Part shown: one piece after another, positions 1 through 64,000 of the stretch
How positions within the stretch are numbered: the first letter of the stretch is position 1
Layout of the letters: the number at the start of each line of letters is the position of its first letter
From: Ryuthela nishihirai
Taxonomy: Eukaryota > Arthropoda > Arachnida > Araneae > Heptathelidae
DNA length: 64,000 nt
Direction of reading: 5' to 3'
Assembly (NCBI GenBank): GCA_038380435.1
Contig: JAWZYU010000735.1
Span: forward strand, 1-64,000
Notes under the pieces: model-generated
Seen by the model: only the letters and a program-made list of their open reading frames with translations
Databases searched by the model: none
What the model was told of the DNA's origin: nothing
Program-made: the position numbers and the translations under genes

Positions 1-1903
1 ATGGAAAATGTGATATGCGATTTTCACAGAAATATTTAAGGTCGGAAGTGCGTCCTAGACGATAGATACCTTGGAAAGAAGGGATTCTTCCCATTTTAAT
101 ATCATTAAAAGAGCATTGCCGAACTATTGCCATTTTGATCAATGGTTCCAATGCACTGATTGAAAAAATGTAGATTAGGTTAGTTAGTGAGAAAAAGTGT
201 GAAATTGTCATTGTCATATAGCCTTAGGAAACTAGATTACCAGAATTTCAACCCTATTGCCATATTTGTTTAATATATTTAATTAAATATTTAAAAATGA
301 TTCCTTAAATGTAGACTTTTTTTTATAAGTTTGGGAAAATGATAGATTTCATACACGTAATCTCAGATTGTAGTTATGGAGAAGTTGCATTTAAGCAACT
401 TTAGTAAACCAACTCAGGAGGTGATGGGCGGTTTGATTGACTATTTTGAGATGAATCTGCCGTTTTTAGCTGTAGTATTGCATTCTATGAATACTAATCT
501 GTTAAAATGATAAAGCCTGTTTCAGAATCTGTTTTCAAGTAAAAGGTATTTATCACTTACGAGGATTTATCTGAAACTAACGAAGTTCAACGTACTTTTT
601 TTCGTTCAGTTACAAAATGGCCAAGCGGATAAATCATATTAAATAGAAATATCAGGTATATAGGATTTGTTACGGTTCCAAGAATTTGCAATAACATTTT
701 TTGAAACATAAAACATATTTAGGCTAAGAGACAGGGAGAAAGCAAAAGGAAGACAGCAGGATAGGAATGTAATTTGTGAAAATCGTGTATCACGAAACAT
801 TGTTTAATTATTTTAAAGTTTATTTGCTTGAGGAACTGAGTTACCAGTTGGACGGCTTTTTTTTTGTTGCAATATTTTTTTAAACATCTTTTTTGGAAAG
901 TTTGATCACATTACTTTCATATTGGAATTAGATCGAATTTTAAATTTAAGTTCCTCGTATTTTGTTCTATACTACATATTCGGCAACCTCTGGAATGTGG
1001 TGGTCCTAGAGAACTACAGAGAGTGTTAGCCGAAAAATCTCGAAAACACAACTTTGTAAAACTATATAAAGGTCACAGGAATTCTCCCTCTCAATATGGG
1101 TTGAGCCCTCTTATCGTATCCCTTACCTTATATCAACAGATTTTTTTCTTTATGAATATAGCAGTACATTACCCATGGAGTGAATTTGTGAAACGACAAA
1201 TTTTCTGCGCTTTTAGGTAAGTGCCTAATTTTACAGTGTATCTTAGTGCACTAAGGTACACTGTCCATCAGATAATACTTAAACTAGTGTCCTCCGTGTT
1301 ATGGAGAACCAAACCCTGGTCACGTTAAAGGACAAAATGGATGATCTTGAGTGGAGGCTACCATCTGTCCCCTAAGAACTGTTCAGTGGAGCCCCCTTCC
1401 CAATCTTCTCTAAATCTCAGGGTCCTTGTGACCTGACTCTTTAGCCCATTATGTAAAATAAAAGGGCCACGAATTTCCGTCATCATACTTATTACACTGT
1501 AGTACGACTGCCTTAAATTTTGGGGGCGGGGGTGGCTCAGCCGGTAGTGTGCTATGCTCGTAATCTGTAGTTCCCAGGTTCGAGTCCCAGCTGGGTCAGC
1601 GTTAAAGATTTATCTCCACAAAATTCCCCGCCCTGCCCACGGTCAGTAGGGGACACCGATGGGCTTGGAAAAGGCCGCCGTCCATCGGATGGGACCTTAA
1701 AGCCGTGGCCCCGTGTACCGGAGAGCCATACCCTGTGCCCGTTAAAGAACACGCTGGATGGCCTTGACGGGAGGTTACCATCTGTCTCCCAACATCTGTT
1801 CCAGTGGGTCCCCTCCCCACAACCATCTCTCAGCCTTCGGGGGCCTTGTGACCTGGCCATTTAGCCCATGGCGTGCAAAAAAAGTGCCGCTCAGAGGTAC
1901 GTA
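1..1903. repeat. Segmental direct duplication, left copy
   Basis: This segment is repeated almost base for base at 3987-5893, at an offset of about 3,970-3,999 bp. The window starts inside the copy, so its true left edge is not visible. It contains about 1 kb of AT-rich sequence with no recognisable gene, an old SINE-A fragment and a full SINE-A. The two copies differ by scattered substitutions, a 16-bp gap near 676 and an extra stretch of roughly 35 bp in the right copy near 5465-5505. Homology stops at the 3' tail of the SINE-A in both copies. Confidence 0.9.
1288..1445 (+). mobile_element. SINE-A, old 3' fragment
   Basis: This is a decayed copy of the SINE-A 3' module. It is recognisable by the order of its segments: GTTAAAG, GGAGGCTACCATCTGTC, a CCAGTGG-like block, GGTCCTTGTGACCTG and TTTAGCCCAT. 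The tRNA-like head is missing. The divergence is visibly greater than in the neighbouring full-length copy. The same fragment is present in the right duplication copy at about 5257-5414. Confidence 0.7.
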
Positions 1904-1915
1904 CAACCCAACCCT
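1521..1915 (+). mobile_element. SINE-A, full length (tRNA-derived)
   Basis: A short interspersed element of about 395 bp. The head is tRNA-like, with a Pol III box A (TGGCTCAGCCGG) and a box B (GGTTCGAGTCC). The anticodon-loop region contains TCGTAA, which resembles tRNA-Thr(CGT); that parentage is an inference. A body with several conserved GC-rich blocks follows (CGGATGGGAC, CCCGTGT, AAGAACACGCTGGATGG, CCTTGTGACCTGGCCATTTAGCCC). It ends in GTGCCGCTCAGAGGTA plus an ACAACCCAACCC tail. No protein is encoded: the many short reading frames on both strands here are chance frames in GC-rich SINE sequence. Confidence 0.85.
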
Positions 1916-2065
1916 TAAGCCTTCATTCGGTCAGTCACTCACAAACATAATATGAATGTTACAGCTGTAATATATTTAAAGCTCTTTTTTAAACTCTTTT
2001 TTTTATTAATTTTTTTCATCTTAAAAGTAATCAGATTTCGAAGAATAACCAGGATATTCGTGATA

Positions 2066-2272
2066 GTGTGCAAAAAAGTGCCGCTCAGTGGTAAAACAAC
2101 CCAATGTTAAAGAACAAGCTGGATAGCCATGACGGGAGGCTACCATCTGTCTCCCAACAGCTGTCCAGTGGGTCTCTTAACTTTATCTGAGCCTTTGGGG
2201 TCCTTGTGACCTGGCCATTTAGCCCATGGTGTGCAAAAAAGTGCAATCAGAGGTAAATCAACCCAACCCAAT
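2066..2272 (+). mobile_element. SINE-A 3' module with extra upstream tail
   Basis: The segment begins with the last part of a SINE-A tail (GTGCAAAAAAGTGCCGCTC, then AAAACAACCCAAT). It passes directly into GTTAAAGAACAAGCTGG, the start of another 3' module, which then runs to its own tail. The tRNA head is absent. The same tail-to-module junction is seen at several other places in the window. Confidence 0.75.
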
Positions 2273-2529
2273 GAAAAAATCACTGGAGAAAAGACATGAA
2301 TCAAATTAGTACAAATTTCGATTTCTAATAATATTTATTTTAAGGAATAATGAAGCTGAAAATATTAACATTTGTTAGTCATAAGAATTAACTGAAAAGT
2401 TTACTTTAAAATAGTTTTCGAAAGTTATGTTATTTATTTCGAATAAAATGTTTTTATTAAAATGTTAGGAAAGTGGGTAATTTTAATAATTCTGAGGAAA
2501 AGTGTTTATGGTGAACATATGCTGCTTAT

Positions 2530-2863
2530 TACACCGAAGAACCAAAACATTATGACCAGCGCATCTTTATGCAAATTGAAGCAAATGCGGGTAAACGATG
2601 GCGCGTGTGAAGGTAATGAAACGGAATAAATAAATGATACTGAGCTCTGTTAATCAGTGTTATTCTTGTTCTTCAGATGGGAAAGGCAGCGAACTTAAGT
2701 GGATTTGACAAAAGCCAAATTGTAATGGCCAGACTGAGTCGGAGCATTTCCGAGATGGCAAGGCTTCTGGGGTTCTCACGGTCAGCCGTGGATAGTACCT
2801 TCAAAAAAGGTCTGAGGAGGGAAAAATCCACGAACCGCCTGCAACATGTGGGTCGATGTTAGG
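2530..2863 (+). pseudogene. Tc1/mariner transposase N-terminal fragment
   Basis: The frame from the ATG at 2677 codes for about 60 residues of the N-terminal helix-turn-helix of a Tc1-like transposase. The motif order FDKSQIVMARLS, ISEMARLLGFSRSAV and TNRLQHVGR is typical of Tc1 family DNA-binding domains. The upstream stretch, with ACCAAAACATTATGACCA, resembles a Tc1 terminal region. The frame ends in a stop at 2860-2862 just after the GR motif, and neither the catalytic DDE domain nor a right terminal repeat follows. This is a truncated dead copy. The family assignment comes from motif recognition, not a search. Confidence 0.75.
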
Positions 2864-2869
2864 TGTGCG

Positions 2870-3131
2870 AAGGCTATCCCATTTTGGTAGAAGCCAACAA
2901 AAGGGTTATTTCGAGAAAGTTTATTTCAACGAACAACTAAATGAAAATAAAATTTATTATAATGAGAGTCATATATTTTTTAAAATTGATTTGCGAGAAC
3001 CCAACCCTTATTACCGCCCTCATATATATGCCCTTCCCTCGTCCAAAATTTCACGAGAGTTATATACTTTTTTAAAATATATAACTCGTGAAAGAAAGTA
3101 ACATACTGAAAACAAAACGTAAAATGACAGC
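2870..3131. other. AT-rich spacer with a hairpin
   Basis: No gene was recognised. The segment contains a perfect 10-bp inverted repeat, GAGTTATATA and TATATAACTC, around 3056-3090, with a short A/T loop. Confidence 0.5.
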
Positions 3132-3492
3132 TATTGCGAGGTCAGTAACGCGCCAATAATCTAGTACCCAGGTCGAGTCCCAGCTGGGGCAGGGTTGTGT
3201 GATTTTTCTCCGCAAAATTCCTCACCCTCCCAAGGTCAGTAGGGGACACCGATGGGCTTGGAAAGGCCGCTCTCTGTCGGATGGGACGTTAAGCCGTCGC
3301 CCCATATGCGGGAGAGTCACATTGAGCACGTTAAACACGTTGGATGGCCTTGACGGGAGGCTACCATCTGTATCCCAACAACTGTTCCAGTGGGTCATCT
3401 CCCCCAACCTTTTCTGAGCCTTCGGGGTCCTTGTGACCTGGCCATTTAGCCCATAGTGTGCAAAAAAGTGCTAAGAGGTAAAACAACCGGGC
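3132..3492 (+). mobile_element. SINE-A, near full length, degraded head
   Basis: The body and tail match the SINE-A consensus seen at 1521 and 7381. The head is decayed: box A is unrecognisable, and box B reads GGTCGAGTCCC, with one base lost. It ends with GTGCAAAAAAGTGCT, AGAGGTAAAACAACC. Confidence 0.8.
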
Positions 3493-3986
3493 AGTCTGGT
3501 TGCAGCTGCTTAACTGCACAGCGTCGATTACGGAGGTAGAACATGGCTCATCGACTATGGATTTTAATCGCAACAAAGGCTACTGAAAATAGTGTTACAC
3601 AATTACAAATTGGCAATGATGTAAGAATTAAGTATCATTGTTGTTGTTTCTTATAAAAGGCTTTTCCAATATCAAAGAAAGCAGAAGGAAAAATGTGTTC
3701 GATGAGTAAGGTAAGGATATAAGTTCAGCCTATATGTTGACCTCATCATTTAACTTCTGCAGTCAATTACATCCAATAAGGTTATTCCTCGTTTCAATAT
3801 AACAGATATTAGGTGAGAAATTATTTCAGAAAGCTTTAGATTTAATATTTTATCGTTTTTCAACTACAACGGTCTCATTACAAACGAATAGAAAAGTTAA
3901 TTTGTCCACTTTTAACAGAGGGATTTATTTCCTTTCAATTAATTCGATTTTAAAGATAACGTAGTATAAAACCTTTCCATATCTTG
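3493..3986. other. Unassigned AT-rich spacer
   Basis: No gene, repeat family or RNA was recognised. The sequence lies between a SINE-A and the right copy of the direct duplication. Confidence 0.4.
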
Positions 3987-5893
3987 ATGGAAAATGTGAT
4001 ATGCGATTTTCACAGAAATATTTAAGGTCGGAAGTGCGTCCTAGACGATAGATACCTCGGAAGGAAGCGATTCTTCCCATTTTAATATCATTAAAAGAGA
4101 TTGCCGAACTATTGCCATTTTGATCAATGGTTCCAATACACTGATTGAAAAAATGTAGATTAGGTTAGTTAGTGAGAAAAAGTGTGAAATTGTCATTGTC
4201 ATATAGCCTTAGGAAACTAGATTACCAGAATTTCAACCCTATTGCCATATTTGTTTAATATATTTAATTAAATATTTAAAAATGATTCCTTAAATGTAGA
4301 CATTTTTTATAAGTTTGGGAAAATGATAGATTTCATACACGTAATCTCAGATTGTAGTTATGGAGAAGTTGCATTTAAGCAACTTTAGTAAACCAACTCA
4401 GGAGGTGATGGGCGGTTTGATTGACTATTTTGACATGAATCTTCCGTTTTTAGCTGTAGTATTGCATTCGATGAATACTAATCTTTTAAAATGATAAAGC
4501 CTGTTTCAGAATCTGTTTTCAAGTAAAAGGTATTTATCACTTACGAGGATTTATCTGAAACTAACGAAGTTCAACGTACTTTTTTTCGTTCAGTTACAAA
4601 ATGGCCAAGCGGATAAATCATATTACATAGAAATATCAGGTATATAGGATTTGTTACGGTTCCAAGAATTTGCAACACAAAACATATTTAGGGTAAGAGA
4701 CAGGGAGAAAGCAAAACGAAGACAGCAGGTTGGGAATGTAAATTGTGAAAATCGTGTATCACGAAACATTGTTTAATTATTTTAAAGTTTATTTGCTTGA
4801 GGAACTGAGTTACCAGTTGGACGGCTTTTTTTTTGTTGCAATATTTTTTTAAACATCTTTTTTGGAAAGTTTGATCACATTACTTTCATATTGGAATTAG
4901 ATCGAATTTTAAATTTAAGTTCCTCGTATTTTGTTCTATACTACATTTTCGGCAACCTCTGGAATGTGGTGGTCCTAGAGAACTACAGAGAGTGTTGGCC
5001 GAAAAATCTCGAAAACACAACTTTGTAAAACTATATAAAGGTCACAGGAATTCTCCCTCTCAATATGGGTTGAACCCTCTTATCGTATCCCTTACCTTAT
5101 ATCAACAGATTCTTTTCTTTATGAATATAGCAGTACATTACCCATGGAGTGAATTTGTGAAACGACAAATTTTCTGCGCTTTTAGGTAAGTGCCTAATTT
5201 TACAGTGTATCTTAGTGCACTAAGGTACACTGTCCATCAGATAATACTTAAACTAGTGTCCTCCGTGTTATGGAGAACCAAACCCTGGTCACGTTAAAGG
5301 ACAAAATGGATGATCTTGAGTGGAGGCTACCATCTGTCCCCTAAGAACTGTTCAGTGGAGCCCCCTTCCCAATCTTCTCTAAATCTCAGGGTCCTTGTGA
5401 CCTGACTCTTTAGCCCATTATGTAAAATAAAAGGGCCACGAATTTCCGTCATCATACTTATTACACTACGACTGCCTTAAATTATCATACTTATTACATG
5501 TACGACTGCCTTAAATTTTGGGGGCGGGGGTGGCTCAGCCGGTAGTGTGCTAGGCTCGTAATCTGTAGTTCCCAGGTTCGAGTCCCAGCTGGGTCAGCGT
5601 TAAAGATTTATCTCCGGAAAATTCCCCGCCCTGCCCAAGGTCAGTAGGGGACACCGATGGGCTTGGAAAAGGCCGCCGTCCGTCGGATGGGACGTTAATC
5701 CGTGGCCCCGTGTACCGGGGAGCCATACCCTGTGCACGTTAAAGAACACGCTGGATGGCCTTGACTGGAGGTTACCATCTGTCTCCCAACATCTGTTCCA
5801 GTGGTTGTACTCCCCCAACCATCTCTCAGCCTCGGGGTCCTTGTGACCTGGCCATTTAGCCCATGGCATGCAAAAAAAGTGCCGATCAGAGGT
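3987..5893. repeat. Segmental direct duplication, right copy
   Basis: This is the second copy of the 1-1903 segment, in the same orientation. It carries the same old SINE-A fragment (about 5257-5414) and the same full-length SINE-A (5520-5910). The sequences diverge from each other just after the SINE tail, which places one duplication boundary at a SINE end. Confidence 0.9.
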
Positions 5894-5910
5894 AAAACAA
5901 CCAACCAACC
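5520..5910 (+). mobile_element. SINE-A, full length
   Basis: This is the SINE-A copy inside the right segmental duplication, with intact box A (TGGCTCAGCCGG) and box B (GGTTCGAGTCC). It is nearly identical to the copy at 1521 and ends in an ACAACCAACCAACC tail. Confidence 0.85.
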
Positions 5911-6394
5911 AACGTGATCCCAGGAATGTGGGAAACAGAAATTTTTTTTGTTTTAAGAGATAAAAATTCTTTTCTGGTTGGCTAGGTGTTGATGAAACGT
6001 TACGATTTAGATTTACACTTTTCGAGTATCCCAAAAGCTGTAATTGCGCGCTCTAATGGTGGAAAATTTTAAACGAATATCGTAAATGATGTATTTACGC
6101 CATAATTTTAGTTGTGGAATGTAGCAGATTATGAAGATTCGATTGGCAGATATGATTGCCCTTTCATCCGGGTGGGTGGCAAACACGACTTTTAAGAGAT
6201 TATTGGAAAACTCTTTTGGATTAACACTAATGAAATATTGTCACGATATACGAACGAGCTGCAATGAACTCGTGATATGAGGTATCGTTATGAACCTCGG
6301 GTGTGCTTCAATGAGCGAATTAGCTTTAACGAGCGAACGACTCGGAACTTCGATTTAACTAAGATATTCGTGTGAGTTCCGTGAATTAAAAAGA
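5911..6394. other. Unassigned spacer, partly in an inverted duplication
   Basis: No gene was recognised. The part from about 6267 onward reappears in reverse complement at about 14,880-15,010, and the match continues into the adjoining SINE-A tail on both sides. Confidence 0.6.
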
Positions 6395-7123
6395 AGAAAC
6401 TAGTTGGGTTGTCTTACCTCTCAGCACTTTTTTGCACACCATGGGCTAAATGGCCAGGTCACATGGACTCCGAAGGCTCAGAGGTTGGGGGAGGAAACCC
6501 ACTGGAACAGCTGTTGGGAGACAGATGGTAGCCTCCCGTCATGGCCATTCAGTGTGTTCTTTAATGGGTTGAACTGTTTTTCCTCTGAGCAACACTTTTT
6601 TGCACACCATGGGCTAAATGGCCAGGTCACATGGACCCCGAAGGCTCAGAAGGTTGGGGGAGGAAACCCACTGGAACAGCTGTTGGGAGACAGATGGTAG
6701 CCTCCCGTCATGGCCATTCAGTGTGTTCTTTAATGGGTTGAACTGTTTTTCCTCTGAGCAACACTTTTTTGCACACAATGGGCTAAATGGCCAGGTCACA
6801 TTGACCCCGAAAGCTCAGAGAAGGTTGGGGGAGGAGACCCAATGGAACAGCTGTTGGGAGACAGATGGTAGCCTCTCGTCAAGGCCATCCAGCGTGTTCT
6901 TTAACGTGCACAGGGTATGTCTCTCCTGCACACGGGGCCACGGCTTAACGTCCCATCGGACGGACGGCGGCCTTTCCAAGCCCATCGGTGTCCCCTACTG
7001 ACCGTGGGCAGGGCGGGGAATTTTTGCGGAGATAAATGTCAACGCTGACCCAGATGGGACTCGAACCTGGGAACTACAGATTACGAGCCTAGCGCGCTAC
7101 CGACTGAGCCACCCCCGCCCCAA
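6395..7123 (-). mobile_element. SINE-A with three tandem 3' modules
   Basis: Read on the minus strand, this element has a normal head (box B near 7060, box A near 7100) and body. Its 3' module is then present three times, at a period of about 170 bp (starts of the repeated tail block near 6429, 6598 and 6768). At each internal boundary the tail (CCTCTGAGCAACAC on the plus strand) meets GTGTTCTTTAATGGGTTG, that is, the tail is joined to the GTTAAAGAACAC site. The modules are nearly identical to each other, which suggests recent copying within the element. Confidence 0.85.
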
Positions 7124-7380
7124 AGAATAGAGGACAGAGGTGGTATAAATAAGACATAAGATTATAATTTAAAGAAAATACTTTGTATTCTTGTAAACAA
7201 AGTGGCTTTTACTAGTAATTGGTTTATATAACCTGTTGTGGAACGTTTGATAATGTGCTTGTTACTCAATTAAGATAATTCAACTTGTTAATTTGAATGT
7301 CATGTTAAGGATATTGGAAAGTTGTGTTCTATTAGTATTTGTCATTGGAAGATATGAATAATTAATCCTAAACATATTTA

Positions 7381-7736
7381 TTTGGGGCGGGGGTGGCTCA
7401 GTCGGTAGCGCGCCAGGCTCGTAATCTGTAGTTCCCAGGTTCGAGTCGCAGCTGGGTCAGCGTTGAGATTTATCTCCGCAAAATTCCCCGCTCTGCCCAG
7501 CCGTCCGACGGATGGGACGTCAAGCCGTGGCCCCGTGTGCGGGAGAACCACACTGGGTGGACACGCTGGGTGGACGCTGGGTGGCCTTGATGGGAGGCTA
7601 CCATCTGTCTCCCAACAGCTGTTCCAGTGGGTCCCCTCCCCCAACCTTCTCTGAACCTTCGGGGTCCTTGTGATCTGGCCATTTAGCCCATGGTGTGCAA
7701 AAAGAAAAGTGCCGTTCAGAGGTAAAACAACCCAAG
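7381..7736 (+). mobile_element. SINE-A with 8-bp target duplication
   Basis: A full head with box A (TGGCTCAGTCGG) and box B (GGTTCGAGTC). The element is flanked by catattta at 7373-7380 and 7737-7744, which I read as the target-site duplication and which sets the element ends. An internal deletion has removed the block that normally reads from the CAGTAGGGGACACC segment to the CCGCCG segment. The middle contains a short duplicated ACACGCTGGGTGG stretch. Confidence 0.88.
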
Positions 7737-7980
7737 CATATTTAGTTCAATATTAAAATTCCCACTTCTTGTATAAAAAATTAATAAATACTATATATTT
7801 TTTTAACTCACGCTTAGTTTTTATCCGTTTGAATTCGTTTCAATAATTCCCATTTTTTTTAAATCCTTAAAATTAAATTTTCATCATTACCAGGTCCCTA
7901 AATATCGAAACCGAAAATCTTTTAACGAATGTTGCAAATGATCTGCTTATGATCGAAATTTTGAATTTCTGCATAGTCTG

Positions 7981-8360
7981 GGTTGGGTTGTTTTACCTCT
8001 GAGCGGCACTTTTTTGCACACCATGGGCTAAATGGTCAGGTCACATGGACCCCGAAGGTTGGGGAGGGGACCCACTGGAACAGCTGTTGGGAGACAGATG
8101 ATAGCCTCCCGTCAAGGCCATCCAGCGTGTTCTTTAACGTGCACAGGGTATGGCTCTCTCCCGCACACTGGGCCACGGCTTAATGTCCCATCCGACGGAC
8201 GGCAGCCTTTCCAAGCCCATCGGTGTCCCCTACTGACCGTGGGCAGGGCGGGGAATTTTGCGGAGATAAATCTCAACGCTGTCCCAGCTCGGACTCGAAC
8301 CTGGGAACTGCAGATTACGAGCCTGGCGCGTACCGACTGAGCCACCCCCGCCCCTGACCC
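7981..8360 (-). mobile_element. SINE-A with 12-bp target duplication
   Basis: A full-length copy on the minus strand, flanked by ctgcatagtctg at 7969-7980 and 8361-8372. This clean duplication fixes both ends: the head side begins in GGGGGTGGCTCAG and the tail side ends in GGTAAAACAACCCAACCC. It supports LINE-type retrotransposition and suggests a fairly young insertion. Confidence 0.9.
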
Positions 8361-8544
8361 CTGCATAGTCTGAAAAGTATAAAAGAGTTCCATTGGCAGC
8401 AGCAGCAACCTGTACCCTTTTCTCAGAGGGGGTGAAAAACAATTAACTCTTTAAAGTGAAGGATAAATGTCAAATACTTTTTCTGCTGCATCAGTACTAA
8501 TAAAACAATACTTGTAGTTTACCCATTGTTCCAACTGTTACTAA

Positions 8545-8597
8545 ATCTGCAATTCCCAGGTTGGAGTCCCAGCTGGGTCAGTGTGGAGATTTCCTCC
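8545..8597 (+). mobile_element. SINE-A head fragment
   Basis: Only the region around box B (GGTTGGAGTCCCAGCTGGGTC) and the following GTGTGGAGATTT block are present. The fragment lies directly beside the LINE fragment that follows. Confidence 0.55.
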
Positions 8598-8609
8598 TCC
8601 TCCTCAAGC

Positions 8610-8860
8610 AGCCATGGTCTACGGAGGTCGAACCAGACCGTGCAATTTAGTTCTCCAAGCAAGTCTGTTCCAAGCAAGTCCTGAGCTACATCTGGCCACT
8701 GCACACCAATTCTAACAAGGTCCTGTTTGACATTGTCTGCTCCACCGCATCCTAGGTCTCCCCTCCTGTATCTAGGCACACTGTTCATAACCCTATTCGC
8801 CAATCTATAATTATTCATACGGGCAACATGGCCAAACCAACGGAGTCTCTCTCTGCACAA
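8610..8860 (-). pseudogene. LINE reverse transcriptase C-terminal fragment
   Basis: Translated on the minus strand, this gives RLRWFGHVARMNNYRLANRV, followed about 30 residues later by DNVKQDLVRIGVQ. The WFGHVARM and DNVKxDL motifs are characteristic of the extreme C-terminus of endonuclease/reverse-transcriptase polyproteins of Jockey/CR1-like LINEs. No catalytic RT or endonuclease region is present, so this is a 5'-truncated remnant. The exact clade cannot be set from so short a piece. Confidence 0.75.
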
Positions 8861-9002
8861 TATGCTGCTTTAAAGGAGGTTGCAAACTCCTTTGCCTAAC
8901 CTCATCATTAGTTACAAAGTTGAACCACCTAATGCCCAATTATTTTACTTTATTTTATAGATTATTTATTCGACCTTATTTTATCCCTCCCGCTTGGGAG
9001 CA

Positions 9003-9090
9003 CGCGTCAGGCTTGTAATCTGCAGTTCCCAGGTTCGAGTCCCAGCTGTTTCAGCGTTGAAATTTATCCCCGCAAAATTCCTTTCCCACG
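9003..9090 (+). mobile_element. SINE-A head fragment
   Basis: This contains CAGGCTTGTAATCTGCAG, then an intact box B block (CCCAGGTTCGAGTCCCAG), then a decayed start of the body. Box A and everything downstream are missing. Confidence 0.6.
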
Positions 9091-9527
9091 GTAAGTATGG
9101 GGCAGCCATCTCTTAGTTCGATTTAAAAGGAGTGAAAAAAAGCAGGTGAACAAAAAATTTCGTTCTCTTTGAAAGCGAGATTCCGATACGCAGAAGCGAT
9201 ATGCTAATGTCTTTATTATTTCACATTAATACTGAAAGTTAATGTCTTTATTATTTCACATTAATAACAACACAAGGAATAATTACACCCTAAACACAAT
9301 ACAACAGTTGAAAGTTACAATCGTGAATGGTTCTTTTATTTTATTCCAGAGAATCTTCTGAAATTGCCACCGCTAGAAATAGGTTGCCTCTGCTTCTAAT
9401 TCATCAGCAAAGGAATGCTCTCCTGTTACTAGAACAAAGCAAAATTATGATTTGTTTGTAGGAGAAATGTGAATATAATCTACTATATTATCATACCAAA
9501 ATATTAGAGAATATCCTTGATCTATAA
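9091..9527. other. AT-rich spacer
   Basis: No gene was recognised. A 25-bp word beginning AATGTCTTTATTATTTCACA is repeated in tandem near 9205 and 9240. Confidence 0.5.
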
Positions 9528-9716
9528 TAATACCTCCTCAAGCAGCTGCTTGCCACAAAGGTCTGACAAGAGCCTGTCAGTTTCTATGCCATAACAGATT
9601 AGTGAATATGGCAGGACCTCAGCACAAACATCCATGCCTTAATCTAGGGTTCGAACCCAGGTCACTTAGATCAGTAGCCAAGCGTGCTAACCACTCGGCC
9701 ATAGGACGGCTATCCT
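9528..9716 (-). mobile_element. SINE-B (second tRNA-derived SINE)
   Basis: On the minus strand the element starts with a tRNA-like head: GCCGTCC, box A TGGCCGAGTGG, and box B GGTTCGAACCC. The box A form is like tRNA-Ser/Leu; that parentage is an inference. The body includes TGCTGAGGTCCTGCCAT and GACAGGCTCTTGTCAGACC, and ends near CAAGCAGCTGCTTG and GAGGTATT. The same family occurs at 19,645, 48,437 and, truncated, at 56,272. Confidence 0.8.
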
Positions 9717-10401
9717 TGCTGTACAACTTCTAAAATATGCATTGAATGGGTAAATGTTACTGAAAGTGAAATCTATTTAAATATCAGTTTCGTTCAGTGT
9801 TAAAGAGCTTGAGAAGCTGGAATGTTTCAAAACACTAATCTGTCCCATTTGGGTTGTTTTACCTCTGAGTCGCACTTTTTTTGCACACCACGGGTCACCA
9901 GGACCCCGAAGGCTGAGAGAAGGTGGGGTTGGGTTGTTTTAGCTCTGAGCGACACTTTCTTGCACACCATGGACTAAATGACCAGGTCACAAGGACCCCG
10001 AAGGCTCAGAGATGGTTGGGGGAGGGAACCCACTGGAACAGCTGCTAACCACTCGGCCATAGGACGGCTATCCTTGCTGTACAACTTCTAAAATATGCAT
10101 TGAATGGGTAAATGTTACTGAAAGTGAAATCTATTTAAATATCAGTTTCGTTCAGTGTTAAAGAGCTTGAGAAGCTGGAATGTTTCAAAACACTAATCTG
10201 TCCCATTTGGGTTGTTTTACCTCTGAGTCGCACTTTTTTTGCACACCACGGGTCACCAGGACCCCGAAGGCTGAGAGAAGGTGGGGTTGGGTTGTTTCAG
10301 CTCTGAGCGACACTTTCTTGCACACCATGGACTAAATGACCAGGTCACAAGGACCCCGAAGGCTCAGAGATGGTTGGGGGAGGGAACCCACTGGAACAGC
10401 T
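9686..10401. repeat. 358-bp tandem duplication
   Basis: 9686-10,043 is repeated immediately at 10,044-10,401 with only about one visible difference. The unit runs from inside the SINE-B head to inside a SINE-A tail module, and the junction reads AACAGCT|GCTAACC, sharing GCT. This looks like a recent duplication joining two unrelated SINEs. Confidence 0.85.
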
Positions 10402-10906
10402 GTTGGGAAACAAATGTTAGCCTCCCGTCAAGGCCATCCAGCGTGTTCTTTAATATTGGGTTGTTTTACCTCTGAGCGGCACTTTCTTGCGCACCATGAA
10501 CTAAATGACCAGGTGACAAGGACCCCAAAGGCTCAGAAAAGGTTGGGGGACGGGACCCACTATAACAGCTGTTGGGAGACAGATGATAGCCTCCAATCAA
10601 GATCATCCAGCGTGTTCTTTAACATTGGGTTGTTTTACCTCTGAGCAGCACTTTTTTGCACACCAGGGGCTAAATGGCCAGGTCACATGGACCCCGAATG
10701 CTCAGAGAAGGTTGGGGAAGGGGACCCACTGGAAGAGCTGTTAGGAGACAGATGGTAGACTCCCGTCAAGACCATCCAGCGTGTTCTTTAACGTGCACTG
10801 GGTATGTCTCTCCCGCACACGGGGCAACGGCTTAACGTCCCATCCGACGGACGGCGGACTTTCCAAGCCCATCGGTGTCTCTTACTGACCTTGGGAAGGG
10901 CGGCTA
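9848..10906 (-). mobile_element. SINE-A concatemer of 3' modules
   Basis: On the minus strand a truncated body (10,800-10,906, without a tRNA head) is followed by repeated 3' modules. Boundaries lie near 10,625, 10,455, 10,290 and 10,200, with further partial modules near 9,920 and 9,848. Each boundary has the form of a tail (ACCTCTGAGCGGCAC on the plus strand) preceded by GTTCTTTAA(C/T)ATTGGGTTG. The inner part lies in the arm of the 10.5-14.5 kb inverted repeat. Confidence 0.8.
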
Positions 10907-12200
10907 ATCTGTCACAAGTATTTATCTCAGAAACTGATTATTTGCTTTAGGCGGAACTTCTGGGTCTTGTCATTAAGTATATTTCTTTCAAAACATTTAA
11001 TACAATAAATATACAGGATGATTCAAAACTCTTGGGCCAAACTTCAAGGGGTGATAGAACACACCTAAACAAGCACTTTTCGTCATGCAATGCGTGGTCG
11101 GAACTCGAGCGGTGAAACGCTAGAGGGCGCTTTCCAGTGAACAGTTATAAGCGCTGGTGTTCGCACTCGTCATTTCTACCGTGGATTGCAGAATGGATGG
11201 ATTGTTTCACGAATAAGGAGAAGGCGGACATGCATTTCACGTGTGGAGCTGCGGACGGGAATGCTTTCCGCGGTAGAAATGACGAGTGCGAAAACCAGCG
11301 CTTATAAGTGTTCACTGGAAAGCGCCCTCTAGCGCTTCACCTCTTCAGTTCCGACCATGCATTATATAAGGAAAAGTGTTTGTTTAGGTGTGTTCTATCA
11401 CCCCTTAAAGTTTCGTCCAAGAGTATTGAATCACCCTGTATATATTTTCAGAAGTTTGAGTAATGATGATTTCAACACTAGACAATTATAATTATGGCAA
11501 ATTCCACTCCTCTTTAAATAACATAAATATGAAAAATATTCCCCCAAGCAACACAAAAGGAATGTTGTAAATCGAGACCCTAAGACTTTTAAAAACAATT
11601 TCACAAAATTAAATAATCACATCAGAAATAAATAACCAGAAAAAAAAAAAACAAGCGTAATAAAAAATAATAAAAATTACAAATTAATATCACATGAGAA
11701 TATAATAAATTATAAACAATATTTTTGTTACCGTTTGACTAGTTCTCCATGATTATTTAAATTTGGGAACTTTATGAAAAGTGGATCGGCGATTCACCCT
11801 TTACGTTTTTCGTGTTTTTAAGTTAGAGATTAGTCCATCTATGATACAGTTGGGTAGGCGTTGAGATTTATCTCCGCAAAACTCCCCGCCTTGCCCACGG
11901 TCGGGGAGGCTCAGTCAGTAGCGCGCTAGTCTCGTAATCTCTAGTTCCCAGGTTCGAGTCCCAGCTGGGTCAGTCGCCGTCCGTCGGATGGGACGTTAAG
12001 CCGTGGTTCCGTATGCGGGAGAGCCATACCCTGTGCACCTTAAAGAACACATTGAATGGCCTTGACGGGAGGCCACCATCCGTCTCCCAACAGCTGTTCC
12101 AGTGGGTCCCCTCCCCCAACCTCGTCTGAGCCTTCGGGGTCCTTGTGACCTGGCTACTTAGCCCATTGTGTGCAAAAAAGTGCCGCTCAGTGGTAAAACA
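10475..12200. repeat. Inverted repeat, left arm
   Basis: The arm is present in reverse complement at 12,805-14,487 with small indels (position pairs sum to about 24,963 around 10,913/14,050). It contains SINE-A modules, a foldback MITE and AT-rich sequence. The spacer of about 600 bp between arms contains SINE-A head fragments and AT-rich sequence. Confidence 0.9.
11012..11440. mobile_element. Foldback MITE derived from a DUF4817-type transposon, copy 1
   Basis: A 429-bp element flanked by TA (11,010-11,011 and 11,441-11,442). Its ends are TACAGG(A/G)TGATTCAA in inverted orientation, and the terminal inverted repeats run for roughly 175-190 bp each. The short loop contains an open stretch reading EKADMHFTCGAADGNAF. 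This matches the EYADMHFIYG-type start of DUF4817 domains found in arthropod transposon proteins. The element therefore looks like an internally deleted derivative of a TA-targeting DNA transposon that kept a scrap of its coding region. The superfamily is inferred from the TA target. Confidence 0.75.
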
Positions 12201-12204
12201 ATTC
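11855..12204 (+). mobile_element. SINE-A, rearranged copy
   Basis: Part of the body (TTGAGATTTATCTCCGCAAA, CCCACGGTC) precedes the tRNA-like head (GGGGAGGCTCAGTC, box B GGTTCGAGTCC). The rest of the body and the tail follow, to GTGCCGCTCAGTGGTAAAAC. The order is therefore permuted relative to other copies. The mirrored version at 12,805-13,105 shows the same permutation, so it arose before the inverted duplication. Confidence 0.75.
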
Positions 12205-12415
12205 AATGTTAAAGGACACGAGTTTTGCGGAGATAAATCTCGATGCTGAACCCAGCTGGGACTCGAACCTGGGAACTACAGATTACGAGCCTTGTGCGCT
12301 ACCGACTGAGCCACCCCTACCCCAGGTCACAAGGAACCCGAAGGTTGGGGGAAGGAACCCACTGGAACAGCTGTTAGGGGATAGATAGCCCCGACCGAGC
12401 CACTCCCCCCACCCG
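12205..12415 (-). mobile_element. SINE-A fragments in the inverted-repeat spacer
   Basis: A minus-strand SINE-A head (box B complement near 12,260, box A complement near 12,305) sits between short pieces of SINE-A 3' module. This is spacer material not shared with the arms. Confidence 0.6.
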
Positions 12416-12804
12416 CTCCCAAGGTGGAGGGATAAAATAAGGCCAATGTTTATGATTCATATCAATGAAAGTATTTGAAGGTAGGGTTTTTTTTAGTGAC
12501 ACAAAAAAAAATTAAGAACGGAAGATAAATCGCCGATTTACGTACTCAACAAGATTGCCTGCGCGTTATCCTCCTTTGAAGGGAATACGAACTCAGTGAT
12601 TGATTGCACCATTGATATGCTTTAAGTTTTTTCTCTACTTATTAGGGCACACATAGGAAAGAAGGTATTTTTTTTTTAATGTTTAACAGAGAGTTGCCGC
12701 GCCGAATACATCTGCAAGTAATATAAAAGGTAATTATTCTGTAGAGCTAATGGAAGCTGCCATATTGTTTTTCTGAAATACTACTTTGGGTTTCAAATTA
12801 TGAT
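12416..12804. other. AT-rich spacer inside the inverted repeat
   Basis: No gene or repeat family was recognised. It forms most of the loop between the 1.7 kb arms. Confidence 0.45.
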
Positions 12805-14487
12805 GGGTTGTTTCTCTGAGCGGCACCTTTTGCACACAATGGGCTAAGTAGCCAGGTCACAAGGACCCCGAAGGTTGGGAGATGGATGGTGGCCAATGTG
12901 TTCAATAAGTTTTTTTTTTCAATATATTTTTTTTTCAATGTGTTCTTTAAGGTGCACAGGGTATGGCTCTACCGCATACGGAACCACGGCTTAACGTCCC
13001 ATCCGACGGACGGCGACTGACCCAGCTGGGACTCGAACCTGAGAACTAGAGATTACGAGACTAGCGCGCTACTGACTGAGCCTCCCCGACCGTGGGCAAG
13101 GCGGGGCACGCCTACCCAACTGTATAATAGATGGACTAATCTCTAACTTTAAAACACGAAAAACGTAAAGAGTGAATCGCCGATCCACTTTTCATAAAGT
13201 TCCCAAATTTAAATAATCATGGAGAACTAGTCAACGGTAACAAAAATACTGTTTATAATTTATTATATTCTCATGTGATATTAATTTGTAATTTTGATTA
13301 TTTTTTATAACTCTTGTTTTTTTTTGGTTATTTATTTCTGATGTGATTATTTAATTTTGTGAAATTGTTTTTAAAAGTCTTAGGGTCTCGATTTACAACA
13401 TTCCTTTTGTGTTGCTTGGGGGAATATTTTTCATATTTATGTTATTTAAAGAGGAGTGGAATTTGCCATAATTATAATTGTCTAGTGTTGAAATCATCAT
13501 TACTCAAACTTCTGAAAATATATACAGGGTGATTCAATACTCTTGGACGAAACTTTAAGGGGTGATAGAACACACCTAAACAAACACTTTTCCTTATATA
13601 ATGCATGGTCGGAACTGAAGCGGTGAAGCGCTAGAGGGCGCTTTCCAGTGAACACTTATAAGCGCTGGTTTTCGCACTCGTCATTTCTACCGCGGAAAGC
13701 ATTCCCGTCCGCAGCTCCACACGTGAAATGCATGTCCGCCTTCTCCTTATTCGTGAAACAATCCATCCATTCTGCAATCCACGGTAGAAATGACGAGTGC
13801 GAACACCAGCGCTTATAACTGTTCACTGGAAAGCGCCCTCTAGCGTTTCACCGCTCGTGTTCCGACCATGCATTGCATGACGAAAAGTGCTTGTTTAGGT
13901 GTGTTCTATCACCCCTTAAAGTTTGGTCCAAGAGTTTTGAATCATCCTGTATATTTATTGTATTAAATGTTTTGAAAGAAATATACTTAATGACAAGACC
14001 CAGAAGTTCCGCCTAAAGCAAATAATCAGTTTCTGAGATAAATACTTGTGACAGATTAGCCGCCCTTCCCAAGGTCAGTAAGAGACACCGATGGGCTTGG
14101 AAAGTCCGCCGTCCGTCGGATGGGACGTTAAGCCGTTGCCCCGTGTGCGGGAGAGACATACCCAGTGCACGTTAAAGAACACGCTGGATGGTGGTGACGG
14201 GAGGCTACCATCTGTCTCCTAACAGCTCTTCCAGTGGGTCCCCTTCCCCAACCTTCTCTGAGCCTTCGGGGTCCATGTGACCTGGCCATTTAGCCCCTGG
14301 TGTGCAAAAAAGTGCTGCTCAGAGGTAAAACAACCCAATGTTAAAGAACACGCTGGATGATCTTGATTGGAGGCTATCATATGTCTCCCAACAGCTGTTA
14401 TAGTGGGTCCCCTCCCCCAACCTTTTCTGAGCCTTCGGGGTCCTTGTGACCTGGTCATTTAGTTCATGGTGCGCAAGAAAGTGCCGC
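12805..14487. repeat. Inverted repeat, right arm
   Basis: Reverse-complement counterpart of 10,475-12,200. At 14,487 the match stops in the middle of a SINE-A tail module and is replaced at once by sequence matching another SINE-A locus (the reverse complement of about 6,267-6,770). Confidence 0.9.
13523..13951. mobile_element. Foldback MITE derived from a DUF4817-type transposon, copy 2
   Basis: The mirror copy of 11,012-11,440 in the right arm of the inverted repeat. It has the same length (429 bp), the same TA flanks and the same DUF4817-like loop on the minus strand. It is a product of the surrounding duplication rather than an independent insertion. Confidence 0.75.
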
Positions 14488-14878
14488 TCATTTAGCCCAT
14501 GGTGTGCAAAAAAGTGTTGCTCAGAGGAAAAACATTTCAACCCATTAAAGAACACACTGAATGGCCATGACGGGAGGCTACCATCTGTCTCCCAACAGCT
14601 GTTCCAGTGGGTTTCCTCCCCCAACCTTCTGAGCCTTCGGGGTCCATGTGATCTGGCCATTTAGCCCATGGTGTGCAAAAAAGTGTTGCTCAGAGGAAAA
14701 ACAGTTCAACCCATTAAAGAACACACTGAATGGCCATGACGGGAGGCTACCATCTGTCTCCCAACAGCTGTTCTAGTGGGTTTCCTCCCCCAACCTCTGA
14801 GCCTTCGGAGTCCATGTGACCTGGCCATTTAGCCCATGGTGTGCAAAAAAGTGCTGAGAGGTAAGACAATCCAACTAG
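14056..14878 (+). mobile_element. SINE-A concatemer, chimeric
   Basis: A headless SINE-A body (from CCGCCCTTCCCAAGG) is followed by successive 3' modules starting near 14,172, 14,340, 14,545 and 14,713. At 14,487-14,495 one module breaks off at GTGCCGCTCA and restarts at TTTAGCCCATGG. This is a hybrid joint between two SINE-A loci. The part after the joint matches the reverse complement of the 6.4-6.8 kb concatemer. Confidence 0.8.
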
Positions 14879-15010
14879 TTTCTTCTTTTTAATTCACGGA
14901 ACACCTCACGAATATCTTAGTTAAATCGAAGTTCCGAGTCGTTCGCTCGTTAAAGCTAATTCGCTCATTGAAGCACACCCGAGGTTCATAACGATACCTC
15001 ATATCACGAG
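14495..15010. repeat. Inverted duplicate of 6,267-6,770
   Basis: The SINE-A modules and the adjacent unique sequence (from ATCCAACTAGTTTC to CATATCACGAG) are the reverse complement of 6,267-6,770. The left edge falls within a SINE-A module. The right edge lies at about 15,010, after which the sequences differ. Confidence 0.85.
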
Positions 15011-15074
15011 TGCTTTAGAGATCATGTGCTTTCTTTGTAATTAAGGAAATGTCCCCTGCACTACGGAGAGGACG

Positions 15075-15245
15075 GGAGCGCGATTATTGGGTGGATGACA
15101 ACTGGGAGGGCGACAATTGACTAGACGGCAATTTGGTGGATACTATAATTGTGACGATACGAAAATTGGATGAACGACAACTGAGATACAGACAATTGGG
15201 ACGGTATGACAATTGGAAATAAGTAAGGAAATGATGAGATGTAAT
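15075..15245. repeat. CAATTG-rich minisatellite
   Basis: An irregular tandem array with a unit of about 17-18 bp built on GACAATTGGGTGGATAC. Related arrays are found at 17,318-17,415 and 53,265-53,310 in this orientation and at 23,598-23,755, 43,115-43,260 and 57,670-57,740 in the reverse orientation. It usually lies beside the AATCCG monomer array. Confidence 0.75.
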
Positions 15246-15339
15246 TTGAATCACTACCACTTCTCCTAAAATGTCTGTGGAAACAAACAAATTCAACTAT
15301 CTCGGAAGTCTCTTGAACCACGCGTTAGTAAAATGAATT

Positions 15340-16690
15340 TGCTTCGATTTCTACTACATAGTAGACAACTTCTTCTATTTTCTTTAATCCGACTTTGATT
15401 ACAGTGAATTTTTTTTACCAATATATAATTCTGTATTACACGAACGCAATGCGGTTTTTGTATCTTTTCTCTGTAATCCATTTTTCAAAAAATGATTTTC
15501 GTCTTTCCCCTGTAATCCGACAACGCACTACCGCGGATATTTTATGAAGTCTGTTCTTTCTAAACGTTGTAAAAGGAAAATCAAAAAATGCACTGCTGCA
15601 AAACAATGTTTCATAGGCTAATCTGCTTTTCCACAATACGACCCTCTATAAAATGAAATTTTCTAAAGAAAAAAAAAAACAATTAGAAAACAATCAAATG
15701 CATTAGAGAAAATCAAAACAAACCGATATGGAGAATTATTGTAGCTAATCCGACTTTCGATACAACGGATTCTTAAATGTCTATTTTATTCTGTCCGTTC
15801 TAAGAAAAACAATCTTATATAAAAGGAATGACTACACGAAACGAACATTTATTACTCGCAATATATTCTCACTAATCCGACACTCAATTAAACGGATTTT
15901 TTAAAGATCCTTTAGTTCTAGTAGAAACAACCAGCAATTAAGCAGATGCATTTCAGGAAATCAAAACAACCGATATTGAGAATTATTTTCGCTAATCCGA
16001 CTTTAGATACAACGGATTCTTAAATTTCTATTTTATTCTGTCCATTCCAAGAAAATCAATCTTAGGTAAAAGGAATGATTAGAGGAAACGAAAATTTATG
16101 ACTCCCAATGTATTCTCACTGATCCGACACTCAATTAAACGGATATTTTAAAGATCCTTCACTTCTAATGGAAACAACCAGAATTTAACGAAATGCATTT
16201 CAGGAAATCAAAACAATCGATATTGAGAAATATTGTCGCTAATCCAACTTCCGATACAACGGATTCTGATATTTCTAATTTATTCTGTCGGTTATAAGAG
16301 AAACTCTGTCAAAAAAAGTGAATGACTACAGGAAACGAAAATGCGTAAGACTACCATTATTCTGAATAATCTGACAATCAATAGAATGAATATTTAAATG
16401 TTACTCTTCTTATAAAGGAAAAAATTGGAAATCAATCGAAAGTATTACAGGAAATCAAATCAAATGAGATTGAGAATTATTCTCGCTAATCGGGATTTCG
16501 GTACAACGGATTTTTACATTTCTGTTGCATTCTGTTCGTTCCAAGTAAAACAATCTGAAATAAAAATAACCTACTCTAGAAAACCAAACTCTGTAAGACA
16601 ATTAATATTCTGATTAAGCCAGCATTAAATAAAAGTATATTTTGAAGATTGTTTTCTTCTTATAGATACAGGCGGATATCGCAAAGCATA
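15340..16690 (+). repeat. AATCCG monomer array, block 1
   Basis: A diverged tandem array of about 120-bp monomers. Each starts near TTCTCGCTAATCCGAC, followed about 10 bases later by AACGGATT. Two alternating monomer types make a period of about 246 bp (AATCCGAC-type starts near 15,748, 15,995 and 16,241). One type reads CTTTCGATACAACGG and the other CACTCAATTAAACGG. The sequence is non-coding: stops are frequent in all frames. The AATCCG/CGGATT pair is a small inverted repeat and may recall Tigger/pogo-type ends, but that origin is only a guess. Confidence 0.8.
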
Positions 16691-17317
16691 TAAAACCAAA
16701 TGATAACATTCACCAATATCCTGTACACCAAAGCGAGCAATTCTTGTATATTTGTATGTATATTTGTATATAACTTTATCTTGAAAACGGGTCTAAGGAT
16801 ATTGATGAGATGCGGTGAATCTACCATTTTTGGGTGCGAGAAACGTTTTAACAAGGTCTCGACTTTGGGAAAAATCATTTAGGGGGTACTCCGGGGGTAT
16901 CCCGTTTTCCCGGGCCTGTGGATCTGTTTTTTTTTTGTATTTGAAGAATAAAATAATAATAATAAAAAGTGTGATGATGTTTCACCTGAGCCAATATGAA
17001 CCATACTTTCTAATTGCAATCGCATCGATGAAGACATCGATTCCGCTTCCTTCTATGTCTTAGACTGCTCTCTGTTGCCCTTTGATGTCTCATAGTATTC
17101 TGCATTGTTCGTTCTGCTCTGTCTCAAGTGGTCCTGTTTCAGTTGTCCTCTATATCCCTTGATAACACCGAACCATGACCATTAATCTACTAAACTCATC
17201 CAGCATAATCTTTGACATCATATAATCAAATATTATTATTCTACTAGTTCCTAAGTATTTGCCCTGAGTCAGTAAATTTGCGTTTCACCCTGCAGGGTGC
17301 CCTGTCGACGGGGACCA
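16691..17317. other. Unassigned insertion between array blocks
   Basis: This interrupts the monomer array. No gene, terminal repeat or known family was recognised. It contains a GC-richer patch (GGGGGTACTCCGGGGG) near 16,880 followed by a short A/T run. Confidence 0.4.
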
Positions 17318-17415
17318 CGACAATTAGGTGGAAGAGAAGTGGATGGACAATTGCGTGGACGACAATTGGGTGGATGCGACAACTGGGAGGATACGACACT
17401 TGGGTGAAGAAAAAG
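17318..17415. repeat. CAATTG-rich minisatellite
   Basis: About five irregular units of the GACAATTGGGTGGATGC type. This is the same family as at 15,075. Confidence 0.7.
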
Positions 17416-17514
17416 AAATGAGAAAAGATTTGATTACTAAATCATTTCTAAAATATATGCCTTACAGCAAAGAAATTCAATACTCCTCGAAGATATTTGT
17501 TTTCATATAAACAT

Positions 17515-18122
17515 AGTAGATATTTATATCTATTCTCTTTCATCCGATATTGAATACATCGAATTATTTTTTTAACAAATATTTTGCTTCTGACCGAAAT
17601 AATTCTAAATTAAGCGAGCATATTTCAGTATTAGGATGTAATATCTTTAATCCGTGTTTCAATAAAGGGTTTCCATCTAAACTGTTTAATCCGGCATTAT
17701 AGTACAGTAGATGATTTACCAAGTGTGTTTTTTCTAAGCGTAGGAAGCTAAAAACGAAACAAACGCAGTACTCTAAACTACATAGGATAATTTAATTTTC
17801 AGTAATACGGCCTCTAATAAAACGAAATATTTAAACGTCATTTTCCTCAGAAAGAAACACTCGGAAATCATTCCAATGCATTACAGGAAATGGGAACAAT
17901 CGCAAATGACAATTTTTCCAACTAAACCGACTTTCGATACAACAGATTTTATATTTCTATTCCATTCTTTTTGTTCTAAGCTAAGCAATTTCAAATAAAA
18001 GGAAGGACTACAGAAAATGAAAATGCAAGGGACTACCAGTATTGTGATTAATCCAACACCCACTAAAATGAATATTGTCGAGATGCTTTTCTTCTAAAAG
18101 AAACTCTCTATAATCAATCAAA
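17515..18122 (+). repeat. AATCCG monomer array, block 2
   Basis: Continuation of the diverged monomer array. It is cut at 18,122 by the Tc1 element and resumes immediately after it at 19,537. Confidence 0.75.
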
Positions 18123-18124
18123 TA

Positions 18125-19534
18125 CATTGTTGGCCATTAAAAGTGCAACACCAAGAAGAACTCATCAGATTGTTCAGAAATATGCAAGATGCATAGCCCA
18201 TGGGAGAACTTATAAATGATTCAAAGTGCAGCACATACGCACATCATGTGTGACAGTAACGCCCCCTGGAAGTGGTATAAGAGAAGATTACAAAGAGGCG
18301 GTGTAAAGCACTGGAATCGTATTTTCTCGCATTTCTTGTGCACTAAAGGATCAAGTACGCCCCGTCGAAGAACACGGCATCATACGACCAGGTTTCCGAC
18401 TTTGAACAAGGGAGAATTGTGGGATTACGGGAAGGTGGATTATCGGTGCTCGTGTGGATGGAATGTTTCCACAATAATGAGAATATGGCGTCAGTGGGTA
18501 GAGGAGGAACGAACTCACCGACGTGAGGAATCTCAACGGCCCTGTCACACAAACGAAAGACAGGACAGACATCTCGTGCGCATGGTTTTGAACGATGTAC
18601 AGCCACACCAAACACCTTCGCTCAAGAGTTACGGTGTATTGCAAATGTACTGTTCGACGTCGTCTGTCAGTGTCCACATGTACTGTTTGACGTCGTCTGC
18701 AATATCGGGGCATCTTTGCTAGGCAGCCATTGCTTCGGCTACCATTGACTCTATAACACAGGCGTATGCCCTGCAATGGTACCAAGAACAAAGCGCGTGG
18801 ATGTGTGAATGGCATCGCATTGTCTTTTCGGATGAATCCCGCTTCAGTATGCAGCACCATGATGGACAAATCAGTATCTGGTGGTACCGTGGCGACAGGT
18901 TCATTGGGACATGCATGATGCAGCGCCATACAGGTTCGGCTCCTGGTGTTATGGTATGGGGTGCCAATGGACTCTGGTCATGCATGTACCTCGTATGCAT
19001 TACCGGTACTTTGAACAGCCAGCATTGCATTACTGCGGTGTTGGAGCCTGTGGTCTTACCTTATCTTCAGAGGTTCTGTGGTGCAATTTACCACCAGGAC
19101 AGTGCCCGACCACAGGTGGCAATGCATCATCCAACAATTCCTGGATAGACACTATGTGACACTTCTGTCTTGGCCTGCACGTTCACCTGATCTGTCCCCA
19201 ATTGAACATGTCTGGTTCATGATCTCACGACGACTAGCACACCAGACACCAGCAGCTGCTACAACAGATGAACTTTGGCTACGCATCGAAACTGCATGGA
19301 CTGACATTCCCCAAACACACATCCCACGTCTCATCCTCTCAATGCCGGACCGTGTAGCAGCGGTTACTGCCTCTCATGGTGGCTACACAAGGTACTGATT
19401 TCTCTGTATTCCACAAATCTAATCGAGTTGCATTTGTAATCATTTGATCCTTGTAACATAAGCTATGTATTCACTAAATATGGTTTTGATATCTCTTGTC
19501 TTTTCTGGTGTTGCACTTTCAATGTCGAGCAGTG
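18125..19534 (+). mobile_element. Tc1-like DNA transposon, 1,410 bp
   Basis: The element is bounded by TA dinucleotides (18,123-18,124 and 19,535-19,536). The terminal inverted repeats are about 30 bp and share AAAGTGCAACACCA; the left starts CATTGTTGGCC and the right, reversed, starts CACTGCTCGAC. It contains one transposase gene with several frameshifts and sits inside the AATCCG array. The two ends have diverged by several bases, so it is not a recent insertion. Confidence 0.9.
18216..19398 (+). pseudogene. Tc1-like transposase, frameshifted
   Basis: A cut-and-paste transposase of the Tc1 family, about 330-350 codons when intact. In order the sequence shows SDFEQGRIVGLREGGLS (first helix-turn-helix, near 18,390), a frame change near 18,455, and NVSTIMRIWRQWVEEERTHRR in the 18,216 frame. 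After a degraded stretch with a small internal duplication (18,650-18,700) comes the catalytic core: FSDESRF (first Asp), HQDSARP (second Asp, usually QDNARPH) and, in another frame, SPDLSPIEHVW (the Glu of the D34E triad). It ends in GGYTRY with a stop at 19,398. At least three frameshifts make it non-functional. All three acidic residues are still visible. Confidence 0.88.
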
Positions 19535-19536
19535 TA

Positions 19537-21099
19537 TATTAGAAGAAATCAAAACAGCCGATATTAACATTATTGTCGCTAGCCCGACTTTCGATACAAC
19601 GGAATTTTATAATTCTATTTTATTCTGTCCATTCTAAGTAGTAATAAAATAAATACCCCCTCAAGCAGCTGCCTGCCACAGAGGTCTGACAGGAGCCTGT
19701 CAGTTTACATGCCATAGTAGGATCTGAAATGATGGCAGGACCTCAGCAGAAAAACGACACACACACATCCATGCCTTAACCCGGGGCTCGAACCCAGGTC
19801 CCTTGGATCAGTAGCCAAGCGCACTAACCACTCGGCCATGGGACGGCTTTCTAAGTAAAACAAACTTAAATAAAAGGAAAGACTGAAGAAAACGAAAATT
19901 CGTAAGACTACCATTATTCTCAATAATCTGACACTCAATAGAATGAATGTTTAAAAGATTACATGAAATTAAAGCAAATGAGACTAACAATTATTTTCGC
20001 TAATCCTATTTTCGGTGCAACGGATTTTTACATTTCTGTTCCATTATGTTCATTTCAAATAAAACGATCTGGAATAAAAATAACGTACCCTAGAAAACCA
20101 AACTTTGTAATATAATTAATATTCTGATTAAGCCAGCATTAAATAAAAGTACGTTTTGAAGGTTCTTTTCTTCTTATACATACAGGCGAAAATCGAAAAA
20201 AACATGAAAGCAAATTGTAACATCCACCAATATTTATATTTATTCTCGCTAATCAGGCTTTGCTCGAAACAGATTTTCAAGTATCAATTTCATTATGTTT
20301 CTTCTAAACGGAACAATCTTACGTCAAAGGAAAGGAGCTGCAGGAACATAATCAGAATACGAATTTTGTATTCTCACAAATTCTACATTGAATAAAATGA
20401 AAAATCCTTTCCTTTCTGAACTAACCAACCGAATATCAAAGGAATGCCTTTGGGAAACTAAACCAATCGACATTTATAAGTATTTTAGTCAATCTGTGAT
20501 TAATGACGCATTTCTATATATTTTGCATCATACGATTTTGATTAAAATATATTAATTGATTATTTCTAATCGAAGGAAACCAGGAAAGAAACTTTAAAGA
20601 ACAACATTTATTCTTATGCATCGTCGTGCCCGTTATTCGATCCCTCTAATTGAGATTCTTCGACTTCAAACCCAGAGAATCGAAAAAAAATAAATAAGAA
20701 TCCGTTTTAATGAAAATCGTATTAGCCAGAAAAATTCTAGATTTCCTATGTACATTCAATTCTTTCCAATTGTTTCTTTAAAAAAGTCCTTTTGAAAGTT
20801 TCCTTTTATTTAGGGCTGTATTAGTGAGAAAAGCAGATCATCCTATGAAGCTTTGTTTTTCAATAGGGCATTTCTTTCATTTTCCGTTTACTACCTTTAG
20901 AAGGAACAGACTTCGTATTAATATAAATTCGTATTAATTATAATTCTGCCATAGTGAGGTGTCGGATTAAAAAGGATACATGCAAATCCTATATGGAAAA
21001 ACGGATTAAGGAGGAATAGATACAAACACTGCAGTTCTTTCATGTAATTTAGAATTATTTCGGTCACAACGGTTAAGAGTGAGTGACATCCTCATTATA
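19537..21099 (+). repeat. AATCCG monomer array, block 3
   Basis: The array continues after the Tc1 insertion. The order of diverged monomers from about 19,900 (the CGTACCCTAGAAAACC, then AGCCAGCATTAAAT, then AATCAGGCTTTGCTCG monomers) is the same as at about 16,550, 40,720 and 46,850. Monomers therefore keep their identity and order within a longer higher-order unit. Confidence 0.8.
19645..19851 (-). mobile_element. SINE-B in the monomer array
   Basis: A minus-strand SINE-B with box A TGGCCGAGTGG and box B near 19,790. It is flanked by ttctaagta on both sides (just before 19,645 and just after the head at about 19,851), which fits a target-site duplication and matches the uninterrupted array monomer at that point. 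Confidence 0.85.
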
Positions 21100-21107
21100 T
21101 TCTAAAT

Positions 21108-23353
21108 CAGGGGTGGGCAAATAGCGGCCCGCTAAGAGTTTTTGTGGCCCGCCAAGACAGTCAGTAAATCCGCCTTGAACCGAGATTTCCTTCCCGTGCG
21201 CGACCGAAGATTCGTCCCGTATTTTCCACTAGGACGGCCACGTCAATACGCATGCGCAGTGTAGATACGATGCGCAGTGCTTTTCCGGTTGATCTGGTTA
21301 ATATCCATTTTGTCTTTGCAACAGTAAATATATAAATTTGCAACTTTAGTGAAACCATGAAACCTCCGAAAAAACGTAAAATCGGTGATGAATGTCGTGT
21401 GTTTAATGAAGAATAGACAAACAAATATTTCTTTGGTAATACAGGGAATAAAGCAGTGTGTTTATTGTGTCATGAAACGATAGCCGTATTTAAGGAGTAC
21501 AATCTGAAACGACATTGCGAAACAAAACATAGCGAATTTGGCTGCAAACTTTCCAAGGAAGAACGCAAAATAAAAGCTGCGGAGTGTGAGAACAGGCTGA
21601 AGAAGCAACAAACATTATTTACAAAGCAATCAACACTTCAAAATAACGCTTCAGAAGCAAGGTTCATAGTAGCCTACAACCTTGCTAAACGCAACAAGCC
21701 TTTTTCGGATGGCGAGTTTATTAAGCAGTGTATGGTAGAGTGTGCAAGCATATTGTGTCCTGATGTTAGAAGCAAATTTGAAAGCATTTCATTGTCAAGA
21801 AGGACTATAGTGCGGCGCATTGACTCAATTAGTGACGAACTCACAGAACAGCTGAAGACTGCGAGCAAAGATTTTGTTTGGTTTTCTTTGGCACTGGATG
21901 AGAGCACAGATAACGAAGACACTGCACAATTACTCATCTTTATCCGTGGAATTAATGAAAATTTCGTCATCACAGAGGAATTACTTGGCCTTGAATCAAT
22001 GAAAGATAGAACCACTGGTCAGGACTTGCTTGAGTGTGCTGTGAATTGTGTGGAGAAAAGTGGCTTGTCCTGGAACAAAATGGTATGGTTAAGCTTTTAA
22101 AAATCAAGTTACAAGCACAAGACACAGACAGTGATATCTTGCCTTTTCATTGCATTTTGCATCAGGAGAGCCTTTGTAAAGCTGCACTGGACTTAAAGCA
22201 TGTGGTAGATCCTATTGTTAGTGTGGTGAACACAATCAGAGCAAGGGCACTCCACCATCGACAGTTCAAATCTTTTCTTGAGGATGTGGAGGCAGAGTAT
22301 GAAGACGTAATTTACCACAACAGTGTGAGGTTGTTGAGCCTGGACAAAGTGATAAAAAGAGTATGGACATTGCAGAATGAAATCCTCTTATTTCTGGATA
22401 CGAAGGAGATATCTCATGATTTTGTTACAAAAATAGGATGTGAGGAGTGGAGATATGAGATGATGTTTGCAGCTGATGTATTTGAGAAATTGAATGAACT
22501 GAATGTGACATTGCAGGGAAAGGGGTTGTTTGCACATGAAATGTGGAAGCATGTAAAATCATTCAAAGCAAAACTAGGTCTATTTGCAAGGCAAGCAGGT
22601 GAAGGCAATTTTTGTCATTTCCCTTTATTAGGAAAACAGAAAGTACCTGAAAGTGTTTTTGCTAAGATTAGGGATCATCTGCAGAGTTTGGAGGACGAGG
22701 TCACAAGAGGATTTCAGGACTTTAAGAAAATTGAGCCTAAATTCAATTTGCTCTCTTATCCCATCACTGCTGATATTGATACAGCACCTGAGGAGCTGCA
22801 GCTTGAACTTATTGACATGCAGTCAGATCACACTGTGAAAGAAATGTTTAATGCTGTAACATTAGTTGACTTTTACAAATCTTTGTCTGCTGAAAAATTT
22901 CCATGTATGAAGAAATTTGCTGGGAAAATGTTCTCTATATTTGGGTATACATATATTTGAGAGCAAAGTTTTTCTTGCTTGAAGATCAACAAGAGTAAAT
23001 ATAGATGCTCTTTGACAGACATTAACTTGCAGGCTGTGATGAAAAACTCAACAAGCAATCTCACTCCTGATTTTCAAAAAATTGAAGAAAAGTGTGATAG
23101 GATACATTTGTCTCATTAAACTGATTCTAAAATTAAATGTGCTTGCAGCTATATGAAATTAGCACAATAAACAAATTGAATAAAACTGCCACTATTTTAT
23201 TTAATTTATATTTATTGATTTTTATGGTACAATTTATACATTTTCTGAAATGCAAAGTTAACTAATGAATGCAATCATTTTAAAAAGTGCGGCCCTCCGC
23301 TAACCTCCGCTTCCACAAAGTGGCCCCCGAGCCAAAACAATTGCCCACCCCTG
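21108..23353 (+). mobile_element. hAT transposon with GTF2IRD2-like transposase, 2,246 bp
   Basis: The element is flanked by an 8-bp target duplication, ttctaaat (21,100-21,107 and 23,354-23,361), and ends in CAGGGGTGGGCAAAT and its partner ATTGCCCACCCCTG. Both subterminal regions contain GGCCC/GGGCC motifs (CGGCCCGCTAAGAG on the left, GCGGCCCTCCGC on the right). The uninterrupted target appears at about 42,875-42,895 (ATCTAAATCATTGGCAACA). One transposase gene fills it. Confidence 0.92.
21357..23119 (+). pseudogene. hAT transposase (GTF2IRD2/ZBED-like), three lesions
   Basis: The first ATG in frame is at 21,357. The frame starts with a basic PPKKRK stretch and then a BED-type zinc finger (Cys35, Cys38, His53, His58). 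The catalytic RNase H-like fold follows, with the first Asp at about codon 181 in LALDEST, and then a long helical region with ILHQESLC. Three defects are seen. A TAG at 21,414 sits where a Trp is expected. A deletion and frame change near 22,080 removes the expected TDGAPAM-type block with the second catalytic Asp. A TGA at 22,958 sits where a Cys codon is expected. After that stop the frame continues in phase for 52 codons through SLTDINLQAVM to TAA at 23,117-23,119. AATAAA signals follow at 23,166 and 23,179. The copy is otherwise well preserved. Confidence 0.88.
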
Positions 23354-23474
23354 TTCTAAATCATTGGCAACAATTGAAAAATAAGTTGCCTCTCATGAAG
23401 TATAGATGGCGCAAGGTCCGCCACATTTCAGTGAAAGATTTATAAGTCTTATCCTGAAAACGTATTTTCGTCTG

Positions 23475-23545
23475 ATGCGTGGTTTTTATGGTAAAGCGAT
23501 CTGGCATGTATCTAGAGAGTTGCGGGTTCGATTCCCGCCATGTCA
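23475..23545 (+). pseudogene. tRNA-like sequence in the composite module
   Basis: About 70 bases, with a box-A-like ATGGTAAAGCGA and a perfect T-arm (GCGGG, TTCGATT, CCCGC). The acceptor stem pairs poorly and the anticodon arm (CTGGCATGTATCTAG region) does not fold cleanly, so a working tRNA is unlikely. The same sequence recurs at 42,996-43,065, with one base changed in box B, and truncated at 54,138-54,177. It is therefore part of the duplicated module rather than an independent gene. Confidence 0.55.
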
Positions 23546-23597
23546 GTAATAATTTTTCAGATGGATAATTCTTGTTTATCATAATTTCCTTATTTCA

Positions 23598-23755
23598 ACC
23601 CAATTGTCATATCTTCCCAATTACGTTCCTTCCAATCGCACACCCAATTGTCTGATACTCCCAATTGTGTATCCACCCGATTGTCGTATCCAATATTGTC
23701 GCACTTCCATTTGTTATCAACCTACTTCAATTCGATCAAATTGTCGCGCTCACGT
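23598..23755. repeat. CAATTG-rich minisatellite
   Basis: About eight irregular units of the CCCAATTGTC(G/A)TATCCAC type, in reverse orientation to the arrays at 15,075 and 17,318. It follows the tRNA-like sequence, as it also does at 43,115-43,260. Confidence 0.75.
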
Positions 23756-23974
23756 TTAAAATTCATAGAATACAATATATTTTAAACCATTCAAACGCAA
23801 AACATTTATCTTTAGAAGGAAATCAGGAGATGTTTTGATTGCAGATGGAGTTGGGAGATAGTTATGTGATGGATGATGCGGGATATGTAGCTTGAGAGTC
23901 CTCAATTGTTCTCTCATCATCGCTATCATCCTCCGCTTATACAGGTCTAAAGGCGCAAGTAAAACTCCAAAGGT

Positions 23975-23980
23975 GACGTT
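23975..23980. repeat. Target-site duplication, left
   Basis: The sequence gacgtt directly abuts the left end of the 14.65 kb element and is repeated at 38,634-38,639. Uninterrupted versions of the same target (ggttacgtt followed by tgaggttcc or tcaggctcc) occur at about 43,479-43,510 and, in reverse, at about 53,010-53,045 and 61,945-61,980. Confidence 0.9.
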
Positions 23981-24033
23981 AGTAGTTTAGTCACACCATA
24001 CCGAATCCCCTTTGCACAGTGCTTTCCCCCCTA

Positions 24034-24100
24034 TGACGTCATCGACCACGCCCCCTAGGACGTAACATGCCACGCCCCCTATGACGTAACATTACGTAAT
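24034..24100. promoter_or_regulatory. Left subterminal CRE-like and GC-box cluster
   Basis: A perfect TGACGTCA palindrome at 24,034-24,041 is followed by two 24-bp direct repeats (24,046-24,069 and 24,070-24,093), each with CCACGCCCC and GACGTAAC. A TTACGTAA palindrome is next. The right end has the mirror arrangement. Such motifs bind CREB/ATF and C/EBP-like factors in animals. Whether they serve transcription, replication or transposition here is unknown. Confidence 0.6.
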
Positions 24101-24194
24101 ATGATGTAATCATTACATAACCATTACATAACAGGCCACACCCCTTTATTAATAATTGATAATTCTTCCCCCTTTATTAAACCCCCCTTTCACC

Positions 24195-24480
24195 CCCCCT
24201 TTCACCCCAGTGGCGCCATCTGTTGACAGTGAGAAGTACTATTTTCCCAAAAACCCTTTATTTTCACTCTAATTTCTCGTTTTCGGATCCCCCGGTCGAC
24301 CTACCTATATTTTAAGCCCTCCCCCTTATTAAAAACCCTCCTGGCGCCATCTGTTGACAGGGAGAAGTACTATTTTACCGAAAACCCCTTTATTTTCACT
24401 CTAATTTCTCGTTTTCGGACCCCACGGTCGACCTACCTATATTTTAAGCCCTCCCCCTCATGAAAAACCCTCTGGTTGAC
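24195..24480. repeat. Subterminal tandem repeat of about 140 bp
   Basis: Two copies of a unit beginning TGGCGCCATCTGTTGACAG and ending near TTTTAAGCCCTCCCCC. The right arm has the corresponding pair at about 38,125-38,425 in reverse. Confidence 0.8.
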
Positions 24481-24505
24481 CATTTTAAGGCCTCACTCCT
24501 TCACT

Positions 24506-25937
24506 CGGCTGATGCAAGTCTCAGAATAATTGCATGGAACGATTGACTGGTCTTAGAAAAATTGTACAGAAAGGAATGATACAAAATTCCTTAGTAATTA
24601 AACACTCATCAAAAATTCCCTTACCTCTATTAAAAATCATCCTACAGTTGAAACTCATTTTACTCTTACTGTTTCCATAGAAAATACCATAGGGTGAAAT
24701 TAATAATGGTTTAAATTATTCGTAGGGATGACATGTTAAATCTGCTTTTAGAACACACGTCTGCAGTGGAAAAATTTTCAAACTCCGTTAATCAACTCCC
24801 TAGTAATTAAACACTCGTCAAAATATTCCTCACCTTTATTAAAATCACTCCACGGTCGAAATAATAATCGGTTTTCTGTAGATGTGTTTCACCGGAAAAA
24901 AAAAATCGTCCCTCGCTCTGTGGATTCCAGGACTATGCCGTGTACTTGCTGTGGCTTAGATGCGTGTCGAACGGGTCAGATATTAACCTAGCATTCTTTA
25001 TAACTAGCTTTTTCTATGTATTTCTTACATCAAAACCAACACTACCACTGAACGCTTTTGAATGCGGATCTCAAATTGTAAATCAAACTCGCAAAGCTGT
25101 ATTTATTCCACCAAGACGGTTAAATGATTTTCTTATAATTAAAATTCCCGGCTATTAAACTCCCTAGTAATTAAGCACTGGTTAAAATTCCCACATTCAA
25201 AATCGTCCTATAGTCCGGGGCGAATATCGGCTGATGCAAGTCTCAGAATAATTGCATGGAACGATTGACTGGTCTTAGAATAATTGTACAGAAAGGAATG
25301 ATACAAAATTCCTTAGTAATTAAACACTCATCAAAAATTCCCTTACCTCTATTAAAAATCATCCTACAGTTGAAACTCATTTTACTCTTACTGTTTCCAT
25401 AGAAAATACCATAGGGTGAAATTAATAATGGTTTAAATTATTCGTAGGGCATGTTAAATCTGCTTTTAGAACACACGTCTGCAGTGGAAAAATTTTCAAA
25501 CTCCGTTAATCAACTCCCTAGTAATTAAACACTCGTCAAAATATTCCTCACCTTTATTAAAATCACTCCACGGTCGAAATAATAATCGGTTTTCTGTAGA
25601 TGTGTTTCACCGGAAAAAAAAAAAATCGTCCCTCGCACTGTGGATTCCAGGACTATGCCGTGTACTTGCTGTGGCTTAGATGCGGGCCAGACATTAACCT
25701 AGCATTCTTTATAACTAGCTTTTTCTATGTATTTCTTACATCAAAACCAACACTACCACTGAACTCTTTTGAATGCGGATCTCAAATTGTAAATCAAACT
25801 CGCAAAGCTGTATTTATTCCACCAAGACGGTTAAATGATTTTCTTATAATTAAAATTCCCGGCTATTAAACTCCCTAGTAATTAAGCACTGGTTAGAATT
25901 CCCACATTCAAAATCGTCCTATAGTCCGGGGCGAATA
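24506..25937. repeat. 722-bp tandem repeat in the left arm
   Basis: 24,506-25,227 is repeated at 25,228-25,937 with few changes (the unit starts CGGCTGATGCAAGTC). Each copy contains a frame of up to about 89 codons with a hydrophobic stretch (INLAFFITSFFYVFL). In the second copy this frame begins at an ATG at 25,600. In the first copy a different poly-A length breaks its start. A 9-base in-frame gap separates two versions. The right arm has one full and one partial copy at 37,200-38,095. Confidence 0.8.
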
Positions 25938-26248
25938 GCTGTGGAATAGTGCCGTGTTATGATCTGCTCTCAGAAAATTCAAACTCCTTATCGCAAGCGG
26001 TATTCCTTTCAAGTGCTTATCGGGGCTAGCAACAGGACTTTCAAAAACATCACGCGACGTGGTCCAATCTCTGAGGGGTCGAGAGGACAGTGTCCAGCGC
26101 TCGCTTTGTTTACATGTGATACTGATAAGGATTCAAAATAGAAGTTGTCAACATCCCTTGTTTTTCTCTAGAGCGTATGACGGCTCACCCCAGCACATGT
26201 CATGATCAAAGTCGAGTACACAAGGCACGTCAAATAGTGGGAGGAGGG

Positions 26249-26256
26249 TATATACA
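26249..26256 (+). promoter_or_regulatory. TATA box of the 110-codon gene
   Basis: GGGTATATAC lies 64-70 bases before the ATG at 26,319, in an otherwise mixed-composition stretch. The spacing resembles that of the TATA box before the PC4-domain gene of the same element. Confidence 0.5.
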
Positions 26257-26318
26257 CGAGGAACAGTCAAAGAGTTGATATCCTGTGTTCTGTCATAGTT
26301 TTGAAGTCTCTGGCCGCT

Positions 26319-26651
26319 ATGGAGGTAACCTACCAAACATTTTATGAAACAGTTCTTTTTATACATTCGTCTACAGATGTCCTCTCACATCAGAAGGATA
26401 TAACGTATGAGGAATGCCTAGAGACACTGTTGAATGTTTTAACAGCGAAAATGGTGCCCGGGTTGTGTGCTATACGTGACGGTCGAGATGTTGTAATAGA
26501 ACCATATGAAGTGGCCAAGGAGTTTCTATGCCGCGTATGCGGTGCTGAAGTAGCAGCATTAAACCACATCGAAAGAATGGATTACCGAATGGTGATTGAG
26601 GATGCCATAGCCTCAATAGAGACGGTCACCAGTGCAGAAGCTATGGAATAA
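26319..26651 (+). CDS. Small unidentified protein of the palindromic element
   Basis: The first ATG of the frame is at 26,319, giving 110 residues; the frame is open upstream to 26,301 without another ATG. I do not recognise the family. The protein looks globular, is acidic overall, has no signal peptide or membrane segment, and contains a CRVC pair (FLCRVCGAEV) about two thirds along and an acidic C-terminus. It lies in the segment 25,937-26,870 that is present only in the left arm, so unlike most of the element it is single-copy. It has a TATA box about 65 bases upstream, and no obvious AATAAA soon after the stop. Being intact in a region where other frames are broken suggests a real gene. 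Function unknown. Confidence 0.5.
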   Translation: MEVTYQTFYETVLFIHSSTDVLSHQKDITYEECLETLLNVLTAKMVPGLCAIRDGRDVVIEPYEVAKEFLCRVCGAEVAALNHIERMDYRMVIEDAIASIETVTSAEAME

Positions 26652-26869
26652 CTAAAAACAACAAAAGGTTCTTTTCAGGACCACTTCATTTGTGTAGAAA
26701 GGATTATCGATCGTACAATTTCTGTTCACAACCCTTCTCTATACATCTTTCTTCTCTATCACACCCGTTAACAGAGTAAATTTTACAGGAATATTTAACC
26801 TTCAGTATAATTTTACACAGTGTGTTAGGATTAACAACTCTTATAGCATAGTTATTGGCAGTAAGCTCC

Positions 26870-29800
26870 CTCTCTACTTTTAAAATTTAGATCTTACACC
26901 GACAGTCTTTTCACGTACGTATTTTTTATAACCAACACTTATTTCTTTTAGCCCTAGCGATTACTGGTTGTTTCATTTTTTACTAGAAGAAACCCTACCC
27001 CGCAGTAACAGCTCCGCAGAAAATAAAAAATGTCGATGGGTAAAAGAAAACAAAAAATCTGATGTCATGATGAAAAATATTGAGGAGTGATAGGATCGAC
27101 CTAATAGACACCGTGTTCGGATCCTCACCCCGGACAAACGGTTAAGCCCTACGAAATTATTCCAAACGGGGAAGCACACACTTTTATTGACGAATGAATC
27201 TTGGATCTGTACTGCTTCAGGAGCGCTGCCTTTACATTGTGAAAACCCGCTCACACCCTTGATCCGTGTTTAAGTACTCGAAATTTTTAAAGTCCAGAGG
27301 CGGCCCCCACCATTCCCAATTTACTAGTGAAAAAAATATTTTTTGTACGAAGTAGAAAGTAAGAATGTTAAAAGTACGTTGCGTAAAAACTTTAGTTCTA
27401 TCGCTAATACACGTTGATGAGGGTAGGGGGACATTAGTTTTAGCAAATACTTCAACTATAAAAAAATAAGTCTCACTTGAGCGCATCGCTCCCAACTTCT
27501 CTACGCTAATCCGCTGAAATTTTATTTGCAACGGGAGTGATAGACGAAAATACTTCTTCCCTATGTGCTCTGACCAGCGCCTGAAATGTTCGCCCCCCCC
27601 CCACCCTACTGCTTCAACCCTCGTTTCGACACTCCCGCTCTATGTGATCTGCACGACGCGCTGATAACGTACAAAGGCCACTGGAGGAGCGGTGGTCAGC
27701 CCCTGTTGAATGCTATCTTTTTTTTATTTCCAGCCGCAATAATACACCGTTTTTGTGGAACACTGGTGACTTCGCCGCAAAGGGTGATCCACACTAAAAA
27801 ACAAATCCCATAGACAATAAAGAACTAAAAAAGTCATTAAAACAGTGAATGGACTTATGTACAGAGATTGACAACGGTAATATAGACAGGAACCCATCGC
27901 TCACTATCACAGCCCCCGAGAAATTATCAAATCTGTAAAGGTCTGGCCACACAATCTTCTGAGTTAATTCTGGACGGATCACAAGGACTTTTTCTCACAT
28001 TCGTTAATCAAAGTGTCTACGCATCAGACTTGTCATTACCCCGACAAACTATCCATAGACTGAGTAAGCATTTAGAATGAAAAATTCAGTTTGCTTCAGT
28101 GTCACAGCTTTAATTTTCAGATGCACTCCACAGATTCGTAAAACACTCATTAGGTATGCGTTCACAAGAGAGTTCATCACGGATTCATCTTCCCTATCTT
28201 TCTAATAAATCATACGCCCAAAGTAGATAATTATATTACGAAAATATAATCGATTTTAAGTGATTCCGTATTCGTAATTTATTAATGCTAAAGAATCACG
28301 ACGAAAATCTCACAATAGTCTACCCAATACTTTACCATAGCCGATACAGTCACAAGTTACGATAGTCAGCATCTGCTCCCATAGACCAGGGACGCGTGAA
28401 TAGCTACCCGTGGGTCGCATTCGGCCCGCTAAGAGTTTTTTGTTGCCCGCCAAGACAGAAAAATTCTCCCCGAGCGCGACCGAAGATTCGTCTCGTATTT
28501 TCCATTAGGACGGTCACGTCAATATGCATACGAAGTGTATGAAAACAATTGTCCACTCCGGCCATAGACAGTAGGTTAGTTACTTCTAACAAAGTCAAGG
28601 TTTGAGATCCATAGTAAGACACGAATGTTACCGAACGCCTATGTCGTGTGAATGATAACTGTTAAGACAGCTAGTTGCATATTTTTTTAAAGATATGTCG
28701 AATGCACTTTTACATGAACGAAGCTTCCATTTCCTAAAGTGTGGGGGGGGAAAGCGTGAACAGTCAATGCTGACTGCATGAAATATGACTCGAACGAAAG
28801 ACAATCTGAACAGGTGCTTTTGTTTATAGTATTTCCGTGAAAAGTTGGGGAAGCCAGATGCGACTTAGCTTTGCGTTCACTGACTTCACGCCTACCCCCT
28901 TTGCAATTAGGAAAAAACTCTCGAGAGCAAATTATATCTAAAACCAGTTTCACTTGAGTTTTTCGTAACCCTCTTGTGCCGTCGAACTAAGATTCAGACA
29001 TTCAGCTGTCGGGCATAAGGTTAAACTAATTTCTTACCACGGTACGTTTGCGCAGCTGCAAACACAAGTCTTTCGACAAAAGATAAGATGTTTCGCTACA
29101 ACATAACACGGAGATGTCTGCTTAGTTATTTTTCCCTATTTCAACACTGTCTATGGAGCATTACGCCTCTACATACCATAACACCTCGCGATTCTAAGCG
29201 TTCCCCGAACCGATATTAATCTTATTTTTGTAGTTCAACGGAGTTTTTTGAGTTTGCTCAACCTATGTCAAGGGTTGGACCAGTGCTTGCACCGATGGGG
29301 GGCGGACCAGCAGCGATGTTATTGCTCGTACTAGCAGAACCGGTACAAGGCGAATGCAAATCGGTTCATATCTCTATTCTTTCGAACACAAATGTTAAAA
29401 GATTTCATGTAGCAGCTAAGAAACAGTAAAAAAGTGATTTTCCGCATTTAACCATCTATCGGGTAGAGGAATCCTCAAAACTAAGTAACAATACTAGAAA
29501 AATCACTATCCATAACATTTACATTCATGTATTTCTTGTTGCGAGGCATCTGACCGAAACGTTAGCATTCATTACCTCAAAACAGATAAGACAGAATGCG
29601 GCGTCTTGAAAAACACCAAGAAGGCTAGTAACCACGGTTTAACCATTCATTTTTTAAGTATTAGGACGTTCATGTTACAATTTCTTGCAACAACGTTCAT
29701 TTCTGGTAAAGATGCATGTCAGCGCATTCACTTTACGTGTGTGATTTCAATCGTGTGTGAACCAGGCATTCAGTTGAGAAGAGTATGTGAATCAGTCACT

Positions 29801-30506
29801 TCAGAATACTAACACCTTTGCGCGCTCACTGAAACTACCTCCTTCTTGTGTCTCTCCATATACTATTCTTATGAGCACAAAAGATAGGATGTTTCACTAC
29901 AATCTAACACGGAGATGTCTGTTTAGTTATTTTTTCCTCCTATTTCTACACCAGTGTGGAAGTCTTAGAACAAGTGGTTAGCACACGTTTTTAATATGTA
30001 TCTTGTTTAGAAATCTGAAAGAACACTGTCTATGGAACATTACCCCCTTGCAAGCTAGTACTAATTACTTCACGATTCTGAGGGACGAAGGTTGTAATCG
30101 TTGGCGGATATTTTTCAGAAATATGTAATCAACCATAGTGTTCGGATATTTGATCCATAGTAAGACATGAACGTTGTTTACCTCCCATCGACAATCCCTT
30201 CTACGGATCGTATGAGAGATGACTGTTACGACAATTAGCAGGGTGAAATCGTATTTGTTTTTAAAAGCAGACACACACTACCGACTAGCTAGAGAACGAT
30301 ATATTAACCTGCTAAAGTTTGATTTTAACGATCAGATATACCATCACTTTTTTAGTTCATACTAATATTCCAACTTTTAAAGGAAATATTGTCTCGTTAT
30401 AAGCGATTACATGCACACTCTATACTTTAAATCTATAGAGACAGTGATCACTAAACATGGAACACATCTGTGAAATATCACAACATTTTTGTTTTAAACG
30501 CACGGT
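26870..30506. repeat. Inner inverted repeat, left arm of the palindrome
   Basis: This aligns in reverse complement with 31,990-35,575 almost without gaps: paired positions sum to about 62,470-62,496 along 3.6 kb, so net indels are only about 25 bp. Short frames are present in both arms (for example 27,586-27,813 and 34,641-34,883), but none is recognisable as a protein. The arm contains a shared hAT MITE. Confidence 0.9.
28387..28561 (-). mobile_element. hAT-derived MITE in the left arm, 175 bp
   Basis: The element is flanked by ccatagac (28,379-28,386 and 28,562-28,569). Its interior shares the CGGCCCGCTAAGAGTTTTT, GCGCGACCGAAGATTCGTC and CCATTAGGACGG blocks with the left end of the hAT element at 21,108. 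Its far end resembles the hAT right end (AAAACAATTGTCCACTCC). It is an internally deleted relative with weakly matching termini. Confidence 0.8.
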
Positions 30507-30723
30507 TGAATCGTTCTCTAGCTAGCTTTGGTTTCATTATGAGTGTGTTTTTTAAGATACTTTTGAAATACTCTGTTAATGAATTCAACCCCCCTTATCT
30601 GTTTGTAATTTCAGAGATATTCTGAAAGGTTTTTGTGATCAAAAGCTCCCACGATTTCCGTTTTAAAGGAGCACCACATGTATATTTCGAAAGCACGTCT
30701 ATACAGGCTCGTAAATATTTGTA

Positions 30724-30818
30724 GACGTCATCATGTTTACTAAGAGATGGCAAATCTACCAGATCTCGACCAATGGGATGGAGTTACAGGGACACGTCAC
30801 AGGTTTAAGGTATAAGTA
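30724..30818 (+). promoter_or_regulatory. Putative promoter of the PC4-domain gene
   Basis: A GACGTCA half-palindrome at 30,724-30,730 and ACACGTCAC near 30,792 precede a TATA-like TATAAGTA at 30,811-30,818. The last lies 51-58 bases before the ATG at 30,869. The CRE-like words echo those at the element termini. Confidence 0.45.
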
Positions 30819-30868
30819 TTACCCTTCGACGGGCTGTAAGGCATTATTTTTTCCAGTATCGACTTGCT

Positions 30869-31147
30869 ATGGCTTGTGCTAAACGTTCCCTGACCGATGG
30901 TGATCTTCCTGCGAAGCGACTTGCTGTTAGAGATGATGATAGCCATATGTTTCAACTCGGATCGGATTTGTTTGCGAGCGTTTGTGAATATCGGTCATAT
31001 CCTAAAGTGCACATACGTGTGTTCCAGAGTGATGACTCGTTAAAACTATATCCTACAAAGGACGGTGTGATGCTGTCTGAAGAGCAGTGGCATGGACTGG
31101 TTACGTATGCGTCTACAATCGTCGAAGCGTTCGAAGATGTCGAATAA
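30869..31147 (+). CDS. PC4-like domain protein, first half
   Basis: An ATG in context GCTATGG starts a 92-codon frame. The N-terminal 25 residues are basic and charged with two AKR motifs (a possible nuclear signal). Residues 30-88 match the transcriptional coactivator p15/PC4 fold pattern: a strand with KVHIRVF, a turn, LYPTKDGVMLS, then EEQWHGL and a helix. PC4 domains bind single-stranded DNA. The frame ends in TAA at 31,145-31,147, but the following frame is in the same phase and begins a second PC4-like domain only a few codons later. The two were therefore probably one gene of about 300 codons. It lies in the single-copy loop of the palindrome. The family call is from the pattern, not a search. 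Confidence 0.7.
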   Translation: MACAKRSLTDGDLPAKRLAVRDDDSHMFQLGSDLFASVCEYRSYPKVHIRVFQSDDSLKLYPTKDGVMLSEEQWHGLVTYASTIVEAFEDVE

Positions 31148-31168
31148 GGCGAGTATGAACTGGACGCT

Positions 31169-31771
31169 ATGGTTTGCCTCGTCGTGCTCAAAGGTGGACA
31201 CGGCGTGGTCATTAAAAAAAGCATCCCCCGTGGCGGAGGACTTGTATTTTCGTCATCGGTTCGGCTCAGCGTCGAACAGTGGCATCGGTTGACAGATTTA
31301 TGCGATCCAATCACCTACAGTTTGATGGCTCTGAAGTTTGAAAACGGTAAATTTTGGAATGCAGTGCGGAAGGTGGAATTAGCGGCAAATCTTCCTCGAA
31401 GCCCACCATCTAACGATCGACCCCTTGAACAAGACAGCAGTGATTTCGTAAAGCTTATGGACTGTTTAAAGCGGACTTTGAAAACAGATCTCCGAAAAGA
31501 ACTGTTTACGCTGCTACGTAAGAACTGTTTCGGGTGTGAAGTGAATCATCCGAGTCAACTTCGCCATTCGTGCCTCACCATAAACGCTGAATCAGCTTAC
31601 GATTATTTCCCCGAAGTGGTAAGAAACGTTAATCTAACTGATATTGCCGTAAGTTTTGTGGAAGAATCATGTATCGAACTAAATCGTCCTGCTAATGTCG
31701 CGTTTATGTCTAAATTGAACTTTGCAACCGTACTAAAAGAGGTGCACAGTGAACTGGTATGTACGAACTAA
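31169..31771 (+). CDS. Second PC4-like domain plus Cys/His domain protein
   Basis: 200 codons from the ATG at 31,169, in phase with the preceding frame and separated from it by one TAA and seven codons. Residues 1-55 repeat the PC4-like pattern (HGVVIKKSIP, SSSVRLSVEQWHRLTDL), though weaker than in the first half. Residues 56-115 form a linker with a proline-rich patch and a charged helix. Residues 120-135 carry a compact Cys/His motif (Cys120, Cys123, His127, His133, Cys135) around HPSQ, which could bind a metal. I do not know its function. A polyadenylation signal AATAAA lies at 31,794-31,799, 23 bases after the stop. It may be translated separately, by readthrough, or be the 3' half of a broken gene. 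Confidence 0.65.
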   Translation: MVCLVVLKGGHGVVIKKSIPRGGGLVFSSSVRLSVEQWHRLTDLCDPITYSLMALKFENGKFWNAVRKVELAANLPRSPPSNDRPLEQDSSDFVKLMDCLKRTLKTDLRKELFTLLRKNCFGCEVNHPSQLRHSCLTINAESAYDYFPEVVRNVNLTDIAVSFVEESCIELNRPANVAFMSKLNFATVLKEVHSELVCTN

Positions 31772-31793
31772 ATATTAATGTGACCTTAATGTA

Positions 31794-31799
31794 AATAAA
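31794..31799 (+). terminator. Polyadenylation signal of the PC4-domain gene
   Basis: AATAAA lies 23 bases after the stop codon at 31,769-31,771 and before the palindrome arm resumes at 31,990. It is the only strong signal in the loop. Confidence 0.55.
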
Positions 31800-31989
31800 T
31801 ATGAATGTCTCTGATATTTTTGTCAATGTGATTTCTTTTGTATAGTTAACGGGGATTTTAAGGTCAGCCTTAGAAGTGTTAATATTGTTCTCTGTATCAA
31901 GACTTCGCACAGCTAGCAAGCTATGTTGGGTCGAATGTTTTATATCAGGTGTAAAAGAAAGGGATGGGAGACCAAAGCTAGCATCGTAG

Positions 31990-34900
31990 ACCGTGTGTTA
32001 AAAACAAAAATGTTGTGATATTTCACAGATGTGTTCCATGTTTAGTGATCGCTGTCTCTGTAGATTTAAAGTATAGAGTGTGCATGTAATCGCTTATAAC
32101 GAGACAATATTTCCTTTAAAAGTTGGAATATTAGTATGAACTAAAAAAGTGATGGTATATCTGATCGTTAAAATCAAACTTTAGCAGGTTAATATATTGT
32201 TCTCTAGCTAGTCGGTAGTGTGTCTCTGCTTTTAAAAACAAATACGACTTCACCCTGCTAATTGTCGTAACAGTCATCTCTCATACGATCCGTAGAAGGG
32301 ATTGTCGATGGGAGGTAAACAACGTTCATGTCTTACTATGGATCAAATATCCGAACACTATGGTTGATTACATATTCTGAAAAATATCCGCCAACGATTA
32401 CAACCTTCGTCCCTCAGAATCGTGAAGTAATTAGTACTAGCTTGCAAGGGAGGGGGTAATGTTCCATAGACAGTGTTCTTTCAGATTTCTAAACAAGATA
32501 CATGTTAAAAACGTGTGCTAACCACTTGTTCTAAGACTTCCACACTGGTGTAGAAATAGGAAGAAAAAATAACTAAACAGACATCTCCGTGTTAGATTGT
32601 AGTGAAACATCCTATCTTTTGTGCTCATAAGAATAGTATATGGAGAGACACAAGAAGGAGGTAGTTTCAGTGCAAGTATTCTGAAGTGACTGATTCACAT
32701 ACTCTTCTCAACTGAATGCCTGGTTCACACACGATTGAAATCACACACGTAAAGTGAATGTGCTGACATGCATCTTTACCAGAAATGAACGTTGTTGCAA
32801 GAAATTGTAACATGAACGTCCTAATACTTAAAAAATGAATGGTTAAACCGTGGTTACTAGCCTTCTCGGTGTTTTTCAAGACGCCGCATTCTGTCTTATC
32901 TGTTTTGAGGTAATGAATGCTAACGTTACGGTCAGATGCCTCGCAACAAGAAATACATGAATGTAAATGTTATGGATAGTGATTTTTCTAGTATTGTTAC
33001 TTAGTTTTGAGGATTCCTCTACCCGATAGATGGTTAAATGCGGAAAATCACTTTTTTACTGTTTCTTAGCTGCTACATGAAATCTTTTAACATTTGTGTT
33101 CGAAAGAATAGAGATATGAACCGATTTGCATTCGCCTTGTACCGGTTCTGCTAGTACGAGCAATAACATCGCTGCTGGTCCGCCCCCCATCGGTGCAAGC
33201 ACTGGTCCAACCCTTGACATAGGTTGAGCAAACTCAAAAAACTCCGTTGAACTACAAAAATAAGATTAATATCGGTTCGGGGAACGCTTAGAATCGCGAG
33301 GTGTTATGGTATGTAGAGGCGTAATGCTCCATAGACAGTGTTGAAATAGGGAAAAATAACTAAGCAGACATCTCCGTGTTATGTTGTAGCGAAACATCTT
33401 ATCTTTTGTCGAAAGACTTGTGTTTGCAGCTGCGCAAACGTACCGTGGTAAGAAATTAGTTTAACCTTATGCCCGACAGCTGAATGTCTGAATCTTAGTT
33501 CGACGGCACAAGAGGGTTACGAAAAATTCGAGTGAAACTGGTTTTAGATATAATTTGCTCTCGAGAGTTTTTTCCTAATTGCAAAGGGGGTAGGCGTGAA
33601 GTCAGTGAACGCAAAGCTAAGTCGCATCTGGCTTCCCCAACTTTTCACGGAAATACTATAAACAAAAGCACCTGTTCAGATTGTCTTTCGTTCGAGTCAT
33701 ATTTCATGCAGTCAGCATTGACTGTTCACGCTTTTCCCCTCACACTTTAGGAAATGGAAGCTTCGTTCATGTAAAAGTGCATTCGACATATCTTTAAAAA
33801 AATATGCAACTAGCTGTCTTAACAGTTATCATTCACACGACATAGGCGTTCGGTAACATTCGTGTCTTACTATGGATCTCAAACCTTGACTTTGTTAGAA
33901 GTAACTAACCTACTGTCTATGGCCGGAGTGGACAATTGTTTTCATACACTTCGTATGCATATTGACGTGGCCGTCCTAATGGAAAATACGAGACGAATCT
34001 TCGGTCGCGCTCGGGGAGGATTTTTCTGTCTTGGCGGGCAACAAAAAACTCTTAGCGGGCCGAATGCGACCCACGGGTCGCTATTCACGCGTCCCTGGTC
34101 TATGGGAGCAGATGCTGACTATCGTAACTTGTGACTGTATCGGCTATGGTAAAGTATTGGGTAGACTATTGTGAGATTTTCGTCGTGATTCTTTAGCATT
34201 AATAAATTACGAATACGGAATCACTTAAAATCGATTTTATTTTCGTAATATAATTATCTACTTTGGGCGTATGATTTATTAGAAAGATAGGGAAGATGAA
34301 TCCGTGATGAACTCTCTTGTGAACGCATACCTAATGAGTGTTTTACGAATCTGTGGAGTGCATCTGAAAATTAAAGCTGCGACACTGAAGCAAACTGAAT
34401 TTTTCATTCTAAATGCTTACTCAGTCTATGGATAGTTTGTCGGGGTAATGACAAGTCTGATGCGTAGACACTTTGATTAACGAATGTGAGAAAAAGTCCT
34501 TGTGATCCGTCCAGAATTAACTCAGAACATTGTGTGGCCAGACCTTTACAGATTTGATAATTTCTCGGGGGCTGTGATAGTGAGCGATGGGTCCCTGTCA
34601 ATCTCTGTACACAAGTCCATTCACTGTTTTAATGACTTTTTTAGTTCTTCATTGTCAATGGGATTTGTTTTTTAGTGTGGATCACCCTTTGCGGCGAAGT
34701 CACCAGTGTTCCACAGAAACGGTGTATTATTGCGGCTGGAAATAAAAAAAAGATAGCATTCAACAGGAGCTGACCACCGCTCCTCCAGTGGCCTTTGTAC
34801 GTTATCAGCGCGTCGTGCAGATCACATAGAGCGGGAGTGTCGAAACGAGGGTTGAAGCAGTAGGGTGGGGGGGGGGCGAACATTTCAGGCGCTGGTCAGA

Positions 34901-35575
34901 GCACATAGGGAAGAAGTATTTTCGTCTATCACTCCCGTTGCATATAAAATTTCATCGGATTAGCGTAGACAAGTTGGGAGCGATGCGCTCAAGTGAGACT
35001 TATTTTTTTTATAGTTGAAGTATTTGCTAAAACTAATGTCCCCCTACCCTCATCAACGTGTATTAGCGATGGAACTAAAGTTTTTATGCAACGTACTTTT
35101 AACATTCTTACTTTCTACCTCGTACAAAAAATATTTTTTTCACTAGTAAATTGGGAATGGTGGGGGCCGCCTCTGGACTTTAAAAATTCCGAGTACTTAA
35201 ACACGGATCAAGGGTGTGAGCGGGTTTTCACAATGTAAAGGCAGCGCTCCTGAAGCTGTACAGATCCAAGATTCATTCGTCAATTAAAGTGTGTGCTTCC
35301 CCGTTTGGAATAATTTCGTAGGGCTTAACCGTTTGTCAGTGAAAAGTTGTCCGGGTCCTCAATATTTTTCATCATGACATCAGAGTTTTTGTTTTCTTTT
35401 ACCCATCGACATTTTTTATTTTCTGCGGAGCTGTTACTGCGGGGTAGGGTTTCTTCTAGTAAAAAATGAAACAACCAGTAATTGCTAGGACTAAAAGAAA
35501 TAAGTGTTGGTTATAAAAAATACGTACATGAAAAGACTGTCGGTGTAAGATCTAAATTTTAAAAGTGGAGAGGGA
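31990..35575. repeat. Inner inverted repeat, right arm of the palindrome
   Basis: Reverse-complement partner of 26,870-30,506. Small differences such as homopolymer lengths and single bases show it is not an exact copy, which argues against an assembly artefact. Confidence 0.9.
33923..34097 (+). mobile_element. hAT-derived MITE in the right arm, 175 bp
   Basis: The mirror of 28,387-28,561, with the same length and the same 8-bp flanks in reverse (gtctatgg at 33,915-33,922 and 34,098-34,105). Because the insertion site is identical, both arms descend from one arm that already carried the MITE, or one arm was copied onto the other later. Confidence 0.8.
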
Positions 35576-37199
35576 TCCTGCCAGAATTAGGCATCTACAG
35601 TAAAATGAACTCCGAAGATTGTACATTCAGACCTCTGTTCATCTTTGATAATTTTCGCAAGCATCGAGGGTTATGATAGAGAAAGCAAGCTTGAAGTGAG
35701 AACGTATAAGGATGTTAATACTATCGCCTAACAAAAGACGCCTGGGATATTGCTAAAGATTTTCGTATTTTTCCACGGAATTATACGGTGCACATCTTTT
35801 CTAATGTCCGAGGTCGAATTCTATTTTTCCTGAGTCGAACCATAACCTTTTAACTCATATTGGAACTAAAGTTTTTTACGGAAACGCATGAATTCTATTT
35901 TTAGCATTCCGCCACATAGATTTAGCACTTCTCCGAGGAGTCGGTCATAAGGTGTGTCAACTCAATTTTAAGTGATCTAATAAGGTTCCAGCTATATTTC
36001 ATAACCTAAAGGACATCTGCAGAGAATCGGTATTAATCCCAATAATATGGAAAAAGCAACAATCTCCCTTTGAATTTCATAGATTCCTATTTTTAAGTGC
36101 GTCTATCAGCAGAAGAATTCCTTCTGTATTTCGAGAGGAAACAGTAATTATTTAACTTTCCCATTAGGTTTTCGGACGGACCCGCCACTCTTCTCAAAGA
36201 CGCAGCATTCCACCGTTGACCTTTGCACACCACCCCACTTGTTGCTATGGTTCACCAGATCACATGGGGATGAGTGTACAAGTTGTCGAAACGGGTTAGA
36301 AGGTCGTCTCTCTTGTAAGCAGTAGGCGCGATCAGAGCATACATGTCAGTTAAGCGGTTTCGTTTGCTAAATTTTGGCTATCAGCCCCGTTGCATATATT
36401 TTTTCAGTGGATTAGTTGAGGTAAGTTGAGAGGGTGCGTGAAGCAATGTATTATTTTTATAGTCGAAGTTTTAAACTAATGTTCCCCTACTCCGTTAATA
36501 TGCATTCATGATGAAAGTTTTTTAGCATTCTTACTTTCTATAACATTCTACCTCGTACAAAAAGTTATTTTTTACCCGATTTCATCAGCGTGATGAGACA
36601 TACGCTCGCACGCAAACGATGGGAGAGACGATTTTTCTTCGGTGTTGCGTTACTGCGTGGAAACACAGATATCTGACGGCACCAACCCGATGGAGACTAA
36701 TACGCTCAACTCTTGAAGGTTTAGGGCGCATAATTTCAAAAGTCTACATGCGGTGCATTGAAACCTATCATAAAGGGTTGTGCAGAGAACCGTCTCCGGA
36801 CTTGGGAAAATATCGAGTCCGAAATCCACGATAAAGAGTGCCCGTGAGTTTTCACGATGTAAGACAGCGCTCCTGAAGCAGCACAGATTCATTCGTCAAT
36901 TTGATCCCACGTTTGGAATTTTTTATTTTCGTAGGACTTAACCATCTGTCAGTGAAACGTTGTCCGGGGTGAGGATCCGAACACGGAGTCTATTAGGTCG
37001 ATCCTATCACTCCTCAATATTTTTCATCACGACGAATAAAATCAGATTTTTTACCCATCGGCATTTTCTGCGGGACAGTCTTTTAAAAATAGTTACTGTG
37101 GATAGATCTAGTAAGCGACAGTCACGGAGTTAAAAGAAATAAGTGTTACTGAAACGGACTTAAAATACGTAAGTTATAAAAATACGTATATTAATGTGA
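35576..37199. repeat. Right-arm-specific segment with an internal duplicate
   Basis: This replaces the left-arm segment that carries the 110-codon gene. The part from about 36,360 to 37,100 is a diverged, broken second copy of 34,900-35,500, in the same orientation (compare TTCCCCTACTC near 36,483 and AGCGCTCCTGAAGC near 36,866). The rest, 35,576-36,360, shows nothing recognisable. An ATG frame of 71 codons at 36,619 is not conserved elsewhere. Confidence 0.65.
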
Positions 37200-38633
37200 A
37201 AGGACTATCGGGTTTTGGTGTAAGAAATACATAGAAAAAGATAGTTATAAAGACTGCTGGGTCTGAAATGTCTGACCCGCATCTAAGCCACAGCACGTAC
37301 ACGGTATAGTCCTGGAATCCACAGAGCGATGGACGATTTTTTTTTTTCCGGTGAAACACATCTACAGAAAATTGATTTTTATTTCGACCGTGGAGTGATT
37401 TTAATAAAGGTGAGGAATATTTTGACGAGTGTTTAATTACTAGGGAGTTTAATAGCTGGGAATTTTAATTATAAGAAAATCGTTTAACCGTCTTGGTGGA
37501 ATAAATACAGCTTTGCGAGTTTGATTTACAATTTGAGATCCGCATTCAAAAGCGTTCAGTGGTAGTGTTGGTTTTGATGTAAGAAATACATAGAAAAAGC
37601 TAGTTATAAAGAATGCTAGGTTAATGTCTGACCCGTTCGACACGCATCTAAGCCACAGCATGTACACGGCATAGTCCTGGCATCCACAGAGCGAGGGACG
37701 AATTTTTTTTTTCCGGTGAAACACATCTACAGAAAACCGATTTTTATTTCGACCGTGGAGTGATTTTAATAAAGGTGAGGAATATTTTGACGAGTGTTTA
37801 ATTACTAGGGAGTTGATTAACGGAGTTTGAAAATTTTTCCACTGCAGACGTGTGTTCTAAAAGCAGATTTAACATGTCATCCCTACGAATAATTTAAACC
37901 ATTATTAATTTCACTCTATGGAAACAGTAAGAGTAAAATGAGTTTCAACTGTAGGATGATTTTTAATAGAGGTAAGGGAATTTTGATGAGTGTTTAATTA
38001 CTAAGGAATTTTGTATCATTCCATCCTGTACAATTATTCTAAGACCAGTCAATCGTTCCATGCAATTATTCTGAGACTTGCATCAGCCGAGTGAATGAGT
38101 GGGGCCTTAAAATGGTCAACCAGAGGGCTTAAAATATAGGTAGGTCGACCGTGGGGTCCGAAAACGAGAAATTAGAGTGAAAATAAAGGGTTTTTGGGAA
38201 AATAGTACTTCTCACTGTCAACAGATGGCGCCACTGAGGGGAAAGGGGGGTGAAAGGGGTTTAATAAAGGGGGATAGCTTAAAATATAGGTAGGTCGACC
38301 GGGGGGTCCGAAAACGAGAAATTAGAGTGAAAATAAAGGGTTTTTGGGAAAATAGTACTTCTCATTGTCAACAGATGGCGCCACTGAGGAGAAAAGGGGG
38401 GTGAAAGGGGGGTTTAATAAAGGGGGAGGAATTATTAATTATTAATAAAGGGGCGTGGTCGGTTACGTAATGATTATGTAATGATTATGTAATGATTATG
38501 TCATATTACGTCATAGGGGCGTGGCCTGTTACGTCATAGGGGCGTGGCCTGTTACGTCATGGGTGGTGGTCGATGACGTCATAGGGGGAAAGCACTGTGC
38601 AAAGAGGAATCGGTATGGTGTGACTAAACTACT
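37200..38633. repeat. Outer inverted repeat, right arm of the palindrome
   Basis: Reverse complement of 23,981-25,935, with one full and one truncated copy of the 722-bp unit instead of two. The terminal 200 bases hold three GGGGCGTGG boxes, several TTACGTCA words and a perfect TGACGTCA at 38,574-38,581. Confidence 0.85.
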
Positions 38634-38639
38634 GACGTT
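38634..38639. repeat. Target-site duplication, right
   Basis: Second copy of gacgtt, followed by TCAGGCTCATCCGTGAACAA, which continues the target module interrupted at 23,980. Confidence 0.9.
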
Positions 38640-39665
38640 TCAGGCTCATCCGTGAACAACTGTGATTACGTCCTTTTTAAGGAATAAACATCAAAGTTGC
38701 TGCACTTCTGCTTGTATTTTCCATCTTGCTGATATTCATATTGCTGAATGGCATTTCGATATATTTAGATTCGATGTAGTGATTATAACAATCGGCCCCA
38801 AAGAATTTTCTTGACTCCTGATCTAACCACCGCTATTCTTTCAAACATTTTAATTACAAATAGAAAATGTTTCGTTTAAAGTATAATTAGATTTTCTCCT
38901 TGTTGCCCAATTCCAAAACGTATCCATGGGGTGCGTTATACGAAGTCAAGAATCGAAGCAGTCATCTGAAAAAGACGTTTATTACCTGTGGCTAATGGTT
39001 TTAATCTAACATGTCCTATCGTGTTACACATTGAGTAACATCGGATGCATTGTAAGAGGTCAGAATAGCAGCAACCGGATCTGCATCTACAAAATCGTCG
39101 AAGTGGGGGGGGAGTGAACACAATCGAGCCACAAAAATGCAGGGCGGGGGAAACTGGATTAATGTAGTATAACACATCCCACTCCGTTTCACAGGTTTTT
39201 AAAATTTGCTAAATACGTTAAATATTTCAGACACTCTCTTAGCCTTCCTAAAAGAGTGTGCGTGATGGCCCCTTAGGCTTCGGATAAAATATTTATATTA
39301 CCAAGGATAGTAGATAAAATCTGTAGAAACGTGTGCAAATATTAGTGCATTATTAATAGACGACCTAAGAGAAAAATTACATTCGATAACGAGAAAAAGC
39401 TAATTTGAAAATTCAACGAGGATATTTTAAAGAGAAAAAATTGATTTAGGTAAAGTCACAAATTAAAGAAAAATTTATTTTATTACAATGAAGCGATCTT
39501 TCTGCTGACAGAGCAAACAAGTGGAAAAAATTACTTGGCTGTTGCGTAAAAACTTGAATTAAATGTGTGGAATTTCTGTCGTGGAAATCACCAAGTCTAC
39601 AGAGTAAAATGTAAAGGTGAGACGTTGATTAATAAAGTAAATAGACTTTCAATAATAGCGTAAAT
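38640..39665 (-). repeat. Composite module segment, first copy (right of the insertion)
   Basis: This continues the module broken by the giant element. It matches 43,486-44,540, and in reverse 51,930-53,035 and 60,920-61,960. It includes a pyrimidine/purine-rich patch near 39,100 and the GTGTTACACATTGAGTAACATC words. No protein was recognised. Confidence 0.75.
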
Positions 39666-39669
39666 TCAC

Positions 39670-40255
39670 CTCCCTTGACACCAGAGAGTGGACGTTTGCA
39701 AAGGAGTGCATTATGTCCGACTCTGAGTATCAAGATACTGCTGGATATGTGTGGCGCAAGCCCAGCTTGAAGGTCAGATCGAGACTCCTCCTGGCTACCC
39801 TATACCAATGCCCAACCTATGTGAACGACTGTGACCAGAATTTCACGGGAAAATTCGTACAGAGACCACTTTAATTAACAGGGTGGTAATGGCGGTATAA
39901 ACCGGGAGACAAACAGAGGGAGCAAGAGAGAGAGGCCCACATACACTTCGAGGGGAGAGATGCTCAGATAGACTCCGAGAGATAGGGAGATTTTCAATAC
40001 ACACCGAGAGCGAGAGAGATACATCGAGATGCGAGCTTACAGTCCGAGAGCCAGGAAGGACGAGAGCTGTCATGCCGCTGGAGCACTGAATCAACGGGTT
40101 TTGCTGCAGACCATTAGCACCTCCCAACTAATGAAGAGACCTAACCAGACGGGGTTCAGCTGAAAGGAACGCACCACCCGTAGTCGACATGGAACAACCA
40201 CAGGACGCTTCAGCCGGCCCCTCGACGGCATCTGTGAATGAATAAGGTACGAATA
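39670..40255 (+). other. GA-rich, GC-richer insertion; possible retroelement leader
   Basis: Unlike its surroundings, this is richer in G+C and purines, with many GAGAGA words. An ATG at 40,190 opens a short frame, MEQPQDASAGPSTASVNE, whose Pro/Ala/Ser-rich composition resembles the start of some LTR-retrotransposon gag proteins. It stops after 18 codons. No long terminal repeat was found. The other module copies lack this segment. Confidence 0.35.
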
Positions 40256-40344
40256 CCGCTTCTCCTCTGGTTAAAAATTATAGTCGCATATTAGTTAAAT
40301 TATGTTTCTTCACAGTGCCTAGTAGTATAATTCCAGTGTGCATA

Positions 40345-42995
40345 AAATCTGTTTGAAGGAAATCAAAACAGCTGATATTACATTATTCTCGCTAACCCGA
40401 CTTTCGATACAACGGATTCTTATATTTCTATTTTATTCTGTCCATTCTAAGTGAAATAATCTCAAATAAAGGGAACGACTGCAGGAAAAGAAAATGCGTA
40501 AGGCTGCCAATATTCTCAAGAATCTGACATTGAATAGAATGAACGTTTAAAAGGTACTTTTCTTATAAAGGAAAAAATCGGGAATCAAACGAATGAATTA
40601 CGGGAAATCAAAACAACCGATATTAAGAGATTATTCTCGCTAATCAGACTTTCGATTCCATCCGATTTCTGTTCCATTCTTTTTATATTTCTGTTCCATT
40701 TCTCTTCGTTCCAAGTAAAACGATCTGGAAAAAATATAACATACCATAGAAAACCAAACTCTGTAAGACAATTAATATTCTCATTAAGTCAGCGTAAAAT
40801 AAAAGTACATTTTGAAGGTACTTTTTTTTTCCTATAGATACAGGCAGAAATCCAAAAACATATAAAAGCAAATCATAACATCCACAAAAATTTATATTTA
40901 TTCTCGGAATTCAGGCTTTGCTCGAAACGGGTTTTCACGTATTAATTTCATTATGTTTCTTCTAAACGGAACAATCTTACGTCAAAGGAAAGGAGCTGCA
41001 GGAACGTAATCAGTATAAGAATTTTGTATTCTCACAAATCCTACATTGAATAAAATGAAAATCCTTTCCTTTCTTTTCTGAATCGAATATTAAAGGAATG
41101 CTTTTCGGAAACTAAACCAACAGGCATTTACAAGTATTTTAGCTAATCTGTGATTAATGACGCATTTGTCTCTATTCTCTATAATAAGACATTGATTAAA
41201 ATATATTAATTGATTATTTGTAATCGAAGGAACCCAGGAAAGAAACTGTAATGCACAACATTTATTCAATCTGGGCGTTTACTCATTAAAGCTTGCACAT
41301 CTACTTTGTCTAATCTGATACTCCAGTACATTGAATTTTTTTAAAACTCATTTGAATGAATCTATCTGATATTATATTTTACGCATTTCACTACGTGAAC
41401 GATAATTTTTACTTTCTTTGACTGAATTTGATTGAAACGAATTTTATTTTTCAAGTCAATTTCCTGAACAAAAAAGGTAGGGTTGTCAAAAGAGGGCACG
41501 AGAGGAAAAAGAAAGAAATTAGAACTGCAAATACTCCACTAGTACGTAATTAAAAAATAAACAATGATATTTTTTTCTTTGTTTAAACAATTAGAAATGC
41601 AGAGGGAATTATAAACTTCCGATATAACACCAATTTTTTCTTACTCCACTTTTAACGAATCTTTGAATCTATTTTTTCGAGTCCAATATATCAAAGCAAT
41701 CGATATTTTTAAAGCATATTTTCTGAATAGAACACTCAGAAATCGAACCAAAACATAACAAGATATGGAACAGCCGATGCTTACAATGGTTTACTCTGAT
41801 AAAACTGGTTTGGAGAACATTTTTTTCAATTTCCATTCCTTTTAAACGAAACATCACACTACTGACGAGCAGCAGTCTTAAATAGCTGACTAGATCACGT
41901 AGTGATGCATGTGATGTCGTATTTTGCATATACGCTGCGCAAGTGACGTTTACGTACATCTGCAAAAAGTTTTCTAATTGAGTGACAGTGTGTATATATT
42001 GTCTGTTTCAATTTCCTGCGTGACATCCCTTGATTGCCGTTAATTATTTTAAAAAAACTAAAATAATATTTATGAACGTTTCAATGAAAGATTCAATGAA
42101 GGAAAAAGATTCATTGGAAGTAAAAATCGTTGCATTGAATGTCGGTTTAGTGAGCATGCTGATTTCTTCTCTATTTGGTTTCCCTATACTGAGTTATTTC
42201 GTTTCACTTTGCTTCATTTAGTTGATGCAGGAAAGAATATAAAAATACGTTATAACTGAGGTTGGATAACCGAAAATAAATCTCAATATCGCCTGTTTCG
42301 ATTTTCTGTAATACATTTGATAAATTTCCAATTGCTTCTATTACAAGCAACGGATTTTCAAAATATTTATTTTATTCACTAAAGGGAATACTGGTAGTTT
42401 TATGCATTCTCGTGTCCTTTAGTCGTTCCTTTTATTTGAGATTGTTTGACTGAAAACCAAGAGAATCGAAAAAAAAAATTAAGAATCCGTTTAAATGAAA
42501 ATTGTATCAGCCAGAAAAATTCTCGATATTGGCTGGTTGGATTTTCTATGATACACTCAGTTGTTTCCAATTGTTTCTTTTACAATTTTTTCTTTTAAAT
42601 TTCCTTTTAATTAGTGATTTATTAGTGAGAAAATCAGAAAATCATTTGAAACTTTGTTTTAAGTAGGGCATTTCTTTCATTTTTCGTTTACTACGTTTAA
42701 AAGGAACAGACTTCGTAAAAATTCTGCCATAGTGAGGTGTCGGATTAAAGAGGATACATGCAAATCCTATATAGAAAAACGGATTAAGGAGAATAGATAC
42801 AAATACCGCAATGCGTTCACATAACTTAGAATTATTTCGGTCAGAACGCTTAAGAGTGAGTGGCCTCCACATTATAATCTAAATCATTGGCAACAATTGG
42901 AAAATAAGATGTCTTTCGTGAAGAATAGATGGCGCAAGGTCCACCACATTTCAAGAACATTTTAAAGTCTTATCCTGGATGCGTAGTATCGTCTA
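40345..42995 (+). repeat. AATCCG monomer array, block 4
   Basis: About 22 diverged monomers of 115-125 bp with the AATCCG/AACGGAT motif pair at their starts. The monomer order matches that in blocks 3 and 5 and, in reverse, those at 53,320-57,580 and 62,125-64,000. No protein-coding signal was seen. Confidence 0.8.
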
Positions 42996-43065
42996 ATGCG
43001 TGGTTTTTATGGTAGAGCGCTCTGGTGTGTATCTAGAGAGTTGCGGGTTCCATTCCCGCCATGTC
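42996..43065 (+). pseudogene. tRNA-like sequence in the composite module, copy 2
   Basis: Same as at 23,475. Here the A-box-like part reads ATGGTAGAGCGC, closer to a real box A, but box B has a G-to-C change (GGTTCCATTCC). The T-arm stem GCGGG/CCCGC is retained. Probably not functional. Confidence 0.5.
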
Positions 43066-43114
43066 AGTAATAATATTTCAGATGGATAATTGTTATTTCT
43101 CATCATTTCCTTAT

Positions 43115-43260
43115 TTCAACCCAATTGTCATATCCTCGCAATTGTGCTCCATCTAATTGTCCACCCAATTGTCTGATCCTCCCAATTATTGCATCCACCC
43201 AATTGTCGCACTTCCAGCAGTTATCCACCCAGATGTCTTCCACCCAATTGTCCCGCTCCC
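43115..43260. repeat. CAATTG-rich minisatellite
   Basis: Irregular units of the CCCAATTGTC type directly after the tRNA-like sequence. Absent from the right arm of the inverted duplication because of the 930-bp deletion. Confidence 0.75.
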
Positions 43261-43269
43261 ATGTATAAT

Positions 43270-44640
43270 TCAAAGAAGACAATATATTTTAAAGGATTCA
43301 AATGCAAAACCTTTATCTTAAGAAGGAAATGACGAGTTGTTTTGATTGCAGATGGAGTTGGGAGATAATTATGTGATGGATGATGCTGGATATGTAGCTT
43401 GAGAGTCCTTAATTGTTCTCTCATCATCGCTATCATCCTCCGCTTATACAGGGCTAAAGTCGCAAGTTCAACTTCAGAGGTTACGTTTGAGGTTCCTACG
43501 TGAATAATTGTGATTACGTCGCTTTTAAGGAAAAACATAAATAGTTGCTGCTTTACTGCTTGTATTTTCCCTCTTGCTGAATGTACTTTCGATCTGTTTA
43601 CAATCGATACAGTGAGTAGCCAATCGGCCCGAAAATTTTTTTTTACTCCTGTTCTAACCACCACTACTTTTTCAAACTTCTTAATTACAAATAAGAAATG
43701 TTTCGTTTAATCCTTAACAACTGCGTCAATTAGAAGCAAATTCTGAAACGCATCTGTAGGATGCATTATAAAGGCTCAATAATAGAAGCAATCACTTGAA
43801 AAAGGCGTTTAAAACTGGTGGATAATGAATTGAATCTAACATATCCTATTGTGTTACACATAGAGTAACATCGGATGCATTGTAACGCGTCACAATAACA
43901 GTGACCGGGCCCGGATCTACAAAACATCGAAGGGGTGGGAGTGGGGGCAACAAACACCATCGAGCCGGAAAAACGCAAGGGCTAATAATTAATATTTATA
44001 TAAATATTTAATGCAATATAACACATCGCGAACCATTTTCCAGGTATTTAAAATTTGCTTAATATGTTACATATTTTAGACACTCTCTTACCCTTACTAG
44101 TATTCTGAAAGGATGCGCGTGCTGGTCCGTTAAGCCTCGTATAAAATATTTATACTACTACGGATAATAGATAAAATCTGTAGAAACGTGTTCAAACATT
44201 ACTGCATAATTGATAGATGAAATAAGGGAAAAATGGCTTTCGATAATGAGAAAAAGGATATTTGAAAATTCAATGATAATAATTTAAAGAGAAAAAATGC
44301 ACTTGGATAAAATCACGAATTAAAAGAAAAATTTATTTTATGAAAATTAAGCGACCCTTCTGATGACAGAGCAAAGGAGTCGAAAAAAATTACTCGGCTA
44401 TTGCGTAAAAAAATTGAATTAAATGTGTGAACTTTCAGTCGTGCAAATAACGAAGTCTACAGAGTGACATGTAAAGGAGAGATGTTGGTTAATAAAGTGA
44501 ATAGACTTTCAATAATAGCGTATAATTATATTTAAAGTAAAATTAGGAAAATGCAGATTTTAGATGGATTGGTAGTAACATATTTAATATTTTCATTTGC
44601 TGTTCCTCACTCTTCCATTAGTATGCCTTTACTATAATGC
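43270..44640 (-). repeat. Composite module segment, second copy
   Basis: Matches the modules at 38,640, 51,780-53,265 and 60,840-62,120. On the minus strand, 43,221-43,664 is an open frame that is also open at 61,787-62,179 but interrupted by stops in the 52,850-53,300 copy. The conserved part around MMREQLRTLKLHIQHHPSHN is in phase in three copies. I do not recognise it. Because two of the copies are recent duplicates, openness alone is weak evidence for a gene. Confidence 0.6.
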
Positions 44641-45521
44641 ACTGTTGTATCATACTGAATAATGAAAAAGGCCTGTCTGTGGAATTTTATGCTCAATGTT
44701 GCGATAGCTATGTGGTACCTTAGAAGGTTATGATCTGAAAGAATCTCGACATGAGATCCATATAACAAGGTCCAAAAAATTTTCTAGCCACCCCTCTCCT
44801 CTTTCTCTCCCCCCCCCCCCCCACACACACACAACCACCATCATCATCACATATCTGCTAGGTTCCGTCGAAATAAAGGCGATGGGATGTTCTTGTTCCT
44901 GGGCTTCACTCTGAGAGATACATGCGCAGATGCATTTCAATGCAGAATATAAGGTCACCCAGGATCAGGCGTGTTGCATTCTGCTGCCTCGTAGAACTCC
45001 CCCCCCCCCCCCGCCTTCAGTACCTTGAATGCCTTATCTGCTTCTTCGCACCATTGCAACTGTGCAGGTGCCTGGTTCAGAATCATGTCTGTGAGTGGTT
45101 TTGCAATCTCTTCATCTGATCTAGGTAGTGTCGGTAATATCCGAAGAGTACTAATATGCTCTCCAATTCCATCTTTATTCGAAGAGCTTTCATCTTTCTG
45201 ATGACCTCCAGTTTTGCCGTCTAGTAGTCTAGTCTAGTTTTTCCTCTAGTTTATCCTCCCAGCTGTTCGAAAAAGAAAGCTATATCATCTATATATGTAC
45301 AGCAATAATGAACATGGGGCGTAATTATGGTATTCACAATTTTCTGGAAAAATGCCCCAGAGCTCTTCAGCCCGAAGGGAAGCGCTTCCAACTCTGCGTG
45401 TCACGAATACTGTGTAACCTTTACTACAGGGGCTCTCGCTAAGCCAACTCTCGTCCCTCATTTAAATGAGCTATATATTTAATTCAATATGCTTTTACAA
45501 AACACAGAGGATGAAGAGAAC
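44640..45521 (-). pseudogene. Ty3/gypsy pol fragment a (RT-RNase H)
   Basis: On the minus strand this shows the end of a reverse transcriptase domain and part of RNase H, including EAQEQEHPIAFIS, with many frameshifts. A GGT/GT/G-run microsatellite (44,808-44,850) splits the RNase H part. It is the mirror copy of fragment d in the long inverted duplication. No integrase, protease, gag or LTR was recognised nearby. Confidence 0.75.
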
Positions 45522-46680
45522 TCAGAAGCTCTATTAAGCCATTCCAGTCTCCTCATACAACATCACACACCGCTTTCTCTATAATACTATATGCCTATTC
45601 GTCCTCAAAATATGTGAAAAATATCAACTTCCAGTTCGTTTAAGCTCTGCGCACTAGATGGCAACATCTGGTTGGAAAACATTTCAATATGGGAAATATT
45701 AATACTGTATAATTTTCTACATATTCATTCATATTACAGTTATTCAACCAGTATAGAAATAAATGTGCGTGTCATTGCCTTCTGTTACAGCTCAAACATA
45801 GGAAAAACACATATTTATATATTCTATCCATTAGCCAAATTGTTAGTGGGTACTTTCAGATGCTTGAGTCCTACTTTTCCTGACTTTAAATATTGAACGA
45901 ATATTTTTAACCCTAAATAAACTGCTCTATCAAAATGTTACAGAATTCCCATGTTATATGAATGGGAATGTAATTTCGAAGCTCTATAATTCCTATAACA
46001 CGCTTTCAATGGAAAAGTATCACAAAAGATGAAAATAATTCATACATGCGTACATGTCAAATGAATGTAACAACCAACAGATCTGTGGCTTCGTTTATAA
46101 CCTCAGGTGAAGAGAAATTGTTTGGGAATTACCAAATCAGTCTACGAGAACATCCTTGGCGTTTAATTGTTGCATTTCCAGCTGTAAAATAATTTAAAAA
46201 AATTCCGAAAAATTTGCGTTATTGGAGAATTTTTGTCGTGCAACGAAGCTAAGTACTAAAATACAAATTCCATAAGTGAGAAATTATGTACACAATTATC
46301 CGTAAATCGGGGACTACTGTAATAAAATAATTAATAGGAGATTATTGAGCAAGGTTCTTTACATTACTGGAAAAAAAAGAAGTCGTTTAAATGATCTCCA
46401 AATGTCATGAATCACCACACTTGAGACAATGAATTGGACAGATTTTCGTGTTCGAAATGAATATTCGAATTTCGATGTCTCCTACCCTTCTATATACAAG
46501 AAAGGGATTCCCAAGGAACAATCGAAGGACTTACCCGCAGTTTATGAACGAAACACATCTGTGTCTTATGATATCATCTACAAACCATCACAGAAGGTCA
46601 ACCAAAGATTTCCAACATTATTCCCAGCTCAATTTATCCTTCGATGCTTGACGAATCGGGCAATACTTCCAATGTGACAC
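45522..46680. repeat. Composite module segment, pol-upstream part
   Basis: 45,540-46,120 matches 49,640-50,500 in reverse, and 46,430-46,680 matches 58,000-58,256 in reverse. It contains a short frame family (ERNTSVSYD(I/V)IYK, then PTLFPAQ) present at 46,429-46,677 and on the minus strand at 58,032-58,256. The frame is partly shared but not recognisable. Confidence 0.65.
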
Positions 46681-48430
46681 TTCCAATAAACAATTTCCGG
46701 TGAAGAACTCACAGATATTTTCATAAGAAATCAATCGAAAGTATTATAGGAAATCAAAACAAATGAGATTGAGAATTAATCTCTCTAATCCGTTTTTCGA
46801 TACAACGGATTTTTATATTTCAGTACTATTCTTTTCGTTCCAAGTAAAACGATCTGGAATAAAAATGACCTACTCTAGAAAACCAAACTCCGTAAGATAA
46901 TTAATATTTTAATTAAGCCAACATTAAACAAAAGTATATTTTGAAGGTTCTTTTCTTCTTACAGGTGGTAATTGAAAAACGTATAAAAGCAAATGATAAC
47001 ATTCATCAATATTTAGATATATTCGCGCTAATCAGGCTTTGCTCCAAACGGATTTTCACGTATCAATTTCATTATGTTTCTTCTGAACGGAACAATTTTA
47101 AATCAAAGGAAAGGAACTGCACGAACGTAATCAGAATAAGAGTTTTGTATTCTTTCAAATCCTACATTAAATAAAACGAAAAATGCTTTCCTTTCTGATC
47201 TAACAAATCGAATATCAGAGGAATGCCTTTATGAAACTAAACCAACTGGCATTTACAATATTTTAGCGAATCCATGATTAATGACGCATTTGTCTCTATT
47301 CTCTATAATACGACATTGATTAAAATATATTAATTGATTATCTGTAATCGAAGGAACCCAGGAAAGGAATTGCAAAGAACAATATTTATTCCGTCTGGTC
47401 TTTTACTCATTAAAGCATTTACATTTACTCTCTCTAATCTGATATTCCAATATATCGAATTTTTTCTAAATTATCTGAAATGAAATTTTACGCATTTCAC
47501 TACATGAACGATAATTTTTACTTTCTTTGAACTGAATTTGATTGAAATGAATTTTACTTCCGCAGGCAATTTTCTGAACAAAATAGAATAGGGATATCAA
47601 AAGAGGCACCAGAGGAAACCAAAGAGACTAGAACTAAAAATACTCTCACTAGTACCACATTCAATGAAATGATTCTTTTCCTTTGTAATGGAACAATTAG
47701 AAATGCGCAGGGAATTTTAAACATCCGATTTAACACCAATTTTTTCTTACTCGACTTTTAATAAAGCATTGAATTTATTCTTTCTAATCCGATATATCAA
47801 AGATATCGATATTTTTAAAGCACATTTTCCGAATGGAACACTCAGAAATCGAACGAAAACATTACAAGATGCGGAACAGCCGATGCTTACCATTGTTTAC
47901 TACGATAAAACTGGCTTGGACTATATTTTTCAATTTCTACTCCTTTTAAACGAAACGTCACTCTACTGACGACCAGCATTCTTAAATAGCTGCCTAGATC
48001 GCGTGGTGATGCACGTCATCACGTATTTTGCATATACGCTGCGAAAGTGATCTTTTCGTACATTGGCATAATCTAATTCACTGGATGGTGTGTATATATT
48101 GGGTCTTTCAATATCCTGTGTGATATCCCTTGATTTCCGTTTCTCTTATTTGTTTTTTGAAAAAGAAAATAAAAATAAAAAATGCTTCAGAAAGTTTCAG
48201 TGAAAGATTCAATGATGGAAAAAAAATCATTGGAAGTGAAAAATGTCCCACTGAATCCGGGTTCAGTGAGCAAATTAATTTTTTTTCCGTTTGGTTTTCC
48301 TGTACTGCGTTATTTGGTTTCACTTTCCTTCATTTAGTTGAAGCAGGAAAGATTATAAAAGTACGTTATAACTGAGGTTGGATAAGCGAAAATATTTCTC
48401 AATATCGCCTGTTTCGATATTATGCAATAA
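46681..48430 (+). repeat. AATCCG monomer array, block 5
   Basis: Repeats the monomer order of block 4 (from 40,660) at visibly lower identity than the inverted duplication, so it is an older copy. It is interrupted at 48,437 by SINE-B. Confidence 0.8.
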
Positions 48431-48436
48431 AAATAA

Positions 48437-48638
48437 ATAAATAAATACCTCCTCAAGCAGCTGCTTGCCACAGAGGTCTGACAGGAGCCTGTCAGTTTAT
48501 ATGCCACAGTAGAAGATCTGAGAGGATGGCAGGACCTCAGCAGAAAACAACACGAACATCCATGCCTTACCCGGGGCTCGAACCCAGGTCCCGTAGATCA
48601 GTAGCCAAACGCGCTAACCACTCGGCCACGGGACGGTA
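48437..48638 (-). mobile_element. SINE-B in the monomer array
   Basis: Minus-strand copy with box A (TGGCCGAGTGG) and box B (GGTTCGAGCCC). It interrupts the array word corresponding to CTGTAATACATTTGATAAATTTCC at 42,308. An A/T-rich AAATAAATAAATA run is at its 3' end. Confidence 0.82.
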
Positions 48639-48649
48639 TACATTTGACA

Positions 48650-49640
48650 AATTTCCAATAATTTTTAATAATTTTTAAAATAAAGAAATATATGTAATTA
48701 CACCAATATAACAGTCTTTTATTTTCATGCTGTATTTGAAATTTAACAAATTAATAGGTGTGAATAAAGTTCATTTAGAATATTTCATAATAGCCTTATT
48801 CAACCGGGATTCCAGGGAATCTTAAGGTTCCGCGAGAGATCGCGATTTAAAAAAAATGCACAAAAAGAATAGTTTAATAAATTTACCAAAATAAACAAAT
48901 TCGCTGAAAAATATCTCTTCTCAAAAGAGCTTTGATGATTATTATATCGTTGCATATTAAAATGGATGATCACTGATCATGGGTATAAGAAAGCATATCT
49001 TACAATACAAATTACAAAACAATGCAATTTATTTCAAAAGCATGAATGAAATTTCTTATAAACAAACTAAATACTATCACACATAAAGTAATGATCGTTT
49101 CCAACAGAATAGTTAAAACTAGCTCTGTCTACTCAAATTGATCAACGTTTACTTACTTCTTAATATTTTTATATTCATTGTACTTTTTATTCCTCACTTC
49201 AGGCCCAAACCATTCAAATTTTCTGTGTTAACTGCTTAGGTTTTACACTAATAGAACTAATCAGTCTCCCTCGCATTCACCATATAAAAATATCTCTTCT
49301 TTTCAAACACTTATCGCATATATAATTGAGACTAACTGAGTCAGTCCTCTTTCACATATCCACATTTCCAACATTGAAATTCTCTCTTTCTATTTATTTG
49401 GATCGTTCTATACTCCAGTTCTTTGGCTAAAATAAATCTCTCGCAGAAGCATACACGAGCGTTCATGTCACGTTTATCATAAACTCACTGCAGCACGTTA
49501 ATCTGTCATAACAACATCTACACTTACTGATCACACTAACGTACCGTGAGCTGTACATATAATAATTTTTATGCAGGGTTTTCCTCAGAAATGAAAATTA
49601 AAGGATTAAATTCCAGCGATGTTGTCGTAGACTGGTGGGA
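48650..49640. other. AT-rich unassigned stretch
   Basis: No gene was recognised. A GC-richer patch at 48,808-48,848 (ACCGGGATTCCAGGGAATC, then GGTTCCGCGAG) resembles the ends of some hAT-type non-autonomous elements, but no partner end was found. Confidence 0.4.
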
Positions 49641-50500
49641 TAATTCCCGTACAATTTCTCTTCTCCTGAGGTTATAAGTGAAGCCACAGATCTGCTAATT
49701 GTTACATTCATTGGACCTGTACACATGCATGAATTATTTTTATCTTTTGTGATAATTTTCCAATGAATGCGTGTTTTAGAAATTAAAACACGTTCGAAGT
49801 TAGATTCCCATTGAAATAATATGGAATATCTGTAATATTTTGGTACAGCAGTTTATTTAGGGTTAAAACGTAATACATTTATATATAATATTTTATATAT
49901 AAATATTTATATAAAATTATATATATATATGTATTTATATATAATTATATATATATATTCATTTATAATAGTATTATTAAGGGTTAAAATTATTTGTTCA
50001 ATATTGAAAGTGAAAAAAACTAGGATTCAAGCATCTGAAACTATTCATTACCAATTTTTATAATATATAGAATATATATATGATTTTCCTATGTTTGAGC
50101 TGTAACAGAAGCATTACCACACATTTATTTACGTACTGGTTGAATAAATGTAATAATATTAGCTGAATATGTAGAAAATTGTCCAGTATCAGTATTTCCC
50201 ATATTGAAATGTTTTTCCTATGTTTGAGCTGTAACAGAAGCATTTATACACACATTTATTTACATACTGGTTGAATAAATGTAATATTATTAGCTGAATA
50301 TGTAGAAAATTGTCCACTACCAGTATTATCCATATTCAAATGTTTTCCAGACAAATGCTGCCATCTAGTGCCGAATGCTTAAACTAAATGGAAGCTTGAT
50401 TTTTTTCCCACATATTTTGAGGTCGAATGGACAGGCAATGTTATAGAGAAGTAGGTGTTTGATGTTGTATGAGAAGCCTGGAATGGCTTAGTAGAGCTTC
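49640..50500. repeat. Inverted copy of 45,540-46,120 with local tandem repeats
   Basis: Reverse complement of the pol-upstream part, enlarged by an AT microsatellite (49,880-49,965) and by a 129-bp tandem duplication (starts near 50,084 and 50,213, with TTTTCCTATGTTTGAGC). Confidence 0.75.
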
Positions 50501-50539
50501 TCATTTATCTCCATCCTTTGTGTTTTGAAAAAGAATATT

Positions 50540-51560
50540 AAATTAAATATATAGCTCATTTGAATGAGAGACGAGAGTTGGCATAGCGAGAGCCCCTGTA
50601 CTAAATGTTACACAGCATTCGTGACCGATCGAATGGTGGTACCAGTGGGAAGTGCTTCCCATCGAGCTCAAGAACTCTGGGAAATTTTTCCAGCAAATTT
50701 TGAATACCATAATTCCGCACCAAGTTGATTATTGCTGTGCATATCTATTGATGATATAGCTTTCTTTCTCGAACAGCTAGGAGGATCATCTTAACATCTC
50801 GCAACGGATCTTAGGGATATCAATGTCAAGTGTTTCACAATGAACCTAGCAAAGTGCACTTGGGGGAGGAGCGAGACCAAATATTTTGATCACGTTCTTG
50901 GTTTGGGAAGGCAGCGCCCCATCATGCAAAACTAGAGGTTATCAGAAAGATGAAACCTCGTGGATGAAGAAGGAATTGAAGAGCATATTATGACTCTTCG
51001 GACATTACCGACACTACGTAGATCAGTATGCAGCGATTGCAAAGCCACTCACAGATATGACTCTGAAGCAGGCACCTGCACAGTCGTAATGATGCGTACA
51101 AGCAGATAAGGCATTCGAGGCACAGAGACGGGAGAGGGGGCTCCGCGAGGCAGCAGAATGCAGTACGCCTGATCCTGCGTGATCTTACATTCTGCATTGA
51201 AATGCATCTGCGCAAGTCTCTTCCAGATTGAATCCCAGGGACAAAAACATCCCATCGCCTTTGCTTCGAAGAAGTTCATGGAAACCAGCAGAAATGTGGT
51301 GGTGGTGTGTGTGCGTGCGTGTGGGGGGGGGGGGGGGTAGAAAAGTTTTTGACTACTTTATATGGGTCCAGGGTAGAGATTCTTTCAGACCATAACCTGC
51401 TTAGGTACATCATAGCTTTCGCAATGTTGAGCAGAAAATTGAAGGGATTGGCCTTTGTCATTAATCAGTATGACGCAACAGTGCGTTATAGTAAAGGTGC
51501 TTCCCACCGTAACGCGAACGCCCTATCGAGGCGGACTGAACCTGCGAAATCGGATTAACA
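50540..51560 (+). pseudogene. Ty3/gypsy pol fragment b (RT-RNase H)
   Basis: The plus strand shows, in changing frames, a decayed RT active-site region (DYCCAYL where YIDD is expected) and then an RNase H region. The clearest part is 51,307-51,558: a G-run, then SDHNLLRYI and RYSKGASHRNANALSRR, which is the classic end of a gypsy-type RNase H. The G-run (51,325-51,342) and the (GGT)n(GT)n beside it split the domain. It lies upstream of module segments in the same order as fragments a and d. Confidence 0.8.
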
Positions 51561-51779
51561 AGGGAAAATACTTAGGAAGCGGAGCTGACACAAGCGCAGT
51601 GTACTTGAATGCACTGATGTGCCATGGTAAGGAAGAAAACAGTGATTTTTCTTCGTATCACTCTTTATTTCAAATTAAAATGGGTAGCAAAAGGCGTAGG
51701 ACAATTGAAAATATCCCAAATGCTAGATGCCCGCTCAGTAATATTCTCAGTAGGATTTTAAAATTATATGCAAAATAAA

Positions 51780-53265
51780 AATCGCAACTTCCTGTAATCA
51801 AATAAGGGAAGTTAATATTAATACCGGATAAAGTTCAGCATTTCAAACTAATGAAAGTGTGGAAAATCAAATGACAATATTAAATATGTTAGTCGTAATC
51901 ATTCTAATATCAGCATTTTCCTAATTTGTCTTTAAATATAATTATACGCTATTATTGAATGTCTATTCACTTTATTAACCAACATCTCCTTTACATTTCA
52001 CTCTGTACGCTTCGTGATTTTCACGACTGAAATTTCACACGTTTAATTCAAGTTTCTTACGCAACAGCCGAGTATTTGTTTTTCCAACTTCTTTGCTCTG
52101 TCAGCAGAAAGAGCGATTTATTTTCATAAAATAAAATTTTCTTTTAATTAGTGACTTTATCCAAGTGCATTTTTTTTTCTTTAAAATATCATCATTGAAT
52201 TTTCAAATTATCCTTTTCTCATTATCGAAAGTTATTTTTCCCTCAGGATCATCTATCAATAATGCAGTAATGTTTGCACACGCTTATACAGATTTTATCT
52301 ACTATCCGTGGAAATATAAATATTTTATCCGAGGCTTAAGGGACCAGCACGCACACCCTTTCAGAATACTACAAAACTAAATAAAAATAAAAAAAATTAA
52401 AAAAGGAAGTGTCAAAAAATATTTAACATATTTAAGCAAATTTTAAACACCTGTAAAACGGAGGGGGATGTGTTATACTACATTTATCCTATGTTTTGCG
52501 CCCCACCCCCTCGAATTTTTCCGGCTCTATGATGTTTCTTGCCCTCCCCCCCTCCCTCCCTCCCTCTCATTCGACATTTTCTAGGTCCGGGCCCGGTCAC
52601 TGTTACTCATCTGATGTTACTCAACTATGTGTAACGCGATATAATATGTCAGATTCAAACCATTATCCACCGGTAATAAATGTCTTTCTGAAGTGATTGC
52701 TTCTATTTTTGACCCACTCGATTTATAATGCATCCCGTGGATGCGGTCCGGAAATTTGCCTTTGTGTGTTATGGAGCAGTGAATTAAACCAAACATTTCT
52801 TTCTTTTTTGTAATTAACATGTTTGAAAGAGTAGTGGTGATTATAACAGGTGTAAAGAAAAACCTTTGAGGCCGATTGGTATAAATAACTGCATCGAGTG
52901 TAAACAGATCGAAAGGCCGTTCAGCAATATGCATATCAGCAAGAGGGAAAATACAAGCAGCAAAACAGCAACATTCGATGTTTTTCCTTAAAAACGATGT
53001 ATTCACAATTGTTCACGGAGGAGCCTGAAACGTAACCTCAGGAGTTGAACTTGCGTCTTTAACCCTGTATAAGCGGAGGATGATAGTGATGATGAGAGAA
53101 CAATTGAGGACTCTCAAGCTACATATCCAGCATCATCCATCACATAATTATCTCCCAACTCCATCTGCAATGAAAATAACTCGTCATTTCCTTCTTAAGA
53201 TAAAGGTTTTGCATTTGAATCCTTTAAAATATATTGTATTCTATGAATTTATAACACGGGAGCGT
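51780..53265 (+). repeat. Composite module segment, third copy
   Basis: Reverse complement of 43,270-44,560, at lower identity than the 59.9-64 kb copy. The uninterrupted insertion target of the giant element lies at about 53,010-53,045. A CCCTCCC pyrimidine run occurs near 52,545-52,565. Confidence 0.75.
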
Positions 53266-53320
53266 GACAATTGGGTGGAAGTCAACTGGGTGGATAACAA
53301 CTGAAAGTTGTTATCCACCA
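53265..53320. repeat. CAATTG-rich minisatellite, short
   Basis: Three units of the GACAATTGGGTGGAAG type at the junction between the module segment and the array. Confidence 0.6.
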
Positions 53321-53857
53321 TTAAACTTTCTAAACGTAGCAAATGGAAAATGAAAGAAATACCCTACTGTAAAACAAATCTTCAAAAGTTTATCTGCTTT
53401 TCTCACTAATACAATCCTAAATAAAAGGAAATTTTCAAAAAAAAATTTATAAAAGAAACGATTGGAAACATTTGAATGTATCATAGGAAATCCAAACAGC
53501 CAATATCGAGAATTTTTCTGCCTAATACGATTTTCATTAAAACGGATTCTTAAATTATATTTTTTGTTCTCTTGGTTTTAAATCAAAGAATCTCAAATAA
53601 AAGGATCGACTATCGGACACGACATAAGAATAAATGTTCTTTGCTGTTTCTTTCCCGGTTTCCTTCGATTAGAAATAATCAATTAATACATTTTAATCAA
53701 GGTCATAATATGCAAAATATATACGAATGCATCATTAATCACAGATTGTCTAAAATACTTATAAATGTCGGATGGTTTAGTTTCCCAAAGGCATTCCTTT
53801 GATATTCGGTTGGTTACTAAAGAAATTAAAAAAAAAATTCTAATGCATAGACTAGGG

Positions 53858-54137
53858 GTTCTCAGCGTAGGGTTACGAGGTTAAAATTTTTTGGACTACG
53901 CCGTGAGAGCTCAAAAGTCGCTAATTTGGCAACATTGGTGTGCAAAAATGTCATTTTTTGTGTTGATTTATATATCTAATTTATGAATACAAAATTCAAT
54001 GTGCACATATATGCTTTATTTTATTCCCATTGTTATAATATAACTATAGTTTTTTCTGTCTTTACAAAGGGTAAGCCAGTTAACTACACATATCCAGGGT
54101 GTACGTGAAGCATAAAATGTTTTGAACCACTGCTGTA
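53858..54137. mobile_element. hAT-like MITE, about 280 bp
   Basis: It begins TAGGGGTTCTCAGCG and ends TTTTGAACCACTG, the CAGGGGTTCTCAA type of end known from Charlie-like hAT elements. It is non-coding and interrupts the array beside the tRNA-like sequence. The flanks (GCATAGAC and CTGTAGAT) share only TAGA, so the target duplication is unclear. Confidence 0.6.
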
Positions 54138-56271
54138 GATACATGCCAGAGCGCTCTACCATAAAAACCACGTATCAGACGAAAATAAGTTTCAACTAAA
54201 GACATAAATCTTTCACTGAAATGTGACGGACCGTGCGCCATCTGCACTTCATGACAGCCGACTTATTTTCCAATTGTTCCCAATGATTTAAACTATAATG
54301 AGCAGGTCACTCACTCTTAAGCGTTCTGACCGAAATAATTCTAAATTACATGAACGCACTGCAATATTTGCATCTATTTTCCTAAACCGTTTTTCTATAT
54401 AGGATTTGCATGTGCCCTCGTTAACCCGACCCAACACTATGGCAGAATTTTTAAGAAGTCTGTTCCTTTTTAACGTAGTAAACGGAAAACAAAAGAAATG
54501 CCCTACTGCAAAACAAAACGGCATGGGATAATCTGCTTTTCTCACTAATACATCCCTAATTAAAAAGAAATTTTCAAAAAATATTTTTTATAATAGAAAC
54601 AATTGGAACCAATTGAATGTAACATTGGAAATCCGAAAAGCCGATATCAAGGATTTTTCTGGTTAATACGATTTTCATTAAAGCGAATTCTTAACATTTT
54701 TGTTCCATTGAAGAGAACGAATTCATTGTTTTAACTCAAACAACCTCAAATAAAAGGATCGACTAACGAACACGACGATGCATAAGACTACCAGTATTCC
54801 CTTTAGTCAATAAAATAAATATTTTAAAGATACTTTACTTCTAATAGAAGCAACTGGGAATTTATGAAATGTATTGCAATAAATCGAAACAGGCGATATT
54901 GAGAATTATTCTCGCTTATCCAACCTCAGTTATAACATACTTTTATATTCTTTCCTGCATCAACTAAATGAAGCAAGGTGCAACTAACGCAGTACAGGAG
55001 AACACACACACACACAAAAATCAGCATGCTCACTAAACACGACATTCAATGGAAAGATTTTCAATTTCAATGATTTTTTTCCTTAATTTAATCTTTCATT
55101 GAAACCTTCCAAAATAATCTCAAGAAAAGTAAGAAACGGAAATCAAGGGATGTCACGCAGGAAATTGAAACAGTCGATATATATATACACACCGTCCACT
55201 GAATTAGAAACCTTTATGCAGATGTACGAAAACGTCACCGTCAGCGTATTTGCAAAATTCCTGATCACGTGCATCACTACGTGATCAAGGCATTTATTTA
55301 AGACTGCTGCCCGTCAGGAGTGTGATGTTTCATTTAAAAGGTGTAGAAATCGAAAAAATATCGCCAAACCAGTTTTATCAGAGTAAACAATTGTAAGGAT
55401 CGGCTGTTCCACATCTTGTAATGTTTTGGTTTGATTTCTGATAGTTCCATTCAGAAAATATGCTTTAAAATTATCGATTGCTTAGATATATCGGATTAGA
55501 AGGAATAGAATCAAAGCTTTATTAAAAGTTGAGTCAGAAAATTTGGTTTATATCGAATGTTTAAAATTCCCTGTGCATTTCTAATTGTTTAGAAATGCAC
55601 AGGGAATTTTAAACAATTGTTACAAAGCAAAAAAAAAAAAAGTCCTTTTATTGAATGTCGTACTAGTAAGAGTATTTACAGTTCTAGTCTCTTTGCTTTC
55701 CTCTGGTGCCATCTTCTGACATCGCTATTCTTTTTTGTTCAGAAAATTGGCTGTGGAAAATAAAATTCGTTTCAATCAAATTCAGTTCAAAGAAAACAAA
55801 AATTATAGTTCACGTAGTGAAATGCGTAAAATATAATATCAGATAGATTCATTCAAATGAGTTTTCAAAAAAATTCGATATATTGGAATATTAGATTTGC
55901 GAGAGTAGATGTAAATGTTTTAATGAGTAGAAGACTAGATGGAATAAATGCTGTTCCTTGCAGTTTCTTTCCTGAGTTCTTTCGATTAGAAATAATCAAT
56001 TAATATATTTTAATCAATGTCTTATTATAGAGAATAGAGACAAATACATCATTATTCATGGATTAGCTAAAATACTTGTAATTGGCCGTTGGGATAGATT
56101 CCCAAAGGCGTTCCTTTGATATTCGTTTAGTTAGTTCAGAAAGGAAAGGATTTTTCTGCTTATTCAATGTATGATTTGTGAGAATACAAAATTCTTATTC
56201 TGATTACGTTCCTGCCGCTCCTTTCCTTTGACTTTAGATTGTTCCATTTAGAAGAAATAAAAGATAAAATA

Positions 56272-56355
56272 AAAACCCCATCAAGCAGCTGCTTGCTACA
56301 GAAATCTGGCAGGAGTCTGTTAGTTTATATGCCATAGTAGAAGGTCTGAGAGGAT
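56272..56355 (-). mobile_element. SINE-B, 5'-truncated
   Basis: Only the 3' body is present (CAAGCAGCTGCTTGC, TCTGGCAGGAGTCTG). It is preceded by A/T-rich ATAAAAGATAAAATAAAA and flanked by agaaa on both sides. The uninterrupted array word AGAAGAAACATAATGAAATT occurs at 63,561. Confidence 0.7.
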
Positions 56356-57580
56356 AGCAAGAAACATAATGAAATTGATACGTGAAAATCCATTTCCATC
56401 AAAGTCTGATTAGCGAGAATAAATATAAATAATTTTGGATGTTATCATTTGCTTTTATATGTTTTTCGATTTCCGATTGCATCTATAGAGAGAAAAGACC
56501 CTTCAAAATATACCTTTATTTAATGCTGGCTTAATCAGAATATTAACTGTCTTACAGAGTTTGGTTTTCTAGAGTGCGTTACATTTATTCCAGATCGTTT
56601 CACTTGGAACGAACAGAATGGAACAGAAATATAAAAATCCGTTGTATGGAAAATTGTATTAGCGAGATTAATTCTCAGTCTCATTTGTTTTGATATCCTG
56701 TAATACTTTCGATTGATTTCCAATTGTTTCCTTTACAAGAAATGTATTTTTTAAACATTCATTCTATTGAGTGTCAGATTATTCAGAATAATGATAGTGT
56801 TAGGCATTTTTGTTTCCTGTAGTCGTTCCCTTTATTTGATATTGTTTCACTTAGAACGGACAGAATAAAATAGAAATATTAAAATCTATGGTATTGAAAG
56901 CCGGATTACCGAGAATAATTATCAATATGAATTGTTTTGATTTCATTTAATACATTTGATTAATTGCCGATTGTTTCTCTTAGAAGTAAAGGATCTATAA
57001 AATATCCGTTTCATTGAGTGTCGGATTAGTGAGAATATATTGCGAGTAATGTATTTTCGTTTCCTGTAGTCATTCCTTTCATTTAATATTGTTTGTCTTA
57101 GAAGGGACAGGATACAATAGAAATTTAAGAATCCGTTGTATCAATAGTCGGATTAGCGACAATTATTCTCAATTTCGGTAGTTTTCATTATCTATAAAGC
57201 ATTTGATTGTTTTCTGATAGTTTCTTTTAGAAAAGTTCGTTTTATTGAGGGTCCTATTCTGGGAAAGCAGATTAGCCTATTAAACTTTGTTTCGCAGAAG
57301 TGCATTTCTTTCATTTTCCTTCTACTACTTTTAGAAAGAACAGATTTCATAAAATATCCGCCGTAGTGGCTTGTCGGATTAAAGGGGACAGATGCAAATC
57401 GTTTATTGAAAAATGGATTGCAGCGAATAGATACAAATACTGCATTGCGTTCGTGTAATATAGAATAATAGATTTGCAAAAAAAATCACTCTATTCAAAG
57501 TCGGATTAAAGAGAATACTAGTAGTTGTCTACAATGCAGTAGAAATCTAAGAAAATTCATTTTATTAAGCGCGTGGTTAA

Positions 57581-58190
57581 AAAGACTTCCGATGTTGTTG
57601 AATTTGTTTGTTATCAGCAGAAATTTTAGGAAAAGTGGTAATAATCCAAACTACACCTCATCATTTCCTTCATTTCTCCCAATTGTTGTACCGTCCCAAT
57701 TGTCTGTCTCTCAGTTGTCGTCCATTCAATTGCCGTGTAGCTGTAAATCAATTTAAAAAAAAATTCCGAAAATATTCGATAACGGAAAAACTTTGCCGTG
57801 GAACGAACCTGAATACTGGGATGTAATATCCCTAAGTGTGAAATTCGATACTAAGTTCGGTAAATCGAAACTATTGAATTAAAAAAGACAATAGGAGATT
57901 AATGATTTTATCACGGCACCGTAATTATAAATTGTAGTAAGAAAGCAATTGGGGAAGCTTGTAGCGCAGCCCGTGCTGAATATCTGTGAAATATCTGTGA
58001 GTTCTTCATTGGAAATTGTTTATTGGAAGTGTCACATTTCATAATTCCTCAAGCATCGAAGTATAATTTGAGCTGGAAATAATGTTGGACATCTTTGGTT
58101 GATCTTCTGTGATGCTTTGTAGATGACATCATAAGACACAGATGTGTTGCGTTCATGAACTCCATTCAAGTCTTTGATTGTTCCTTGGGA
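57581..58190. other. Module junction with minisatellite and shared short frame
   Basis: Contains CAATTG-type units at 57,670-57,740 and then sequence matching 46,430-46,780 in reverse. No gene was recognised. Confidence 0.5.
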
Positions 58191-59010
58191 ATCCCTTCCA
58201 CTTGTATATAGAAGGGTAGGAGAATTCGAAATTCGAACATTCATTGCAGCGCACATTTATTTCTATATTGGTTGATTAACTGTAATATTATTAGCTGAAT
58301 ATGTAGGAAGTTTTCCAGTATAAGTATTTCCTATATAAAAAAGGTTTATAGGCAGATGGTGCCATCTAGTGTCCATTGCCTAAACTAGGTGGGAGTTGAT
58401 TTTTTTTACATATTTTTGAGGGCGAATGGATAGGCAGTGTTATAGAGAAGGCGGTGTTTGATGTTGTATGAGAAGCCTGGAATGGCTTAATAAAGTGTCT
58501 ATCTCCATCTTTTGTGTTTTGTAAAAGAATATTGAATGAAATATATAGCTCATTTGAATGAGAGACGAGAGTTGGCCTAGACAGAGCTACTGAAGTTAGA
58601 ATCCCTTCCACTTGTATATAGAAGGGTAGGAGAATTCGAAATTCGAACATTCATTGCAGCGCACATTTATTTCTATATTGGTTGATTAACTGTAATATTA
58701 TTAGCTGAATATGTAGGATGTTTTCCAGTATAAGTATTTCCTATATAAAAAAGGTTTCTAGGCAGATGGTGCCATCTAGTGCCCATTGCCTAAACTAGGT
58801 GGGAGTTGATTTTTTTTACATATTTTTGAGGGCGAATGGACAGGCAGTGTTATAGAGAAGGCGGTGTTTGATGTTGTATGAGAAGCCTGGAATGGCTTAA
58901 TAAAGTGTCTATCTCCATCTTTTGTGTTTTGTAAAAGAATATTGAATGAAATATATAGCTCATTTGAATGAGAGACGAGAGTTGGCCTAGACAGAGCTAC
59001 TGAAGTTACA
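58191..59010. repeat. 410-bp tandem duplication
   Basis: 58,191-58,600 is repeated at 58,601-59,010 with a few base changes. The unit contains the pol-upstream part that also occurs at 45,470-45,700 (in reverse) and 50,200-50,600. Confidence 0.88.
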
Positions 59011-59940
59011 CAGCATTCGTGATTCATCGAATGGTGTACAAGTGGGAAGTGCTTCCTTTCGGACTGAAGAACTATGGGGCATTTTTCCAGAAAATTGGGA
59101 ATACATAATTACGTCCCATGCTGATTATTGCTGTGCATATCTAGATGATATAGCTTTGTTTTTCGAACAGCTGGGTGGATCATCTTAACATCTTGGAGTG
59201 GATCTTAGGGATATCAATGTCAAATATTTCACAATCAGCCTAGCAAAGTTTACTTGGGGGAGGAGCGGGACCAATAATTTTGATCACGTTGTTGGTTCAA
59301 GCAGGCACCGCCCACACCATGCAAAACTAGAGGTCATCAGAAAGATGAAAGCTCCTCGAATGAAGAAGGAACTGAAGAGCTAAATTAGGACTCTTCGGAT
59401 ATTACCGACACTACCTAAATTAGTATGCAGCGATTGCAAAGCCTCTCACAGGCACGACTGTGAAGCAGGCACCTGCACAGTTGCAACGGTGCGTACAAGC
59501 AGATAAGATATTCGAGGCACTGGGTTGGGGGAGGGGAGGTGGCTCTGCCGTGCAGCAGAATGCAATACGCCTGATCATGCGTGACCATACATTCTGCATT
59601 GAAATACATCTGTGCATGTCTCTCTCAGATTGAACCCCAGGGACAAGAATATTTCATCGCCTTTGCTTCGAAGAAACTCACTGAACACAGAATAAGTATC
59701 ATGGTGGTGGTAGGGGTGTGTGTGTGTGTGGGGGGGGGGGGGGGGTAGAATCTTTTTGACCTGGTTATATGGATCACATGTCGAGATTCTTTCAGACCAT
59801 AGCCTGCTTAGGTACCTCATAGCTGTCGCAACATTGAGCAACAAATTGTAGAGATTAGCCTTTGTCATTAATCAGTATGATGCAACAGTGCATTATGGGA
59901 AAGGTGGTCCCACCGAATCGCGAACGCCCTATCGAGGCTG
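59010..59940 (+). pseudogene. Ty3/gypsy pol fragment c (RT-RNase H)
   Basis: The plus strand, in shifting frames, shows a region with DYCCAYLDDIAL (RT active site, with the YLDD form), then FDHVVGSSRHRPHHAKLEVI, which is the conserved end of a gypsy RT (GHVVS...P...K). The connection region with YYRHYLN follows, and then the RNase H remnant with the GGT/GT/G-run tract at 59,703-59,746. The terminal DALSRR-like block is decayed. It is directly followed by fragment d. Confidence 0.78.
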
Positions 59941-59942
59941 AC

Positions 59943-60835
59943 TAGTTCTCTTCATCCTCTGTGTTTTGTAAAAGCATACTGAATGAAATATATAGCTCAT
60001 TTAAATGAGGGACGAGAGTTGGCTTAGAGAGAGCCCCTGTAGTAAAGGTTACACAGTATTCGTGACACGCCGAGTTGGAAGCGCTTCCCTTCGGGCTGAA
60101 GAGCTCTGGGGCATTTTTCCAGAAAATTGTGAATACCATAATTACGCCCCATGTTCATTATTGCTGTACATATATAGATGATATAGCTTTCTTTTTCGAA
60201 CAGCTGGGAGGATAAACTAGAGGAAAAACTAGACTAGACTACTAGACGGCAAAACTGGAGGTCATCAGAAAGATGAAAGCTCTTCGAATAAAGATGGAAT
60301 TGGAGAGCATATTAGTACTCTTCGGATATTACCGACACTACCTAGATCAGATGAAGCGATTGCAAAACCACTCACAGACATGATTCTGAACCAGGCACCT
60401 GCACAGTTGCAATGGTGCGAAGAAGCAGATAAGGCATTCAAGGTACTGAAGGCGGGGGGGGGGGGAGTTCTACGAGGCAGCAGAATGCAACACGCCTGAT
60501 CTGGGTGACCTTATATTCTGCATTGAAATGCATCTGCGCATGTATCTCTTAGAGTGAAGCCCAGGAACAAGAACATCCCATCGCCTTTATTTCGACGGAA
60601 CCTAGCAGATATGTGATGATGGTGGTGGTTGTGTGGGGGGGGGAGAGAAAGAGGAGAGGGGTGGCTAGAAAATTTTTTGGACCTTGTTATATGGATCTCA
60701 TGTCGAGATTCTTTCAGATCATAACCTTCTAAGGTACCACATAGCTATCGCAACATTGAGCATAAAATTCCACAGACAGGCCTTTTTCATTATTCAGTAT
60801 GATACAACAGTGCATTATAGTAAAGGCATACTAAT
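59943..60835 (+). pseudogene. Ty3/gypsy pol fragment d (RT-RNase H)
   Basis: The best preserved of the four. From 60,072 the frame reads LPFGLKSSGAFFQ, and further on YCCTYIDDIAFFFE, containing the YIDD catalytic motif of reverse transcriptase. It then loses about 40 codons relative to fragment c, continues with YYRHYLDQ, and enters an RNase H region with EAQEQEHPIAFIS. That region is split by a GGT/GT/G tract (60,617-60,645). Frameshifts and stops make it inactive. It belongs to the right arm of the long inverted duplication. Confidence 0.82.
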
Positions 60836-62122
60836 GGAAGAGTGAGGAACAGCAAATGAAAATATTAAATATGTTACTACCAATCCATCTAAAATCTGCA
60901 TTTTCCCAATTTTACTTTAAATATAATTATACGCTATTATTGAAAGTCTATTCACTTTATTAACCAACATCTCTCCTTTACATGTCACTCTGTAGACTTC
61001 GTTATTTGCACGACTGAAAGTTCACACATTTAATTCAATTTTTTTACGCATAGCCGAGTAATTTTTTTCCACTTCTTTGCTCTGTCATCAGAAGGGTCGC
61101 TTAATTTTCATAAAATAAATTCTTCTTTTAATTCGTGACTTTATCCAAGTGCATTTTTTCTCTTTAAATTATTATCATTGAATTTCCAAATATCCTTTTT
61201 CTCATTATCGAAAGCCATTTTTCCCTTATTTCATCTATCAATTATGCAGTAATGTTTGAACACGTTTCTACAGATTTTATCTATTATCCGTAGTAGTATA
61301 AATATTTTATACGAGGCTTAACGGACCAGCACGCGCATCCTTTCAGAATACTAGTAAGGGTAAGAGAGTGTCTAAAATATGTAACATATTAAGCAAATTT
61401 TAAATACCTGGAAAATGGTTCGCGATGTGTTATATTGCATTAAATATTTATATAAATATTAATTATTAGCCCTTGCGTTTTTCCGGCTCGATGGTGTTTG
61501 TTGCCCCCACTCCCACCCCTTCGATGTTTTGTAGATCCGGGCCCGGTCACTGTTATTGTGACGCGTTACAATGCATCCGATGTTACTCTATGTGTAACAC
61601 AATAGAATATGTTCGATTCAATTCATTATCCACCAGTTTTAAACGCCTTTTTCAAGTGATTGCTTCTATTGTTGAGCCTTTATAATGCATCCTACAGATG
61701 CGTTTCAGAATTTACTTCTAATTGACGCAGTAGTTAAGGATTAAAGGAAACATTTCTTATTTGTAATTAGAAAGTTTGAAAAAGTAGTGGTGGTTAGAAC
61801 AGGAGTAAAAAAAAATTTTCGGGCCGATTGGCTACTCACTGTATCGATTGTAAACAGATCGAAAGTACATTCAGCAAGAAGGAAAATACAAGCAGTAAAG
61901 CAGCAACTATTTATGTTTTTCCTTAAAAGCGACGTAATCACAATTATTCACGTAGGAACCTCAAACGTAACCTCTGAAGTTGAACTTGCGACTTTAGCCC
62001 TGTATAAGCGGAGGATGATAGCGATGATGAGAGAACAATTAAGGACTCTCAAGCTACATATCCAGCATCATCCATCACATAATTATCTCCCAACTCCATC
62101 TGCAATCAAAACAACTCGTCAA
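60836..62122 (+). repeat. Composite module segment, fourth copy
   Basis: Mirror of 43,328-44,620. It includes the uninterrupted giant-element target near 61,945-61,980 and the open frame 61,787-62,179 (see the 43,270 entry), whose last codons run into array sequence because of the deletion. Confidence 0.75.
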
Positions 62123-64000
62123 TTACCAGTATTCCCTTTAGTGAATAAAATAAATATTTTGAAAATCCGTTGCTTGTAATAGAAGCAATTGGAAATTTAT
62201 CAAATGTATTACAGAAAATTGAAACAGGCGATATTGAGATTTATTTTCGGTTATCCAACCTCAGTTATAACGTATTTTTATATTCTTTCCTGCATCAACT
62301 AAATGAAGCAAAGTGAAACGAAATAACTCAGTATAGGGAAACCAAATAGAGAAGAAATCAGCATGCTCACTAAACCCGACATTCAATGCAACGATTTTTA
62401 CTTCCAATGAATCTTTTTTCCTTCATTGAATCTTTCATTGAAACGTTCATAAATATTATTTTAGTTTTTTAAAAAAAATTAACGGCAATCAAGGGATGTC
62501 ACGCAGGAAATTGAAACAGACAATATATACACACTGTCACTCAATTAGAAAACTTTTTGTAGATGTACGTAAACGTCACTTGCGCAGCGTATATGCAAAA
62601 TACGACATCACATGCATCACTACGTGATCTAGTCAGCTATTTAAGACTGCTGCTCGTCAGTAGTGTGATGTTTCGTTTAAAAGGAATGGAAATTGAAAAA
62701 AATGTTCTCCAAACCAGTTTTATCAGAGTAAACCATTGTAAGCATCGGCTGTTCCATATCTTGTTATGTTTTGGTTCGATTTCTGAGTGTTCTATTCAGA
62801 AAATATGCTTTAAAAATATCGATTGCTTTGATATATTGGACTCGAAAAAATAGATTCAAAGATTCGTTAAAAGTGGAGTAAGAAAAAATTGGTGTTATAT
62901 CGGAAGTTTATAATTCCCTCTGCATTTCTAATTGTTTAAACAAAGAAAAAAATATCATTGTTTATTTTTTAATTACGTACTAGTGGAGTATTTGCAGTTC
63001 TAATTTCTTTCTTTTTCCTCTCGTGCCCTCTTTTGACAACCCTACCTTTTTTGTTCAGGAAATTGACTTGAAAAATAAAATTCGTTTCAATCAAATTCAG
63101 TCAAAGAAAGTAAAAATTATCGTTCACGTAGTGAAATGCGTAAAATATAATATCAGATAGATTCATTCAAATGAGTTTTAAAAAAATTCAATGTACTGGA
63201 GTATCAGATTAGACAAAGTAGATGTGCAAGCTTTAATGAGTAAACGCCCAGATTGAATAAATGTTGTGCATTACAGTTTCTTTCCTGGGTTCCTTCGATT
63301 ACAAATAATCAATTAATATATTTTAATCAATGTCGTATTATAGAGAATAGAGACAAATGCGTCATTAATCACAGATTAGCTAAAATACTTGTAAATGCCT
63401 GTTGGTTTAGTTTCCGAAAAGCATTCCTTTAATATTCGATTCAGAAAAGAAAGGAAAGGATTTTCATTTTATTCAATGTAGGATTTGTGAGAATACAAAA
63501 TTCTTATACTGATTACGTTCCTGCAGCTCCTTTCCTTTGACGTAAGATTGTTCCGTTTAGAAGAAACATAATGAAATTAATACGTGAAAACCCGTTTCGA
63601 GCAAAGCCTGAATTCCGAGAATAAATATAAATTTTTGTGGATGTTATGATTTGCTTTTATATGTTTTTGGATTTCTGCCTGTATCTATAGGGAAAAAAAA
63701 GTACCTTCAAAATATACTTTTATTTTACGCTGACTTAATGAGAATATTAATTGTCTTACAGAGTTTGGTTTTCTATGGTATGTTATATTTTTTCCAGATC
63801 GTTTTACTTGGAACGAAGAGAAATGGAACAGAAATATAAAAAAGAATGGAACAGAAATCGGATGGAATCGAAAGTCTGATTAGCGAGAATAATCTCTTAA
63901 TATCGGTTGTTTTGATTTCCCGTAATTCATTCGTTTGATTCCCGATTTTTTCCTTTATAAGAAAAGTACCTTTTAAACGTTCATTCTATTCAATGTCAGA
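62123..64000 (-). repeat. AATCCG monomer array, block 7 (reverse orientation)
   Basis: Mirror of 40,522-42,396, nearly identical, and continues beyond the window. Confidence 0.85.

Follow-up and report, generated by a model that had tools for sequence, protein, structure and literature searches.

What kind of mobile element interrupts contig JAWZYU010000735.1 of the spider Ryuthela nishihirai, and how did it acquire its palindromic interior? In the window, the whole stretch of 64,000 nucleotides that was analysed, the element occupies positions 23981-38633 (14,653 bases) and is flanked on both sides by the target sequence GACGTT (23975..23980 and 38634..38639). Both the inverted ends and the 6-bp direct flanks reported in the first-pass annotation were borne out. 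For an empty-site query, the flanks were joined with a single GACGTT retained (600 positions). This query aligned unbroken across the junction to three uninterrupted target copies in the window at 82-86% identity, namely 52784-53308 on the minus strand (85.6%), 43202-43710 on the plus strand (82.2%) and 61741-62117 on the minus strand (82.8%, limited to query positions 147-540). The target site in all three reads TACGTT, one base from GACGTT. Two of these copies, at approx. 43.5 and 61.9 kb, sit within a 98% inverted duplication and are therefore not independent. With this refinement, the three uninterrupted copies and the exact insertion described earlier stand: the element is an exactly bounded unit insertion with a 6-bp target duplication. 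Each of its 17-bp ends, at 23981-23997 (plus strand) and 38617-38633 (minus strand), is found a single time, and tolerating up to 3 mismatches revealed no further copy in the window; the chance expectation is a mean of 0.12 matches, with two or more matches in 2 of 100 shuffles. The neighbourhood is repeat-rich and contains other large inverted repeats. The insertion lies approx. 430 bp from the sole tRNA-like sequence found in the window.

Each side of the element carries two inverted repeats. The outer terminal repeat of approx. 1.2 kb (left, 23981..25188, plus strand, starting 5′ with AGTAGTTTAG; right, 37419..38633, minus strand, terminating in CTAAACTACT) is 95.8% identical between the two sides, with 49 mismatches in 1173 aligned columns. 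The inner repeat of approx. 3.6 kb (left arm, 26867..30506, plus strand; right arm, 31990..35575, minus strand) reaches 98.3% identity, with 62 mismatches in 3597 columns plus indels, counted on stretches extending 23-24 bp deeper into the loop. It lies wholly within the element and encloses a central loop of approx. 1.48 kb (30507..31989). Outer and inner repeats make up 9,649 of the 14,653 bases; only approx. 66% pairs because unrelated DNA separates the two. Thus, the loop of the originally proposed palindrome was confirmed, but its two continuous arms of approx. 6.5 kb were not and are replaced by two repeats per side with unrelated middle segments. No right-side counterpart was found for the left middle segment (25938..26866). 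Its comparison with positions 35576-37210 of the right middle segment (35576..37418) gave a local score of 28 in either orientation, as high as in 4 of 60 shuffles in each. Within the right segment, 36372-37033 repeats a stretch of the right inner arm (34920-35378) in collinear but diverged form (approx. 68-73% identity; score 131 against a shuffle maximum of 31, 0/60), and 37211-37418 duplicates a portion of the subterminal repeat. On the left side only, the inner part of the outer repeat (24505-25226) is followed by an extra tandem copy (25227..25937, plus strand, 97.1%).

The termini point to the Maverick/Polinton group. They read AGTAGT...ACTACT, and 24 terminal bases are identical between the two ends. 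For vertebrate Mavericks, PMC8097293 lists the motifs (AGT)2//(ACT)2, (AG)3//(CT)3 and (AC)3A//T(GT)3, the first being the commonest, together with 6-bp duplications, terminal repeats of 46-1,447 bp and lengths of 12.7-24.6 kb in intact copies. The 1.2-kb terminal repeat and the 14.65-kb length of the present element fall within these published ranges. The Maverick-like ends, initially recognised from the 6-bp duplication and the 5′-AG, have stronger support than first stated, as they comprise the whole six-base motif; a new class sharing the target size, the alternative suggested with them, is not needed. In the literature consulted, the documentation of the motif concerns vertebrates, while the window has a CpG ratio of 0.89, unlike that of vertebrate genomes with heavy methylation, which counts against the Maverick reading.

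Six-frame Pfam scans (cut-off E 0.1, stops read as X) returned a PC4 (transcriptional coactivator p15) domain as the sole match (E 4e-6), located in a compact gene-like unit of the loop. Here, a 92-codon ORF carrying the domain (30869..31144, plus strand, TATAAG at 30811) is followed in the same frame, past one in-frame stop (31145-31147), by a 200-codon ORF (31169..31768, plus strand) with a second PC4-like motif near its start and AATAAA at 31794. When seven ORFs were scanned singly, PC4 was found in one; two others gave only sub-threshold Pfam matches, to YfjS_YafY (E 0.22) for the first and to both ThrE_2 (E 0.11) and Neil1-DNA_bind (E 0.2) for the second. Maverick polymerase, integrase, packaging ATPase, cysteine protease and capsid domains were not detected in the six frames at E 0.1. 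This supports the earlier proposal that the core genes were lost: none is recognisable, although old, decayed remnants might lie below the reach of Pfam. A 110-codon ORF (26319..26648, plus strand, TATATA at 26249) has no recognised domain or relative and no poly(A) signal in 26601-27000, and the evidence for coding is weak, an equally long stop-free run arising in 7 of 200 simulations. Stop-free runs in the inner arms and the right middle segment did not exceed Markov chance.

Searches for protein relatives yielded none at E 0.001 among 1847 word-sharing candidates for the loop gene (X at its stop), none at E 1 among 157 candidates for the 200-codon ORF and none at E 0.01 for the 92-codon ORF, which had 1 candidate. 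Among viral contigs, 5 stretches fitted the pattern of a 207-codon run and 3 that of the 110-codon ORF, none of which was confirmed as a relative. A Cys/His motif pattern guessed from the 200-codon ORF, the 24-bp end and a tip unit had 0 matches each in these contigs. The sole match to the 17-bp end, in viral contig L001, was taken as chance because the bases beyond the 17 differ. No likeness was seen between the 110-codon ORF and either loop ORF (443/500 and 428/500 shuffles were as good). Structures predicted from the single sequences had a mean pLDDT of 33.5 for the 200-codon ORF and 51.5 for the 110-codon ORF, and the former matched no solved structure up to E 10.

The outer repeats contain further repetition. 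On the left, tandem tip units with GC-box-like and CRE-like words (24027-24120) are accompanied by two 132-bp units (24211-24472); on the right, 23-bp units are repeated in tandem at 38506-38587 and a 150-bp unit occurs twice at 38127-38427. CRE-like TGACGTMA words occur 3 and 5 times in the two tips (both strands, palindromic words counted twice), whereas 500 simulations modelled on the left tip averaged 0.022 such words and never exceeded 2. These counts are not independent because the tips are tandem repeats. CTCF-like words number 4 in the window, all within the outer repeats. The tips might have a regulatory role. Over its whole length, the outer repeat is more diverged than the inner one (p 6e-6), and its mismatch excess is located in the tandem-repeat tips. 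Without these tips and the edges, 14 of 723 outer columns and 34 of 3197 inner columns are mismatched (p 0.06, with cuts set after viewing 100-column counts), and a single age for both repeats is allowed.

We consider it probable that the locus harbours a non-autonomous Maverick-derived element that was moved in trans and whose inner arms stem from fold-back copying of linear DNA; the helper, the fold-back step and the family status are what we infer. The ancestor would have been a linear DNA virus or transposon of the Maverick/Polinton type. The protein-primed polymerase of a helper Maverick would use the repeated AGT ends for jumping back as it copied the element, whose joining to the chromosome would fall to the retrovirus-type integrase of the helper. 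During strand-displacement copying, the growing or displaced strand may have folded back and been copied into its mirror image, an outcome that would place two arms around a loop and discard the core genes. The middle segments would have become unlike each other later, through tandem duplication on the left side and, on the right side, through recombination involving a related element or through an old duplication. According to PMC8097293, terminal repeats permit jumping-back in the protein-primed replication of adenoviruses and tectiviruses, and the same is expected in Mavericks. For adeno-associated virus, PMC8235507 describes asymmetric snapback genomes that contain a single-strand loop. 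The inner repeat fits the inverted dimer by fold-back that had been suggested initially, but the middle segments are unrelated, unlike the prediction for a simple dimer, so that one or more additional rearrangements must be assumed. The inner-arm copy in the right middle segment fits either an old duplication or recombination involving a related element. The raw divergence gap between outer and inner repeats and the unrelated middle segments both count against this explanation, and the searches of the window and of viral contigs brought to light no helper, second copy or gene-bearing relative.

A more far-reaching version, in which the palindrome itself is a transmissible family, seems doubtful to us. 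It would be a Maverick satellite or defective-interfering parasite reduced to the Maverick ends, a self-complementary body and a PC4-type gene for single-strand DNA-binding or transcription, spread by the enzymes of the helper, and long hairpin transcripts or the ends might dampen that helper.

The inner repeat of a Maverick-derived element could also result from ordinary host repair after insertion instead of replication of the element, by foldback inversion and break repair with subsequent gene conversion between the arms. Mismatches in the inner arms are unevenly distributed, with 34/3197 in the body and 18/300 and 10/100 at the edges, and a body less diverged than its edges is a pattern that gene conversion can give. 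The other inverted repeats of the window suggest that host processes may also build palindromes here, and foldback inversions via single-strand hairpins are known in yeast (PMC7467729). Nevertheless, the inner repeat is confined to the element and removal of the core genes would require a separate event; we regard this explanation as unlikely.

Less probable still is an unrelated DNA transposon of the foldback type that combines 6-bp duplications with long inverted repeats and resembles Mavericks at its ends by chance. Long-armed foldback elements occur in other superfamilies, and Maverick genes were not recognised in the Pfam scans, both of which count in its favour. However, either common six-base end motif has a chance of approx. 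1 in 2000 at equal base frequencies, and here it coincides with the right duplication length. Two superfamilies whose target duplications are 6 bp (or 6-7 bp) long, compared by description, do not fit. IS3EU/GingerRoot, with 6-bp duplications, has TA..TA or TG..CA ends according to sections of PMC10045372 and was rejected given the AG..CT ends found here. Dada inserts inside small RNA genes and, in the case of Dada-U6 and Dada-U1, has sub-terminal instead of terminal inverted repeats according to parts of PMC3706591; it was rejected given the 1.2-kb terminal repeats and the distance to the tRNA-like sequence. An assembly artefact, with the inner arms as a mis-joined inverted copy, is highly improbable despite the repeat-rich neighbourhood and an arrangement known from assembled sequence alone, as the arms differ by unevenly distributed substitutions and indels, enclose a 1.48-kb loop, are bordered by unlike DNA on either side and lie between outer ends with a matching duplication and clean empty sites.

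No special mechanism is required to explain Mavericks that are degraded or lack core genes, a point against the fold-back explanation: most vertebrate copies are degraded, 2,166 being without discernible terminal repeats (copy counts in PMC8097293), and the 408 copies in a midge are fragments bearing a polymerase or integrase domain only (excerpts of PMC8504770). Loss of coding capacity, the rule in such copies, is shared by the present element; in contrast to them, it has retained both ends and the target duplication, contains a large inverted repeat and shows no recognised polymerase or integrase remnant. Degraded Mavericks themselves are common, and the unusual part is the combination of intact ends with a large inner palindrome. 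In the literature searched, we found no work joining Polintons or adintoviruses with PC4, none on non-autonomous Polinton/Maverick elements in a search with subscription journals and repeat databases outside its scope, and no comparable palindromic core-less element in the partially covered literature. Most descriptions of Mavericks concern gene-bearing copies or their decayed remnants. A copy that has lost the core genes but keeps intact ends and has a large inner palindrome would suggest that the Maverick replication and integration machinery can act in trans and that Mavericks shed snapback genomes like other linear DNA viruses, leaving a chromosomal fossil. The element may be such a fossil, left by a defective virus genome after fold-back copying, and the defective-genome biology of Mavericks would become testable through the same ends.

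Among known systems, Maverick/Polinton elements including adintoviruses share the 6-bp duplication, the (AGT)2//(ACT)2 ends, kilobase-scale terminal repeats and a length of approx. 15 kb with the element, which differs from them by its 3.6-kb inner inverted repeat, its PC4-domain gene and the lack of any recognisable polymerase, integrase, ATPase, protease or capsid domain. Very long inverted repeats around a small unique centre, as found here, are also a feature of foldback-type transposons such as Galileo. The comparison with Galileo, a member of the P superfamily, is one of architecture. Adeno-associated virus is a parvovirus with its own hairpin-end replication. Its snapback subgenomes consist of self-complementary arms, in some cases joined by a unique loop, and carry one kind of viral end (sections of PMC8235507), but they are found in packaged particles, whereas the present element is integrated with its own target duplication. 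Teratorn, a virus-transposon hybrid, likewise has long inverted repeats beside a unique region; as described in parts of PMC6431247, it differs by its size of 41-182 kb, a piggyBac-like transposase, herpesvirus genes and 18-bp terminal repeats.

The 14.65-kb insertion with inverted ends that the first-pass annotation placed at 23975-38639 has exact boundaries: the inserted DNA spans 23981-38633, and GACGTT adjoins both ends (23975-23980 and 38634-38639). The 17-bp end of the element reads forward at 23981-23997 and in reverse complement at 38617-38633; no further copy occurs elsewhere within the window when up to three mismatches are tolerated (chance mean 0.12 matches). Empty copies of the target had also been claimed, and the joined flanks indeed align unbroken to three other copies of the target repeat at 82.2-85.6% identity. 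The site in each of these uninterrupted copies is TACGTT, closely matching GACGTT. The copies near 43.5 and 61.9 kb are not independent because both lie in a 98% inverted duplication. A second large inverted repeat, 40523-45522 and 59944-64000, lies in the target-repeat region and extends to the window end; 1.88 kb of it pairs at 99.4% identity and 2.2 kb at 98.3%, while 42400-43326 stays unpaired. A weak tRNA-Thr-like sequence at 23472-23547 (Rfam 29.4 bits, gathering score 29) is perhaps the head of a SINE within the target repeat.

The 1.48-kb loop originally described is real, as inner repeats at 26867-30506 and 31990-35575 (98.3% identity, 62 mismatches in 3597 columns) enclose 30507-31989. 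The two arms of 6.5 kb were not borne out: the palindrome is interrupted, and separate outer repeats form the termini at 23981-25188 and 37419-38633 (95.8%, 49 mismatches in 1173 columns; both identities computed without gap columns). Between outer and inner repeat, the left side carries a 711-bp tandem duplication plus a unique stretch of 929 bp (25938-26866), the right side 1,843 bp (35576-37418). As these middle segments interrupt the palindrome, the two repeats together make up about 66% of the element. The likeness of the left and right middle segments is not clearly above that of shuffled DNA in either orientation (score 28, 4 of 60 shuffles as high). The right one contains a collinear copy, about 68-73% identical, of a stretch of the right inner arm (score 131, reached by none of 60 shuffles), together with an incomplete copy of the subterminal repeat. 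Both inner arms (28422-28539 and 33945-34062) and the left flank (21125-21263) share a short piece that is 76-78% alike; it therefore probably predates the duplication of the arms.

In the left flank, two overlapping ORFs of 227 and 308 codons (21417-22957) form a pair that resembles a hAT-type transposase; the former matches a Spin-doc zinc finger and, below cut-off, BED-finger and DUF4371, and the latter matches no family. Further repeats in the window are a 1.9-kb inverted repeat (10284-12190 and 12816-14712, 91.7%, 626-bp loop), direct repeats (1-1899 and 3987-5894, 95.5%) and a tandem 410-bp duplication (58189-59008, 99.0%). All four CTCF-like words in the window (CAACAGATGGC) lie inside the outer repeats, two per end (24213-24356 and 38219-38381), as candidate binding sites.

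Mismatches are unevenly distributed. In the outer repeats, 35 fall in the tandem-repeat-rich tips (first 450 columns), versus 14 in the next 723. Inner repeat divergence is highest at the edges (18 in the outermost 300 and 10 in the innermost 100 columns, versus 34 in the 3197 between). Without tips and edges, cuts picked after the counts were known, outer and inner repeats are close (14/723 versus 34/3197, p 0.06), whereas whole lengths differ strongly (p 6e-6). Thus, a single age for both repeats is allowed but not proven. Arm-to-arm gene conversion after insertion is another route to the same divergence picture.

Six-frame Pfam scans covering the entire element (stop codons as X, E up to 0.1) detected a single family, PC4 (E 4e-6), and recognised no polymerase, integrase, ATPase, protease or capsid gene. 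A 92-codon loop ORF (30869-31144) matches PC4 at E 3.3e-8, above the curated cut-off, and also matches solved PC4 structures (E 7e-5 to 3e-4). Beyond a single in-frame stop, the same frame continues into a 200-codon ORF (31169-31768) that repeats the PC4 motif VxLSxEQWHxL (BLASTP E 0.006, 4 of 1000 shuffles as good), despite which Pfam does not recognise PC4 there. The two may be separate genes or one broken gene. With TATAAG at 30811 and AATAAA at 31794 close around the ORFs, the unit is compact. The loop's 207-codon stop-free run was equalled in none of 200 simulations. Runs in the right outer repeat (4/200) and left middle (7/200) are borderline; those in the left outer repeat with duplication (56/200), the two inner arms (21/200 and 106/200) and the right middle (97/200) are not above chance. 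The protein collection searched held no relatives of either loop ORF, and the viral contigs searched none of the 207-codon run or the 110-codon left-middle ORF (26319-26648).

PMC8097293 ties the repeated end motif of Mavericks to jumping back during protein-primed replication. For adeno-associated virus, PMC8235507 describes snapback genomes, of which some are asymmetric and carry a single-strand loop. By analogy with that virus, a strand might have folded back during copying of a linear, Maverick-like genome, which would leave arms around a loop and lose the core genes. Further changes would be needed after fold-back, since the middle segments are unlike. On the left, the tandem duplication of part of the outer repeat is visible in the sequence (97.1% identical); on the right, recombination with a related element would fit the diverged arm copy. 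We infer fold-back copying, a helper and the sequence of events.

As far as their descriptions go, the element does not match IS3EU/GingerRoot or Dada, two superfamilies whose duplications measure 6 bp or 6-7 bp. Vertebrate Mavericks, as reported in PMC8097293, have 6-bp target duplications, (AGT)2//(ACT)2 as commonest end motif and, when intact, terminal repeats measuring 46-1,447 bp and overall lengths of 12,723-24,620 bp. The element agrees with this account in all four respects, consistent with the Maverick-like ends claimed from the first reading. However, as no polymerase, integrase, ATPase, protease or capsid gene was recognised, we do not class it as a true Maverick but as a non-autonomous element with Maverick ends, most likely moved by Maverick enzymes from another copy. 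Observed/expected CpG ratios (window 0.89, flanks 0.78 and 0.92, element 1.03) do not look like those of a heavily methylated vertebrate genome, whereas the end motif is documented for vertebrates. Degraded Mavericks are described as common (PMC8097293, PMC8504770); the unusual part here is the combination of intact ends and target duplication with a large inner palindrome.
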